DNA of 64,000 nt from Candidatus Dactylopiibacterium sp. (GTDB taxonomy: Bacteria; Pseudomonadota; Gammaproteobacteria; Burkholderiales; Rhodocyclaceae): positions 1-64,000 of the forward strand of contig JAVHXQ010000009.1 in the NCBI GenBank assembly GCA_031119555.1, written 5' to 3'. The notes beneath the pieces are model-generated. The model had not been told where the DNA came from. It saw only the letters and a list, made by a program, of their open reading frames with translations, and ran no database searches. Shown in pieces: positions 1-64,000 of the stretch (position 1 is its first letter; each line of letters opens with the position of its first letter). The position numbers were made by a program, and so were the translations under genes.

Positions 1-212
1 CGCAGATCGGTCGCCGCAACAGCGAAGAAGCGGAATTATGGACACTACGCACCGCGGAGTCAACACCTTTCACGGGATTGTTGATGACTTTGTCACCCTT
101 AGCACTCAAGTCGCCAGAAGCAACCCACCCAGAAGGGATTCCCGAAAGAACAGGATTCGGCGCGGAGCTGCCTTGGTTAGGATCTGCACAACTTCTTGCC
201 AAGAGACATTTC

Positions 213-1916
213 GTGCCCCGCAACCATGCCCACTGCATGCTCGCCCTGGCAGCATTCATGATGGCGACAGGATGCGCGACGCCGCCCGCACAGACGCTTC
301 GCCCGGGCGATCATCTTTTGTCTCAGGAGCCGGTTGCAGCAAAGGCCCTGCCCCCACCCGCCGCGTCGTCGACCACGCAACCGCCCGCAGGACAGGAAGC
401 ACCGCGCCCCACCGCACAAGACACCTATTCGCTGTCGGTCAGGAATGTTTCGGTACAGAGCCTGCTACAGGCACTTGCTCAGGATGCGCCGATGGATATC
501 GATGTTCATCCTGCCATCACGGGTTCGGTTACGCTGAATGTCCGCAATCAGACGCTGACCCGCATACTCGATCGTATTGCTCGTCAGGCGCCCATCCGCT
601 ACGAACGGGATGGCGACACCCTGCTGATACTTCCCGACGAGCCCTTCATCCGCCACTACTCGGTGGATTACGTGAATCTCGACCGCGAGACAACCAGCAC
701 GATCTCGGTGGCCTCGCAGCTGGGCTCCCCAGAAGGAAATGCCACGAACGCCCGTTCTGCGGTGCCCCAGCAATCCGGCAGCGGCTCCACGGCCCGCATT
801 CAGAATACGTCGGCCCACCATTTCTGGCAGGCACTGGGGCGCAATCTGACGGAGTTGCTGCGGGAGACCGACGGCGACGGCAATCTGGCCGCGTGCTCCG
901 CCTCTGATCCGTCTGCCGACAGCGAGAAGCCCGCTCAGCCCGCCGCCGCGCCCTGCTCTGCGCTTCAGCCCACCCGGAAAGCCTCGCTGACGCTCAACCC
1001 GGAGGCCGGGTTGCTCGCGGTGCATGCCCGCTCGCACCAGCACGCGCGGGTGGGGGCGTATCTGGACAGCTTGCTGCGCCGCGCGCAACGGCAGGTCTTC
1101 ATTGAGGCCACGATCGCAGAGGTGGCCCTGACGCAGAACTTTCAGCAGGGAATCGACTGGAGTGCGCTCAATCTCTTCGGGACAGGCTTGCGCGTCGTGC
1201 AGCAAACCGTCGGCGCCTTTTCCACAACGAATGCCCGCCCCTTCATCGAGCTGGGATACGACTCGTCAGGCGGCAATTTCCAGAGCGTGGTGAAGCTGCT
1301 GGAAACCTTCGGCAGCGTGCGCGTGCTTTCAAGCCCCAAGCTCGCCGTGCTTCACAACCAGACGGCCGTCATGAAGGTCGTGGATGACAACGTCTATTTC
1401 ACCTACGAGATCAAGGAAACGGATGCCACGACCAACAGCCCGGCCAAAACCACGATCCAGTCCACCCTGCACTCGGTTCCGGTCGGTCTGGTCCTCACGA
1501 TCACGCCCATGATCGGAAGGGACGACAGCGTGACGCTCAACTTGCGTCCCAGCATGTCCCGCGTGATCGGCCACAAGACAGACCCCAGCCTGCAGTTCCT
1601 GCAAGGCAACGCCTCGCTCACCAACACGATCCCCATCATCCGCGCACGCGAGTTCGATTCCGTGCTGCGCATCGGCAACGGCAATGTCGCCATCATGGGC
1701 GGGCTCATGGAAGACACGCTGGACAGGGCCGCCGCCAGCATCTCCGGCCTTGCCGCATTGCCGCTCGTAGGGCGCCTGTTTCAGAACCGCAACGACACGC
1801 GCAGCAAGACCGAGCTCGTCATCTTCGTCCGCCCCACGGTCGCGCCCGAAACGGGTGGCGATGCGCTCGCCCGCTTCGCGCTGCCGGATCTGCGCGGAGA
1901 TGTCACATGGCAGTAG
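213..1916 (+). CDS. MSHA/type IV pilus-type secretin, lipoprotein (MshL/PilQ-like)
   Basis: ORF 78..1916. Lipoprotein signal MLALAAFMMATGC supports a start at GTG 213 or ATG 237. Secretin C-terminus GLMEDTLDRAAASISGLAALPLVGRLFQNRNDTRSKTELVIFVRPTV. Confidence 0.85.
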   Translation: MPRNHAHCMLALAAFMMATGCATPPAQTLRPGDHLLSQEPVAAKALPPPAASSTTQPPAGQEAPRPTAQDTYSLSVRNVSVQSLLQALAQDAPMDIDVHPAITGSVTLNVRNQTLTRILDRIARQAPIRYERDGDTLLILPDEPFIRHYSVDYVNLDRETTSTISVASQLGSPEGNATNARSAVPQQSGSGSTARIQNTSAHHFWQALGRNLTELLRETDGDGNLAACSASDPSADSEKPAQPAAAPCSALQPTRKASLTLNPEAGLLAVHARSHQHARVGAYLDSLLRRAQRQVFIEATIAEVALTQNFQQGIDWSALNLFGTGLRVVQQTVGAFSTTNARPFIELGYDSSGGNFQSVVKLLETFGSVRVLSSPKLAVLHNQTAVMKVVDDNVYFTYEIKETDATTNSPAKTTIQSTLHSVPVGLVLTITPMIGRDDSVTLNLRPSMSRVIGHKTDPSLQFLQGNASLTNTIPIIRAREFDSVLRIGNGNVAIMGGLMEDTLDRAAASISGLAALPLVGRLFQNRNDTRSKTELVIFVRPTVAPETGGDALARFALPDLRGDVTWQ

Positions 1917-3640
1917 TGCAGACGCCCCCCTTGCAACACGCTCCTATCGGGCGTCTGCTGGTGGAGCAGCGTCTCATCAGCGCGGACCAGCTCCGCATCA
2001 CTCAGCACGAGCAGGCGCGAACCGGGCAGGCCATCGGCCCCTTGCTCGTAAGCCTGGGCTTCGTCACCGAACACGCTCTGCGCGCCGCTCATGCGCAAGC
2101 CTGTGGACTCGCCGAGGCGGACCTCGCGCGCAGCACACCCGACAAGCAGGCGCAGGGCTGCGTTCCCGAACCGCTCGCGCGTCGGCTGGGGGTCTTTCCT
2201 CTGAGCTGGGACGCGACTCGTCGGCACCTGGAGCTCGCCATCGCCCGGCCCGACGATCTCGTCATCACGGATCAGCTGGCGGCACAACTCCCCCAGGGCG
2301 TGCTCGTGACCCTGAGGGTTGCGGGAGAGGACGAAATCCGTCAGGCGATCGAGCGTCATTACGGACACAAGGAAGACCTCGGCGCGCTCGTGGCCCACCT
2401 CGAACGCGCGGCCACCGAACCCCTGGCTCCCGGCCGGGAAGCCCCGCCCAGCCAGGCCGCCGTGCATCTCGTCGACGCCGTACTGCAGGATGCTGTGCGG
2501 CGCGAAGCCTCCGATATCCATTTCGAACCCGAACGCCATCTGCTGCGGATCCGCTATCGCATCGACGGCCTGCTGCGCGAGATCCTGTCTCTGCACGCGC
2601 CCGCCTGGCCGGCCCTCGCCGTGCGGCTCAAGGTCATGGCCGACATCGACATCGCAGAGAACCGCAGCCCGCAGGACGGACGCATATCCCAGGTCATCGG
2701 AGGGCGGCCCATCGACTTCCGTGTATCCACGCTGCCGACGCTGCATGGCGAAAACATCGTGCTGCGCATCCTCGACCGCCAGCGTCGCCTCATGCCGCTG
2801 GCCGGCCTGGGCCTTGCACCCACCCAGCTCGCCCGTCTGCGCATCATGATCGCCCGCCCGGAGGGTCTGCTGGTCTTCACCGGCCCCACGGGCAGCGGCA
2901 AGACAACCACGCTTTACTCCATCCTTCACCAGCTCGACGCCGCCCGGCTCAACATCATGACGCTGGAAGATCCTGTCGAGTACCCGCTGCCGGGCATCCG
3001 CCAGAGCACCATCTCCGAGGAAAGCCGCCTCGGCTTTGCCGAGGGCGTGCGCGCCATGATGCGGCAAGACCCGGATGTCATCCTCATCGGCGAGATCCGC
3101 GACGCCGAAACCGCCAGCATGGCCCTGCGCGCGGCCATGACGGGGCATCAGGTGCATGCCACGCTGCACTCCGGCTCCGCCCTTGGCACGCTGGTTCGTC
3201 TGCAGGAACTCGGCGTCCGGCCCGACATCCTGGCCGGCAACCTCATCGGCGCCGTCGCCCAACGGCTCGTGCGCCGGCTCTGCCCGCACTGCCGCGAGCC
3301 CCGCATGCCGACCGCCACAGAGCGTGAGCTGCTGGACGAAACCGGCACGACGACGCTTTTTGACGCCACGGGGTGCCCACTGTGCGATGGCCAGGGCTAC
3401 CGCGGCCGGCTCGCGCTGATGGAAATCCTGCGCATGAATGCCGAACTCGACGAACTCGTCGCGGCGGGCGCCAGCCGCCACGCCTTGAAGCGCGCGGCAA
3501 GAGCGGGCGGTTGCGTGTCGCTCGTTGAAGATGGCTTGCGCGCCGTGCGCGCGGGCCTCACCACGCTCGAGGAACTGGGCCGCGTCGTCGACCTCACCGA
3601 GCGCCAGCACGCCATGCCCGACATGGCTGCGGTGGAGTAG
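1907..3640 (+). CDS. GspE/PilB/MshE-type secretion ATPase with N-terminal MshEN-like region
   Basis: Walker A FTGPTGSGKTTTLYSIL; MRQDPDVILIGEIRDAETASMALRAAMTGHQVHATLHS; CPHCRE...CPLCDGQGYRGR zinc motif; overlaps the secretin stop. Confidence 0.93.
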   Translation: MAVVQTPPLQHAPIGRLLVEQRLISADQLRITQHEQARTGQAIGPLLVSLGFVTEHALRAAHAQACGLAEADLARSTPDKQAQGCVPEPLARRLGVFPLSWDATRRHLELAIARPDDLVITDQLAAQLPQGVLVTLRVAGEDEIRQAIERHYGHKEDLGALVAHLERAATEPLAPGREAPPSQAAVHLVDAVLQDAVRREASDIHFEPERHLLRIRYRIDGLLREILSLHAPAWPALAVRLKVMADIDIAENRSPQDGRISQVIGGRPIDFRVSTLPTLHGENIVLRILDRQRRLMPLAGLGLAPTQLARLRIMIARPEGLLVFTGPTGSGKTTTLYSILHQLDAARLNIMTLEDPVEYPLPGIRQSTISEESRLGFAEGVRAMMRQDPDVILIGEIRDAETASMALRAAMTGHQVHATLHSGSALGTLVRLQELGVRPDILAGNLIGAVAQRLVRRLCPHCREPRMPTATERELLDETGTTTLFDATGCPLCDGQGYRGRLALMEILRMNAELDELVAAGASRHALKRAARAGGCVSLVEDGLRAVRAGLTTLEELGRVVDLTERQHAMPDMAAVE

Positions 3641-3643
3641 GCC

Positions 3644-4846
3644 GTGCCGCGCTTTGCTTACACGGCACTCAATGCGGCGGGCCAGCGCGTCCTCGGCGCC
3701 GAAGACGCGGTCAGCGAGGCCGCGCTCGAGTCGCAGCTGAGCCCGCGCGGTCTGGCGCTCGTGCGCGCGCAGCCCCAGCGCTTCGTGCTGCCCCGGCAGA
3801 ACCCGCGCCTGCCCTTGCGCGAACGTATCCATTTCTGTTTCCAGCTTGAACAACTGCTCAGCGCGGGTATTCCGCTGATCGAGGCGCTCACGGAACTGCG
3901 GGACTCCGCCAGCCATGTCCGTACCGCTGCGGTGCTGGCAGAGCTCATTGCCCGCATCGAAGCCGGAGCGAACTTCTCCGACGCCCTGCGGACACAGGGA
4001 GCCGCTTTCGACGCCAGCGCCTGCGCCCTCGTGCGCGCGGGAGAAAGCAGCGGCCATCTGCCCGAAGTGCTCTCACGCCTGGCCGAAGCGCTGCGCCGCG
4101 AGGAATCCCTGCGCGCCGGACTGCGCAAACTCGCGATCTACCCTGGCTTCGTGCTCGTCACGGCCCTCGCCGCGCTTCTGGTCGCCATGCTCGGCGTCGT
4201 GCCCGAAATCGAAAAAATCTTCCGCAGCAGTCAGCTCACGCTGCCCTGGGCCACGCGCGCCCTGATCGTGGGAGCCGATCTCCTCGCACACGGCTGGCCT
4301 GCTCTGGTGCTCGGCGTTCCCACCCTCGGCGTGGCGGGCGCAATCCTCGTCCGCCGGAATCCGGCACTGCTCCGGCAGCGCGACGCCCTGCTGCTCGCCT
4401 TGCCCATCACGGGGCCGATCCTGCACAAGATCCTGCTCGCGCGCATCACCAACCTTTTCGCGCTCCTGCACGCCGCGGGGCTGCCGCTGCACGACACCCT
4501 GAAGCTCGTCTCCGAGGCCAGTGGCAACGCGGTGCTACGTGCCGCCCTGATACACGCCAACGAAGCCATCCAGACCGGGCACGGGCTGGGCGCAGCCTTC
4601 TCCGTGGCGGATGTCTTTCCGCCGCTGCTGCGCCGCATGATCCGCGTCGGCGAGCAGACCGGTGCCATAGACCGGGCGATGCAGAACCTCACCCGCATAT
4701 ATGAACGGGATGTGCAAGAAGCCATCGACACCCTGCAAGCCTCTCTGGAACCCGTGCTCACGCTGATTCTGGGCGCGCTCATGGGCTGGGTCGCGCTCGC
4801 GATCCTGGGGCCTGTGCACACCCTCGTGACACGGATGCCCGTCTGA
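3644..4846 (+). CDS. GspF/PilC/MshG-type inner-membrane platform protein
   Basis: GTG start; YTALNAAGQRVLGAEDA..., FCFQLEQLLSAGIPLIEALTEL, second repeat LFALLHAAGLPLHDTLKLVSE; multiple TM segments. Confidence 0.92.
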   Translation: MPRFAYTALNAAGQRVLGAEDAVSEAALESQLSPRGLALVRAQPQRFVLPRQNPRLPLRERIHFCFQLEQLLSAGIPLIEALTELRDSASHVRTAAVLAELIARIEAGANFSDALRTQGAAFDASACALVRAGESSGHLPEVLSRLAEALRREESLRAGLRKLAIYPGFVLVTALAALLVAMLGVVPEIEKIFRSSQLTLPWATRALIVGADLLAHGWPALVLGVPTLGVAGAILVRRNPALLRQRDALLLALPITGPILHKILLARITNLFALLHAAGLPLHDTLKLVSEASGNAVLRAALIHANEAIQTGHGLGAAFSVADVFPPLLRRMIRVGEQTGAIDRAMQNLTRIYERDVQEAIDTLQASLEPVLTLILGALMGWVALAILGPVHTLVTRMPV

Positions 4847-6318
4847 TGCCGCTGCGCCGACATTACATCCACTTCCTCGCTGCTGATGGCCTGCGCACGC
4901 ACGAACGCGCCCGCGGCCAGATCCGGGCCCGTGCACGCCATGCCGCCACCCCTTCGGGCGTGGGCGACTTCGAGGCTTGGCTGTCCGCGCGGCCGCACGC
5001 GGTCCACCACCTCGTGGTCGACCTCGTCGACGAGCACGCCAGCGTCGAAGCCCTTCCTCCGCTGCGCGCCAGGGAACGCCGGGCCTGGATCACACGGCGC
5101 GCGGCGCGCCAGTTTCCCGCCTCGACCTGTGCCACGGGGATGCGCCGTGGCAAGGACGACGCCTTGCTGCTGTCGGGCCTGCCGTCCGCGCTGGGGCTGT
5201 CGCCCTGGCTGGATGTCTTCGACCGCCAGGATGCCGCGCTCGCGACCGTGCATACCTCGGCCGGCCTGCTCGCGACCTCGCTCTCCCGTCAGGGGGATGC
5301 CGGTCTCTGCATTGCCCTCACGCCCGCCGGTCTGCGTTTCGTCCAGTTCGATGCGGCCGGCCTGCGCTTCACGCGTCTCGCGCCTCTGCCCGAGGATGAG
5401 TTCGACGCCTTGTTTCTGCTGCAGGAAACGCGCAAGACCCTGCACCACCTCGCCGATGGCGCCGCGCCGGGCACCCCGGCTCCCGGCACGCCCTTGCCGC
5501 TGCACGTCCTCCTTCCCGCAGCGCTTCTGCCCGAGGCACAGGCCGCCCTGGCCCAGACCGGGGCGGGGCCGGTCCTCGTCATGCCGGCAGCGCCGCCTCC
5601 GCGCGGACGCAACGGGCTCGCGGCAACAGATCTCCACGCCGAGGTACTCGCCACACTGGCGTTACTGGTCCTGAGCGGCACGCCCGCGCCCCAGCTGGCG
5701 CCCGCCCCCGCGCGCGCGACGCATCGCGTCCGCACCTGGCGCGACGCCGGGGTGGCTCTCGCGCTGGTCGCGAGCGCAGGCCTCTGTGCGTGGAGCGCCC
5801 ACGTCCATGAACGCGAAGTCCGCCTCGAGGCGGAAACCCTCGCCTTGCAGCGCACCGCGCAGGACACCGCGCGCCGCATCGCAGACCATCTATCCCCCTT
5901 GCCTTCCGCCGCTGCATTGGCGCAACTGCGCGCACTCGCGCCGCACCTGGCCCGCCTCGCCACGCCCCTGCCGCCTCCCGAAACGCTGCTGCTGCCGCTG
6001 TCACGCGTGCTCGAACACTATCCGGGCATGGTGCTCGAAGCCCTCGAATGGCGTTACGATTCCCCCGGGCCTGCCGGATCACCGTTGCGGCTGGCGCTGG
6101 AGATGCGGCTCGAGGGCGATCAGGAACCCGTCGCCGCGCTGCGATCGATGCGGGAGTTCTGTGCGGGGCTGCAAGCATTGGGGCTGGCAGTCAACGTAAC
6201 GTCCTCCCTCTTCGCGGGGGCCGCGGAGCGCCCCTTGCTCGCCAGCGAACTCGCCGACCCACGCTCGCGCCGGTTCGCACTCTCACTCACGCGCGCGCCG
6301 CAATCGCCCCCACCATGA
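4846..6318 (+). CDS. pilus/secretion assembly protein with PilM/PilN (GspL/MshI)-like layout, divergent
   Basis: 490 aa; about 290 aa N-terminal region, one TM (ALALVASAGLCAWSA), then periplasmic coiled-coil and domain; position between platform protein and PilO-like gene. Confidence 0.55.
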   Translation: MPLRRHYIHFLAADGLRTHERARGQIRARARHAATPSGVGDFEAWLSARPHAVHHLVVDLVDEHASVEALPPLRARERRAWITRRAARQFPASTCATGMRRGKDDALLLSGLPSALGLSPWLDVFDRQDAALATVHTSAGLLATSLSRQGDAGLCIALTPAGLRFVQFDAAGLRFTRLAPLPEDEFDALFLLQETRKTLHHLADGAAPGTPAPGTPLPLHVLLPAALLPEAQAALAQTGAGPVLVMPAAPPPRGRNGLAATDLHAEVLATLALLVLSGTPAPQLAPAPARATHRVRTWRDAGVALALVASAGLCAWSAHVHEREVRLEAETLALQRTAQDTARRIADHLSPLPSAAALAQLRALAPHLARLATPLPPPETLLLPLSRVLEHYPGMVLEALEWRYDSPGPAGSPLRLALEMRLEGDQEPVAALRSMREFCAGLQALGLAVNVTSSLFAGAAERPLLASELADPRSRRFALSLTRAPQSPPP

Positions 6319-6896
6319 CGCCCGTTCGTCTTCTGCGCCGCCGGCTGCGCCTGCTCACCCCGCTGTTGCCGGCCCTGCTCCTGCTGGTCAGCGCAGGCGT
6401 ACTCCTTGTATACATGCTGGGACGCGAAAACGTCGCCCACCGCCAGCACCAGGCTGCACATCAGGCGCTGAGCCAGCAGCGCGCGCTCGAGTCCGAAGCG
6501 CCCGCGCTCGGGCTGGCGCGCGATCGTCTCGCTTCCATCCCCGGCGTGGGCACCGACAACGCCACCGCGCGGCTGGTCTGGGCGCAGCGCCTGCAGCAGG
6601 CCGCGCGCGCGCAGGGGCTGCCGGAGCCCGTCTTCACGCTGCATCCGGCCAGCCCCCTCGAAAGCGCGCCCGAGCTTACCGGGGGCGGCCTGCAGGCAAG
6701 CCGCATGCATTTTCTGCAACCCCTCACGCATGAGCGTCAGCTCCTGGAATTGCTCGACGCGCTCGACGCCGCCCCCGGCGCCCGTCAGCATCCGCGCGGT
6801 TGCCGGGTCGCGCGCGGACGCGGCGAGCATCCTCTGGAAGCGGAATGCGAGCTGGACTGGCTGAGCCAGTCGGCGCCTGCCGGCGCCCGGCCATGA
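6315..6896 (+). CDS. PilO/GspM-like assembly protein, putative
   Basis: ATG at 6315 within ORF 6048..6896; single N-terminal TM (LLPALLLLVSAGVLLVYML) and coiled-coil; overlaps preceding stop. Confidence 0.5.
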   Translation: MTPVRLLRRRLRLLTPLLPALLLLVSAGVLLVYMLGRENVAHRQHQAAHQALSQQRALESEAPALGLARDRLASIPGVGTDNATARLVWAQRLQQAARAQGLPEPVFTLHPASPLESAPELTGGGLQASRMHFLQPLTHERQLLELLDALDAAPGARQHPRGCRVARGRGEHPLEAECELDWLSQSAPAGARP

Positions 6897-7291
6897 AAGG
6901 CTCCGTCACGCTCGCCGCGTGTCTGTTCGGCATCGCCTGCGGCACGGTTGGGGCGACGGAACAAACCGCCGCGCTGCGCGCGCAGATCGGGCGCCTTTTC
7001 GACCTTCCCCGGCCTCCCGGCAGCGCCCCGCCCGCCACGCCCGAGGCCCGCCCCTCGCCCTCCTCGGCGGGTCTTCCCGCTGCACCGGGCGCTCGCACGC
7101 TACGTCTGGACGGCGTGCTGCTGCGCCCCGACGGTCGCCATACGGTGTGGATCAACCACAACGCGCTCAGCGGCGCGGCCGCGCCCGTCGCGGACGATGT
7201 TCACAGCGTGTGGCTGCGCAGCGGACGCGGCGCCATGCGTCGCCTGCGACCCGGCGAATCCCTGAGCGACGACGCCCCGGTGGATCCATGA
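6893..7291 (+). CDS. small secreted PilP/MshK/GspC-like protein, putative
   Basis: ATG 6893, signal peptide MKGSVTLAACLFGIACGTVGA; core LRLDGVLLRPDGRHTVWINHNAL resembles PilP/MshK; start overlaps preceding stop. Confidence 0.5.
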   Translation: MKGSVTLAACLFGIACGTVGATEQTAALRAQIGRLFDLPRPPGSAPPATPEARPSPSSAGLPAAPGARTLRLDGVLLRPDGRHTVWINHNALSGAAAPVADDVHSVWLRSGRGAMRRLRPGESLSDDAPVDP

Positions 7292-8352
7292 AAGGCCAGC
7301 GCGGCTTCGCCACTCTCGCGGCCCTGGGGGTCGCCAGTCTCATTACCGCCACCGTCGTCTGGCAGGCGCTGTCGACGCGGGGCGGCGCCAGTTTCCAACA
7401 GCATGAAACCCGGGCGGCGCTACGCGCCCTGCGCGAAGCGCGTGAGGCCCTCATCGCCCACGCCCTCATCGAGGACAACACCCCCGGCAGCCTGCCGAGC
7501 CCCTCGGGCGAGGACGTGCTCGATGGCCGCTCGACGCCGCTGGGTTTCACCGGCAGCCCGGGCCAAGCCGCGCGACGCCTGCCCTGGCACTTCCTGGCGC
7601 TCGCGCCAGCACAGGATTGCCTCTGGTACGCACTCGCGCACACTCACCGCAACACGCTTTCCACTCACCTGCGCCGCGCCGGCAATGGCACGGCCATCAA
7701 CGCGGCCAGCGCCGGGCCGCTGCGCGTGCATACGCCCACGGCAGACGTCGCGGCCGTCGCGGTGATCATCGCGCCGGGCCGGGCCGGCCCCGCGCAAGGC
7801 GGCCGGACCGCCCCGGGCGTCGCACGGAATTGCGAGGGCGGTTCGGTCCCGGCCTTCCTTGAAGGCCGCAATGCCGACGGCAGCGAAGATTTCGACATGC
7901 CCCCCCTGCACGGCAACGATCTCGTGCTCGCACTCTCCGCCGAGGATCTGCTGCGCCCCGTGCTGCGCCGCGTACTGGGGCGCTTCCGCAGCGAAAGCCA
8001 GCGTGCCGACCTGCTTGCCCAGATCCACCTGCAACCCGGTGACGGCACGCTGGACAGCCTGCGCTGCGCGGCGACCGCCTCCGGCGTGCCCTGTGCCTTC
8101 GCGCAGCACTTCGACGAACGCCTGGCGGGCACCGAGGCCGCGCGGCTCGTCTATGGCGGGCAGCCGTGTCCGGGCCTCAGCCGCGTCGACGGCGCGACCT
8201 ACCGGCATCCCGTGAGCTGGCTGTGCTTCAACGACTGGTATGCCCACATCCGCTACGAGCGTGCCAGCGACCGGCTTGTCGCGCAGTTGCCCGGCGCGGC
8301 GGGCGTCTGCCGGCTCGATCTGCAGTCTGGCCGTCTGCACTGCGAGCACTGA
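7288..8352 (+). CDS. large prepilin-like (possible GspK-like tip) protein
   Basis: ATG 7288; MKGQRGFATLAALGVASLITATVV, a class III-like signal without Glu5; 354 aa with paired cysteines; shares motifs with the next gene. Confidence 0.5.
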   Translation: MKGQRGFATLAALGVASLITATVVWQALSTRGGASFQQHETRAALRALREAREALIAHALIEDNTPGSLPSPSGEDVLDGRSTPLGFTGSPGQAARRLPWHFLALAPAQDCLWYALAHTHRNTLSTHLRRAGNGTAINAASAGPLRVHTPTADVAAVAVIIAPGRAGPAQGGRTAPGVARNCEGGSVPAFLEGRNADGSEDFDMPPLHGNDLVLALSAEDLLRPVLRRVLGRFRSESQRADLLAQIHLQPGDGTLDSLRCAATASGVPCAFAQHFDERLAGTEAARLVYGGQPCPGLSRVDGATYRHPVSWLCFNDWYAHIRYERASDRLVAQLPGAAGVCRLDLQSGRLHCEH

Positions 8353-8355
8353 GCC

Positions 8356-8976
8356 ATGCCTGCTCGCTCCGGCCCCGCACGAGGTTTCACGCTGATCGAG
8401 CTGGCGATCGTGCTGCTCATCCTGGGCGTGCTCGGCAGCGGGGCATTCAGCGCACTCAGTCTGCAGATCGAGCGCAGCCGCCTGCTGGAAGTCCACGCGC
8501 AACTCCATGAAGCCCGCGAAGCGTTGCTCAATCACGCCGCCGCCACGGGCGCACTCCCCTGCCCCGACCGCAGCGGCGATGGCGAGCCCGACGCCTGCAA
8601 TGCCACGGGCGTGACGACCGGCGAGCTGCCCTGGCATCTGCTGGGGCTGCCGGCGCGCGATCCTTGGGGGCAGCCGCTGCGCTACACGGCGCATGCCGCC
8701 TTCACGGGCGCCCAGCCCATTGCGCTCGCAAGCCTGGGCGGCATCGAGATCCTGGCGCTGGAAGCGGGCGGCGCCACGCAATCGCTCGCCCGCCCCGACG
8801 CGGTCGTGATGGCGCTGTGGTCCGTCGGCGCCGACGGCCTCAGCGCCACGGCGCCGCCGCTCGCCGCCCACCGTGTCGTGGCGCGCGGGCCCGACGTGGA
8901 CGATCAGGCGATCTGGCTTTCGCGCTTCGTACTGATCGGGCGCATGCTCGAAACGGGGCACGTCCTGCTGGAGTAG
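8356..8976 (+). CDS. type IV prepilin / minor pseudopilin
   Basis: RGFTLIELAIVLLILGVLGSGAFSAL class III signal; CPDRSGDGEPDAC acidic loop. Confidence 0.85.
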   Translation: MPARSGPARGFTLIELAIVLLILGVLGSGAFSALSLQIERSRLLEVHAQLHEAREALLNHAAATGALPCPDRSGDGEPDACNATGVTTGELPWHLLGLPARDPWGQPLRYTAHAAFTGAQPIALASLGGIEILALEAGGATQSLARPDAVVMALWSVGADGLSATAPPLAAHRVVARGPDVDDQAIWLSRFVLIGRMLETGHVLLE

Positions 8977-8988
8977 ACTCTCCCACAC

Positions 8989-10293
8989 ATGGACACCTTC
9001 AGGCGCATCCTGTCGAGCCTGCGCGAGCTCGGCATCCACCCCGGCGACAGCGCCGAACACCGCATGCAGAAGGGGCTGCTCACCTTGCTGAGCCTGCTCT
9101 TCAGCGTGGTGGCCGGCGCCTGGCTGCTCGTCTACCGCATGGTCACGGATGAGTTGCCCCCGCTCCTGCCGCTCGCGATCGAACTCGTGATCCTGCTGAA
9201 CCTGCTGATCCACGCCGGGCGCGGCAACGTGGTGCTGTTCCGCCGCATCCTGGTCGCCACCCTGCTGTGCTTTCCGTTCGCGGCGCGCTGGCTCACGGGC
9301 GACTTCGCCTCGGCCTCCGGCCTCGTGCTGTGGGGCATGCTGGCGCCGATCACGGCGCTGCTCTGCCAGGCCCGGCGCGAATCGCTCGTCTGGTTCGCGC
9401 TCTACCTGGTGTTCGTGGTGCTCACGGAAATCGGCCGCCTGCCCGCCACGCCCGAGCACATCAGCTTGTCGCCGTCCCTGCTGAACCTCATGTTCACGCT
9501 CAACTTCGCGGCGCTGTCGACGGTGATCTACCTGTGCCTGCGCTTTGCCACGCACGAACGCGCACGCGTGCAGCGCATGCTGGAAATCGCTCACGCCGAA
9601 CTCGGACGCGAACAGGCACGCTCGGAGCAGCTGCTGCTCAACGTGCTGCCCGCCCCCATCGCCGAACGGCTCAAGCATTCCCACGCGCCGATCGCGGATG
9701 CCTGGCCCGACGTCTGCGTGATGTTCGCCGACATCGTGGGCTTCACTGATCTCGCCGCGGCGCACGCGCCGGACGACGTGTTCCGCCTGCTCAACCACGT
9801 TTTCAGTCATTTCGACGAGCTCGCCGAGCGCCACGGCCTCGAGAAGATCAAGACCATCGGCGACGCCTACATGGTGGCGGGGGGCCTGCATGCCGACGCA
9901 CAGGATGTCTGCGCCACGATGGCCGACCTGGCGCTGGAGATGCGCAGCTGGGTGCACCAGGATGGCCTCACGCGCCAGCACACGCTGCGCATCCGCGTGG
10001 GCATCGCCTACGGTCCGGTCGTGGCGGGCGTCGTGGGGCGGCGCAAATTCATCTACGACCTGTGGGGCGACACGGTGAATCTTGCGAGCCGGATCAGCTC
10101 GGAATGCCCGCCGGACACCATCCAGTGCGATGCCCGCACCTTTGCCCGCCTGAAATACCGTTACCTGTTCGAAGATCCCGTCACGCTGCGGCTGAAAGGC
10201 AAGGGCATGGTCAGCGTGTGGCGCCTGCTCGCGCGCAATCCGCTGCCCGTCACCGAGCCGCCGCTCGACCTGGACGTGAGCGGCACCGACTGA
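8989..10293 (+). CDS. class III adenylate cyclase with N-terminal multi-TM domain
   Basis: MFADIVGFTDLA, EKIKTIGDAYMVAGG (Lys), FIYDLWGDTVNLASRIS (Asp/Asn/Arg), a purine-specifying K/D pair typical of adenylyl cyclases; linker SEQLLLNVLPAPIAERLK. Confidence 0.92.
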   Translation: MDTFRRILSSLRELGIHPGDSAEHRMQKGLLTLLSLLFSVVAGAWLLVYRMVTDELPPLLPLAIELVILLNLLIHAGRGNVVLFRRILVATLLCFPFAARWLTGDFASASGLVLWGMLAPITALLCQARRESLVWFALYLVFVVLTEIGRLPATPEHISLSPSLLNLMFTLNFAALSTVIYLCLRFATHERARVQRMLEIAHAELGREQARSEQLLLNVLPAPIAERLKHSHAPIADAWPDVCVMFADIVGFTDLAAAHAPDDVFRLLNHVFSHFDELAERHGLEKIKTIGDAYMVAGGLHADAQDVCATMADLALEMRSWVHQDGLTRQHTLRIRVGIAYGPVVAGVVGRRKFIYDLWGDTVNLASRISSECPPDTIQCDARTFARLKYRYLFEDPVTLRLKGKGMVSVWRLLARNPLPVTEPPLDLDVSGTD

Positions 10294-10324
10294 GCCTCCG
10301 TTAACCCCGACGATCGTGCGGGCA

Positions 10325-10343
10325 GTCATGCCGTTGGCATGAC
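10325..10343. repeat. perfect inverted repeat GTCATGCC-gtt-GGCATGAC
   Basis: 8-bp perfect arms, 3-nt spacer, between the cyclase stop and the GTG of the pilin gene. Confidence 0.7.
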
Positions 10344-10439
10344 AGGGAACTTGCTACCGTCTTCCCACCCGGTCAGCAGCCGGCCGGCGCCGCGCGGGAA
10401 CCCTCTGCGCGCGGAACGCAGATCTCCAGGGAGGCTCCC

Positions 10440-11051
10440 GTGCATGCCCGTCATACCGGCTTCACCCTCGTTGAACTCGCCGTCGTGCTGATCATCATCG
10501 GACTGCTGCTGGGCGGCGTGCTGCAAGGCCAGGAACTCATCCACGGCGCCAAGGCAAAAGCCGTCGCCACCGACTTCCGCAACGTCACCACCATGCTCGC
10601 GGCCTATCAGGACCGCTTCCGCGCCCTGCCCGGCGACGATCGCGGCGCCGCCGCCCAGCTCGGGGCCACCACCTCCGGCAACGGCAACGGGCTCATCGAA
10701 GGCACCTGGGACAGTACCGCGCCGGCCGACGAATCCGCCCGCGCCTGGCAGCATCTGCGCCTGGCGAACCTTGCCAAGGGAGAACTGACACCGCCCGCGC
10801 CCGGCGACTGGGAGCCACACAACGCCGACGGCGGCCGCCTCGGGCTGCAGAGCACCACGCCCTTCCCGGGCATGCGCGGGCGCCTCTTCATCTGCCAGGG
10901 CGGCCTCTCGGGGCGTATCGCGCGGCAGGTGGACATGACGCTGGACGACGGCAAGCCCGACCAGGGCGCCATGCGTTTCGGCGCCGCGCTCGGTGCGGCC
11001 GCCAGCAACGTAGACGACGACGCAACCTACGTGGCATGCCTCAGCGCCTGA
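10440..11051 (+). CDS. type IV prepilin-like protein
   Basis: GTG start; TGFTLVELAVVLIIIGLLLGGVLQGQELI; C-terminal Cys residues and acidic ALPGDDRGAA loop. Confidence 0.85.
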   Translation: MHARHTGFTLVELAVVLIIIGLLLGGVLQGQELIHGAKAKAVATDFRNVTTMLAAYQDRFRALPGDDRGAAAQLGATTSGNGNGLIEGTWDSTAPADESARAWQHLRLANLAKGELTPPAPGDWEPHNADGGRLGLQSTTPFPGMRGRLFICQGGLSGRIARQVDMTLDDGKPDQGAMRFGAALGAAASNVDDDATYVACLSA

Positions 11052-11057
11052 GGCCGC

Positions 11058-13028
11058 TCAGGCGCCCTTGAGAAGCCGGTCCTCGGCGGCGGCGAGCGCG
11101 GCGGGCGCCCCGAGCAGCACCACGATGTCGCCATTCTCCAGACGCATGTCGGCCGCCGGATCGAGCCGGCGCTCACCGCGCCGGCGCACGGCGGCCACGC
11201 TGGCGCCGGTGTTCTCGAGTGCCAGCTCGCTGATGCAGCGCGACACCGCATGCGCCCCGGCCGGCAGCGAAACCGAATGCAGCCTCTCCTCGGGCGCATC
11301 GGCGGCCGGATTCACGTCCGACGCGCCCATGAAGAATCCACGCATGAGGGTGTAGCGCTGGGTGCGGATGTAACGCATGCGGCGGACCACGGTCGCGATC
11401 GGCGTGCCGATCAGCGTCAGCGTGTGCGTGGCAAGCATGATGCTCGTCTCCAGCATCTCGGGCACGACCTCGGCCGCCCCCTTGCGCATCAGGCGCTCCA
11501 TGTCGCGCTCGTCCTGCGAGCGCGCCACCACGGGAATGTCCGGACGCGCCGCGAGCACGTGATGCAGCACCTTGCTCGTCGCATGCTCGTCGTTGTAGGC
11601 CACCACGACCGCGCTCGCGCGCATGAGGCCGGCCGCGACCAGCGTCTCGTGGCGCGAAGAATCGCCGAACACGACCGGGTCCCCGGCGGCCGCGGCTTCC
11701 TGCACGCGGTCGGGGTCCAGATCGAGCGCCACGTAGCTGACCTGCTCGTTCTCGAGCAGGCGCGCGAGGTACTGCCCGGTACGGCCGTAGCCGCAGATGA
11801 TGACGTGACGATCCGTGGAGATGGCCTTCGCCGCCACGCGCGTGAGTTCCATCGAGCGCACCATCCACTCGGACGCGACGAAGCGCAGCACGATGCGGTC
11901 GCTGTACTGCACGATGAGCGGCGCGAGCAGCAGCGAGAGCACCATGGCCGCGATGACGAGCTGCATGACGGTGTTGGGAATCACGTCCACGCCCACCGCC
12001 AGCGTCAGCAGCACGAAGCCGAACTCCCCCGCCGCGCACAGCCACAGGCCCGCGCGCACGGCGGTGCCATCCTGCCCCTCGAGCCAGCGCGAGGCGCAGG
12101 CCACGACGGCAAACTTGAGCAGCAGGATGCCGGCCAGGATCAGCAGCACCCATTGCAGGTTGGCCACGATGGCGGCCACGTCGAGGAACATGCCGACCGT
12201 GACCATGAACAGCCCGAGCAGCACGTCGCGGAACGGCTTGATGTCTTCCTCGACCTCGATGCGGAACTCGGTTTCCGAGATCAGCATGCCCGCCAGGAAC
12301 GCCCCGAGCGCCATCGAGAGACCCGCCATCTCGGTGACCCACGACAGGCCCAGCGTGATGAACAGGATGTTCAGCATGAACAGCTCGGACGACTTGCGGC
12401 GCGCGACCATCGTGAACCAGCGCTTCATGAGCCGCTGACCCAGGAACAGCAGCAGCGCGAGCACGACCAGCGCCTTGAGCGCGGCCAGGCCCAGCGTCAG
12501 CCACAGCGCGTCGCCGGGACGCGAGAGCGCCGGGATCAGGATCAGCAGCGGCACCACGGCCAGATCCTGGAACAGCAGCACCCCGATGACCTGGCGCCCG
12601 TGCGGCGTCTCGAGCTCCATGCGATCCACGAGCAGCTTGGAGAGCATCGCGGTCGAGGACATCGAGATCACGCTCGCCACCGCGAAACTCGTTGCCCAGC
12701 CCAGTCCCAGCAGTTTGCAGACCGTGCCCACGATCACGATGCTGCCGATCACCTGCAGCGAGCCCAGCCCCAGCACGATGCGCTTCATGGCATAGAGCCG
12801 CGCCAGCGAGAACTCCAGCCCGATCGAGAACATCAGGAAGACCACGCCGAACTCGGCGAGGTAACGCGCCTGCTCACTGTCCGGCACCAGCCCCAGTGCG
12901 TTGGGGCCGAGTGCCGCGCCGACGACGAGGTAGGCAAGCACGGCGGGAAGATTGAAAGCGCGGAAGAGGGCAACCATGCAAACGGCTGCCGCCAGCAACA
13001 ACAGGACTACGGTGAAGGAGCCGTGCAT
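11058..13028 (-). CDS. KefB/KefC/YbaL-type cation:proton antiporter with TrkA-N domain
   Basis: MHGSFTVVLLLLAAAVCMVALFRAFNLPAVLAYLVVGAALGPNALGL; RHVIICGYGRTGQYLARLLENEQ; C-terminal TrkA-C-like region. Confidence 0.9.
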   Translation of the reverse strand: MHGSFTVVLLLLAAAVCMVALFRAFNLPAVLAYLVVGAALGPNALGLVPDSEQARYLAEFGVVFLMFSIGLEFSLARLYAMKRIVLGLGSLQVIGSIVIVGTVCKLLGLGWATSFAVASVISMSSTAMLSKLLVDRMELETPHGRQVIGVLLFQDLAVVPLLILIPALSRPGDALWLTLGLAALKALVVLALLLFLGQRLMKRWFTMVARRKSSELFMLNILFITLGLSWVTEMAGLSMALGAFLAGMLISETEFRIEVEEDIKPFRDVLLGLFMVTVGMFLDVAAIVANLQWVLLILAGILLLKFAVVACASRWLEGQDGTAVRAGLWLCAAGEFGFVLLTLAVGVDVIPNTVMQLVIAAMVLSLLLAPLIVQYSDRIVLRFVASEWMVRSMELTRVAAKAISTDRHVIICGYGRTGQYLARLLENEQVSYVALDLDPDRVQEAAAAGDPVVFGDSSRHETLVAAGLMRASAVVVAYNDEHATSKVLHHVLAARPDIPVVARSQDERDMERLMRKGAAEVVPEMLETSIMLATHTLTLIGTPIATVVRRMRYIRTQRYTLMRGFFMGASDVNPAADAPEERLHSVSLPAGAHAVSRCISELALENTGASVAAVRRRGERRLDPAADMRLENGDIVVLLGAPAALAAAEDRLLKGA

Positions 13029-13121
13029 GAACGATTCACGTGTGCCGCAGGCCTGAAGCAGGCAAGCGGGCCGATGGATGGCTTTGTTATACTCGCCCAC
13101 CAGTCTAACCGCAGCCTGCCC

Positions 13122-14126
13122 ATGAGCCCAACATCCCAGACGAGCGCGAGCCTTCGCTCCCCCGCCGCGACCCTCGAAACGGCAAGGCGCGTGCTCGCCA
13201 TTGAGGCTGCCGCGGTCAGCGCATTGAGTGAGCGCCTCGGGCCCGATTTCGTGCGGGCCACCGAGCTCATCCTCGCCGCGCGCGGCCGGGTCATCGTCAG
13301 CGGCGTCGGCAAGTCCGGCCATATCGCCCGCAAGATCGCGGCCACCATGTCGAGCACCGGCACCCCCGCCTATTTCGTTCATCCAGGCGAAGCCGCGCAC
13401 GGCGACCTCGGCATGATCCAGCCCGGCGACGTGCTGATCGCCCTGTCGAATTCCGGCACCGCCGAAGAGCTGCTGGTGATCGTTCCACTCATCAAGCGCA
13501 TGGGCGCCAGCATGATCGCACTGACGGGGCGCGACGATTCGCCCCTCGCACGGCTGGCCGACGCGCACCTGAACACCGGCGTGGCCGAGGAAGCCTGCCC
13601 GCTCAACCTCGCGCCGACCGCCAGCACCACCGCCACCCTCGCCATGGGCGACGCGCTGGCCGTGGCCCTGCTCGAAGCACGCGGCTTCGGCCCCGAGGAT
13701 TTCGCGCGCTCGCATCCCGGTGGCGCCCTGGGGCGGCGCCTGCTCACCCGCGTGCGCGACATCATGCGCACGGGCGAGGCGATCCCGCGCGTCGCGCTCG
13801 ACGCGAGCTTCGGCGAAGCGCTGCTCGAAATCTCGCGCAAGGGTCTGGGCATGACCGCCATCGTCGATGCCGAAGGCCGCGTTGCCGGCATCTTCACGGA
13901 CGGCGATCTGCGCCGCCTGCTGGAACGCGGGCCCGATATCCAGCGTCTACGCATCGCCGACGTGATGCATCGCGAGCCGCGCAACATCGGCGCCGACGCG
14001 CTTGCCGTGGAGGCCGCCGAACTCATGGATCGTCATCGCATCAGCCAGGTCCTCGTGGTCGATGAAGCCCGGCAGCTCATCGGCGCGCTCAACACCCACG
14101 ATCTGCTCAACGCGAAAGTGATCTGA
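13122..14126 (+). CDS. kdsD: D-arabinose 5-phosphate isomerase (SIS + CBS domains)
   Basis: GRVIVSGVGKSGHIARKIAATMSSTGTPAYFVHPGEAAHGDLGMI; paired CBS repeats; next to kdsC. Confidence 0.95.
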   Translation: MSPTSQTSASLRSPAATLETARRVLAIEAAAVSALSERLGPDFVRATELILAARGRVIVSGVGKSGHIARKIAATMSSTGTPAYFVHPGEAAHGDLGMIQPGDVLIALSNSGTAEELLVIVPLIKRMGASMIALTGRDDSPLARLADAHLNTGVAEEACPLNLAPTASTTATLAMGDALAVALLEARGFGPEDFARSHPGGALGRRLLTRVRDIMRTGEAIPRVALDASFGEALLEISRKGLGMTAIVDAEGRVAGIFTDGDLRRLLERGPDIQRLRIADVMHREPRNIGADALAVEAAELMDRHRISQVLVVDEARQLIGALNTHDLLNAKVI

Positions 14127-14662
14127 TGACCGTTTCACCCCAAGCCCGCGCCCAGGCCGCGACGCTGCGCCTCATGGCCTTCGACGTCGACGGCGTGCTG
14201 ACCACCGGCGACCTCTATTTCACGCCCGCTGGCGACGAGATCAAGGTGTTTTCCAGCCTCGACGGCCATGGTCTCAAGATGCTGCAGGAGGCCGGCATCG
14301 AAGTCGCGATCATCACCGGGCGCAAATCCGCGATGGTCGAACACCGCGCCGAAAACCTCGGCATCCGGCACCTCTTCCAGGGCGTGGCCGACAAACGCGC
14401 GGCGCTCGCGGCGCTCTGCGGCGAGCTCGGCCTCACGACCCGGCAAGCCGGCTACATGGGCGACGACGTCGTCGACCTGCCCATCCTGCGCAGTTGCGGC
14501 TTCTCCGCCACGGTTGCCGACGGCCACCCCTTCGTGCGTCAGCACGTCGGCTTCATCAGCACGCTGGGGGGCGGACGCGGCGCCGCGCGCGAAGTCTGCG
14601 ACTTCATCCTCGCCGCGCAAGACCGGCTCGACGCGCTGCACGCCGCCTATCTCGAAAAATGA
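14126..14662 (+). CDS. kdsC: 3-deoxy-D-manno-octulosonate 8-phosphate phosphatase
   Basis: LMAFDVDGVLTTGDLYFTPAGDEIKVFSSLDGHGLKML; GYMGDDVVDLPIL (HAD family). Confidence 0.96.
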   Translation: MTVSPQARAQAATLRLMAFDVDGVLTTGDLYFTPAGDEIKVFSSLDGHGLKMLQEAGIEVAIITGRKSAMVEHRAENLGIRHLFQGVADKRAALAALCGELGLTTRQAGYMGDDVVDLPILRSCGFSATVADGHPFVRQHVGFISTLGGGRGAAREVCDFILAAQDRLDALHAAYLEK

Positions 14663-15234
14663 AACGCGTCACCTCCTTCTTCCCCTTGCTGATCGTGGCG
14701 CTGCTGGCGATGGCGAGCTTCTGGCTGCAATACGTCGTGAGCAACGAGAACCGCACCGGGCTGGGCGGCGACCGTCACGATCCGGACGCGATCGTGCACG
14801 ACTTCTCCATCACGCGCTTCGACACCACGGGGCAGAAGCGTTCCAGTCTGCAGGCCGAGCGCCTCACGCACTTCCCCGACACCGACAGCTCGGATCTGCT
14901 CGCCCCCAAGATCACCTTCCTCAACAAGGACGGCCGCACGACGACCTTCGTCAGCGAGACGGCCGTCGCCAACAACCGGGACCGCACCGTGCTGATGCTG
15001 GGCAAGGTCCGCGGCCATACCCCGGCCAGCGGCGGCCAGACCGAACAGACCCTCCTCAGCGACGAGCTCGAGGTTCTCGTCGACGACGAAATCGGCCGCA
15101 CCCGCCAGCCCGTGACCTTCCTGCAAGGGGCCAGCCGGCTCGACGGCATCGGCGCGGAATGGAACAACATCACCGGGCAGCTGCGCCTGCAGAGCCATGT
15201 CCGCGCCACGATCCGGCGTCAGCCCGGCCAATGA
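14659..15234 (+). CDS. lptC: LPS export ABC transporter periplasmic protein LptC
   Basis: ATG 14659; single TM then DAIVHDFSITRFDTTGQKRSSLQAERLTHFPDTDSSDLLAPKI. Confidence 0.9.
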   Translation: MKRVTSFFPLLIVALLAMASFWLQYVVSNENRTGLGGDRHDPDAIVHDFSITRFDTTGQKRSSLQAERLTHFPDTDSSDLLAPKITFLNKDGRTTTFVSETAVANNRDRTVLMLGKVRGHTPASGGQTEQTLLSDELEVLVDDEIGRTRQPVTFLQGASRLDGIGAEWNNITGQLRLQSHVRATIRRQPGQ

Positions 15235-15262
15235 ATCCCTGTCAAGAAAAAGAATCCACGCC

Positions 15263-15835
15263 ATGTCTACACACCGACTGACCGCCATCGCCCTGCTGCT
15301 CGCCACGCTCCTGCCGGGCGCCGCGCTCGCCGAGCGGGCCGACCGCGACAAGCCCGTCACGATCGAATCCGATCGCCTCAACGTCGACGACCGCAACAAG
15401 GTCCAGATTTTTGAAGGCAAGGTGCGCCTGACCCAGGGCACGCTCGTGATCCGCGCCGAACGCCTGGTCGTCACGCAGGATGCCGAAGGCTTCCAGAAGG
15501 GCGTCGCGACGGGGGGCGACGGTGGCCTCGCGCGCTTCCGCCAGAAGCGCGAAGGACGCAACGACTACATCGAAGGCGAAGCGGAACGCATTGAGTACGA
15601 CGGCCGCAGCGACAAGGCCCGCCTCTTCAATCGCGCGATGACGCGCAGCGGCCAGGACGAAACACGCGGCCAGTACATCGAATACGATGGCTATACCGAA
15701 CAGTACGTCGTGACCAACGGCCCCAATGCCAGCGTCGCGAAGACTTCCGACCAGCGTGTCGTGACGACCATCTTCCCCAAGGCCGCGCGCAGCGCCCCGG
15801 CGGCGGCCTCCGCGCCAGCCCCCGCCCGCCCCTGA
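15263..15835 (+). CDS. lptA: LPS transport periplasmic protein LptA
   Basis: Signal peptide; DKPVTIESDRLNVDDRNKVQIFEGKVRLTQGTLVIRAERLVV; after lptC. Confidence 0.93.
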   Translation: MSTHRLTAIALLLATLLPGAALAERADRDKPVTIESDRLNVDDRNKVQIFEGKVRLTQGTLVIRAERLVVTQDAEGFQKGVATGGDGGLARFRQKREGRNDYIEGEAERIEYDGRSDKARLFNRAMTRSGQDETRGQYIEYDGYTEQYVVTNGPNASVAKTSDQRVVTTIFPKAARSAPAAASAPAPARP

Positions 15836-16087
15836 ACGGCACGTTCCCCCGCTCCCGGCCCTGGCTGCGGGGGGGGCTTCCCGCTGCGCCCGCCTGATGC
15901 GCGGGCAGCGCCTCCGCGACAGCGCGCCCCCGGGGCCCGCCCGAAGACCCGTGTGCCTGGTCCTGAGTTCTTTCCGCGCCCCTGCCCGCCCGGGCAGGTC
16001 GTCCGCCCGAAGTGCTCTGTGCCACGCTTCCCGGCGTGCCACGCGTGGCCCTGGGCATCGGGGACCGATATTCACGGCAAATCCCGC

Positions 16088-16115
16088 TTGACCCCCGAAT
16101 CGCGCCTCCTATAAT
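16088..16115 (+). promoter_or_regulatory. sigma70-type promoter for phasin gene
   Basis: TTGACC (16088-16093), 16-bp spacer, TATAAT (16110-16115), about 78 bp upstream of ATG 16193. Confidence 0.75.
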
Positions 16116-16192
16116 TGCGTTTGTGCAGCGCAGCAATTCTGCTGACGCCGACCACTCTTACATGACGCTGCATCCGCACACTGGAGACCAAA

Positions 16193-16747
16193 ATGTCCTT
16201 TTCCGATCAATTCACTGGCGCCAACAAAGCCTCCATTGAAGCCGCCTTGACCTTCGCCAACAGCGCGTTTGCAAGTGCAGAAAAACTGGCGACGCTGAAC
16301 CTCAACACGGCGCGCAACCTGCTCGAGGACAGCGTGAGCCACACCAAGAACCTGCTGGCCGCCAAGGACGTGCAGGAATTCGTTTCCCTGCAATCCGCCG
16401 CCGTCCAGCCGGCCCTCGAGAAGTTCGTGAGCTATGGCCGCGGCGTCTATGAAATCGCGGCCGCCGCCCAGGAAGACCTGAGCCGCGTCGTGGAGAGCCA
16501 GGTTTCCGAAACCAGCAAGAACGTTTCCGCCGTCCTCGACAAGGCCGCCCGCTCCGCTCCGGCCGGCTCCGACGTTGCCGTTGCCGCCGTCAAGTCCGCA
16601 CTGGCCGCCGCGAACACGGCCTATGACAGCATCAACAAGGCCGCCCGCCAGGTTGCCGAGCTGACCGAAGCCAACGTCTCGGCCGCCACGCAAGCCACGG
16701 TCAAGGCCGTGGGCGGTGCCGCCACGCGGGCCAAGAAAGTCGCCTGA
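16193..16747 (+). CDS. phaP: phasin family protein (polyhydroxyalkanoate granule-associated)
   Basis: MSFSDQFTGANKASIEAALTFANSAFASAEKLATLNLNTARNLLEDSVSHTKNLLAAKDVQEFVSLQ. Confidence 0.93.
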   Translation: MSFSDQFTGANKASIEAALTFANSAFASAEKLATLNLNTARNLLEDSVSHTKNLLAAKDVQEFVSLQSAAVQPALEKFVSYGRGVYEIAAAAQEDLSRVVESQVSETSKNVSAVLDKAARSAPAGSDVAVAAVKSALAAANTAYDSINKAARQVAELTEANVSAATQATVKAVGGAATRAKKVA

Positions 16748-16787
16748 CCCCCCTCATCGGGCCCCGGCAGCACACGCCGGGCTTTTA

Positions 16788-16818
16788 ACCCGCAGCCCGC
16801 AACGGCTGCGGGTTTTTT
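16788..16818 (+). terminator. rho-independent terminator after phasin gene
   Basis: acccgcagcc-cgcaac-ggctgcgggtttttt. Confidence 0.85.
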
Positions 16819-16867
16819 ATCGTCTGCCGCTCTGCGCCCGCACCCGGCGCCGCGCCCGCCGGACAAA

Positions 16868-16895
16868 CAAAAAGGGCAGCCCGAAGGCTGCCCTT
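16868..16895 (-). terminator. rho-independent terminator after porin gene
   Basis: Minus strand AAGGGCAGCCTTCGGGCTGCCCTTTTTG hairpin with T-run. Confidence 0.85.
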
Positions 16896-16921
16896 GAATT
16901 GCCGATCGTTCAGGGAACGGA

Positions 16922-18058
16922 TCAGAATTCCTTCATGATGCCGACGCGAACGGTACGGGAATCCACCTTGCTCAGGTTGCCCGTGAAGTTCGTGCCCGAA
17001 CCAACGTACTTGCCGCCGGTAACGGTTTCGTTGCGGTCGAAGTCCTGCTTCGCGACGCTGGCGTACACTTGCACGCTCTTGCTCAGGAAGTAGGAGCCGC
17101 CCACCATCAGGCCACGGCCGCTGTTACGCGAACCGGTCAGGTCGTTCAGGTGGGAGATGCCCACGCCGACTTCGGCCTTGCCGTTGAAGTTGTAGGACAC
17201 GACGAAGTTGGTGTTCTTTTCGTCGAATGCGCCACCGGCTTCAGCGGCGTTGTAGCCACGGTAGGTGTTGTAGTTGGCCGACAGCTTCAGGTTCTTGTTG
17301 CCGGGGATCGGACGCAGGTTGATGTAGGTGTGCGTGAAGATCATGCCGTCCTTGGCAGCGCCGGTGGTGGTCGGCGTGCGGCGGGAGTAGTCGATACCCC
17401 AGTCCAGCAGACCATCCAGCACGACACCTTCGTTACCGGCCACGAACACGTCGCCCGAACCGGAGCCGTCCACGTTGCTGGCACCCGACTTGCGTTGGTC
17501 GCCGAAGGCATAGGTGCCCTTGAACAGGGTCTTGACCGGGCCGATCGTGAGGACCGGGCTCCAGTAGGACGTGTTGCGGTTGGTCAGGGACTCTTCGCGC
17601 AGTTGCGAAACGCCCCACTTGACCATTTCCGTGTCCTTCGGGTTCACCATGTACGGCTTTTCGGCCAGCTTGTAGTCGTTGGACATCAGGTTGGCCACAC
17701 CCCATTGCAGCGTGCCGAAGGGGGTCGTGAAAGCCATGGCCTTCTTGTCGTTCGAAGCCAGGCCGGTCTTGCCTTCGTGAACGTTGCCGAAGCGGATGTC
17801 GTAGTCGACACGGATGTCGTAGCCCTTGGCGATCTGCTCACGGGCGCCCACGGTCACGCGGGTCGTGGAGTTGCAGCCGTCGCGCTGCACTTCGGTCGTC
17901 TTGCCGCCGGCGGACGCGCCGTTGGCGGCGTCAACGTTGGCAGCCTTCGAGAATTCGTAGCAAGCATCGAACTTGCCACCAAGGGTCACGGAAGTTTGGG
18001 CGAAAGCTGCGCCCGACATCAGGCCAGCAACGGCCAGGGCAATCATTTTCTTCTGCAT
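16922..18058 (-). CDS. Gram-negative (betaproteobacterial) porin
   Basis: MQKKMIALAVAGLMSGAAFAQTSVTLGGKFDACYEF; C-terminus RTVRVGIMKEF with terminal Phe; repeated beta-strand pattern. Confidence 0.93.
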   Translation of the reverse strand: MQKKMIALAVAGLMSGAAFAQTSVTLGGKFDACYEFSKAANVDAANGASAGGKTTEVQRDGCNSTTRVTVGAREQIAKGYDIRVDYDIRFGNVHEGKTGLASNDKKAMAFTTPFGTLQWGVANLMSNDYKLAEKPYMVNPKDTEMVKWGVSQLREESLTNRNTSYWSPVLTIGPVKTLFKGTYAFGDQRKSGASNVDGSGSGDVFVAGNEGVVLDGLLDWGIDYSRRTPTTTGAAKDGMIFTHTYINLRPIPGNKNLKLSANYNTYRGYNAAEAGGAFDEKNTNFVVSYNFNGKAEVGVGISHLNDLTGSRNSGRGLMVGGSYFLSKSVQVYASVAKQDFDRNETVTGGKYVGSGTNFTGNLSKVDSRTVRVGIMKEF

Positions 18059-18308
18059 GGATTTCTCCTCAGAGTTCAGGACCGGGGGCATGGTCTGGAC
18101 CTTGCGTCCCATCACACCTCTCGCGATTCGAGAAGTTGGTGCGATTCTGGCAAGCGGAGAAAGGCTGCGACAACAAAAAAACATCATTCGCGCCGCAATT
18201 TCACAAGCAGATGTTGGCAACCCACAACAAAACCACACAAACAATCAGGGTAAAACACAAACACATTTCACTCGTTCGAGCGCCGAAAACACGTGGCAGA
18301 AATCGCCC

Positions 18309-18334
18309 GAAAAAAACCGGGGACATGCCCCGGT
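18309..18334 (-). terminator. rho-independent terminator after oligogalacturonate-lyase-like gene
   Basis: Minus strand ACCGGGG-CATGT-CCCCGGTTTTTTTC. Confidence 0.8.
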
Positions 18335-18356
18335 TCTTTCTGCTGGCCGACTGCGC

Positions 18357-19520
18357 TCAGGCGGGCAGATCGGCCAGGTACAGCGCCGGCTCGCCTTCGA
18401 AGTCGGACGTGAACAGCACGCGCTTGTCGTCTGGCGTGAACGACGGGTGCGGGTGCGTGACCTGACGGTCTTCCTTGTAGACCTTCCACGAGGAGCTGTG
18501 CTTGGCGATCTTCCGCGTGGATTTGTCCTTCAGGTTGAAAACGTACAGGAAGGGATCGTTCTCATGCGCATGCGCCGCGGTGTTGGACACGTCGGGCGGC
18601 GTGTCGCAACCGTCGCCCACGAGCAGGGAGCCGTCGTAGTTCGAGTAGAGGTGCGAGCACGCGGGCATCGTGAGCAGCGCTTCGTTCTTCAGCGTCACGG
18701 GGTCGGCCGAGCAGATCCAGCGCTCGACGCTGCCCTCCTTGTACGACACGTAGATCATCTTCGAGCCGTCGGGCGTGAAGAACTCGTGCGTGCAGGATTC
18801 GCCCTTCTCGTGCTCCTTGACCTTGCGCACGTTGCTGCCGTCCTCGTTGACGAACCACATGCGGGCATCGACGAGGTCATGCGGACCTTCGTGGCAGAAG
18901 GCAACGGTGTTGTCGTCGAAGGGGCGATACAGCGGATGCCCCATCCACTTGGCCTGTTCATAGATCACGGTGGCCTCACCGGACGCGATGTCGATGCGCA
19001 CGAGGCGGCAGCGCGGCTTCTTGTGGTACTGCTCGGCAAACTCTTCCCAGGTCTTGAGCGGCAGCAGGTCGCCTTCGACCACTTCGATGCCCACGAGCTT
19101 GGTGCACTCCGAGTTGGCCACCCAGGTGCCGTAGCCCTTGTACCCCTGGGGCACGGTGTAGAGCACCTGCTCCTCGAGCGAGTCGAGCGCGACGCGCCGC
19201 AGCTCGCGGCCACCCTTCACGTAATAGAGGTACTTGTCGTCGGGCGACAGGAAGTTGCCGAAGGTGTTGTCGGCCTTGCCCTTGCCGTCCGTGAGCTGGC
19301 GTGCCTGCTGGGTCTTGAGATCGAGCAGGTAGGCATTCCAGTTGCCGCCATCGAACAGGCCGCCGAACAGCAGCTTGCTGCCGTCGTTGGTGAAGCACTT
19401 CTGGTAGAAGTAGTTGCGATGACAGGTAACGTCGACCGGAGTCAGGCGGGTAACGCGCGCGCCGGTATCCGAATCGATGAAGTCGTGAAACTTGAGCTGG
19501 ATGATGTCGCCCTTGGCCAT
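18357..19520 (-). CDS. oligogalacturonate lyase family protein (PL22-like beta-propeller)
   Basis: ATG 19520; TCHRNYFYQKCFTNDGSKLLFGG, KWMGHPLYRPFDDNTVAFCHEGPHDLVDARMWFVNEDG, CSHLYSNYDGSLLVGDG typical of Ogl-like proteins. Confidence 0.8.
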   Translation of the reverse strand: MAKGDIIQLKFHDFIDSDTGARVTRLTPVDVTCHRNYFYQKCFTNDGSKLLFGGLFDGGNWNAYLLDLKTQQARQLTDGKGKADNTFGNFLSPDDKYLYYVKGGRELRRVALDSLEEQVLYTVPQGYKGYGTWVANSECTKLVGIEVVEGDLLPLKTWEEFAEQYHKKPRCRLVRIDIASGEATVIYEQAKWMGHPLYRPFDDNTVAFCHEGPHDLVDARMWFVNEDGSNVRKVKEHEKGESCTHEFFTPDGSKMIYVSYKEGSVERWICSADPVTLKNEALLTMPACSHLYSNYDGSLLVGDGCDTPPDVSNTAAHAHENDPFLYVFNLKDKSTRKIAKHSSSWKVYKEDRQVTHPHPSFTPDDKRVLFTSDFEGEPALYLADLPA

Positions 19521-19717
19521 TGTGATCCCCTGATGAAAAACCGCGACCCCACAACCAGGGCGCAGACAGAAAGTCTTGCATTTTACGGTAAGCGCCGCCG
19601 TTTTATCACCGCGGGCGATGGCAATTCCGTCGGCGTCGGGGCGCCTTGACGCAGGGCAAGGGCCACGCAATGAGGCTTATCTAAGCTTGCGGGTTCCTCA
19701 AGCTCATCCACGTCTTC

Positions 19718-20725
19718 ATGCGCAAACCCGAACTGGTCTGCCCCGCTGGCGCCCTGCCGGCCCTGAAAGCCGCAGTCGACAACGGAGCCGATACCGTCTA
19801 CATGGGCCTCAAGGACGCGGCGACCAACGCGCGCAACTTCTCGGGCCTGAACTTCGACCAGAACACCGCCCGCGAAGGCGTGCGCTACGCGCACAGCCAC
19901 GGCCGCAAGGTGCTCATGGCGATCAACACCTTCCCGCAGGCGGACGGTCAGGCGCGCTGGCACAAGGCGGTCGACACCGCCGCCGACCTGGGCGTGGATG
20001 CCGTGATCCTCGCCGACATGGGGCTGCTCGATTACGCCGCGCGCACCCATCCGCAGTTGCGCCGCCACCTGTCCGTGCAGGGCTCGGCGACGAACTACGA
20101 GGCCATCAACCTGTGCCGCGATCTCTTCGGCATCCAGCGCGCGGTGCTGCCGCGCGTGCTGACGCTGCCGCAGGTGGAGCACGTCATCGCGCACACCGAT
20201 GTCGAGATCGAAGTCTTCGGCTTCGGCAGTCTCTGCGTGATGGTCGAGGGCCGCTGCCTGCTGTCGAGCTATGCCACGGGCGAATCGCCCAACACCGCCG
20301 GCGTCTGCTCGCCCGCCAAGGCCGTGCGCTGGCAGGAGACGGCCCAAGGCACCGAAGCGCGCCTGTCGGGCATCCTGATCGACCAGTACAAGCCCGACGA
20401 GCCCGCCGGCTACCCCACGCTCTGCAAGGGGCGCTTCGCCGTCAATGGCGAGACCTACTACGCACTCGAGGAGCCCACCAGCCTCAACGTGCTCGAAGCC
20501 CTTCCCGAACTGCTGCGCATCGGCGTCGCCGCGCTCAAGGTCGAGGGACGCCAGCGCAGCCCGGCCTACGTCGCCGAGGTCACGCGCACGCTGCGTGCCG
20601 CGATCGACGCGGCCTGCGCCGACCCGGCCCGCTTCGCGCCGCGTCCGGCGTGGGACGCCGCGCTGGGCAAGGTCTCCGAAGGGCAGCACGTCACGCTGGG
20701 CGCCTACCTCCGCCCCTGGAAATAA
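19718..20725 (+). CDS. ubiU: O2-independent ubiquinone biosynthesis protein UbiU (U32 peptidase family)
   Basis: [29 protein letters not shown]; four cysteines (GSLC, EGRC, AGVC, PTLC) consistent with the UbiU 4Fe-4S ligands; followed by ubiV. Confidence 0.92.
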
Positions 20726-20817
20726 GCCCGGGCCCGCGCGGCGCGGGCCTGCCGGCCGCCGGCACCCCGCGAAAACCGCCGCGCCCGCGCGTCCCACCGT
20801 TTTCGGAAGAACTGAAC

Positions 20818-21714
20818 ATGAAACTGAGTCTTGGCCCCCTGCTCTACTTCTGGCCCCGCGAGCAGACCCTCGCCTTCTACCGCGAAGCGGCGGACTGGGC
20901 GGTCGACACCATCCACCTGGGCGAAGTGGTGTGCAGCCGCCGCCAGCAGGTGCGCCTGGACGACTGGCTCGGCCTCGCGCGCGAACTGGCGCAGAGCGGC
21001 AAGGAGATCGTGCTGTCGTGTCAGGCGCTGCTCGAATCGGAGAGCGAGCTCAAGGCGCTGCGCCGGATCTGCGGCAACGGCGAATTCCTCGTCGAAGCCA
21101 ACGATCTGGGCGCCGTCGGCACGCTGCGCAAGCTGGGCGTGGAACGCTGGATCGCCGGCCCTCACCTGAACATCTACAACGAAGCCACGCTGCGCCTTTT
21201 CGCCGGCCTGGGCGCCAGGCGCTGGGTGCCCCCCATCGAGATGAACGGCGGCCAGGTGGCCGCGCTGCACGACCTCATCCCCGGCCTCGAAACCGAGCTC
21301 TTCGCGTGGGGACGGCTGCCGCTCGCGTTCTCCGCGCGCTGCTTCACGGCGCGTCACTTCAACCTCAAGAAGGACGATTGCCAGTTCCGCTGCATGGATT
21401 TCCCCGACGGCCTCGCGCTGGATACGCGCGAAGGCCAGCATTTCCTCGCCATCAACGGCATCCAGACTCAGTCCGCCGCCACCCACGCCCTTCTCTGCGC
21501 CACGGCCAGCCCCGCCGGGCTGCCTGCCACGCATCTGCGCATCAGCCCGCAAAGCGCGCACACGGGCGAGATCATCGCCCTGCATCGCGAAGCCCTCGCG
21601 GGCCGCGCGCCCACCACGCAGACGCTTGCCGGGCTGGCTCCCGGCGGCCTGTGTGACGGATACTGGCTGGGCCAAGAAGGCATCCAGATCGGAGACGCTC
21701 ATGCTGCCCACTGA
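20818..21714 (+). CDS. ubiV: O2-independent ubiquinone biosynthesis protein UbiV (U32 peptidase family)
   Basis: [62 protein letters not shown] cysteines. Confidence 0.92.
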
Positions 21715-22129
21715 CTTCCGCTTTCCCGCCTTCCTCGCCGAGATCGGCCCGCGTCTGCCCCAGCGCCCGTGGAGCGATGCGCTCTGCGCCGGCCTGGAAC
21801 TCGCGCGCCTCACGCGCCAGATCGAGGCCGATTTCAGCTTTCTGGAAGGCCGCACGGTGCGCATCGTGGTCGAAGACCTCGGCGCGCGCGCCACGCTGCG
21901 CTACACGGGCGGCCACTTCCGCACCGCGCCCGCCAACATCGAAGCCGACGTCAGCTTCCGCGCGGCCGCGGCCGATTTCCTCAAGCTCGTGCGCCGCACC
22001 GAAGACCCCGACACGCTCTTCTTCCAGCGCAAGCTGCGCATCGAAGGCGACACCGAACTCGGGCTCACGCTCAAGAACCTGCTCGACAGCATCGAACCCC
22101 CGGCCTGGCTCACCAAGCTCCTCGCCTGA
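21701..22129 (+). CDS. ubiT: SCP2 sterol-binding domain protein, UbiT-like
   Basis: [85 protein letters not shown]; overlaps ubiV. Confidence 0.85.
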
Positions 22130-22923
22130 TGCTGCGCGTCCTTTACCAGGACGACTGGCTCGTCGCGATCGACAAGCCGGCCGGTCTGCTCGTGCATCGC
22201 TCGGAGCTGGACCGGCATGAAACGCGCTTCGCGGTGCAGATGCTGCGCGACCAGCTCGGCCGGCCCGTGTGGCCGGTGCATCGGCTCGACCGTGGCACCT
22301 CGGGCGTGCTGCTGTTCGCGCTCGACCGCGACACGCTGGCCCGCGCCGGCGAAACCTTTGAAACCACGCGCGTCGACAAGCGCTACCTGGCCGTGGTGCG
22401 GGGCTGGGCGGCTGAATCCGGCCTCATCGACCATCCCCTCACGCGGCAGTACGACGCCTTCGAGTCCGCGCGCGAGACTCCCGGCGCGCCCCAGCCGGCG
22501 CGCACCCGCTTCGAGCGCCTCGCCACCGCCGAACTGCCGATCGCCCTCGACCGTTATCCGACGAGCCGCTACTCGCTGCTGCGCCTGTTTCCCGAGACCG
22601 GCCGCCGCCATCAGATCCGCCGCCACCTCAAGCACGTGTCGCACCCCGTGATCGGCGATGCGACACACGGCAAGGGCCTCCACAACCGCATGTTCGCCGA
22701 GCGCCTGGGGTGTGCGCGCCTGCTGCTGATGTGCGAGGCGATGTGCCTGCCTCACCCCGTCACGGGCGCGCCGCTGCACCTGCAGACTTCGCCGTCGGAC
22801 GCGTTCGCGGCATTGCTGGAGCGCCTGGGCTGGCTGGACGCGCTGCGTCCGCCGGCCCCTCAGGCGGCCGGAAACGCCACGTGCGCCAGCAGCCCGTGCG
22901 GCCCGGGCGCCTCTCGCAACTGA
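22129..22923 (+). CDS. truC: RluA-family pseudouridine synthase, TruC-like
   Basis: [72 protein letters not shown]. Confidence 0.88.
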   Translation: MLRVLYQDDWLVAIDKPAGLLVHRSELDRHETRFAVQMLRDQLGRPVWPVHRLDRGTSGVLLFALDRDTLARAGETFETTRVDKRYLAVVRGWAAESGLIDHPLTRQYDAFESARETPGAPQPARTRFERLATAELPIALDRYPTSRYSLLRLFPETGRRHQIRRHLKHVSHPVIGDATHGKGLHNRMFAERLGCARLLLMCEAMCLPHPVTGAPLHLQTSPSDAFAALLERLGWLDALRPPAPQAAGNATCASSPCGPGASRN

Positions 22924-24233
22924 AGCACCGCCTGGTGCCCTTCGGCGATCTCGCTCACGATCGCCAGACCCAGCCCGCTGCCCGCCCCCGGCGTGCCCGG
23001 CAGGCGCACGAAGCGCTGGAGGGCCTTCTCGCGCAGGGCCGGCGCGATGCCGGGTCCGTTGTCCTCCACGGCCAGCACGCTGCACCCGCCCTCGCGCCCG
23101 CAACGCAGCGTCACGCGGCCACCGGGCGGCGTGTATTCGAGCGCGTTGTGGAGCAGATTCACCATCAGCTCGCGCAACAGCAGCGGCTGCCCGAGGACGG
23201 GCGCGCTTTCGAGTTCGAAGCCCAGATCGATCCGGCGGGCGATCGCGCGCGGCACCCATTCGTCGACGAGTTCGGTCGCCAGGCGCGCGAGGTCCAGCGG
23301 CACGCGCGGGTCCGCCGTGCTCGCACCCGGCTCGGCGCGCGCGAGTGAAAGCAGCTGCACCGCCAGGCGCGCGGCGCGCACCGCCGATTCATGAATGTCC
23401 GCGAGGCGGGCGCGGCCCTCGGGCTCATGGGTTTCGAGCAAGGCCAGCTCGATGCGCGACTGCAGTCCCGCGAGCGGAGTGCGCAGCTGGTGGGCCGCCG
23501 TCGACAGGAATTTCTGCTGCGCCGAGCCGGCCTCGCCAAGCTGCGCCATGAGGCGATTGACGGCCGCCACGAGCGGCTGCACCTCGCCGGGCGCATCCTC
23601 CACGCGGATGGGCGAGAGGTCGCGCGACGAACGCCGCTCCACCTCGGCGGACAGGCGGACGAGCGGCCGCAGCCCGCTGCCCAGCCCGAACCACAGCAGC
23701 GCGAGCGCCAGCAGGCCGGCCAGCGCGACGGGCAGCAAGGTGGAGATCAGCACCGCGCGGATCAGGCTCGCCCGCTTGTGCAGGGTGCTGGCCGTCACCA
23801 CACCGCATTCGCGATCGCCGCAGCGCGTCTTCACGGCCACCGCACGCACCCGCGTGGCGCCCAGCGTGGTGTCGAAGAAGTGCGGCCGCCCCCGCGCGAA
23901 CGCGGCCGTCGGCCAGCGCAGCGCGGTTTCGCCGGCAATCGGCACGAAACGTTCGTCGAAAGCGGCATACCAGTTGCTGTCGGTGGCGTCGGCGCCCAGC
24001 AGCTCGGCGGCCGCCTCCGGCAACGAGAAGACCGCCCGGCCGGCGCCATCCACGCCAAGGCGCTCAGCCAGCGCGATGGCCACGTCGGCGAGGCGGTGAT
24101 CCATCTCGCGCTGCATCGGCCGCACCGTGAGCAGGTATTGCGCCGCCGCGCTCATGAGCAGCAGGGCGAGCAGGCTGGGGGCGAGGATGAGCGCGAGGCG
24201 CCGGCGCAGGCCGCGCCTAGGCAGGATCGGCAT
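22860..24233 (-). CDS. sensor histidine kinase (TctE-like)
   Basis: 2CSK_N-like periplasmic region; FLSTAAHQLRTPLAGLQSRIELAL; LLHNALEYTPPGGRVTL; GSGLGLAIVSEIAEGH. Confidence 0.92.
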   Translation of the reverse strand: MPILPRRGLRRRLALILAPSLLALLLMSAAAQYLLTVRPMQREMDHRLADVAIALAERLGVDGAGRAVFSLPEAAAELLGADATDSNWYAAFDERFVPIAGETALRWPTAAFARGRPHFFDTTLGATRVRAVAVKTRCGDRECGVVTASTLHKRASLIRAVLISTLLPVALAGLLALALLWFGLGSGLRPLVRLSAEVERRSSRDLSPIRVEDAPGEVQPLVAAVNRLMAQLGEAGSAQQKFLSTAAHQLRTPLAGLQSRIELALLETHEPEGRARLADIHESAVRAARLAVQLLSLARAEPGASTADPRVPLDLARLATELVDEWVPRAIARRIDLGFELESAPVLGQPLLLRELMVNLLHNALEYTPPGGRVTLRCGREGGCSVLAVEDNGPGIAPALREKALQRFVRLPGTPGAGSGLGLAIVSEIAEGHQAVLQLREAPGPHGLLAHVAFPAA

Positions 24234-24906
24234 CCAGCGCTTCTTCGAGCAGGTAGCCGAAGCCGCGCACCGTGCGGATGCGCAGGCCCGACCCGGCGAG
24301 TTTGGCGCGCAGGCGCGAAATGTAGACTTCCACCGCGTTCTCGGAGACGTCCCCTTCCCAGCCCGAAAGCTCGCTCACGAGGTGTTCCTTGCTGACCACG
24401 CGCGAAAGATGGCGCAGCAGGTATTCCAGCAGCTGCCATTCGCGACCGGGCAGGTCCACCTCCTGCACGCCGACCCAGGCCCGGCGCGCCGCCGCATCCA
24501 TGCGCAGACGCCCCACCTGGGTACTCGCTCCGGCGGACTGCCCCCGCGCACGGCGCACGAGGGCCTTGGCGCGCGCCACCATCTCGGGCAGCGCGAAAGG
24601 CTTGACCATGTAGTCGTCCGCGCCCAGCTCCAGCCCATGCACGCGGTCGTCGATGGCTTCGCGGCCCGTGAGCACCAGCACCGGCAGACGCAGGCCGGCC
24701 GCGCGCACGCGGCGCAGCACTTCGAATCCGTCGATGCCGGGCAGGCCGATGTCGAGCACGAGCAGATCGTAGGCGTCGGCCTGCAACGAGGCGGCCACGG
24801 GCTCCCCCCTGACGGTCCAGTCGACCTGCGCGCCAGTCTGCCCCTGCAGGGCCCGCGAGATCGTATCGGCCAGCGCCGGATCGTCTTCCACCAGCATCAC
24901 GCGCAT
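24217..24906 (-). CDS. OmpR-family response regulator (TctD/QseB-like)
   Basis: MRVMLVEDDPALADTI, LLVLDIGLPGIDGFEVLRRVR, ENAVEVYISRLRAKLAGSGLRIRTVRGFGYLLEE. Confidence 0.94.
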   Translation of the reverse strand: MRVMLVEDDPALADTISRALQGQTGAQVDWTVRGEPVAASLQADAYDLLVLDIGLPGIDGFEVLRRVRAAGLRLPVLVLTGREAIDDRVHGLELGADDYMVKPFALPEMVARAKALVRRARGQSAGASTQVGRLRMDAAARRAWVGVQEVDLPGREWQLLEYLLRHLSRVVSKEHLVSELSGWEGDVSENAVEVYISRLRAKLAGSGLRIRTVRGFGYLLEEALDADPA

Positions 24907-24944
24907 CGTGCAGCTTCCCGGGTCAGAAGGCGGTCATGGTGCCA

Positions 24945-24984
24945 GAAAAGAACGGGCGCCCGCGCGGGGAAGCGGGGCGCCCGT
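24945..24984 (-). terminator. probable rho-independent terminator after small His/Lys-rich gene
   Basis: Minus strand ACGGGCGCC...GGCGCCCGTTCTTTTC, 9-bp GC stem with short T-rich tail. Confidence 0.6.
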
Positions 24985-25018
24985 GCCGACGTGCCTCCGC
25001 GTGGCGGAAGCAGCCCGC

Positions 25019-25270
25019 TCACTGCGCGGCGGGCAGCGGCGCCGCTTCGGGCGCGGTGGCCGGCGCGGCGGGCTTGGCCGCGTGCTTGTGCGCGGACTTG
25101 CGCGCCACCTTGTGGGCTGCGGTCTTGTGCTTCTTCACGTGGGCGGGCCTGGCGGCGGGCGCCGTCACAGCCGGCGCGGCTTCGGGCGTGGCCCCGGGCG
25201 CCGGGGTTCCGGCGGCGAACACGGCACCCGCGGCAAGCGTGGCGATCAGGGCGGCAAGGGTCTTGGTCAT
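25019..25270 (-). CDS. small secreted Ala/Lys/His-rich protein (acid-shock-protein-like composition)
   Basis: MTKTLAALIATLAAGAVFAAGTPAP...HVKKHKTAAHKVARKSAHKHAAKPAAPA; signal peptide plus cationic His-rich core; own RBS and terminator. Confidence 0.7.
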   Translation of the reverse strand: MTKTLAALIATLAAGAVFAAGTPAPGATPEAAPAVTAPAARPAHVKKHKTAAHKVARKSAHKHAAKPAAPATAPEAAPLPAAQ

Positions 25271-25403
25271 GGCGATCTCCGGATGAGGGTCAGATATGCG
25301 GAAGGCATGCGCCTGTCCGACCCGCGCAGTGTGACCCGCCGGCCTGACGCCAGCCTGAGCCCGGGCTGACGCGGGCCTGACATCCGCGCTCAGAGCGACG
25401 CGC

Positions 25404-27605
25404 TCAGGCGCGACGCACGGAGACCACGCCCTTCACGTCCATGATCTGCTGGATCAGGCGCTGCGCGAAATCGGAGCCGGAGACTTCGATCGTGAAGCGC
25501 ATGTGCGCGCGCCCGGAGCGGGAGACGGTATTCACGCCCGTCACGTTCACGCGCTCGCGCGTGAAGATGTCGGACACGTCGCGCAGCAGGCCGGAGCGGT
25601 CGTGCGCCTCGACAACGACATCGACCGGGAACACTTCCTTCAGCGCGCGCGCGTTGATTGCATGCGCGCCCCATTCGGCCGGCACGATGCGGTCCGGGTG
25701 CTGCTGGGCGATGTGCTGGAAGCTCGTGCAGTCGGCGCGGTGGATGGACACGCCCCGCCCGCGCGTGACGAAGCCCTGGATCGCGTCCGGCGGCACCGGC
25801 TTGCAGCAGCGCGCGAGCTGCGTGAGCAGACGCCCCACGCCGACGACGAGCACGCGGTCGTCACGCGAGGTCTTCTTCTCCTCGCGGATCACGACCTCGG
25901 GCTCGGTCGCCACGGCCGCCTCGGGCAACACCGCGTTGTGGATCTGACGCCCGCTCACGTCGCCGCGGCCCACGGCGAGGTAGAGCGCCTGCACGTCACG
26001 GAAGCCGAGCTTCTCGGCCACGCCCTCGTGGTTGGCCTGCGCAAGCCCGCCCCGCTGCAGCTCGCGCGTCACGATGGTGCGGCCGTGGACGGCGGTTTCT
26101 TCCTCCTCGCGCTGCACGAACCAGCGCCGCACCTTGGCGCGCGCGTGCGAGGTCACGAGGTAGCCCAGTTGCGGATTGAGCCAGTCGCGCGAGGGCCCGC
26201 CCTGCTTGGCGGTGATGATCTCGACGATCTGCCCGCTCGCCAGGGGCTTGTCGAGCGGCACCATCTGCCCGTCCACCCTGGCGCCGCGGCAGCGATGACC
26301 CAGATCGGTGTGCAGACGGTAGGCGAAATCGATGGGCGTGGCGCCCGCAGCGAGGTCGATCACGCGGCCCTGCGGCGTGACGACGTACACGGTGTCGTCG
26401 AGCGCGGCGGCCTTGGTGTGCTCTTCCCACACCGCACCGTCGGTCACCTCGTCGCGCCACGACAGCAGATTGCGCAGCAGCGCGATCTTCTCGTCGTACT
26501 CCGAGCCGCCGTCCTTGGCGCCTTCCTTGTAGCGCCAGTGCGCCGCCACGCCGAGTTCGGCATGCCGGTGCATGTCCCAGGTGCGGATCTGCACTTCCAT
26601 CGAGCGTCCGTCGGCGGCCCGCACGGCGGTGTGCAGCGACTGGTAGTTGTTGCCCTTGGGCTTGAGGATGTAGTCGTCGAACTCCTGCGGGATGGGCTCC
26701 CAGATTTCATGCACCAGCCCCAGCACGGAGTAGCAGTCGCGCACCTCGTCGACGAGCACGCGCAGCGCCCGCACGTCGTGAACCTGCTCGAAATCCAGGT
26801 TCTTGCTGCGCATCTTGTTCCAGATGCTGTAGATGTGCTTGGGTCGCCCGTAGACCTCGGCGTGCACGCCGATGGCGGCGAGCGACTCCTTGAGCCGCGC
26901 GATGGAATCGGCAATGAAGGCCTCGCGCTCCACGCGCCGCTCGTCCAGGCGCTTCGCGACCGTCTTGTAGGTCGCGGGCTCGAGGAAGCGGAAAGACAGA
27001 TCTTCGAGCTCCCACTTGAGTTGCCAGACCCCGAGCCGGTTCGCCAGCGGCGCGTAGAGATCCATGCTCTCGCGCGCGATGTCGAGATTGGCGAAATCCT
27101 TGTGCGCCGCGAAATACCTCAGGGTCTGCACGCGCGAGGCGAGCCGCAGCAGCACCACGCGGATGTCTTCGGCGAGCGCCAGCACCATCTTGCGCAAGAT
27201 CTCGGTCTGCGCGCGCAGATCGGCGGGCGTGCCCTGCTCGGTGCGCGAACTCACGCGCAGCCGGTTGAGCCGCCGCAGGCCCTCGGCGAGCTTGGCCGCG
27301 AGCGGGCCGAAGCGTGCCTCGATGCGCTCGGTGGCGTCGGGGTCGAACTCGTGGATCGCGAACAGCAGGGCGGCCACGCGCGCATCGAGGTCCAGCCGCA
27401 GCGCCACGGCGATCAGGGCCATGCCCAGCGCGTGCTCGAAAATGCCCTCTCCGCTCGTAAGCTGGCGGTCCGCATAGCATTCGCGCGCCCACGCGAGCGC
27501 CTGCGCGAGCACCGTGCGCGTGTCGCGCGTCAGACCGTCAGACAGGATTTCTTCGAGAGGGGTGACGCCATCGGTGCTGGCGACGGAATGCTGAACGGAG
27601 ACCAT
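25404..27605 (-). CDS. relA: RelA/SpoT family (p)ppGpp synthetase, RelA type
   Basis: Synthetase region GRPKHIYSIWNKMRSKNLDFEQVHDVRALRVLV; TGS VYVVTPQGRVIDLAAGATPIDFAYRLHTDLGHRCRGARVDG; ACT tail; HD hydrolase motif lost. Confidence 0.95.
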   Translation of the reverse strand: MVSVQHSVASTDGVTPLEEILSDGLTRDTRTVLAQALAWARECYADRQLTSGEGIFEHALGMALIAVALRLDLDARVAALLFAIHEFDPDATERIEARFGPLAAKLAEGLRRLNRLRVSSRTEQGTPADLRAQTEILRKMVLALAEDIRVVLLRLASRVQTLRYFAAHKDFANLDIARESMDLYAPLANRLGVWQLKWELEDLSFRFLEPATYKTVAKRLDERRVEREAFIADSIARLKESLAAIGVHAEVYGRPKHIYSIWNKMRSKNLDFEQVHDVRALRVLVDEVRDCYSVLGLVHEIWEPIPQEFDDYILKPKGNNYQSLHTAVRAADGRSMEVQIRTWDMHRHAELGVAAHWRYKEGAKDGGSEYDEKIALLRNLLSWRDEVTDGAVWEEHTKAAALDDTVYVVTPQGRVIDLAAGATPIDFAYRLHTDLGHRCRGARVDGQMVPLDKPLASGQIVEIITAKQGGPSRDWLNPQLGYLVTSHARAKVRRWFVQREEEETAVHGRTIVTRELQRGGLAQANHEGVAEKLGFRDVQALYLAVGRGDVSGRQIHNAVLPEAAVATEPEVVIREEKKTSRDDRVLVVGVGRLLTQLARCCKPVPPDAIQGFVTRGRGVSIHRADCTSFQHIAQQHPDRIVPAEWGAHAINARALKEVFPVDVVVEAHDRSGLLRDVSDIFTRERVNVTGVNTVSRSGRAHMRFTIEVSGSDFAQRLIQQIMDVKGVVSVRRA

Positions 27606-27675
27606 GCGTGATTATCCCACAGCCCCGGCGACTTACCGGGTAAGCTCTGCGGGCAGATCTTACGACGTTCCGTCT

Positions 27676-28458
27676 ATGCCGGGATTCCTTCAACGCATCT
27701 TCCGCCGCGCGCCCGCGCCCGAGGCGCTGGCCGCCCCGCTATGGGAGGCCGTCGAAGCGGCCCAGCCCTGGCTTTCGCGCCTCACCCCCGCCGAGCGCGC
27801 CCGGCTGCGCGAGCTGGCGCTGGCCTTCCTCGACCAGAAGGTGTTCTCGGGCGCCAACGGGTTCGAGCCCGACAACACCGTGCGCCTCTCCATCGCGCTG
27901 CAGGCCTGCCTGCCCGTGCTCGAGCTGGGTCTGGAGGCCTACGCCGGCTGGCGCGGGATCATCGTGTACGCGGGCGACTTCATGATCCCCCGCCGCGTCG
28001 TGGACGACGACGGAGTGCTCCACGAGTACGACGAGGAAGCCCTCGGCGAGGCATGGCACGGCGGCCCCGTCGTGCTGTCGTGGTTCGACGACGCGCGCGA
28101 ACTCGAGGGCATCCAGGTCGTGATCCATGAGTTCGCGCACAAGCTCGACATGCTCAACGGCGAGGCCGACGGCCTCCCGCCGCTGCATGCGGGCATGAGC
28201 GAAGAAGCCTGGTGCGCGGCCTTCGACGCAGCCTTCGACGATCTCTGCGCGCGCGACGACGCGGGCCTGGACACGGCGCTGGACCCCTACGCCGCAGAGC
28301 ATCCGGCCGAATTCTTCGCGGTGGCCTCCGAAAGCTTCTTTACCGAGCCCGACGTGCTCGCCCAGGCGTATCCGGCCGTCTATCGCCAGCTCGTCCTGTT
28401 CTACCGGATCGATCTGCGCGATCACGATCGCGGCCGCGCGTTCCATACCAAAATTTGA
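27676..28458 (+). CDS. mtfA: MtfA family zinc-dependent peptidase
   Basis: VVIHEFAHKLDMLNGEADGLPPL; EHPAEFFAVASESFFTEPDVL. Confidence 0.92.
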   Translation: MPGFLQRIFRRAPAPEALAAPLWEAVEAAQPWLSRLTPAERARLRELALAFLDQKVFSGANGFEPDNTVRLSIALQACLPVLELGLEAYAGWRGIIVYAGDFMIPRRVVDDDGVLHEYDEEALGEAWHGGPVVLSWFDDARELEGIQVVIHEFAHKLDMLNGEADGLPPLHAGMSEEAWCAAFDAAFDDLCARDDAGLDTALDPYAAEHPAEFFAVASESFFTEPDVLAQAYPAVYRQLVLFYRIDLRDHDRGRAFHTKI

Positions 28459-28561
28459 TTGGCTCGGGCCCGCGCCCGCTTCCTACGCTGATAGGCCGGG
28501 ATCGCGCCCGCCCGCGGCATGCCTCCCGGATTCCGTCTCGCCTGTCTCGAAGGAGCTTCCG

Positions 28562-28963
28562 ATGTCAATGACCTGGATCGTCGTCGCCAATGCCCGCCAC
28601 GCGCGCATCTTCTCCCATGCCGGCCCCAACAAGGGCCTGGAACTGCTCAAGGAAACGGAGCTGGAAGAAGACGCCATCGCCACCGTGGAGGCCTCCGGCC
28701 GCGCCTCCCCAAAGCATAAATCCCCGCTGCGCCAGACCGCTCAGGGCTTCGCCCAGCGCCTCGCGCGCGATCTGTGCAGCGCCCGCACGCGCGGCGCCTA
28801 TCAGCGCGCCATCCTCGTCGCGCCGCCCGCCTTCATGGGTCTGCTGAACGCTGAACTCGACGCGCCGACCGCCTCTCTCGTCAGCCAGCGCGTCGACAAG
28901 GATTACACGCGCAGCGAAACCGCCACCCTGAGTTCTCACCTGGACGCCTGCCTCTGCGTCTGA
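28562..28963 (+). CDS. host attachment family protein
   Basis: MTWIVVANARHARIFSHAGPNKGLELLKETE; RAILVAPPAFMGLLNAELDA; KDYTRSETATLSSHL. Confidence 0.8.
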   Translation: MSMTWIVVANARHARIFSHAGPNKGLELLKETELEEDAIATVEASGRASPKHKSPLRQTAQGFAQRLARDLCSARTRGAYQRAILVAPPAFMGLLNAELDAPTASLVSQRVDKDYTRSETATLSSHLDACLCV

Positions 28964-29055
28964 CGCCCGCAGGGCGGGGCGCACCTCTGGCACCCCGCCC
29001 GCTCAGGGTTCACCGGTAGAATCGGCGCTTGCCCATTCTCCGAGCCCGACCCTCC

Positions 29056-29934
29056 ATGCTCCGTTGGCTGCCCGCCCCGCTCAAGTTCGTCTTCGCCGCA
29101 CTCTGCATCGCGCTCAACACGCTGCTGATCGTGCTCTTCTTCCTCCCCTTCGCCCTGCTCAAGCTGTGCCTGCCCGCCAGCGCCGTGCGCCGCTTCGCCG
29201 ACCGCTGCCTGAATGCGCTGGCCGATGCGTGGGTGCGCACCAACACGCGCTGGATGGAGATCATCGAAGCGCGCCGCTGGCAGGTCAGCGGCCTGGGCGA
29301 ACTCAACCCGCGTGGCTGGTATCTCGTCAGCAGCAACCATCAGAGCTGGGCCGACGTGCTGGTGCTGCAGAGCGTTTTCCGGGGGCGCGTGCCCTTCCTG
29401 AAGTTCTTCCTCAAGCGCGAACTGATCTACGTGCCCGTGATCGGGCTCGCCTGGTGGGCGCTGGATTTCCCGTTCATGCGGCGCAGCGGGCGCACGCTCG
29501 CGGCCGCCAATGCCGACATCGCCACGGCGCGCAAATCCTGCGAGAAATTCCGCGACATCCCCACTTCCGTCATCAACTTCCTCGAAGGCACGCGCTTCAC
29601 GCCCGCCAAGCACGCGGCGCAGAAGTCACCCTATCGCCATCTGCTCAAGCCCAAGAGCGGCGGAGCCTCGATCGCGCTGGGCACCATGGGCGAGCTGTTC
29701 GAGAGCATGCTCGACGTGACCATCGTGTACCCCGGCGGCGTGCCGACGTTCATCGACCTCATGAGCGGGCGCCTCGGACGGGTGATCGTGGACGTGCGCA
29801 GCCTGCCCATTCCGCGCGAATTCGTGGCCCCGACCGCCGCCACAGACCCTCACTACCGCACGCACATCCAGGCCTGGCTGAACGACATCTGGGCCGAGAA
29901 GGACGCCCGCATCGAAACCCTGCTCAAGGGCTGA
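29056..29934 (+). CDS. lysophosphatidic acid acyltransferase family protein (PlsC/YihG-like)
   Basis: SNHQSWADVLVLQ (HxxxxD-like), NFLEGTRFTPAKH; ORF 29029..29934, more likely start 29056. Confidence 0.88.
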   Translation: MLRWLPAPLKFVFAALCIALNTLLIVLFFLPFALLKLCLPASAVRRFADRCLNALADAWVRTNTRWMEIIEARRWQVSGLGELNPRGWYLVSSNHQSWADVLVLQSVFRGRVPFLKFFLKRELIYVPVIGLAWWALDFPFMRRSGRTLAAANADIATARKSCEKFRDIPTSVINFLEGTRFTPAKHAAQKSPYRHLLKPKSGGASIALGTMGELFESMLDVTIVYPGGVPTFIDLMSGRLGRVIVDVRSLPIPREFVAPTAATDPHYRTHIQAWLNDIWAEKDARIETLLKG

Positions 29935-29938
29935 GCGA

Positions 29939-30469
29939 TCACGGCCAGCGCGCGACGGGCGCGTAGCGCGGCGCGCCGGGCCGCTGGGCGCGGGTCGAGG
30001 CCGCCAGGCGCCAGCCCTCAACCCGCCACGCGGGCACGTCGGCCACGGGCGGCAGGGGCGCGTGCGGCGCCGGCGCGGCACGCGCCAGCGTGACGTGGGG
30101 CTGAAAGGGGCGCGGGTCCAGCCTGAAGCCAGCCTGCCGCAATGCGTCGTGCAACTGCCGCGTGAATTCGGCCATAGGGGCCGGCCAGTCGGCGAGGCGC
30201 GCCCAGAGGACGCGGTTGTGTGCCCAGTAATCGAGCGCGGTGAACGCGAGTTCGCAGGGCGGCAGCGCGAGGCCGCCGGCCAGCGCCTGCAGACGCAGGC
30301 AGGCGGCGGGAGCGAGATCGCCGAGGAAGGCCAGGGTCAGATGCAGGTCGGCCGCATGCATGGGGCGACCGCCCCAGGGGCGCGCCTGCGCCAGCAAGCT
30401 CCCGGCGCAGACGGGCGGGAGCCAGAGCGCGAAGAACGCGCGGCGGATCTCAGGCGCCGGCGCTTCCAT
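29939..30469 (-). CDS. thpR: RNA 2',3'-cyclic phosphodiesterase (2'-5' RNA ligase family)
   Basis: Two 2H motifs HLTLAFLG and [18 protein letters not shown] start. Confidence 0.9.
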
Positions 30470-30950
30470 GGCGTGCCAGCAAGGCGACCGCCTGGGTGGC
30501 AATGCCCTCTCCGCGCCCCAGGTGGCCGAGCTTTTCGTTGGTCTTGCCCTTGATGTTGACGCAGGCGGCAGCGATGCCCAGATCGGCAGCCACGTTGGCG
30601 ACCATCGCGGCCGCGTGCGGCGCGATCCGGGGCGCCTGGGCGATGATCGTGGCGTCCACGTTCACCACCGCCCAGCCCGCCTCGTGCACGCGCCGCATGG
30701 CCTCGCGCAGCAGCACGCGGCTGTCGGCGCCGGCATGGGCGGGGTCGGTGTCGGGAAACAGGCGCCCGATGTCGCCCAGGCCGGCGGCGCCGAGCACCGC
30801 GTCGGTGATCGCGTGCATCAGCGCATCGGCGTCGGAATGCCCCAGCAGGCCTTTTTCGTGGGGAATCTCCACGCCGCCCAGAATCAGCTTGCGCCCTTCG
30901 ACGAGGCGATGCACGTCCAGCCCCTGCCCTATCCTGAATGGAACCATCAT
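30450..30950 (-). CDS. ispF: 2-C-methyl-D-erythritol 2,4-cyclodiphosphate synthase
   Basis: [64 protein letters not shown]. Confidence 0.97.
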
Positions 30951-31639
30951 CGTTCTCCGCGTGCGCGCAGGATCAGCTCGGCCAATGCGAGGTCCTGCGG
31001 AAAAGTCACCTTGAAATTCGGCGCCTCGGCGGCCACGAGACGCGGCGCCAGGCCCAGCGATTCGATCGCGCCCGCCTCGTCCGTCACGTGCGGCGCCTCG
31101 GCCAGCGCGCGCCGCAGCACGCCGTGGCGGAACATCTGCGGCGTCTGGGCCTGCCACATCGCCTCGCGCGGCACGGTCTGCGCCACGCGCGAGGCGGCAT
31201 CGCCGCGCTTGAGCGTGTCGGCCACGGGCTGCGCGAGCAGTCCGCCCACGGCATCGTCCGCCAGCGCGTCGATCAGCGCGTCGACCTGCGCGGTCGTGAG
31301 GCAGGCGCGCGCGGCGTCGTGCACGAGCATCCAGTCCTCCGGCGCCACGTCGGCGGCCAGCGCTTCGAGCGCGTTGCCAACCGTCTGCGCGCGCGTCGCG
31401 CCCCCCACCCGCAGCACGCGCAGACGCGCGGCCAGCGGCGCCCAGTCGAAGCGGGGCCACCAGTCGTCCTCGGGCGACAGCACCACGCACACGCACGCGA
31501 TGCGCCGAGCGCCCGCGAGAGCGGCCAGGGCATGCCAGATCAGGGGGCGGCCCGCGAGCTCCAGATACTGCTTGGGGCGCCCGGCGCCCATGCGGCTGCC
31601 GCTGCCGGCGGCCGGAACGATGGCGAAATGACGGCTCAT
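30947..31639 (-). CDS. ispD: 2-C-methyl-D-erythritol 4-phosphate cytidylyltransferase
   Basis: [46 protein letters not shown]; overlaps ispF start. Confidence 0.96.
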
Positions 31640-31678
31640 GGCGCGGATTCTACGCGTGGCGCGCAGCGCGCCGACACG

Positions 31679-31703
31679 AAAAGGCCGGGCACGAAGGCCC
31701 GGC
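31679..31703 (-). terminator. rho-independent terminator after ftsZ
   Basis: Minus strand GGCCGGGCCTTCGTGCCCGGCCTTTT. Confidence 0.8.
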
Positions 31704-31726
31704 CGGAATGGGGAACACGCGCGGGC

Positions 31727-32869
31727 TCAATCGGCCTGTTTGCGCAGGAAAGCGGGGATGTCGTACGTCTGGTAGCCGTTGTCGCTCATGGCCTGGGCCG
31801 TGTTGCGCGTGTTGCGACGGATCACGGCGGGCATCGCCAGATCGTCGTAATTGACTTCCATCGGCACATTGTCGGTGCCGGTACGCACCACCTGCACGAC
31901 GGGGCGCGCAACGCCCGCGCGGCGCGAACCGAGGCCCGTGGCGAGCACGGTGACGCGGATGCGGTCTTCCATGCTGTCGTCGAACACCGTGCCGTAGAAC
32001 ACGCTCGCGTCCTCGGTGGCGAAGGCGCGCACGGTCTGCACGGCTTCGCGCACTTCCGACATCTTGAGCGAGCGGCTGGCGGTGATGTTGATGAGCACGC
32101 CACGCGCGCCGGAGAGTTCCACGCCTTCGAGCAGCGGGCTCGCGGCAGCCTGCTCGGCGGCGATGCGCGCACGGTCCATGCCGGCGGCTTCGGCCGAGCC
32201 CATCATGGCGCGGCCCATCTCCTGCATCAGCGTGCGCACGTCCTGGAAGTCGACGTTCACGAGGCCCGGCACGTTGATGATTTCGGCGATGCCGCCGACG
32301 GCCTTGCGCAGCACGTCGTCGGCGTTGCGGAAACATTCTTCCATGCTGGCGTCATCGCCATAGACTTCCATGAGCTTGTCGTTGAGCACCACGATCAGCG
32401 AATCGACGTGCTTGGAAAGCTCTTCCACACCCGAATCCGCCACGCGGAAACGGTTCTCGAAATCGAACGGCTTGGTCACGACCGCGACGGTCAGGATGCC
32501 CAGTTCCTTGGCCACCTCGGCCACCACGGGGGCTGCCCCGGTGCCGGTGCCGCCACCCATGCCCGCGGTGATGAAGACCATGTGCGCGCCCTGCAGCGCG
32601 GCCTGGATGGCCTCGCGCGCATCGAGTGCTTCGCTGCGGCCGGCTTCGGGCTTCGCGCCCGCGCCCAGGCCCGACTCGCCGAGCTGGATCTTGCGTGCGG
32701 CCAGCGAGCGCTTGAGTGCCTGCGCATCGGTGTTCGCGCAGATGAATTCCACCCCTTGCACGCCTTCGCGGATCATGTGATCCACGGCGTTGCCGCCGGC
32801 TCCGCCCACACCGATTACCTTGATGACGGTGCCGCTCACTTCCTTATCGACAAGTTCGTTCAATTCCAT
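31727..32869 (-). CDS. ftsZ: cell division protein FtsZ
   Basis: GVGGAGGNAVDHMI, AGMGGGTGTGAAPVVAEVAKELG, C-terminal DIPAFLRKQAD. Confidence 0.98.
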   Translation of the reverse strand: MELNELVDKEVSGTVIKVIGVGGAGGNAVDHMIREGVQGVEFICANTDAQALKRSLAARKIQLGESGLGAGAKPEAGRSEALDAREAIQAALQGAHMVFITAGMGGGTGTGAAPVVAEVAKELGILTVAVVTKPFDFENRFRVADSGVEELSKHVDSLIVVLNDKLMEVYGDDASMEECFRNADDVLRKAVGGIAEIINVPGLVNVDFQDVRTLMQEMGRAMMGSAEAAGMDRARIAAEQAAASPLLEGVELSGARGVLINITASRSLKMSEVREAVQTVRAFATEDASVFYGTVFDDSMEDRIRVTVLATGLGSRRAGVARPVVQVVRTGTDNVPMEVNYDDLAMPAVIRRNTRNTAQAMSDNGYQTYDIPAFLRKQAD

Positions 32870-33031
32870 GTGTTCCCCCTCAGGTTCCCCAATTCCATGC
32901 CGGCGAAGGTGTTCTGCGCTTGTCCAGAACCGCCTAAATATAGTAGGCCAGGCAAAAGTTTACTACTAAATAAAGCCAGCGGAGCAGAGACTTGACCAAA
33001 ATGACAGGTTTGCCCGCAAATCCCTGAGCGC

Positions 33032-34261
33032 TCAGAAGTTTTTCGCGAACCAGGCCTTCACGCGCTCGAAGGAATGGCGCAGGTTGTTCGTCTCGCGCGC
33101 CTGCAGGCCACGCCTGCGCTGCGCCGCGCCTTCGAGCACCAGGCCCATTACGTTTGCATATTGCGGCTGCCCCACCACGTCGGCCAGCGCGCCCTGGTAG
33201 GCCGGCACGCCGACGCGGACCGGCAGGTGGAAGACTTCGTCGCCCAGCTCGCTGATGCCGCCGAGCTGCGCGGTACCGCCCGTGAGCACGAGCCCCGACG
33301 AGAGCAGCTCCTCGTAGCCGCTGCGGCGCAGCTCGGCCTGGACGAGTTCGAAGAGTTCCTGCACGCGCGGCTGGATCACCGCCGCCAGGCTTTCGCGTGA
33401 GAGGCGGCGCGAGGCGCGCTCGCCCACGCTCGGCACGTCGATGGTGTCGGCGGGATCGACGAGGCTCTGCATGGCCACGCCGTAATCGAGCTTGATGCCT
33501 TCGGCCTCGGCCGTGGGCGTGCGCAGCGCCATGGCGATGTCATTGGTGATCTGGTCGCCCGCGATGGGGATCACCGCCGTGTGGCGGATCGCGCCCTGCG
33601 TGAAGACCGCGAGGTCGGTGGTGCCGCCGCCGATGTCCACGAGGCAGACGCCGAGATCCTTTTCGTCCTCCGACAGCGTCGCGAAGCTGGAGGCCAGCGG
33701 CTGCAGCACGAGATCGATGACCTCCAGCCCGCAGCGGCGCACGCACTTGATGAGGTTCTGCGCGGCGGAGACCGCGCCGGTCACGATGTGCACCTTCACC
33801 TCGAGCCGCGCGCCGCTCATGCCGATGGGCTCGCGCACGCCGTCCTGCCCGTCGATGATGAACTCCTGCGTGAGGATGTGCAGGATCTGCTGGTCGGCCG
33901 GAATCGGCATCGCGCGGGCCACGTCGATCACGCGCTCCACGTCGAGCGGCGTGACTTCCTTGTCCTTGATCGCGACCATGCCGTTGGAGTTGAAGCTGCG
34001 GATGTGGCTGCCCGCGATGCCGGTATAGACGTCGCGGATCTTGCAGTCGGCCATGACCTCCACTTCCTGCACCACGCGCGAGATCGCATCCACCGTGGCC
34101 TCGATGTTGACCACCACGCCCTTCTTGAGTCCGGAACACGGTTGCGTGGCCACGCCGATCACTTCCAGACGGCCGTCCGGGCGCAGCTCGGCGACCATGG
34201 CGGTCACCTTGGAGGTCCCCAGATCCAGTCCGACGATGAGATCCTTGTTGTCCTTGCTCAT
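33032..34261 (-). CDS. ftsA: cell division protein FtsA
   Basis: LIVGLDLGTSKVTAMVAEL; CLVDIGGGTTDLAVF; C-terminal amphipathic RVKAWFAKNF. Confidence 0.97.
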   Translation of the reverse strand: MSKDNKDLIVGLDLGTSKVTAMVAELRPDGRLEVIGVATQPCSGLKKGVVVNIEATVDAISRVVQEVEVMADCKIRDVYTGIAGSHIRSFNSNGMVAIKDKEVTPLDVERVIDVARAMPIPADQQILHILTQEFIIDGQDGVREPIGMSGARLEVKVHIVTGAVSAAQNLIKCVRRCGLEVIDLVLQPLASSFATLSEDEKDLGVCLVDIGGGTTDLAVFTQGAIRHTAVIPIAGDQITNDIAMALRTPTAEAEGIKLDYGVAMQSLVDPADTIDVPSVGERASRRLSRESLAAVIQPRVQELFELVQAELRRSGYEELLSSGLVLTGGTAQLGGISELGDEVFHLPVRVGVPAYQGALADVVGQPQYANVMGLVLEGAAQRRRGLQARETNNLRHSFERVKAWFAKNF

Positions 34262-35085
34262 TTCTTGCCTTTTTGCTGTTCGCTGCCCGCCATTCGGATC
34301 GCAAACCCGGTCTGATATCGCAGGTCCGCGGCCACGAGGGGGCGCGGAAGCGAAGCCGAGAGTTGCGGCCATGAGTTCACAAAACGCTTGAGCCGCTCAT
34401 CGAGCGGCGATTTCTGCTGATCCTTGCCCAGCTCGACGGTGGTGCCGTCATCCAGCCGCAGCTGCCACGCCTGCCGCCCCGACAGGGTGAGCGCCGTTAC
34501 GTGCCGCCCCATGGGTGCGAGCATGGCGTTGAATTGCGGCAGCCTTCCGAGCATCTGCGCGCTGGCCTCGGGGTCGCCCGAAAAAACCGGCATGTCGGCA
34601 TTCGACGCGGCGTCGAAGAGTTCGCCGAAGGTATTCACGAGCCGCGTGTCGCCCGCGTCGGGGCTGCGCCAGTAGGCCGCCGCGACGTGCTCTTCGAGCG
34701 CCACCTCGATGGTCCCCGGCCACACCCGCCGCAACTGCGCATTGCGCACCCATGGCAGGTTCTCGAACGCGCGCCGCGCGCCATCGAGATCGACCGTGAA
34801 GAAGTTGCCGTTCAGTGCCGACCCCGCCACGTACTCGATCTGCGCGCGCGTGACGTGCGAGACGGGCGACACCACCACCTGCTGCAGCCCGAACAGCGGC
34901 AAGCCGGCCGCGAAGCGCACGCCGGCCACGATCAGCGCGAGCAGCGCGCCCACCATCAGCACGTCGGCCAGCAGATTCATCCAGCCCGGCCGGTGCCAGA
35001 AGCCCGAACCCGCGCGCGCGGCCTCCGCCGCACGCCGGGAAGGCGCGCTGACGGTCTTGCCGAAGGCGGGTTGCTGGGCGCTCAT
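34258..35085 (-). CDS. ftsQ: cell division protein FtsQ
   Basis: Single TM, POTRA-like FGLQQVVVSPVSHVTRAQIEYVAGSALNGNFFTVDLDGARRAFENLPWVRNAQLRRVWPGTIEVALEEH. Confidence 0.95.
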   Translation of the reverse strand: MSAQQPAFGKTVSAPSRRAAEAARAGSGFWHRPGWMNLLADVLMVGALLALIVAGVRFAAGLPLFGLQQVVVSPVSHVTRAQIEYVAGSALNGNFFTVDLDGARRAFENLPWVRNAQLRRVWPGTIEVALEEHVAAAYWRSPDAGDTRLVNTFGELFDAASNADMPVFSGDPEASAQMLGRLPQFNAMLAPMGRHVTALTLSGRQAWQLRLDDGTTVELGKDQQKSPLDERLKRFVNSWPQLSASLPRPLVAADLRYQTGFAIRMAGSEQQKGKK

Positions 35086-35087
35086 GC

Positions 35088-36028
35088 TCAGTCCAGCGCG
35101 GCCTGCGCGAGGATGTCCAGGCACAGGGCGCCGAACTCCAGCCCGGCCACGCGGGCGGCCATCGGCACCAGCGAATGGCCGGTCATGCCGGGCGAGGTAT
35201 TCATTTCCAGGAAGCTGTAGGTGCCGTCCTCGCGCAGGATCACGTCGGCGCGCGCCCAGCCACGGCAGCCCAGCACGCGGAAGGCCCGCAGCGCATCACG
35301 CCGGATCGCGGCCTCCACGTCCGCCGGGATGCCCGCCGGGCAGTGGTAACGCACGTCGTCGGTGAAGTACTTGTTCTGATAGTCGTATTCGCCACGCAGG
35401 GGCTCGATGCGGACCAGCGGCAGGGGCGTGTCCCCCAGCACGGCGGCCGTCATCTCGCGCCCGCTCACGAACTGCTCGGCGATCACGAGCGGGTCGAGGC
35501 GGTAGGCCGCCTCGAAGGCCGCCTCGAACGCCTCGGCCGAATTCACGCGCGTGACGCCCAGCGAAGACCCCTCGCGCGCCGGCTTGATGAACAGCGGCAG
35601 GCCCAGCCCGGCGATCACCGCCTTGAAGTCGGTCTCCGGCGTCAGCATGTGGTAGGCGGGCGTGGGCACGCCGGCGGCGAGCCAGACGAGCTTGGTGCGC
35701 CATTTGTCCATCGCGATGGCCGAGGCCATCACGCCGCTGCCGGTGTAGGGGATCTTCATCGCCTGGAGGGCGCCCTGCACGGTGCCGTCCTCGCCGAAAC
35801 GGCCGTGCAGCGCGATGAACGCGCGCGCGAAGCCTTCGTCCTGCAACGCCCACACGGGGCGTTCGGCCGGGTCGAACGGATGCGCGTCCACGCCGGCCTC
35901 GCGCAATGCGCGCAGCACGGCGTTGCCCGAGAGCAGCGAAATCTCCCGCTCGCCCGACGGCCCTCCCATGAGCACCGCCACCCTGCCGAAATCCCTCACC
36001 GCCTTGCTCACTTGTGCGCTCCCGCTCA

Positions 36029-36032
<4 letters not shown>
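35088..36032 (-). CDS. ddl: D-alanine--D-alanine ligase
   Basis: [46 protein letters not shown]. Confidence 0.96.
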
Positions 36033-37420
<1,388 letters not shown>

Positions 37421-37527
37421 GCCCGCAGCTCCTTGCGGGCGGTCCTGAGACTGCTCATCTGAAAACCTGTTCCGGTGGCGAAGAAAGACGTCCGCGCGCA
37501 TGCGCGACGCAATCCCGCGAGTGTCGC

Positions 37528-37560
37528 AAAAAAAGCGCCGCAAGACACGCCCTGCGGCGC
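37528..37560 (-). terminator. rho-independent terminator between murG and murC
   Basis: Minus strand GCGCCGCA-GGGCGTGTCT-TGCGGCGC-TTTTTTT, perfect 8-bp stem plus seven T. Confidence 0.85.
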
Positions 37561-37598
37561 GTGCGACGCAACGGCCGCGAACGGCGCGCCGGCGGGCT

Positions 37599-38669
37599 TC
37601 ATGTACGACACAGGGCCTCGCACAGATCGGCCACGGCCTCGGCGGCGTCGGCGCGGGCAAGCGCGCGCGCGGCTTCGGCCATGCCCAGCAGCTTCTCGCG
37701 CGAGGCGTCGGCAAGCCAGGCGGCCAGTGCCTCGGCGCTCAGGGTGCGCTGCGGCATCAGCACCGCCGCCCCACGCTCGGACAGGAAGCGCGCATTGCCG
37801 GTCTGATGGTCGTCCACCGCGCTCGGGAAAGGCACCAGCACGCTGCCCACGCCCGCCGCCGCCAGCTCGGCGACGGTCAGCGCCCCCGCGCGGCAGATCA
37901 CCAGATCGGCCTGCGCGTAACGCTGCGCCATGTCGTCGATGAAAGGCAGCAGCTCGCCCTCCACGCCCGCCGCCGCGTAGGCCGCACGCAACGCATCGAT
38001 CTGGGCGGTGCCGGACTGATGCGTCACCTGCGGACGCAACGCCGCCGGCAGCAGCGCCAGGGCCCGGGGCACGACGCCGTTGAGGGCCTGCGCCCCCAGC
38101 GAGCCGCCGACCACGAGGATGCGCAGCGGCCCCGTGCGTCCCGCGAAGCGTTGCGCCGGCGGCGCCAGCGCCGCGATGTCGGCACGCACCGGGTTCCCCA
38201 GCCAGCGCGCCGCGCGCAGCACGTCCGGAAACCCGCTCACGACGCGGTCGGCGACGCCCGCGAGCACGCGGTTGGCGAGCCCCGCGACCGAATTCTGTTC
38301 ATGCACGACCAGCGGACATCCCCGCAGCGAGGCCATCATCCCGCCCGGAAAGCTCACGTAGCCGCCCATACCGATGACCACGTCGGGCCGGACCCGGCCG
38401 ATTGCCCGCCAGGCCTGCCAGAACCCGCGCAGCAGATTCAGCGGCAGCAGCAGCTTGGGCAGCAGCCCCTTGCCGCGCAGGGCGCCGAAGCGAATCCAGG
38501 CCGGTTCGTAGCCATAGCCGGGCACGATGCGGCCTTCCATGCGGTCGGCGTTGCCCATCCATGCGATCTGCCAGCCGCGCGCGCGCAGCGCCTCGGCCAC
38601 GGCCACGCCGGGGTAGATGTGGCCGCCCGTGCCGCCGGCCATCACGAGCAGCTTGCGTGCGCGCGTCAT
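37599..38669 (-). CDS. murG: UDP-N-acetylglucosamine--LPS/muramyl-pentapeptide N-acetylglucosamine transferase MurG
   Basis: [61 protein letters not shown]. Confidence 0.97.
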
Positions 38670-39940
38670 GGGGCGCCCTCGCCGCCGCCGGGGCGCGCCG
38701 CGCGCAAGGGGGCGGCACGATCCGCGCCGCTGTGCGCGGCACGCGGCAGCTGGCGGTTCTCCCAGTCGATGCGCAGCACCACGGCCAGCGCCAGGCAGTT
38801 GGCGAGAATCCCCGAGCCGCCGAAGCTCATGAGCGGCAGCGTGAGTCCCTTGGTCGGCAGCACGCCCATGTTGACCCCCATGTTGATCAGCGACTGCGCG
38901 CCGATCCAGATCCCCACGCCCTGGGCCACCAGCCCGGCGAAATGGCGGTCGAGCTGATGCGCGCGCCGCGCGATCGCGAAGGCGCGCTGCACGACGATGG
39001 CGAACAGCACGATGACCACCAGCACGCCCGTGAAGCCGAGCTCCTCGGCGATCACCGCGAGCAGGAAGTCGGTGTGCGCTTCGGGCAGGTAGAACAGCTT
39101 CTCGATGCTCGCACCCAGGCCCACGCCGAACCATTCGCCACGACCGAAGGCGATCAGGGCGTGCGAGAGCTGGTAGCCGCTGCCCAGCGCGTCCTTCCAC
39201 GGATCGGAGAACCCGAACAGACGCTCGCGCCTGTAGGGCGACGTCAGCACGAGGACGGACACGATCATCACCGCGGCGAGCGCGATCACGATGAAGGAGC
39301 GGATGTTGAGGCCGCCCAGGAAGAGGATGCCGAAGGCGATGCAGGAGATCACCATCAGCGCGCCGAAATCGGGCTCGCGCAGCAGCAGGAAGCCCACCAG
39401 CGCGACGGTGCCGGCCATGGGCAGGAAGGCTTTCCAGAAACTCTTCATGACCGGCAGCTTGCGCGAGGTGTAGTCGGCCGCGTAGAGCGCCATGGCGAGC
39501 TTCATGAACTCCGAGGGCTGGACATTGACCGGCCCCAGCGGAATCCAGCGCCGCGCGCCGTTGACCTCGCGCCCCACATGCGGAATCAGCACCAGGATCA
39601 GCGCCAGGATGCCCACCGCCGCGATCCACGGCGAATACTTCTGCAGCAGGCGCACCGGCACCTGGAAGGCCACGGCGCCGGCGAAGGCGCCCAGCCCCAG
39701 GAAGATTCCGTGGCGCATCAGGAAGAAGGTCGACTGGTTGCCGGAGAGGCGGCTGCCCTCGGCGAACGCGATGGAGGACGAATACACCATCACGAGGCCG
39801 AACAGCAGCAGCAGCGCCGAAGACCAGAACAGCAGCGGGTCGAGTTCGCCCGCCGGGCGCACGCTGCCCGCCAGGCGCGTGGGCTCGGTGCGGAAGTTGG
39901 CGCGCACGCGCTCGAGCAGGTCGCGGCGCGATTTCAGCAC
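38666..39940 (-). CDS. ftsW: peptidoglycan glycosyltransferase FtsW
   Basis: Polytopic SEDS protein; VYSSSIAFAEG, GRGEWFGVGLGASIEKLFYLPEAHTDFLLAVIAEELGFTG, LPTKGLTLPLMSFGGSG. Confidence 0.97.
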   Translation of the reverse strand: MLKSRRDLLERVRANFRTEPTRLAGSVRPAGELDPLLFWSSALLLLFGLVMVYSSSIAFAEGSRLSGNQSTFFLMRHGIFLGLGAFAGAVAFQVPVRLLQKYSPWIAAVGILALILVLIPHVGREVNGARRWIPLGPVNVQPSEFMKLAMALYAADYTSRKLPVMKSFWKAFLPMAGTVALVGFLLLREPDFGALMVISCIAFGILFLGGLNIRSFIVIALAAVMIVSVLVLTSPYRRERLFGFSDPWKDALGSGYQLSHALIAFGRGEWFGVGLGASIEKLFYLPEAHTDFLLAVIAEELGFTGVLVVIVLFAIVVQRAFAIARRAHQLDRHFAGLVAQGVGIWIGAQSLINMGVNMGVLPTKGLTLPLMSFGGSGILANCLALAVVLRIDWENRQLPRAAHSGADRAAPLRAARPGGGEGAP

Positions 39941-41310
39941 GGCGCGGCTCCCGGCAGACGGCGCACGGCCGTGATGAACACCTCGGCGCGATGCGCGTAG
40001 CCACGGAACATGTCGAAGCTGGCGCAGGCCGGCGAGAGGAGCACGGCGTCGCCCGGCTGGGCGAGGCGGTCGGCTTGCGCGACGGCGGCGTCCATGTCGG
40101 GCGCGTACACGCAGGGCACGCCGCTGCCGCGCGTGGCCGCCTCGATCAGCGCGGCATCGCGGCCGATCAGCACGAGGGCGCGCGCGTGGTCACGCAAGGC
40201 CTCGGTCAGCGGCGAGAAATCCTGCCCCTTGCCGTCGCCGCCCGCGATCAGCACCACGCGCCGGCCCAGCCCGCGCAGCGCGGCGAGCGTGGCGCCCACG
40301 TTGGTGCCCTTGGAATCGTCGTAGAAAGTCACGCCGTCGGCACGCTCGGCCACCTTCTCGACGCGGTGCGCCAGGCCGCGGAAGCGACGCACCGCCTCGA
40401 GCAGCGGCGCTTCGGGCAGGTCGATGGCGGCGCACAGCGCCAGCGCGGCCAGCACGTTGGCCAGATTATGGGAGCCCGCCAGCGGAACGTCGGCCACGCG
40501 CATCAGGCGTCGCGCGCCGCGCGCCAGCCAGCGCTCGCCCGCGTGCGCGACGACGCCGAACGCGTCCTCGTGCGCTGGCGCGCCCAGGCCGAAACTCAGC
40601 ACGCGGCGCCCCTCGCGGCGCATCGCATGCGCGAGCGGATCGTCACGGTTGAGCACCTGCGCGCCCTGCCCCGCGAAGATCACCGACTTGGCCGCGGCAT
40701 AGCGTTCGAGATCGCCGTGGCGGTCGAGATGGTCGTCGGTCACGTTGAGAATGGCCGCCGCGTCGGCACCCAGCGCGCGCGTGGTTTCGAGCTGGAAGCT
40801 GGAAAGCTCCAGCACCCAGGTGTCCGGCAGGCAGTCCGCGTCGAGCCGCCGCATGAGTTCGTCGAGCGCGGCCGGCGAGATGTTGCCGGCCACCGCCGCA
40901 TCCTGCCCCGCCGCGCGCACCAGTTCGCCCGCGAGCGTGGTGGTGGTGGTCTTGCCGTTGGTGCCGGTGATCGCGAGCAGACGGCAGCGGCCGCGGGCGC
41001 CGAGCGCCTCGAGGGCTTCCACGAAGAGTTCGATCTCGCCGGTCAGCGCGATGCCGCGCACCTGGACGAGCCGCACGAAGGGATCGTGGATGGACAGCCC
41101 CGGGCTCAGCGCCACGCGCTCCACGCCTTCGAGCAGGCGCGCGTCGAACTCGCCGCAGACGATCTCCGCCTGCGGGCATTGCGCGCGCAGGGTCTCGATG
41201 CCCGGCGGATGGGCGCGCGAATCGGCCACCCGCACGCGTTCGCCGCGCCGTGTCAGCCAGCGCGCCATGGCCAGTCCGGATTCTCCGAGGCCGAGTACGA
41301 GGTAATGCAT
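39934..41310 (-). CDS. murD: UDP-N-acetylmuramoylalanine--D-glutamate ligase
   Basis: VLGLGESGLAMARWLTRRGERVRVADSR; ITGTNGKTTTTTLAGELV; LLSPACASFDMFRGYAHRAEVF. Confidence 0.97.
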   Translation of the reverse strand: MHYLVLGLGESGLAMARWLTRRGERVRVADSRAHPPGIETLRAQCPQAEIVCGEFDARLLEGVERVALSPGLSIHDPFVRLVQVRGIALTGEIELFVEALEALGARGRCRLLAITGTNGKTTTTTLAGELVRAAGQDAAVAGNISPAALDELMRRLDADCLPDTWVLELSSFQLETTRALGADAAAILNVTDDHLDRHGDLERYAAAKSVIFAGQGAQVLNRDDPLAHAMRREGRRVLSFGLGAPAHEDAFGVVAHAGERWLARGARRLMRVADVPLAGSHNLANVLAALALCAAIDLPEAPLLEAVRRFRGLAHRVEKVAERADGVTFYDDSKGTNVGATLAALRGLGRRVVLIAGGDGKGQDFSPLTEALRDHARALVLIGRDAALIEAATRGSGVPCVYAPDMDAAVAQADRLAQPGDAVLLSPACASFDMFRGYAHRAEVFITAVRRLPGAAPC

Positions 41311-41320
41311 GGCGCGACCC

Positions 41321-42409
41321 TCAGCGCAGTTTCAGCGTGGACAGACCGAAAAGCACCAGCATCAGCGTGATGATCCAGAAACGCACCACGACCTGCGTCT
41401 CCTTCCAGCCGCCCAGTTCATAGTGGTGGTGCAGCGGCGCCATGCGGAAGATGCGCTTGCCGCCCGACCACTTGAAATAGGTCACCTGCAGCATCACGGA
41501 GAGCGTCTCGGCCACGAAAAGCCCGCCCATGATGAAGAGCACGATCTCTTGGCGCACGATCACCGCCACCGTGCCGAGCGCGGCCCCCAGGGCCAGCGCG
41601 CCCACGTCGCCCATGAAGACCTCGGCCGGATAGGCGTTGAACCAGAGGAAGCCGAGGCCGGCCCCGGCCATCGCGCCGCAGAACACCGCGAGTTCGCCCG
41701 CGCCGGGGATGTAGGGCACCCCGAGATATTTCGAGAAGCCGGCGTGGCCCGCCACGTAGGCGAAGATCGCGAGGGCCGCGGCCACCATCACGGTCGGCAT
41801 GATCGCGAGCCCGTCGAGGCCGTCGGTGAGATTCACCGCATGGCTCGTGCCGTTGATCGTGAAGTAGGTCAGCGCGATGAAGCCGAAGATGCCCAGCGGA
41901 TAGGCCACCGACTTGAAGAACGGCACGATGAACTCGGTGTGCGCCGGCGTGTCGGCGAGGAACGCGAGGGCCGCGGCGGCGGCCAGCGCGATCACGGAGG
42001 TCCAGAGATACTTCCAGCGGCTGGGCAGGCCGCGGGGGTCGCGGTGCACGACCTTGCGCCAGTCGTCCACCCAGCCCACGGCGCCGAACCCCAGCGTCAC
42101 GAGCAGCACGATCCAGAGGTAGGCATTGGAGAGATCCCCCCACAGCAGCGTGGTGACGCCGATCGCGATCAGGATCAGCGCGCCGCCCATGGTGGGCGTG
42201 CCGGCCTTGGTGAGGTGCGACTTGGGGCCATCGTCGCGCACCGCCTGGCCGATCTTCCTGGCGGCCAGCCAGCGGATCAGCGGCGGCCCGAAGATGAAGG
42301 AGATCACCAGCGCGGTCAGCGCCGCGAGCATCGTGCGCAGCGTGATGTAGCCGAATACGTTGAAGGCGCGGACGTCCTGTCCGAGCCAGAGGAAGAGTTC
42401 GAGTAGCAT
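41321..42409 (-). CDS. mraY: phospho-N-acetylmuramoyl-pentapeptide-transferase
   Basis: [59 protein letters not shown]. Confidence 0.98.
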
Positions 42410-42415
42410 CTGTCG

Positions 42416-43786
42416 TCAGTCCTTGTCCTGCGGCGGGCACAAGGCCTCGACCACACGTTCCATGCGCATGAAGCGCGAGCCCTTCACGAGCACCATCGCT
42501 CCCGGGGCCAGCAACGGCCGGACGGCATCCGCCAGAGCCTGGACAGACTCGAAATGCTCGCCGCCTTCGCCGAAATTGCGCGCCGCGAGTTTACTGTGTT
42601 CTCCGAGTGCGAAGAGACGATCTATGCCCGCGCTGCGTGCATATCCCCCGATTTCGTCGTGAAACTGGGCGCTCATGTCGCCGATTTCACCCATGTCCCC
42701 GAGTACCAGGAGCTTGCGCCCGGGCGTGGCGGCGAGCACGTCGATGGCGGCGCGCACGGAATCCGGGTTGGCGTTGTAGCTGTCGTCGAGCAAGGTGGCG
42801 CCGACGGCCGTCTCGCGTCGCTGCAGGCGCCCCTTGGCCCCCGCGAAGTGCGCCAGCGCGCGCACCGCCACATCGAGCGGCGCGCCCACCGCCAGACAGG
42901 CCGCGATGGCGCCCAGCGCGTTGCGTGCGTTGTGTTCGCCGGGCACGGGCAGATCCAGCAGGGCCTCGCCCGAGGGCGTGCGCACGCGCACCTGGCTCCC
43001 CAGCGCGCTGCGCGTGGGCCGGCCCGCTACATCCGCACCCGCCGCCAGGCCGAAGCTCAGGCTGCGACAGCCCGGCAGGTGCGCGCGCCAGAAGCCGGCA
43101 TGGGCGTCGTCCGCGTTGATGATGGCGAAGCCCTGTTCCGGCAGTGCCGCGAACAGCGCGCCCTTTTCGGCCGCCACGGCTTGCAGCCCGCCCATGCCTT
43201 CGAGATGGGCACGCTGGGCGTTGGTGACGATGGCGGTCCCCGGCCGCGCCAGACCGGCCAGATAGGCGATCTCGCCGGGGTGGTTCATGCCCATCTCGAT
43301 GACCGCCGCGCGATGGTGCGCGCGCAGGCGCAGCAGCATCAGCGGCACGCCGATGTCATTGTTGAGGTTGCCCTGGGTGGCAAGCACGGCATCCGCGCCC
43401 AGCCATTCACGCAGGATCGCGGCGCACATTTCCTTGACGGTGGTCTTGCCGTTGCTGCCGGTCACACCGATCAGGGGAATGTCGAAGCGAGCGCGCCAGT
43501 GCGCGGCCAGCGCGCCCAGCGCCAGACGGGTATCGGCCACGCGCACCACGGGCAGGCCGGCGGGAAGCGTGCGCGGCGCACGCGTGTCGATGAGCGCCGC
43601 CACGGCGCCCCGGGCGAACGCGTCGGCCAGGAAATCGTGGGCATCGAAGCGTTCGCCGCGCAGGGCGATGAAAAGCTTGCCACGGAGGTCTTCGCGCGAA
43701 TCGGTGCTCACCGCGTCGAAAACAGCCGCGGCGCCGGAATGCTCGCCGCCGACGGCGCTCGCCAGCGCGGCCAGATCCATCATCAT
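42416..43786 (-). CDS. murF: UDP-N-acetylmuramoyl-tripeptide--D-alanyl-D-alanine ligase
   Basis: GVTGSNGKTTVKEMCAAIL; LLDDSYNANPDSVRAAIDVL. Confidence 0.97.
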   Translation of the reverse strand: MMMDLAALASAVGGEHSGAAAVFDAVSTDSREDLRGKLFIALRGERFDAHDFLADAFARGAVAALIDTRAPRTLPAGLPVVRVADTRLALGALAAHWRARFDIPLIGVTGSNGKTTVKEMCAAILREWLGADAVLATQGNLNNDIGVPLMLLRLRAHHRAAVIEMGMNHPGEIAYLAGLARPGTAIVTNAQRAHLEGMGGLQAVAAEKGALFAALPEQGFAIINADDAHAGFWRAHLPGCRSLSFGLAAGADVAGRPTRSALGSQVRVRTPSGEALLDLPVPGEHNARNALGAIAACLAVGAPLDVAVRALAHFAGAKGRLQRRETAVGATLLDDSYNANPDSVRAAIDVLAATPGRKLLVLGDMGEIGDMSAQFHDEIGGYARSAGIDRLFALGEHSKLAARNFGEGGEHFESVQALADAVRPLLAPGAMVLVKGSRFMRMERVVEALCPPQDKD

Positions 43787-45291
43787 GCGCTCGCGTCCTT
43801 TCCCGTGCGGCGCGCGGCCAGGGCCGCCGCCGCCTGCTCGCCGTCGCTGAAATGGTGCTTGCGACCCTGGATTTCCTGGTAGTCCTCATGCCCCTTGCCG
43901 GCAATCAGGATCACGTCGTTGTCACCCGCCTCGGCCACCGCGCGGCGGATCGCCTCGGCGCGGTCGCTCACGCGGCGCGCGTGCGGCGCCCCCTCGGCTA
44001 TGCCGGCGATGATGGCTTCGGGGTCTTCGCTGCGCGGATTGTCGCTCGTGATCACGACCTCGTTGGCGAGGCGGGTGGCCACGTCGCCCATGAGCGGACG
44101 CTTGCCGGGGTCGCGGTCGCCGCCGCATCCGAAGACGCAGACGAGGCGCCCCTGACGGGAATCGCGGGTGTGGCCGAGCGCGCGCAGGGCCTGCTCGAGC
44201 GCGTCCGGCGTGTGGGCGTAATCGACGACGACCAGCGGCTCGCCGAAGCCGCCCTGGATCTGCATGCGCCCTTGCGGCGGCGTGAGGGCGCGGCTCACCG
44301 CCACGGCTTCCTCGAAACCGTGGCCGGAGGCGACGAGCACGCCGACCACCGCGAGCAGGTTGGAAACGTTGAACTGCCCGACCAGACCCACCGTGATGTC
44401 GGCACGCGCGTCGCCCAGGCGGACCACGAAGCGCATGCCGGCCTCGGTGGTGGAGAGCTGCTCCGCCACCACGACGCGCGCGGCCGGCGCGGCCGTGGCG
44501 TTGTCGGGCACGAGACTGTAGCCGATCACCTCGACCTGGCCGGCGGCCGACAGGCGCCGCGCCAGCATGACGCCCATGAGGTCGTCGAAATTGAGCACGG
44601 CGGTCTTCAGGCCGCTCATCTCGAAGAGCCTGGCCTTCGCTTCGGCGTAGGCCTCCATGCTCTTGTGGTAATCCAGGTGATCGCGCGTGAGGTTGGTGAA
44701 GACCGCCACGTCCATGCGGCAGCCGCTCACGCGGCCCTGGTCGAGCCCGATCGAAGACACCTCGATCGCCACGGCCTCGGCGCCGGCCTCGCGAAAGCGC
44801 GCCAGATCCTCCTGCAGCACGATCGCGTCGGGGGTGGTGTTGCCGGTGTGTTCGAGCTGCCCCGGAAAACCCGAGCCCAGCGTGCCGATGACCGCGCAGC
44901 GGCGTTCGAGCGCATTCAGCGCACGCGCCACCCATTGCGAAACGGAGGTCTTGCCGTTGGTGCCGGTGATGCCCACCATCCAGAGATCGGCCGAGGGGCG
45001 GCCGAAGACTTCGTCGGCGATGTCGCTGGCCAGCCAGCGCAGGTTATCCACCGGCAGGTTGGGCAGCGCGATGGCCGGGTCCCAGTCGAAACCGCTGCGT
45101 TCCCAGAGGACGGCGGCCGCGCCGCGCGCCACCGCGTCGGCGATGTGGCGACGCCCGTCGCTGGCATGGCCGGGATAGGCCAGGAACACATCGCCGGGCC
45201 GGACCTTGCGGGAATCCGCGCTCACGCGCCGCAGTTCGCCTCCGGCTGCCCGCAGCAGCGCGACGATGGTTTCGGCGATGGGCGTGGTCAC
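43783..45291 (-). CDS. murE: UDP-N-acetylmuramoyl-tripeptide synthetase MurE
   Basis: GTG start overlapping ftsI stop; GITGTNGKTSVSQWVARAL; VVITSDNPRSEDPEAIIAGI (meso-DAP-type DNPR motif). Confidence 0.97.
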   Translation of the reverse strand: MTTPIAETIVALLRAAGGELRRVSADSRKVRPGDVFLAYPGHASDGRRHIADAVARGAAAVLWERSGFDWDPAIALPNLPVDNLRWLASDIADEVFGRPSADLWMVGITGTNGKTSVSQWVARALNALERRCAVIGTLGSGFPGQLEHTGNTTPDAIVLQEDLARFREAGAEAVAIEVSSIGLDQGRVSGCRMDVAVFTNLTRDHLDYHKSMEAYAEAKARLFEMSGLKTAVLNFDDLMGVMLARRLSAAGQVEVIGYSLVPDNATAAPAARVVVAEQLSTTEAGMRFVVRLGDARADITVGLVGQFNVSNLLAVVGVLVASGHGFEEAVAVSRALTPPQGRMQIQGGFGEPLVVVDYAHTPDALEQALRALGHTRDSRQGRLVCVFGCGGDRDPGKRPLMGDVATRLANEVVITSDNPRSEDPEAIIAGIAEGAPHARRVSDRAEAIRRAVAEAGDNDVILIAGKGHEDYQEIQGRKHHFSDGEQAAAALAARRTGKDASA

Positions 45292-47027
45292 ATCGGCCCC
45301 TTCGGCGCGCCGGCCTGGGCAATCTGCTGCGGCGCGAGCGGCGCATCGGGGCGCACGCCCAGCGCGCGCAGCGAGCCCGCGGCGATCTGCGAGAAGGCGG
45401 GGCCGGCGACGCTGCCGCCGTAGTGGCGCCCGGCGCCGGGCTCGTCGATCGACACGGCAATGATCAGGCGCGGATCGGAAACCGGCACGATGCCCACGAA
45501 GGAGGAGCGGTAGCGATTCACGTAACGGCCGTTCTCGAGCTTGTAGGCGGTGCCCGTCTTGCCGGCCGCGCGATAGCCCGGCACGGCGGCCTGGGTGGCC
45601 GTGCCGCCGGGCTGCACGACCGCTTCCATCATGTGCAGGACCTGCCGCGCGACCTCGGGCTTGAAGATCTGCTGGCCTTCGATGCGCGCATCGTCGCGCC
45701 GCGTGAGGGACAGCGGCAGCAACTGACCGTTGTGCGTGAACACCGTGTAGGCGTGCGCCATCTGCATGAGCGTGACCGAAACACCGTGCCCGTAGGCCAT
45801 CGTGGCCTGCTCCACGGGGCGCCAGTTCTTCCAGGGCCGCAAGCGGCCGCCGACCTCGCCCGGGAAGCCGAGCTTGAGCGGCCGGCCGAAGCCGAGGTCG
45901 TCGTAGAGATCCCACATGTGCTGGGGCGAGAAGTTCAGCGCGATCTTGGCCACGCCCACGTTGGACGATTTCTGGATGATCTGCGCCACCGACATGAGGC
46001 CGCCGCCACCGTGCGCGTCGCCGATGTTGGCGCCGTCGATCAGCATGCGTCCGTTGCCGAGGTTGATCTGCGTCTCCGGGCTGTAACGGCCGGATTCCAG
46101 CCCCATCGCGGCGACGAAGGGCTTCATGATGGAGCCCGGCTCGAAGCTGTCGGTCATGACCCGGTTGCGCAGTTGCTCGCCCGACAGATTCACGCGGTTG
46201 TTGGGGTTGTAGACGGGGTTGTTGGCCAGGGCCAGCACCTCGCCGGTGCGCGCGTCGAGCACCACGACCGAGCCCGCCTTGGCCTTGTTGGAGACCACCG
46301 CGTCGCGCAGCGCGCTGTAGGCGATGAACTGCAGCTTGCTGTCGATGGACAGGCGCAGGTTCTGCCCGTCGAGCGGCTGGCGGATGTATTCGACGTCCTC
46401 GACGATGGCGCCACGACGGTCCTTGATGACGCGGCGCGCGCCGGACTTGCCGGTGAGGCTGCGGTCGAACGCGAGCTCCATGCCTTCCTGGCCACGGTCG
46501 TCGACATTGGTGAAGCCCACCAGGTGGGCGGCCATCTCGCCGGCCGGGTAGTAGCGGCGGTATTCATCCTGGATCTGGATGCCCTGCAGCTTGAGCGCGG
46601 CCACGCGCTCGGCCACGTCGGGCGGCACCGAGCGCGCGAGGAAGACGTAATCCTTGCCGCTCGCGAGCTTGCGGTTGATCTCGGTGGCATCGATCTCGAG
46701 CACGCGCGCGAGGCGCGCGATCTCGGGCGCGCCGAACTGCACCATGTCGGGCAGCAGCGCGATGGATTTCACGGGCGTGCTGGTGGCCAGCGTCTCGCCG
46801 TTGCGGTCGCTGACCTTGCCGCGGTTCGCGGGCAGATCGAGCACGCGCGCGTAGCGGGATTCGCCCTTGCGCTGCAGGAAGTCCTTGTTCACCCCCTGCA
46901 GGTACATGGCGCGGCCGACGAGGATCAGCGACCCCACGAGCAGCCCGGCCAGAACGAAACGCGCCCGCCACTCGGGCAGGCGCTCGGAGAGCAGCGGATT
47001 GTGGTTGAAAGTGTAGGCGTGCTTCAT
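45288..47027 (-). CDS. ftsI: penicillin-binding protein 3 (FtsI)
   Basis: FEPGSIMKPFVAAMG (SxxK), SSNVGVAKIAL (SxN), YRAAGKTGTAYKLENG (KTG). Confidence 0.97.
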   Translation of the reverse strand: MKHAYTFNHNPLLSERLPEWRARFVLAGLLVGSLILVGRAMYLQGVNKDFLQRKGESRYARVLDLPANRGKVSDRNGETLATSTPVKSIALLPDMVQFGAPEIARLARVLEIDATEINRKLASGKDYVFLARSVPPDVAERVAALKLQGIQIQDEYRRYYPAGEMAAHLVGFTNVDDRGQEGMELAFDRSLTGKSGARRVIKDRRGAIVEDVEYIRQPLDGQNLRLSIDSKLQFIAYSALRDAVVSNKAKAGSVVVLDARTGEVLALANNPVYNPNNRVNLSGEQLRNRVMTDSFEPGSIMKPFVAAMGLESGRYSPETQINLGNGRMLIDGANIGDAHGGGGLMSVAQIIQKSSNVGVAKIALNFSPQHMWDLYDDLGFGRPLKLGFPGEVGGRLRPWKNWRPVEQATMAYGHGVSVTLMQMAHAYTVFTHNGQLLPLSLTRRDDARIEGQQIFKPEVARQVLHMMEAVVQPGGTATQAAVPGYRAAGKTGTAYKLENGRYVNRYRSSFVGIVPVSDPRLIIAVSIDEPGAGRHYGGSVAGPAFSQIAAGSLRALGVRPDAPLAPQQIAQAGAPKGPM

Positions 47028-47028
47028 G

Positions 47029-47301
47029 TCACCCTCCCTTGCCGGGATTCAGGGTCATCTGTTCGGTCTTGCCCGGCGCCGCCATGCGCAGCGTGGTGCG
47101 GGCGAAACGCTCGACGGTCGGCAGCGCGGCAACCGACTGCTGCTCGATGTCGAGCTGGTTCCATTCGATATTCAGGTTGCGGGTGTGGACCTGCTCGCGC
47201 TCGATGGCCGTGACGAGCTTGCGTGACTGATGCTGGCTTGCCACCACGCCCAGCGCGCAAACCACGGTCAGCAGCGAAAGGACCACCATCACGCGGATCA
47301 C
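47029..47301 (-). CDS. ftsL: cell division protein FtsL
   Basis: Small single-TM protein [54 protein letters not shown] between rsmH and ftsI. Confidence 0.92.
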
Positions 47302-48254
47302 TCGGGCACCTCGCCGGCAAAAGGCGCTTCGGTGCGCTCGGCCACGCGCAGGATCGCGCTGCGCGCGCGCGGGTTGGCGGCCACTTCCTGCGCCGAGGGG
47401 CGGATCGCGTCGCCCGCGAGCGCGAGCGCCGGGCGGGGGCGCTCGGCCTCGCGCACCGGCAGGCCGCGCGGCAGCGCGGGCGGGCGCGAATGGTCGCGCA
47501 TGAAACGCTTGACGATGCGGTCTTCCAGCGAATGGAAGGCGATCACCGACAGGCGCCCGCCGGGCCGCAGCCGGGCGACGGCCTGGGGCAGCGTCAGCGA
47601 CAGCTCCTCAAGCTCCCGGTTGATGCGAATCCGTACAGCCTGGAAGGTCCGCGTCGCTGGGTGCTGCCCCGGCTCGCGTGTGCGGACGGTCGCCGCCACG
47701 ATCTCGGCAAGCTGTCCTGTGGTTGTAAGAGCGCGCCCCTGCCGAGCAGCATCAAGCGCCTTTGCAATCGCATGAGCAAACCGTTCTTCACCGTAATCCC
47801 TCAATACAGTCGTGATTTCGGCCACGCTTGCGTGGGCCAGCCATTCCGCCGCGGTTTCTCCCCGCGTCGGGTCCATGCGCATGTCCAGCGGCGCATCAAA
47901 CCGGAAACTCATGCCGCGACTGGCGTCGTCGAGCTGCGGCGAGGACACGCCCAGATCCATCAGCACGCCGTCCACCGCCGTCACGCCCAGCGCGTCGAGC
48001 GCCTGCGCAAAGGCTGAAAAGGGTTCGTGCACGAGCGTCAGGCGCGGGTCTTGCAGTGCCCGCCCCGCCTCGATGGCGCGCGGATCACGGTCGAAAGCGA
48101 TGAGACGGCCGGCCGGGCCCAGCGCGGCGAGGATGCGACGGCTGTGGCCGCCCCGCCCGAAGGTGGCATCGACATACACGCCGTCGGGGCGGATGGCGAG
48201 CGCTTCCACGGCCTCGGCCAGCAGAACGGTGACGTGGGAGAGCGCGGCGCTCAC
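47298..48254 (-). CDS. rsmH: 16S rRNA (cytosine1402-N4)-methyltransferase
   Basis: GTG start; [70 protein letters not shown]. Confidence 0.97.
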
Positions 48255-48703
48255 AGCGCGATGCTCTCGAAGCCGGGCGGCAGTTCGCCGCTCTGGAAGC
48301 GCTCGGCCGCTTCCGTCTGCCGCTGTTCCCAGATGTCCTCGGACCAGAGCTCGAAATACTTGCCCAGCCCCATGAGGCGCACCTGCTTGTCGAGCTTCGC
48401 CCACTTGCGCAGGCTCGCGCTCACGCTGACGCGCCCACTTGCATCCATGGGTTCGTCGAGGGCATTGCCGACGAGCAGGCGCTTGAGATCCTGCGACCCG
48501 CGGTCGATGCCGGGAATGGCGAGCAGCGCGTCGCGCACCGGCTCCCAGGCCGGCAGCGGATAAACCATCAGGCAGCCGTGGGGGTGCGTGGTCAGTACGA
48601 GGTTGCCGCCGCACAGCGTCATCAGGGCGTCACGATGCCGCGCCGGGATCGTCACGCGACCCTTCGCATCGAGACTGAGCACAGAAGCGCCCTGAAAAGG
48701 CAT
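48251..48703 (-). CDS. mraZ: transcriptional regulator MraZ
   Basis: [28 protein letters not shown]; second [18 protein letters not shown] repeat. Confidence 0.96.
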
Positions 48704-48762
48704 GGATTCCCCCGACTTGGAAGTGGGCGGGTTCGGTTCGGGAGACGGGTCCGGCACCCGGA

Positions 48763-48827
48763 TTCCCCACTTCAACCCCTTTCGCCCCACTTTGACCCAC
48801 TTTAGTGGCAAAGAAAAACGCGGTCAA
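48763..48827 (-). promoter_or_regulatory. mraZ/dcw promoter with phased MraZ-box operator
   Basis: Minus strand: TTGACC (48827-48822), 17 bp, TAAAGT (48804-48799), then four 10-bp repeats AAGTGGGTCA AAGTGGGGCG AAAGGGGTTG AAGTGGGGAA (48802-48763). Confidence 0.8.
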
Positions 48828-49074
48828 GCGCTCAACCGCCGTGCGGAGGAACGCAGACGCGCGCCCGTGGCGCCACGCGCGGCGCGCAGCGCGGGCTCAG
48901 GGAAACCCATGATTTTTGAAGGGATATGCCCGCGTCGTGACGCGGCGCAGGGGCGGGGCCCTGCCGGCATCCATGAAAAGCCCGCGCGCAGGCATGCGCG
49001 CAAGGGACGTGGCGACGCCACGGCGCGCGCGACGCCTCAATGCGCGACGCGGAAGACGGGCGTGAAAGAAGAAA

Positions 49075-49537
49075 GGGGGAAGTTCGCCGATAAGCCGGGT
49101 TCTGTCGCGCCGGCTCGCGCCGACGGGGCAGTCATTCCTCTTGGCGCCACGTTACCGTGACGCTCCAGCAGCCTACCCGGGGGCTCTGCGGGCCACATCG
49201 ACGCCCCCCTATTTGGCCTTGCCCCGGATGGGGTTTAGCGTGCCGTCCGTGTTACCACGTCCGCGGTGGGCTCTTACCCGGCAAGGCTTGCGCCCTGCCC
49301 GCCAGCGGACTCACGCCCGCCCGGCGCACCATTTCAACCTTGCCTGATCGGTCTTGCGCCAGGCGCAAGAAGCGCGGCGCGCCTCGCGGCGTCTCGCGCA
49401 TGCCGCCATCGGCGGTGTATTTTCTGTTCCACTTTCCGTCGCCTCACGGCGCCCGGCCGTTAGCCGGCATCCTGCCCTGCGGGGCCCGGACTTTCCTCCA
49501 TGCGCATGCGCACAGCGACTGCCTGGCGAACTTCCCG
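49075..49537 (-). ncRNA. rnpB: RNase P RNA, bacterial class A
   Basis: Minus strand GAGGAAAGTCCGGGC (49498-49484), CAAGGCCAAATAGGGG, GACAGAACCCGGCTTATCGG (49106-49087); P1 ends GGGAAGTTCGCC / GGCGAACTTCCC perfectly complementary; TATAAT at 49549-49544. Confidence 0.95.
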
Positions 49538-49696
49538 TGGCGGATTATACGCATGCGCACGCTCAGACAGCCGTCAACCGGGCCTCATCGGCACGCAAGT
49601 GACAGGAAGTTGACATCCGCGGGTAAAAAATGCCCCTGCGATTCTTCACTGGCATAAGATGTTCTGGCCGATTGCCGGCACCACCCAGACCTCAGC

Positions 49697-50917
49697 ATGA
49701 TCAAGAAAATTCCCTCGACCGAACTGCGCCTGGGCATGTTCGTCCACGAGCTCGACTGTGACTGGCTGACCCACCCGTTCTTCACGAACCGCTTTCTCAT
49801 CAGCAAGGAAGCCCAGATCGAGAAGATCCTGGAGACGGGCATCCACGACGTCTATATCGATACCGAACGCGGCGTCGACGCCCCCAACGCGCCGACCGAA
49901 GAGGAAGTCCGCGCGACGCTCGAACAAGAGATCATGACGCTCGCGGCGCAAGCGCCCCCGGCCCCGCTGCAGGTGCATCGCGAGGAAGAGATCCAGCGCG
50001 CCAGCGCGATCCGTGGCCGCGCCCAGGCGCTGGTGCGCAACGTGATGGCCGACGCGCGCCTGGGCCGCGCCGTGGAAGTCGAGCAGGCCGAGCAGGTCGT
50101 GCTGCACATCACGGAATCCATCCTGCGCAACAGCGGCGCCCTGCTGGGGCTGCTCACGATCAAGAACAAGGACGACTACACCTTCCTGCACTGCGTCAGC
50201 GTGTGCGCGCTGCTCGTGGCCTTCTGCCGCTCCCTGGGCCTGGACACCGAGACCATCCGCCAGGCGGGTCTGGGCGGTCTGCTGCACGACACCGGCAAGG
50301 CGCTCGTGCCCGACGCAGTCCTCAACAAGCCCGGCAAGCTCACCGACGAAGAGTTCGAGCTCATCAAGCGCCATCCGCGCGACGGCTACGAAATCCTGCT
50401 GCGCTCGCCGGAAATCGGCCCCATCCCGCTGGACATCACGCTGCACCACCACGAACGGCTGGACGGCGCCGGCTATCCCGACCGCCTGCCGCCCGCGCAG
50501 ATCCAGCAGCTTGTCCGCATGGCCTCCATCGTGGATGTGTACGACGCGATCACTGCCGACCGCTGCTACCACCGGGGCATGCCGGCCACCGACGCGCTGC
50601 GCAAGCTGCACGAATGGAGCGCCAACCACTTCGATCCCCAGCTCGTGCAGGCCTTCATCCGCTGCGTGGGAATCTATCCGGTCGGCACGCTGGTGCGCCT
50701 GGAGTCCGGCCGCCTCGGCGTGGTGCTGGAGCAGAACGAAGCCAGCCTGCTGACCCCGCGCCTGAAGATCCTCTTCAACGCCAAGTCGGGCAACCGCGTG
50801 CAGCCCTATGAGCTGGACCTGTCACGCGGCATGGGGGCCGGCGGCGCCGACCGCATCGTGGGTCACGAAGACCCCGCGAAGTGGCAGATCGACACCCTGC
50901 CCTTCATCACGAGCTGA
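49697..50917 (+). CDS. HD-GYP domain cyclic-di-GMP phosphodiesterase (DUF3391 N-terminus)
   Basis: IPSTELRLGMFVHELDCDWLTHPF; LLHDTGKALVPDAVLNKPGKL; HHHERLDGAGYPDRL. Confidence 0.94.
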   Translation: MIKKIPSTELRLGMFVHELDCDWLTHPFFTNRFLISKEAQIEKILETGIHDVYIDTERGVDAPNAPTEEEVRATLEQEIMTLAAQAPPAPLQVHREEEIQRASAIRGRAQALVRNVMADARLGRAVEVEQAEQVVLHITESILRNSGALLGLLTIKNKDDYTFLHCVSVCALLVAFCRSLGLDTETIRQAGLGGLLHDTGKALVPDAVLNKPGKLTDEEFELIKRHPRDGYEILLRSPEIGPIPLDITLHHHERLDGAGYPDRLPPAQIQQLVRMASIVDVYDAITADRCYHRGMPATDALRKLHEWSANHFDPQLVQAFIRCVGIYPVGTLVRLESGRLGVVLEQNEASLLTPRLKILFNAKSGNRVQPYELDLSRGMGAGGADRIVGHEDPAKWQIDTLPFITS

Positions 50918-51464
50918 GTTCGCGCACGCGCCCGCTGCGCCCCAGCTTGCGATCCTGGCGCAGGCGATGGATCGTGATGCACGAAACGACGGTGATCATG
51001 CTCTCCATCACCGTGCCGCCGATGGAACCCGTGTGGATGTTATTGAGCAGCCACAGCAGGGTCGCGCCAAGCATGCCGTAGCGCAGTTGCAGGCCGCTGA
51101 AGCGGAACATCGACACCGTGGCCACGGCGGCCGCCAGCAGGGGCAGCGCGGACCACGCCGATCGCACGAGGGCCGCGCCCAGCGCCAGGTTGATCGCGAG
51201 CAGCGCGGCGATGGCCCATACCGAGCGCGTGCGCATCGAGATGACGTTGCGCGCGGCGGACAGCAAGGCGCCCGCCATGGCCGCCGTATTGCCCATGAGG
51301 AAGAAGTGCGTCGCGTAGAGCAGGTTCTGCGCCGTCAGCCAGTTCTTGAAGTGGCCATCGTTCTTGCGCGAGAAGGTGATCAGGCCGAGCGAGAAGGTCG
51401 CATAGCCGAAGAGCTGCGGAAGGGAGAGAAGCTCGGAGGTCATCACAACGGTGGGAGCAGGCAT
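50907..51464 (-). CDS. YgjV family inner-membrane protein
   Basis: LFGYATFSLGLITFSRKNDGHFKNWLTAQNLLYATHFFLMGNTAAMAGALLSAARNVISM; multi-TM; start may be 51443. Confidence 0.75.
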   Translation of the reverse strand: MPAPTVVMTSELLSLPQLFGYATFSLGLITFSRKNDGHFKNWLTAQNLLYATHFFLMGNTAAMAGALLSAARNVISMRTRSVWAIAALLAINLALGAALVRSAWSALPLLAAAVATVSMFRFSGLQLRYGMLGATLLWLLNNIHTGSIGGTVMESMITVVSCITIHRLRQDRKLGRSGRVRELSS

Positions 51465-51611
51465 GCACGGCGGATGACGCGCCGGCTCGCCAGCGCGCCG
51501 GCCCGACCGCGCCCGGCGGTCTGTGCAGGCGCGGCCCGACGCCGTCGGGCACCCATTTCATGACAAAGGCGACAGGATCTCACAAAGCGCGGCGCGCGAC
51601 AGTCCGTATAA

Positions 51612-52037
51612 CTACTTGGCGGCCGGACTGAACGCGAGCTTGCCGCCGGTCTGGCGGAAGGCGCCCAGCAAGGTGCCCTTGGCGGCTTCCGCGGCCTCCG
51701 GGGCGGGCATCATCCAGGCTTCGCAGCCATCCAGCGTGATGCCGTACCAGGTCTGGCCCTGGTTTGCCGCGAAGTCGCCGGACGGCAGTTCGTGGATCTT
51801 CATTTCCGCCATCCCGGCCTTGGAGGCGAGGATGCCGAAGCGACGCTGGCAGGCGGGAATGTTGGCCACCACGAGACGCTGGCTCACGTCGCCGAACGGT
51901 ACGTTCTGCTCGCGTGTGAGGGTGATCGAGTGATCCTTGTTGCCCTCGATCGCATACGCGGCGGAGTCGTTCTCGCAGCCGGTCAGCGCCATCAGCAGCG
52001 GCAAGGCGGCCAGCACGGGCCACGGGGTGGGTTTCAT
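51612..52037 (-). CDS. hypothetical lipoprotein
   Basis: MKPTPWPVLAALPLLMALTGCENDS lipobox; no recognised family. Confidence 0.7.
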   Translation of the reverse strand: MKPTPWPVLAALPLLMALTGCENDSAAYAIEGNKDHSITLTREQNVPFGDVSQRLVVANIPACQRRFGILASKAGMAEMKIHELPSGDFAANQGQTWYGITLDGCEAWMMPAPEAAEAAKGTLLGAFRQTGGKLAFSPAAK

Positions 52038-52048
52038 CGCATCTCCCT

Positions 52049-53083
52049 TCAGGCCAGGCGCCAGGCCACGCGCTCACCGGCGCGCAGCGGCACGAGCGGG
52101 TCGCCCGGCAGGTAATCGACCTGGGCCGGCACATCCCACGCCATGCGCTGCAGCGTGATGCGGTCGGCATTGCGCGGCAGCCCGTACCAGTCGGGGCCGT
52201 TGAAGCTCGCGAAGACTTCGAGGCGCTCGAGCGCGCCGGCTTCCTCGAAGGCTTCGGCGTACAGCTCGATGGCGGCATGCGCGGTGTAACAGCCCGCGCA
52301 GCCGCAGGCCGCCTCCTTGGCGCTTTTCGCGTGCGGCGCGGAATCGGTGCCGAGGAAAAAGCGGGGATTGTCCGAAACGGCCGCGCCCAGCAGGGCCTGC
52401 CGATGCACTTCGCGCTTGAGCACGGGCAGGCAGTAATGATGCGGACGGATGCCGCCGACGAAGATGGCGTTGCGGTTCATGAGCAGGTGGTGCGCGGTGA
52501 TCGTGGCCGCCACGTTGTCGCCGGCCTGGCTCACGTACTGCGCGGCCTCGCGCGTGGTGATGTGCTCGAACACCGTGCGCAGTCTGGGGAAGCGCTGCGC
52601 GAGCGGAGCCAGCACGCGGTCGATGAAGACCGCCTCGCGGTCGAAGACATCCACCTCGGCATGCGTCACCTCGCCGTGAACGCACAGCGGCAGACCCGTC
52701 TCCTCCATGCGCTCGAGCACCCCGAGCACTTTTTCGATGGCGGTGACGCCGGCGTCGGAGTTGGTCGTCGCGCCCGCGGGGTAGAGCTTCACGGCCTGCA
52801 CGAACCCTGCTTCGCGCGCCCGCGTGATCTCGTCGGGCGAGGTGTTGTCGGTCAGGTAGAGCGTCATCAGCGGCGCGAAGCCGGAACCCTGCGGAACCGC
52901 CGCGAGGATGCGCGCGCGATAGGCTTCGGCCTGTGCCACGGTCGTGACGGGCGGGCGCAGGTTGGGCATGATCAGCGCACGCCCGAAACGTTGCGCGGCG
53001 TCGGGCACGGTGACGGCCAGGGAAGCGCCGTCGCGCAGGTGAAGATGCCAGTCGTCGGGGCGCGTGAGGGTCAGGGTCTGCAT
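52049..53083 (-). CDS. pyrC: dihydroorotase
   Basis: [68 protein letters not shown]. Confidence 0.97.
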
Positions 53084-53195
53084 GAGCTTCGTGAAGGAAT
53101 GGGGCGGGAGGCGGGCGCGAGGCGCGCGCCGGCTCCGATTCTAGCCGGCGCGCGGGCGCCCCCAAAGCGAAACCGCATGGCCGCCGCGGGCGTGG

Positions 53196-54650
53196 CTACA
53201 GCCCGAAGCACAGGTACTTCATTTCCAGGTAGGCCTCCATGCCGTAGCGCGAGCCCTCGCGCCCGATGCCCGACTGCTTGATGCCGCCGAAAGGGGCCAC
53301 TTCGTTGCTGATGAGGCCGGTGTTGATGCCGACCATGCCGCTCTCCAGCCGCTCGGCGACGCGCCAGCAGCGCGACACGTCGCGGCTGTAGAGGTAGCTC
53401 GCGAGGCCGAATTCCGTATCGTTGGCCAGGCGCAGGAGTTCGTCCTCGGTCTCGAAGCGGAAGACCGCCGCCACGGGGCCGAAGGTTTCCTCCCGGGCCA
53501 GACGCATGCCCGCGTGCGCGCCGGTCAGCACCGTCGGCTCGAAGAAGCCATGCCCCAGCGCGTGACGCGCGCCGCCGGTCTCGACGCGGGCGCCCTGCGC
53601 GCGCGCGTCGGCCACATGGGCCTCGACCTTCTCCACGGCGCGCGCGTCGATCAGCGGCCCCAGCTGCACGCCGGCCTCCAGGCCATTGCCCACGCGCAGC
53701 CCGCGCACGGCCTGTGTGAGCCGCGCCACGAAATCGTCGTGGATGCCCGCCTGCACGTAAAAGCGATTGGCGCACACGCAGGTCTGTCCGTTGTTACGGA
53801 ACTTGGAGGCGATCGCCCCTTCGACGGCCGCCGCCGGATCGGCATCGTCGAACACGATGAAGGGCGCGTTGCCGCCCAGCTCCAGCGACACTTTCTTGAC
53901 CGAGTCCGCGCACTGCGCGAGCAACTTGCGGCCGGTGGCGGTGGAGCCCGTGAAGCTCAGCTTCGCGACGCGCGGGCTGCCCGTCAGCGCTTCTCCGATC
54001 GCGCCCGCGTCCCCCGTGACGACGTTGAACACGCCGGGGGGAACCCCGGCCTCCAGCGCCAGCAGGCCCAGCGCGAGCGCGGAGAAAGGCGTCTGCGCGG
54101 CGGGCTTGAGCACCATCGTGCAGCCGGCCGCCAGCGCGGGCCCGGCCTTGCGCGTGATCATCGCGGTGGGGAAATTCCACGGCGTGATGGCCGCCACCAC
54201 GCCGACCGGCTGACGGATCACGACGAGGCGGCGGTCCGTCTGCGGCGCGGGAATCACATCGCCATAGCCGCGCTTGGCCTCTTCCGCGAACCATTCCAGG
54301 AAACTCGCACCGTAGGTGATCTCGCCCAGCGCTTCGGCGAGCGGGCGTCCCTGCTCGCGCGTCATGATCCGCGCCAGATCGTCGCGATGCGCCAGCACGA
54401 GCTCGAACCAGCGCCGCAGCACCTTCGCGCGGGCGTGGGCGGAACAGGCGGCCCATTCGCCGCGCGCCCGGTCGGCCGCCTCGATGGCACGCCGCGTCTC
54501 CGCCGCCCCCATGCGCGGGACCTGGCCGATGCATTCGCCGGTGGCAGGGTCCTGGACGTCGTCCAGCGCGCCGCCGTCGGCGCCGCACCATTGCCCGGCG
54601 ATCAGCGCCTGCTGGCGCAGAAGGTCTTCCCGTAACAGCCCGAGTGACAT
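53196..54650 (-). CDS. gabD: NAD(P)-dependent succinate-semialdehyde dehydrogenase
   Basis: VAAITPWNFPTAMITRKAGPALAAGCTMVLKPA; FTGSTATGRKLL; ELGGNAPFIVFDDAD; NNGQTCVCANRFYVQ. Confidence 0.92.
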   Translation of the reverse strand: MSLGLLREDLLRQQALIAGQWCGADGGALDDVQDPATGECIGQVPRMGAAETRRAIEAADRARGEWAACSAHARAKVLRRWFELVLAHRDDLARIMTREQGRPLAEALGEITYGASFLEWFAEEAKRGYGDVIPAPQTDRRLVVIRQPVGVVAAITPWNFPTAMITRKAGPALAAGCTMVLKPAAQTPFSALALGLLALEAGVPPGVFNVVTGDAGAIGEALTGSPRVAKLSFTGSTATGRKLLAQCADSVKKVSLELGGNAPFIVFDDADPAAAVEGAIASKFRNNGQTCVCANRFYVQAGIHDDFVARLTQAVRGLRVGNGLEAGVQLGPLIDARAVEKVEAHVADARAQGARVETGGARHALGHGFFEPTVLTGAHAGMRLAREETFGPVAAVFRFETEDELLRLANDTEFGLASYLYSRDVSRCWRVAERLESGMVGINTGLISNEVAPFGGIKQSGIGREGSRYGMEAYLEMKYLCFGL

Positions 54651-54820
54651 GAAAAAGCTCCTTGAGACGTCAAAAGAGACAATCTCCAGTGTAGCCGGGG
54701 CCTCACAATGGCGGGCAGTGCTGCCAGCACGGGGCTGATTTGGTAAATTCGGGCCTTGCGCCGGCCAGCCCGCCCCGAGCCCACGCGCCCGCCCCGCTCC
54801 ACGGACGACAGCCGCCCCCC

Positions 54821-56728
54821 ATGACCAAGCTTCGCCCCTTTTTCCTGCCACTCGTCTGCAGCCTGCTGGTGCTGGCCCTCGCGGCATTCGCGCTGTACGA
54901 GATCAACGCGCTGCGCGCGGAGCAGGCCACGCGCCGCACCGAGGCGGCCTCGCGTCAGGTGGGCCTGGCCCTGCAGCAACAGCTCAACGCCACCCACCGC
55001 CTGCTCGACGCCATCCACGCGTTCCGCGCCAACGCCGACCCCGCCGAACTGGGCGACTTCCTTGCGCGCATGCTGCGCGAAAGCCCGCCCGAAGGGCTCG
55101 TGAGCGTGAATCTCGCCCCCCTCGTGCTGCCCGAGGACGCCGCCGCGCTGATCGCCGCGCAGCACCATGCCGGTCTGCCCGAGTTCACCATCCGCCCGGC
55201 CGGGCAACGCCCGCTCATGGCTCCGATCACCCTCTCGCGCGGCCCCTTCGGCCAGCTCGGCGACGACCCGGGGCAGGATCTGCTCGCCGACCCCGAACTC
55301 CAGCCCGCCCTCACGAGCGCGCGCGACAGCGGCCGCCCCGCAGCGGCGGGGCGCATCATGCTGCGCGGACGCAGCGGCGTTCTCGAACCCGGCTTCGCCA
55401 TCGCCGCACCGATCTTCCGCGACGGCCTGAGCCCCGACAACGTGGTCGAGCGCCGCGCCCGGCTGGACAGCTGGATCGTCATGAGCTTCTCGTGGCGGGA
55501 CTGGCTGCGCGGCGTGCTCATGGACGTTCCGGAAGGCGTGGACCTGCGTCTCTACGCCAACAGCGCCAACGCCCCCGAAGACCTGCTCTTCGCCACCGCC
55601 CAGTCGGCACCGGCGATGGCCGCGCGCATTTCGGGCACCTACGCGCTGCGCCTGGGAGAACAGCCCTGGCGCCTGGACGTGACCATGCGCGAGCAGGCCG
55701 CCACGGACGACGACGAAGCCCCCGCGCGCCACATCCTGCTGGCCGGCATCATCGTCGCGGCGCTGAGCTTCCTGCTGCTGGGCGCGTCGGCGTTGCGCCA
55801 GCGCCAGGACAAGGCCCGTCTCGAACAGCTGGAAGACGCCATCCAGGAGGCCGAGGAACGCTGGCGCTTCGCGCTCGAGGGGGCGGGCGACGGCGTCTGG
55901 GACTGGCATATCCGCAGCGGCGGAATCCGCTTCTCGCCGCGCTGCGATGCCATCCTGGGGGTGGCCGAAGGCAGGGCCGCGAGCGCGCCCGTACACCCCG
56001 AGGACGAAGCGGCCGAGCGCACCGCCATGCAGGCCTGCCTCGAAGGCCGCGCCAGCCAGTACGCGAGCGAGCACCGCATGCAGGGCGACGATGGTCAGTG
56101 GCGCTGGATCGCCGCGCGCGGCATGGTCACCGAGCGCGACGCGAAAGGCGCGGCGTTGCGCATGATAGGCACCCTCAGCGACATCACCGAGCGCAAGGCA
56201 GCCAGCTCGCGCCTGCAGGACATGGCCCAGCACGATTCGCTGACCGGCCTGCCCAACCGCACGCTGTTCTTCGACCGTCTGCAGCAGGCGCTGCGCATGG
56301 CGCGACGCACGCAGGCCACGCTGGTGCTGATCTACGTCGATCTCGACCGCTTCGGCGCCATCACCTCCGGTTTCGGTCAGGACACCGCGCGCCGCGTGCT
56401 TCAGGAAGTGGCGCGCCGGCTGCAGAAGGTCACGCGCGACTCCGACACCGTGGCCCACGTGGGACGCGACGAGTACGTGATCCTGTTGCCCGCGATGGCG
56501 GCGGAATCCGACATCCACCTCGTGCTCGACAAGATCCGCCCCGCGCTGGAAGAGGATTTCAGCTTCGAGCATCGCCACCTGGGCCTCACCGCGAGCTACG
56601 GCGTGGCCTTGTTCCCGCAGCACGGCACGAGCGCCGAGACGCTGTTCAACTCAGCCGAGCGCGCCATGAACCAGGCCCGCAAGAGCGGCGGCAACACCGT
56701 GTGCTTCAGCCTGGCACGCTCGGAGTGA
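54821..56728 (+). CDS. CHASE-PAS-GGDEF domain protein
   Basis: ATG 54821; periplasmic CHASE-like domain between two TMs; PAS/PAC (GDDGQWRWIAARGMVTERDAKGAALRMIGTLSDITERKAA); GGDEF domain DSLTGLPNRTLFFDRLQQAL with site VGRDEY. Confidence 0.85.
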   Translation: MTKLRPFFLPLVCSLLVLALAAFALYEINALRAEQATRRTEAASRQVGLALQQQLNATHRLLDAIHAFRANADPAELGDFLARMLRESPPEGLVSVNLAPLVLPEDAAALIAAQHHAGLPEFTIRPAGQRPLMAPITLSRGPFGQLGDDPGQDLLADPELQPALTSARDSGRPAAAGRIMLRGRSGVLEPGFAIAAPIFRDGLSPDNVVERRARLDSWIVMSFSWRDWLRGVLMDVPEGVDLRLYANSANAPEDLLFATAQSAPAMAARISGTYALRLGEQPWRLDVTMREQAATDDDEAPARHILLAGIIVAALSFLLLGASALRQRQDKARLEQLEDAIQEAEERWRFALEGAGDGVWDWHIRSGGIRFSPRCDAILGVAEGRAASAPVHPEDEAAERTAMQACLEGRASQYASEHRMQGDDGQWRWIAARGMVTERDAKGAALRMIGTLSDITERKAASSRLQDMAQHDSLTGLPNRTLFFDRLQQALRMARRTQATLVLIYVDLDRFGAITSGFGQDTARRVLQEVARRLQKVTRDSDTVAHVGRDEYVILLPAMAAESDIHLVLDKIRPALEEDFSFEHRHLGLTASYGVALFPQHGTSAETLFNSAERAMNQARKSGGNTVCFSLARSE

Positions 56729-57470
56729 GCGCCGCGGCCTGACCCACCGCGAGCCGGCGCCCGCACAGGCGCGCGGGCCCGCTCACGCAAAGCTCCTGCG
56801 CCAGCCGCGCGCCAAAGCGCTCGGTCAGCGCCGCGCTGGCTTCGCGCATGCGCGGCGGCCGCCCCTTGAGATTGTGCGCATCGCTCGCGACGGCACTCAC
56901 CCAGCCCTCGCGCAGCAGGAAATCCGTGGCCGCCAGCACGCGCGGGCCGAACTGCCCCACGATGGACGCAGCCGTGATCTGCAGGCAGCACCCGGCGTCC
57001 ACGAGGCGCGCCGCGCGCTCGGGCTTTTCCATGATGGCCTTGTTGCGCTCCGGGTGCACCAGCACCGGCAGCACGCCCAGCGTGACGAGGTGACGGGCGA
57101 GGCTGGGCGCGCCCACCGGCATCAGCGCGTCGGGCAGCTCCAGCAGCATGGTGCGCAGCCCCGCGCACTCGCCCAGAAAGGGAATCCGGTCCTCGTGCAG
57201 GAGGTCGAGCAGCTCCACCGAGAAACGCACCTCGCCGCCATACGAAAGCCCCAAGGGGATGCCGTGCTCTGCCAGGCGGGCCGCGAAAGCCTCGCTGGCC
57301 GCGGCGATGCTGTGCCGGTCGTTGTGGAAGCGGCCGGGGAACACGTGCGGCGTGGCGACCACATGGCGGATGCCGTCGGCCACGCAGGCCCGCGCGAGCG
57401 CGAGCGACTCGTCCTCGGTCGCCGGGCCGTCATCGACGCCCGGCAGCAGATGGCAATGGATGTCGATCAC
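56706..57470 (-). CDS. CpsB/CapC-type PHP-family tyrosine-protein phosphatase
   Basis: MIDIHCHLLPGVDDGPATEDESLALARACVADGIRHVVATPHVFPG; VLVHPERNKAI; AVASDAHNLKGRPPRM. Confidence 0.88.
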   Translation of the reverse strand: MIDIHCHLLPGVDDGPATEDESLALARACVADGIRHVVATPHVFPGRFHNDRHSIAAASEAFAARLAEHGIPLGLSYGGEVRFSVELLDLLHEDRIPFLGECAGLRTMLLELPDALMPVGAPSLARHLVTLGVLPVLVHPERNKAIMEKPERAARLVDAGCCLQITAASIVGQFGPRVLAATDFLLREGWVSAVASDAHNLKGRPPRMREASAALTERFGARLAQELCVSGPARLCGRRLAVGQAAALTPSVPG

Positions 57471-57494
57471 GCGGGCCTCCGCGCGCGGTAGCGC

Positions 57495-59726
57495 TCAGGC
57501 GCTGGCGCTGCCGGGCTTCTGGGTGTAGCCGTAGCTTTCATAGGGGCCCTGTCCATAGCCCGAGTACTCCCCGTAATAGCGTTGCGAGCGCGAGAAGTCG
57601 AGGTGATTGAGCACCAGGCCCATGAGCTGGCCGCCCGCGCGCTGCAGGCGGATCAGGCTCTTGCGCACGAGCGGCGAAGCGGTGTCCATCGCGCGCACCA
57701 CGAACACCGTGCTCGTGGCGAGCGGCGCCACCACCAGGGCATCGCTCACGAGCTCGATGGGCGGGGTGTCGATGATGATGACCTCGTACTTGCGCGAGAG
57801 CTGCTCCAGCGTTTCACGGAAGCGCTGCGAAAGCAGCAGTTCGACGGGGTTGGGCGGCACCTCGCCGGCGGGCATCACCGCAAGCGTGCTGCCCTTGATG
57901 CCGTGGATGCACTCCTCCGGCTTGGCGGTTCCCGCCACCAGGGCCGACAGGCCCTTCACCGTGGGCGGCAGCGACAGCCGGCGCGCCACCTGCGGGCGGC
58001 GCATGTCGGCGTCGATGAGCAAGGTGCGCTTGGTCTGGGCATGAGCGAGCGCGAGGTTCGTCGCCACCACCGTCTTGCCCTCGCCCGGCACGCTGGAAGT
58101 GACCACCAGAACGCGGCAGGGCGCGTCGATGTTGGACAGCAGCACGCCCGTGCGCGCGGTGCGTATGGCCTCGGCGAGCAGGGACTCGGGCCGGTCCAGG
58201 AACATCGTCATGGCGGATTTGCCATCGGTCTGCCCCAGCGCCGGCAGCGCCGAGAGCACGGGGGCCTGGAAGCGCCGCTCGGCGTCCTCGATGCCTTTCA
58301 CCGTGTTGTCGAGGCGGTCCAGCAGCAAGGCGACCAGCGCGCCCGCGATGAGCCCCAGCACGAGCGCGATCGCGATGATCTGCGTCTTGTGCGGCTTGAC
58401 GGGCTGGATGGGCATCACGGCCGGGTCCACGACCCGCGCCACGGCGCTCTGGAGGTCGCCGCTCTCGGTGGTCTCCTTGGCGCGGTTCATGAACATGTCG
58501 TAGAGCTGGCGGTTGGCCTCCACGTCGCGCTCCAGCACGCCGAGCTGGAACTCCTGCCGATTGACGTTCTGCACGGCGCCGCGCGCCGACGACAAGGCGC
58601 CCTCGAGCGCGCGTTCGGTGGCGCGCGCCGATTCGTACTCGCGTGACAGGCTCGCCGCCACGGTCTGCATCTGTCGCAGGAGGTTCTCGCGCGCGGCCTT
58701 GAGTTCGGACTGCGCCTGCACCATGCGCGGGTGCTCGGAGCCATAGCGCTGCTGCAGCTCCGCGACCTTCAGCGAGGCCACCGTTTCGGCGCGCTTCGCT
58801 TCGCCCACCGCGCCGCTGCGGACCACGGCCGGCACCGAGGCGTAGTCGCCGTCGCGCACCGCCCGCATCTGCTCGAACGCGCTCTCGGCTTCCGCGCGGC
58901 GCGCCTTGGCTTCGACGAGCCGCTGCGTGACCTCGCCGATCTGCTGGCCGATCATGGTCTGCGCCGACCCCGACAGGCTCACGATGCCCTGGCGCTCACG
59001 GTAGGCCTGCAGCGCGCGCTCGGAAGTCATGAGCTTGTCGCGCAGCACCTGGGTACGCTCCTGCAGCCAGTCGTTGGCCTGCTGCGTCATGCGGAAGCGC
59101 GCTTCGCGGTCGGCGCTCACGTAGGCGTCGGCCACGGTGTTGGCGACGAGCGACGAGAGCTGGGCGTCGTGCGCCTCGAAGCCGACCTTGACGAGCTGGC
59201 TCTGGCGCACCGCCTCGATGCGCAGCTGGCTGGCGAAGCGCTCCATGGCGAGGGTGGCGAGGCGCTCGTCGGTCCAGTCGACGTTGTCGGGCGCCAGCCC
59301 CAGCACGGTGCGCGCGCGTCCGGTCAGGCTGGTGTCGGGCAGGCGCGGGTCGAACTCGGGATATTCCCAAAGCCGCAGGCCGCGCACGACCCGGTTGGCG
59401 ACCTCGCGCGACCGCAGGATCTCGACCTGCGTCTGGAAGTATTCCTTTTCCTGCGTGGCGCCGCCGTATACGTCTTCGATGGAGAGCAGCTTGCGCGGGC
59501 TCTGCTCGATCAGCAGCGTGACGGTGGCGCGATAGACGGGCGTCAGCGAGAACACCACCACGGCGGCGAGCAGCGCCGCGACGAGGCCCGCCACGAGGAT
59601 GGCCCACTTGCGCTTGGTGAGGCTGCGCCAGTACTCGAGCATCTCGAGCCGGCTTTCCTCCGCCATGCCGCTGAGCGAAACGAAGGGCTGGTCGGGCTTG
59701 GGGAGCGTAGAAGAGGTCTGGTTCAT
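57495..59726 (-). CDS. polysaccharide co-polymerase/BY-family tyrosine autokinase (Wzc-like)
   Basis: Wzz domain; Walker A VTSSVPGEGKTVVATNLA; Walker A' LLIDADMRRP; Walker B VIIDTPPI; tyrosine-rich tail RYYGEYSGYGQGPYESYGY. Confidence 0.92.
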   Translation of the reverse strand: MNQTSSTLPKPDQPFVSLSGMAEESRLEMLEYWRSLTKRKWAILVAGLVAALLAAVVVFSLTPVYRATVTLLIEQSPRKLLSIEDVYGGATQEKEYFQTQVEILRSREVANRVVRGLRLWEYPEFDPRLPDTSLTGRARTVLGLAPDNVDWTDERLATLAMERFASQLRIEAVRQSQLVKVGFEAHDAQLSSLVANTVADAYVSADREARFRMTQQANDWLQERTQVLRDKLMTSERALQAYRERQGIVSLSGSAQTMIGQQIGEVTQRLVEAKARRAEAESAFEQMRAVRDGDYASVPAVVRSGAVGEAKRAETVASLKVAELQQRYGSEHPRMVQAQSELKAARENLLRQMQTVAASLSREYESARATERALEGALSSARGAVQNVNRQEFQLGVLERDVEANRQLYDMFMNRAKETTESGDLQSAVARVVDPAVMPIQPVKPHKTQIIAIALVLGLIAGALVALLLDRLDNTVKGIEDAERRFQAPVLSALPALGQTDGKSAMTMFLDRPESLLAEAIRTARTGVLLSNIDAPCRVLVVTSSVPGEGKTVVATNLALAHAQTKRTLLIDADMRRPQVARRLSLPPTVKGLSALVAGTAKPEECIHGIKGSTLAVMPAGEVPPNPVELLLSQRFRETLEQLSRKYEVIIIDTPPIELVSDALVVAPLATSTVFVVRAMDTASPLVRKSLIRLQRAGGQLMGLVLNHLDFSRSQRYYGEYSGYGQGPYESYGYTQKPGSASA

Positions 59727-59746
59727 GGCGGCTTCCGTGCGGGCAA

Positions 59747-60328
59747 TCAGAAAAAGCTCTCTTCCACGGTCACGATGTCACCGGGATAGACAGGCGTATT
59801 CAGCTCGGCCTTGTGCTGGCTCTGGCCAGGATCGTCGCCGCGGATCACGAACAGCTTGCTCAGCGAGGCCCGCTCCTTGAAGCCGCCGGCAAGGGAAGCG
59901 GCCTTGCGCAGCGTGAGCCCGGGCTGGAACGGGTATCCGCCAGGCTTCTCGACCATGCCGTTGATGAAGAACGGGCGGTATTCATCCACCGCCACCGAGA
60001 CGCGCGGATTGACGAGAATGCGCCCGGAGAGCCCTTCCACGACCAGGCGCTCGACCTCGCCCAGGGTCTTGCCGCGTACCACGAGTTCTCCCAGTCCGGG
60101 CAGGAAGATCGAACCCGAATCGGTCAGGCGCACCTTCTCGCGGCTGAGGTCTTCCTCGCCGAACACGCGTATCGAAACCACGTCGCCCGCCCCCAGCCGG
60201 TAGACCGACAGGAACTGCGACACGGCGGCCGCCTCTTCCGCGCGTCCGGCCTGAAGCGCCGCATTCTGGGCCCAGCCCGTCAGGGCCCAGAGCATCACCA
60301 GACAACCGCCAAGCACTCTCACCCACAT
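59747..60328 (-). CDS. polysaccharide export protein (Wza/EpsE-like)
   Basis: YRLGAGDVVSIRVFGEEDLSREKVRLTDSGSIFLPGLGELVVRGKTLGEVERLV; SLBB FFINGMVEKPGGYPFQPGLTLRKAASLAGGF. Confidence 0.92.
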   Translation of the reverse strand: MWVRVLGGCLVMLWALTGWAQNAALQAGRAEEAAAVSQFLSVYRLGAGDVVSIRVFGEEDLSREKVRLTDSGSIFLPGLGELVVRGKTLGEVERLVVEGLSGRILVNPRVSVAVDEYRPFFINGMVEKPGGYPFQPGLTLRKAASLAGGFKERASLSKLFVIRGDDPGQSQHKAELNTPVYPGDIVTVEESFF

Positions 60329-60391
60329 TGCACATTCCTCCTGCTTTCCAGCGGCCGGGCGCACCCGGCCTCATGAGACATCTGCGGCCGC

Positions 60392-61690
60392 TCAGAACGT
60401 CGCTTCGGCCCTGAAGGTGGCAATGCGGCGCACGTAGTCGAAATCGTCGACGTTCGAGGCGCGCCGCGCGTAGGTGTATTCCAGCCCCACGCCGAGCCAG
60501 CGCCGCAGGTCGTACATCACGCCCGCCCGCAGCACGTTCTCGGTGTCCTTGCGCCCGCCGCCGTTGAAATGCGTGCGCTGGCGCTGCGCGGTGAAGCTGC
60601 TGTGCCAGGCGGCGGACCAGTCGTGCTTCCACGCCAGGCTCACGTTGCGCGTGATGGGCACGCCGATGCCACCCGTGGGGTCGCTCGCCGAGCGCCCGGT
60701 CACGAGGTCGAAACGGCTGTAGGTACGCGGTCGCCAGCGCACCGAGGCTTCCCACGTGAGGCCGGAGTAATCGGGGTGGGTATCCTCGTGGCGATAATCC
60801 TTGTACTGCTGGCCGGCCTTGAGCGCGCCCGTGATGGCGGCCGTGGCATCCCAGCTCAGGCCGAGCAGCGCGCGGCTGTCGGTGTTGTCGAGGTGGTTGA
60901 TGTCATTGACGTACTCGTAGCGCGTGCGCCGGTATTCGACGAGCGCGCGCGTCTTGGGCGCCACGCGATAGAAGAAGCGCGCGCCGAGATTGAGGTTGTC
61001 CACGTCGGCGCCTTCGGTCCAGGCGCGGTTGTTGCGATAGCGCTTGGCGCCGGTGCCGGCGTCGAACTCCAGACGCCCGCGCGCCTGCTCGGCGCCGTAC
61101 CGGAAGGTGCCGCCCGCGGCCCAGGTGCGGTAGTGGTCCGCCTCGTCGCCGGCCAGGTTGCGGTCGGTACTGCCGACGGGGTCGTAGTGGTCACCCACCG
61201 AGGCTTCCCACGCCAGCGCGGCGCGCCCCGTGAAATTGTTCTGCGCGGAGAAGATGAGGTCGTTCTGTGCCACGCTGTTGGGGTCGTAATCGGGGTACTC
61301 GGCGAAGTCTCCCTTGTAGGCGAGCGCGTAGCGGTCGGCGCGGTAACGCGATTCGGCGGTCACGGTGGGACGCAGGCGAAAGAACGACGAACCCGCGCGA
61401 CGCCCGCCCGGCGCCTGGTTCACGTTGCTGTCGTGGCCGGCGAGAAAGGTCGCGCCCGCATAGAGGTCGATGCCGTCGGTGATGCGCAGCGCACGCGGCG
61501 AACGCCCCGCCGCCACCGGCACGCCCCCCGCTTCGAACACGTTGCCCTGCACCACGCTGGACGGATTGGGCACCGCTTCGGCCGCCGGCCTGATCGCTTC
61601 CTCGTTCGTCTCGTCGGCCGCCAGCGCCGCCTGCGCCCCGCAGGCCAGCGCGCAACCCACCACTACCCTTCGCACCTGAGTACGCTTCAT
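60392..61690 (-). CDS. outer-membrane beta-barrel protein, EpsL-like
   Basis: Signal peptide; DGIDLYAGATFLAGHDSNVNQAPGG; VEYRRTRYEYVNDINHLDNTDSRALLGLSWDA; C-terminal FRAEATF. Confidence 0.8.
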   Translation of the reverse strand: MKRTQVRRVVVGCALACGAQAALAADETNEEAIRPAAEAVPNPSSVVQGNVFEAGGVPVAAGRSPRALRITDGIDLYAGATFLAGHDSNVNQAPGGRRAGSSFFRLRPTVTAESRYRADRYALAYKGDFAEYPDYDPNSVAQNDLIFSAQNNFTGRAALAWEASVGDHYDPVGSTDRNLAGDEADHYRTWAAGGTFRYGAEQARGRLEFDAGTGAKRYRNNRAWTEGADVDNLNLGARFFYRVAPKTRALVEYRRTRYEYVNDINHLDNTDSRALLGLSWDATAAITGALKAGQQYKDYRHEDTHPDYSGLTWEASVRWRPRTYSRFDLVTGRSASDPTGGIGVPITRNVSLAWKHDWSAAWHSSFTAQRQRTHFNGGGRKDTENVLRAGVMYDLRRWLGVGLEYTYARRASNVDDFDYVRRIATFRAEATF

Positions 61691-61952
61691 TCCGGACTCC
61701 TCTGTTGGTTGCCCTCTCCCGCATGGGTTCCCGGCGACATCGATGCCGTGTCGCGATGTTCTCTTTTTCCCTGCGGGAGAACCCATATAGACGCGCGGCA
61801 TTCGTGACGCAGCGCACACCCTGCCCAGTTGGCCGTGCTGCGGTGCATCGTGCCCGCGCACCCTTCATCCGAGCATCAGACATGCCGGAACCGCTGGCCG
61901 CAACATGGCCGGAAGTCCATGCACAAGCGGGCAACTCGCTGCAGCGCACAAA

Positions 61953-61976
61953 TAAAAAGGCGGGCCTGAGCCCGCC
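61953..61976 (-). terminator. rho-independent terminator after dsbC
   Basis: Minus strand GGCGGGCTCAGGCCCGCCTTTTTATT. Confidence 0.85.
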
Positions 61977-62015
61977 TGCATACGCTGCCGCACGGGGCGC
62001 GCCGCGCCCCGTCGC

Positions 62016-62762
62016 TTACTTCTTCACGCGCGCCTCGGCTTCGTTCATGAGGCGGTCCAGCTCGGCCAGCTGCACGTATCCGCCCAGGCGGGTGCCATCC
62101 GCCAGCAGGATGGTGGGCGTGCCGGTGATGCGATGCTTGCGCGCCAGCTCGCCGTTGCGCGCGACGGGGTTGTCGCAGCGCGCCTCGGCCGGCGTGCGGC
62201 CGTCGACCATCCAGTCATTCCAGACTGCCGCGCGATCCCTGGCGCACCAGATGTTGCGTCCCTTGTCGCCCGAATCGGGCGAGAGCATGGGAATCATGAA
62301 GACATAGACGGTGGCGTCCTTGATGTCGCGGAGATCCTTCGCGAGCTTCTTGCAGTAGCCGCAATTGGCATCCTCGAAGGTGATCAGCGTGCGCTTGCCG
62401 TTGCCGCGCACCTGCTTGATGGCGTCCTTGAGCGGCAGCGTGGCCACGTCGATGCGCGAGAGTTCGGCCTCACGCGCGGCGGTCACGTTGCGGCGGTTCT
62501 TGAGATCGATCAGCGCGCCGCTGATGAGGAAGCTGCCTTTCTCGTCGACATACACGATGTCGTTGTTGCTCAGCACGACTTCGTAGAGATTGCCGTAGGG
62601 CACCTTCTGCAGGCTGGCGATCGTGCCATCGCCGCTCAGGATGCCGCTGACGGCCTTGCGGACTTCGGCCTCGCCGGCCAGGACGGGCAGGCTCAGCGCC
62701 AGGGTGAAAGCGGCCAGGGCCAGGCGACGGAATGTGTTTTTCAAGCTTGTCTCCAGTTTCAC
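62016..62762 (-). CDS. dsbC: thiol:disulfide interchange protein DsbC
   Basis: Signal peptide; LITFEDANCGYCKKLAKDLRDI; TGTPTILLADGTRLGGYV. Confidence 0.93.
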   Translation of the reverse strand: MKLETSLKNTFRRLALAAFTLALSLPVLAGEAEVRKAVSGILSGDGTIASLQKVPYGNLYEVVLSNNDIVYVDEKGSFLISGALIDLKNRRNVTAAREAELSRIDVATLPLKDAIKQVRGNGKRTLITFEDANCGYCKKLAKDLRDIKDATVYVFMIPMLSPDSGDKGRNIWCARDRAAVWNDWMVDGRTPAEARCDNPVARNGELARKHRITGTPTILLADGTRLGGYVQLAELDRLMNEAEARVKK

Positions 62763-62780
62763 GACTTCAGGGATACGGAT

Positions 62781-63953
62781 TCAATCGAGGCCCGCCGCGT
62801 AGCGGGCCAGCAGGCTGCGCAACGGGGCGACGGACCCCACCAGCCCCAGCCCCGCGTTACGGAGCAGGCGCAGCGGAGGAAAGCCCGCGCGAAACAACCG
62901 GTGCAGCCCATCGGTGGTTTCACGCACGAGCAGCGTTTCTTCGGCCCGCTCGCGCTGGTAGGCGCGCAGCACGGTGGCGTCGCCGGGGTCGCGGAAGGCC
63001 GGCAGTGCAAGCAGGCCATCGGCGAGCGCCCGCGCATCCTGGAACCCCAGATTGATGCCATGGCCCGACAAGGGATGCACGGCGTGCGCGGCATCGCCGA
63101 TCAGCGCAAGACGCGGGCCGATTACCGCGTCGAGCTTCATGAGGCGCAGCGGAAAACCCGCGGCCGGGGCCAGCAGCTCCATGCGGCCCAGGCTGTGCCC
63201 GCCTGCGTCCGCCACGCGCTGCGCGAAGGCTTCGGCGTCCAGCGCGAGCAGCGAGCGCGCATGCGGCTCGGGTGTCGACCAGACGATGGAGACGCAGTTC
63301 CCAGGCAAGGGCAGCCAGGCCAGGACGCCATCGGCGCGGAACCACTGGAACGCCGTCTGCGCGTGCGGCCGCTCGCAACGGAAGTTGGCCACCACACCCA
63401 GCTCGCCATAGGGCGTGAGGCGCGCCGGCAGGCCCGCCGCTTCGCGCACCCAGGAATTCACACCATCGGCGCCCACCAGCAGGCGGGCGGACAGCGTGCG
63501 CCCGTCAGAGAGCACGAGATGCGCGGCATCGGCCTCGAGGCGCAGGGCGGCTGGCACGGCCGGCGTCACCAGCGTGATGTTGGGCTGGCGGCGCGCGGTT
63601 TCCCACAGTTCGTGCGCGATGCGACCGCTCTCGACAATGCTCGCGAGGCTGGGCAGCCCGCTTTCGTACGCCGAAAAAGTCAGCCGGCCGCCTGCGTCGC
63701 CATGGATTTCCATGCGCTCGACGTCGGCCACGCGGCTCAGGTCGAGAGGGTCCCAGGCGCCCGCGCGGCGCAGGAAATCCACGTTGGCCGGGCTGATCGC
63801 ATAGATGCGCGCATCCCACCCCGCCGGCAGCGCGGGCGCCTGCCGCTCGACGAGGGCAACGCGATGGCGGCTGCCGCGCAGCGCACAGGCAAGGCTTGCT
63901 CCGGCCAGGCCGGCGCCCACGATGAGGATGTCGAAAGGAGCTTGCGTGCTCAT
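62781..63953 (-). CDS. UbiH/UbiF/COQ6-family FAD-dependent monooxygenase
   Basis: FDILIVGAGLAGASLACALRGSRHRVALVERQ; RLALIGDAAHAVHPLSGHGINLGFQDARALADGL. Confidence 0.9.
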   Translation of the reverse strand: MSTQAPFDILIVGAGLAGASLACALRGSRHRVALVERQAPALPAGWDARIYAISPANVDFLRRAGAWDPLDLSRVADVERMEIHGDAGGRLTFSAYESGLPSLASIVESGRIAHELWETARRQPNITLVTPAVPAALRLEADAAHLVLSDGRTLSARLLVGADGVNSWVREAAGLPARLTPYGELGVVANFRCERPHAQTAFQWFRADGVLAWLPLPGNCVSIVWSTPEPHARSLLALDAEAFAQRVADAGGHSLGRMELLAPAAGFPLRLMKLDAVIGPRLALIGDAAHAVHPLSGHGINLGFQDARALADGLLALPAFRDPGDATVLRAYQRERAEETLLVRETTDGLHRLFRAGFPPLRLLRNAGLGLVGSVAPLRSLLARYAAGLD

Positions 63954-64000
63954 GCCAGGCCAGGAAGGGACGGGAGGCCAGATTCTGCCACGCATGGCCG

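What the first reader, a model, noticed from the sequence alone, without database searches (positions are those of the whole stretch)
213..11051. Divergent type IV pilus/type II secretion-like system with embedded adenylate cyclase
Seen: overlapping same-strand genes for a lipoprotein secretin, assembly ATPase, platform protein, three divergent assembly proteins and two prepilin-like proteins, then a cyclase and a third prepilin-like gene. The core resembles MshL-MshE-MshG (established), but the genes after mshG keep only architecture, and no retraction ATPase, prepilin peptidase or conventional major pilin is in the window. Inference: a specialised MSHA-like or secretion nanomachine, not the housekeeping pilus. 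Genes left of base 1 are unseen and the open frame reaches the window edge.
Basis: partly seen in the sequence, partly recalled or inferred. Interest (0 to 1): 0.6.

Follow-up and report, generated by a model that had tools for sequence, protein, structure and literature searches.

The report
MSHA-related pilus locus with adenylate cyclase
This is a stripped-down copy of a widespread but apparently unnamed type of bacterial pilus machine, related to but distinct from the cholera-type MSHA pilus, whose genes usually sit beside a cyclic-AMP-making enzyme, which suggests that pilus and cAMP signalling work together.

Summary
Bases 213-11051 hold ten same-strand genes: secretin, extension ATPase, platform protein, PilM+PilN-type fusion, PilO- and PilP-position proteins, two prepilins, a class III adenylate cyclase and a third prepilin. 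It is neither canonical MSHA nor a T2SS: the same genome carries a separate canonical MSHA operon (with MshQ), a T4aP with PilD, PilT and PilU, a T2SS and a Tad system. In ATPase+platform trees the window type is its own clade (100/100), apart from MshQ-bearing MSHA (100/99). It is widespread, with conserved order RR-mshM-L-N-E-G-I-J-K-pp1-pp2-(cyclase)-HK-pp3-kefB. The cyclase is a family-wide partner: 54 of 83 genomes with the system have it, 2 of 18 without; it directly follows pp2 in 27 of 39 loci. In relatives pp3 has a sigma-54 promoter (30 of 52; about 0.6 expected), so pp3 is probably the major pilin. The window copy is reduced and fast-evolving: no MshN, HK, MshM or regulator orthologue found, no intact sigma-54 site, three MshEN c-di-GMP-motif residues changed; cyclase and motor catalytic residues are intact. 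Novelty: new variant of a known kind. The role of cAMP is inferred, not shown.

The parts
213..1916 (+). mshL-like lipoprotein secretin
   Evidence: PF00263 4e-34; TIGR02519 MshL 245.8 bits against a cut-off of 250.2, just under; about 50% to genus mate G442
1907..3640 (+). mshE-like extension ATPase; Walker A/B, His box and two CxxC intact; MshEN motif altered
   Evidence: PF00437 2.9e-123, MshEN 1.9e-13; motifs; MshEN residues
3644..4846 (+). mshG-like platform protein
   Evidence: PF00482 4.8e-49
4846..6318 (+). mshI/GspL-like: PilM-fold domain fused to TM, long helix and PilN-like part
   Evidence: AlphaFold pLDDT 84; Foldseek PilM 5eou E 2.1e-8, EpsL 1yf5 8e-8
6315..6896 (+). mshJ/PilO-position protein, one N-terminal TM
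   Evidence: synteny and conserved family A2; no detectable profile match to canonical MshJ
6893..7291 (+). mshK/PilP-position protein with hydrophobic N-terminus
   Evidence: conserved family A3 with TVWIN motif; no significant profile match to canonical MshK
7288..8352 (+). prepilin-like pp1 (no Glu5); 57-residue N-terminal helix plus globular part; about 250 to 1220 aa in relatives
   Evidence: alignment A4, model; no fold match
8356..8976 (+). prepilin pp2, GFTLIE, GspG-like DPWGQPLRY motif
   Evidence: PF07963 5.7e-7; TIGR01710 1.9e-8, below cut-off
8989..10293 (+). membrane class III adenylate cyclase, complete catalytic set
   Evidence: PF00211 1.8e-50; nearest solved relative 7yzi E 1.3e-55 over residues 29-417; 5 to 6 TM segments
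10325..10355 (+). spacer: 8-bp inverted repeat 10325-10343 and sigma-54-like halves TGGCATG (10335) and TTGCT (10351) set 5 bp too far apart
   Evidence: suggestive only
10440..11051 (+). prepilin pp3, likely major pilin
   Evidence: PF07963 2.7e-6; orthologues follow a sigma-54 site in relatives
11058..13100 (-). kefB/C-like antiporter: conserved right-hand neighbour that anchors synteny, not part of the system

Best explanation
The locus encodes a type IV filament machine of a distinct lineage related to MSHA. Inferred working: PilD, encoded elsewhere, processes pp3 (probable major pilin) and the minor pilins pp1 and pp2. The MshE-like motor and MshG-like platform polymerise them; the I-J-K inner-membrane complex (I being PilM and PilN in one protein, as in GspL) aligns the filament with the MshL-like lipoprotein secretin; PilT/PilU from the T4aP retract it. 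The co-located membrane adenylate cyclase makes cAMP in connection with the pilus state or the envelope signal that also drives the pilus. In relatives pilin pp3 is additionally switched on by a linked histidine kinase and NtrC-type regulator through a sigma-54 promoter, and the motor probably by c-di-GMP. In the window species these two inputs look degraded, leaving a compact, fast-evolving machine whose one linked signalling gene is the cyclase. Shown: gene content, lineage, synteny, cyclase linkage, sigma-54 enrichment, residue changes. Inferred: piliation, roles of pp1-pp3, cAMP coupling, loss of c-di-GMP control.
For: Separate clade: W 35 rows 100/100, MSHA 11 rows 100/99, both one-sided in all bootstrap trees (quick tree). 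Canonical MSHA with DUF6701/MshQ (4.2e-106) in the same genome, and both types together in other genomes (G091, G111, G120, G140). Conserved order in dozens of loci. I has a PilM/EpsL fold. Cyclase: in 54/83 system-bearing against 2/18 other family genomes, Fisher 3.4e-5 (not corrected for relatedness); directly 3' of pp2 in 27/39 loci, gaps -4 to 288 bp; catalytic residues conserved. A second cyclase subtype lies at the same locus in six loci of other families. Sigma-54 sites upstream of pp3 in 30/52, null mean 0.6, max 3; 0-1 hits per other gene class. Reduction: L and E overlap, no MshN, MshM or RR orthologue (best 37-39% over the near-full length, against 57-66% among relatives). Acceleration: E 55% to G381 although G381-G442 E is 86% and FtsI window-G381 is 74%. 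MshEN G18R, L29Q, L58H at positions shown to matter in PMC5013675.
Against: No experiment. The secretin tree supports MSHA as a clade (99) but the window clade only weakly (48). J and K could not be tied to PilO/PilP by profile comparison. Absence of MshM, MshN and RR rests on a 94.7%-complete, 99-contig assembly whose contig ends just left of the locus; the kinase was looked for only at the locus. The genus mates G381 and G442 also lack HK and pp3 at this place, so part of the reduction may be older than this species. NCBIfam's MshE c-di-GMP motif model still scores over its cut-off (52 against 38). About a third of system-bearing genomes lack the cyclase, and no CRP-like site lies near the locus.
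Confidence: 0.7

Rival explanations
1. It is simply the MSHA pilus of this lineage, diverged by ordinary drift.
For: MshL model 245.8 bits, close to its cut-off; MshE/MshG resemblance; related loci carry mshM and mshN homologues.
Against: A canonical MSHA operon sits elsewhere in the genome; two fully supported separate clades; no mshF, A, C, D, O, P or Q equivalents; I is fused where canonical M and N are separate genes.
Confidence: 0.1
2. It is a type II-like secretion machine: pp1-pp3 are pseudopilins that push exoproteins through the secretin.
For: GspL-like fused I; pp2 and pp3 hit GspG best; no retraction ATPase at the locus; T2SS and MSHA share ancestry (PMC6668835).
Against: GspD/E/F models score far below cut-off; the genome has a full T2SS; sigma-54 control of pp3 resembles that of a major pilin (the pilA comparison is general knowledge).
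Confidence: 0.2
3. In the window species the system is a decaying or repurposed remnant without a working pilus; only the cyclase is still under strong constraint.
For: Missing MshN/MshM/RR, no intact sigma-54 site, MshEN changes, E+G end branch 1.56 in the careful tree; cyclase diverged only modestly (58% against 68% between genus mates).
Against: All ten frames are open and motor catalytic motifs are intact; pp3 is 56% identical to that of L152, no worse than other pairs.
Confidence: 0.3
4. The cyclase is a bystander that shares an operon with the pilus genes without acting on them.
For: Some family genomes have cyclase-HK-pp3-kefB away from the core genes (L169, L174, L176); about a third of system-bearing genomes lack it.
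Against: It stays linked to pp3 and HK even when the core has moved; rare in genomes without the system (2/18); a different cyclase subtype occupies the same locus in other families.
Confidence: 0.25

Closest known systems
MSHA pilus (Vibrio cholerae mshI-mshQ)
   Same: MshL/MshE/MshG-type core, MshEN domain on the motor, mshM and mshN homologues in relatives, no PilD or PilT at the locus
   Different: own E+G clade; PilM and PilN fused; no mshF/A/C/D/O/P/Q; three prepilins; linked adenylate cyclase; kinase/NtrC regulator with sigma-54 promoter in relatives
Type II secretion system
   Same: GspL-like fused actin-fold/PilN protein; GspG-like motif in pp2; same superfamily
   Different: below GspD/E/F cut-offs; no GspH-K set; a separate T2SS exists in the genome
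Type IVa pilus (PilB/PilC/PilMNOPQ, PilSR)
   Same: PilM-fold protein; sigma-54 control of a pilin by a kinase/NtrC pair in relatives
   Different: different gene order and not grouped with the genome's own T4aP; PilT/U/D supplied from elsewhere
Membrane class III adenylate cyclase (M. intracellulare Cya, 7yzi)
   Same: TM domain plus catalytic domain, all catalytic residues; match over residues 29-417
   Different: encoded inside a pilus locus

Membership tests
Canonical MSHA | Motor and platform fall inside the clade of MshQ-bearing MSHA loci | tested here: not met
   separate clades, 100/100 and 100/99
Canonical MSHA | Secretin passes TIGR02519 MshL cut-off | tested here: not met
   245.8 against 250.2, narrowly; the genome's canonical MshL scores 269.2
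Canonical MSHA | Pilin/accessory set mshF, A, C, D, O, P, Q | tested here: not met
   absent here; present on C82 with DUF6701 4.2e-106
Canonical MSHA | mshM (mandatory in the published MSH model, PMC6668835) | tested here: inconclusive
   no hit in the assembly, but the contig ends left of L; present in relatives
Canonical MSHA | No prepilin peptidase in the locus | tested here: met
   the only PilD is on C1; PMC6668835 reports this for MSH loci
T2SS | GspD, GspE and GspF equivalog cut-offs | tested here: not met
   132.5/351, 468.9/630, 269.8/424 bits
T4aP | PilQ/PilB cut-offs and PilMNOPQ layout | tested here: not met
   101/284 and 467/676 bits; genuine set on C87 and C1
Window-type clade (defined here) | Fused I gene and order L-(N)-E-G-I-J-K-pp1-pp2 | tested here: met
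   mshN missing in the window
Window-type clade (defined here) | Linked HK, NtrC regulator and sigma-54 site before pp3 | tested here: not met
   no HK at the locus, no RR orthologue in the assembly, no intact site; common but not universal in relatives
Class III adenylate cyclase | Two metal Asp, adenine-selecting Lys and Asp, Asn/Arg of the transition state | tested here: met
   FADIVGF, EKIKTIGD, YDLWGD, VNLASR
Class III adenylate cyclase | cAMP-forming activity | not testable with these tools
   needs an enzyme assay
Type IV filament | Forms a surface filament | not testable with these tools
   needs microscopy

The most novel reading that the evidence does not exclude
A widespread second MSHA-type machine works as a cAMP-signalling surface organelle: a dedicated membrane adenylate cyclase, recruited at least twice from different class III subtypes, reads or drives pilus state, and in the window lineage cAMP has replaced c-di-GMP and sigma-54 control.
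Probability: 0.25. Interest if true: 0.75.

Novelty: new variant of a known kind. Interest (0 to 1): 0.5.

Why it matters
The secretin model comes within five bits of the MSHA name, so annotation could easily file these genes as MSHA. The trees and gene content show a second lineage that coexists with true MSHA in the same cells and lies in most genomes sampled from the host family (83 of 101). Its recurrent link to an adenylate cyclase makes a question directly testable in culturable relatives: is cAMP signalling built into a pilus machine? The window copy, which lacks several regulatory parts while keeping motor and cyclase, is a natural contrast for telling which controls are dispensable.

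Tried and rejected
Assuming that no PilD/PilT means a non-retracting secretion device: rejected, both are elsewhere and MSH loci normally lack PilD. Treating I/J/K as unknown: I was resolved by fold; J and K stayed unresolved by profile comparison, as did I against canonical M (E 3e-4, probability 39%). The I profile against PDB sequences found only chance hits. pp1 model: a pilin-type N-terminal helix but no fold match. CRP-like sites: only two weak matches in the window, fewer than chance and far from the locus. The genome-contig scan with pp1 gave one relative, L009. My first ORF caller chose antisense frames in this GC-rich DNA and was replaced by a codon-usage caller. Literature searches found no description of this lineage with an adenylate cyclase, but only open-access text was searched; a Fe-oxidiser genome paper notes rearranged MSH clusters in Betaproteobacteria (PMC3770913), which may be this type.
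Full report
What is there. Pfam and NCBIfam identify the secretin, the MshEN-bearing assembly ATPase, the platform protein, two prepilins with a type IV methylation motif and a class III nucleotide cyclase; the genes between platform and pp2 (I, J, K, pp1) match no family. The window begins at the first base of contig C76, so the left flank is unavailable.

What else the genome has. Searches of the same assembly find a T4aP (pilB-C-D on C1, pilM-Q on C87, pilT/U on C60), a T2SS (C51), a Tad system (C73), another PulE/F-prepilin locus (C57) and a canonical MSHA operon on C82 that contains MshQ (DUF6701, 4.2e-106) and carries separate PilM-, PilN-, PilO- and PilP-position genes plus mshL. Names of the individual C1, C87, C60, C51 and C73 genes rest on sequence features and order as read. 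[quoted passage not shown]

Lineage. ATPase plus platform sequences from 35 window-type loci, 11 MshQ-bearing MSHA loci and the genome's own T2SS, T4aP and C57 proteins give two clean clades (W 100/100, MSHA 100/99, quick version). The outgroup rows are long and the root between these groups is not settled. The secretin tree agrees for MSHA (99) but supports W weakly (48). Protein I folds as a PilM/EpsL-like actin fold followed by a TM-containing long helix and a C-terminal alpha/beta part (pLDDT 84; PilM 5eou E 2.1e-8, cyto-EpsL 8e-8), that is PilM and PilN in one chain as in GspL, whereas canonical MSHA loci here keep them apart.

Distribution and order. The I gene is found in 83 of 101 genomes of the host family, and platform relatives at E below 1e-60 in 50 of 100 genomes of the order, nearly all the inspected ones lying in window-type loci. 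The shared order is RR-mshM-L-mshN-E-G-I-J-K-pp1-pp2-(cyclase)-HK on the other strand-pp3, often followed by kefB-kdsD; kefB follows pp3 in the window too.

Cyclase. 56 of 101 family genomes carry a relative of the cyclase. It is present in 54 of 83 genomes with the system and 2 of 18 without (Fisher 3.4e-5, not corrected for relatedness), and lies directly 3' of pp2 on the same strand in 27 of 39 examined loci. Catalytic residues are complete and the nearest solved relative is a mycobacterial membrane adenylyl cyclase. In six loci of other families a different cyclase subtype (KYxGD, YTxxGD) sits on the opposite strand beside pp3, which suggests more than one recruitment.

Regulation in relatives. 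The kinase carries HATPase_c and the regulator is a sigma-54 activator. A -24/-12 site matching at least 10 of 12 consensus positions lies upstream of pp3 in 30 of 52 loci, mostly 45-85 bp before the called start; block-shuffled sequence gives 0.6 (max 3), and other gene classes give 0 or 1. A pilin with its own sigma-54 promoter is most simply the major pilin; this is inference.

The window copy. L and E overlap by 10 bases with no mshN between; no mshN, mshM or regulator orthologue was found in the assembly, and no kinase lies between cyclase and pp3. No intact sigma-54 site precedes pp3; the two half-sites TGGCATG and TTGCT are 5 bp too far apart, while the compact relative L009 keeps GGGCACCAATATTGCT. 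In MshEN (V. cholerae numbering) Gly18 is Arg, Leu29 is Gln and Leu58 is His, positions at which changes weaken c-di-GMP binding (PMC5013675); Arg9 to Pro is shared with much of the family. The motor is 55% identical to that of G381 (same genus), though G381 and G442 share 86% and FtsI is 74% between window and G381. L009, which shares the compact pp2-cyclase-pp3-kefB order, keeps a slow motor (84% to G381), so the acceleration is specific to the window lineage. Walker, His-box and CxxC motifs remain.

Interpretation. The best reading is an MSHA-related pilus of a separate lineage with a linked cAMP-making enzyme, here reduced. That it forms a pilus, that pp3 is its major subunit, that cAMP and pilus act on each other, and that c-di-GMP control is lost are inferences.

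Noticed in passing
L072 (G000:C57) 1978-7197: A further PulE/GspF-type locus in the same genome with prepilin-like genes; unassigned type IV filament system, cut by the contig end.
   Followed up: partly
L070 (G000:C82) 414-13928: Canonical MSHA operon rearranged: E-G-F-A-C-D-O-P-Q followed by M-N-J-K-L, with no mshM or mshN seen.
   Followed up: partly
L045, L048, L050, L052, L054, L057: In other families a different class III cyclase subtype lies on the opposite strand next to pp3; ABC-2 permease and ABC ATPase genes were identified in the same cluster (L048).
   Followed up: partly
window 10325-10343: Perfect 8-bp inverted repeat GTCATGCC-GTT-GGCATGAC between cyclase and pp3; terminator or regulator site unknown.
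   Followed up: no
L166 8934-12443, L170, L164: Genes in the pp1 position vary from about 250 to over 1200 aa, as might be expected of a variable tip adhesin.
   Followed up: no
window 49697-50917 and 54821-56728: An HD-domain protein with DUF3391 (HD-GYP-like) and a CHASE-PAS-GGDEF diguanylate cyclase lie downstream in the window.
   Followed up: no
window 57495-61663: Polysaccharide export cluster: Wzz/tyrosine-kinase-like, Wza-like and BBP2_2 porin-like genes.
   Followed up: no
L173 (G411): Genome without a detected window-type I gene keeps cyclase-pp3-kefB-kdsD, next to another MSHA-like set on the opposite strand.
   Followed up: no
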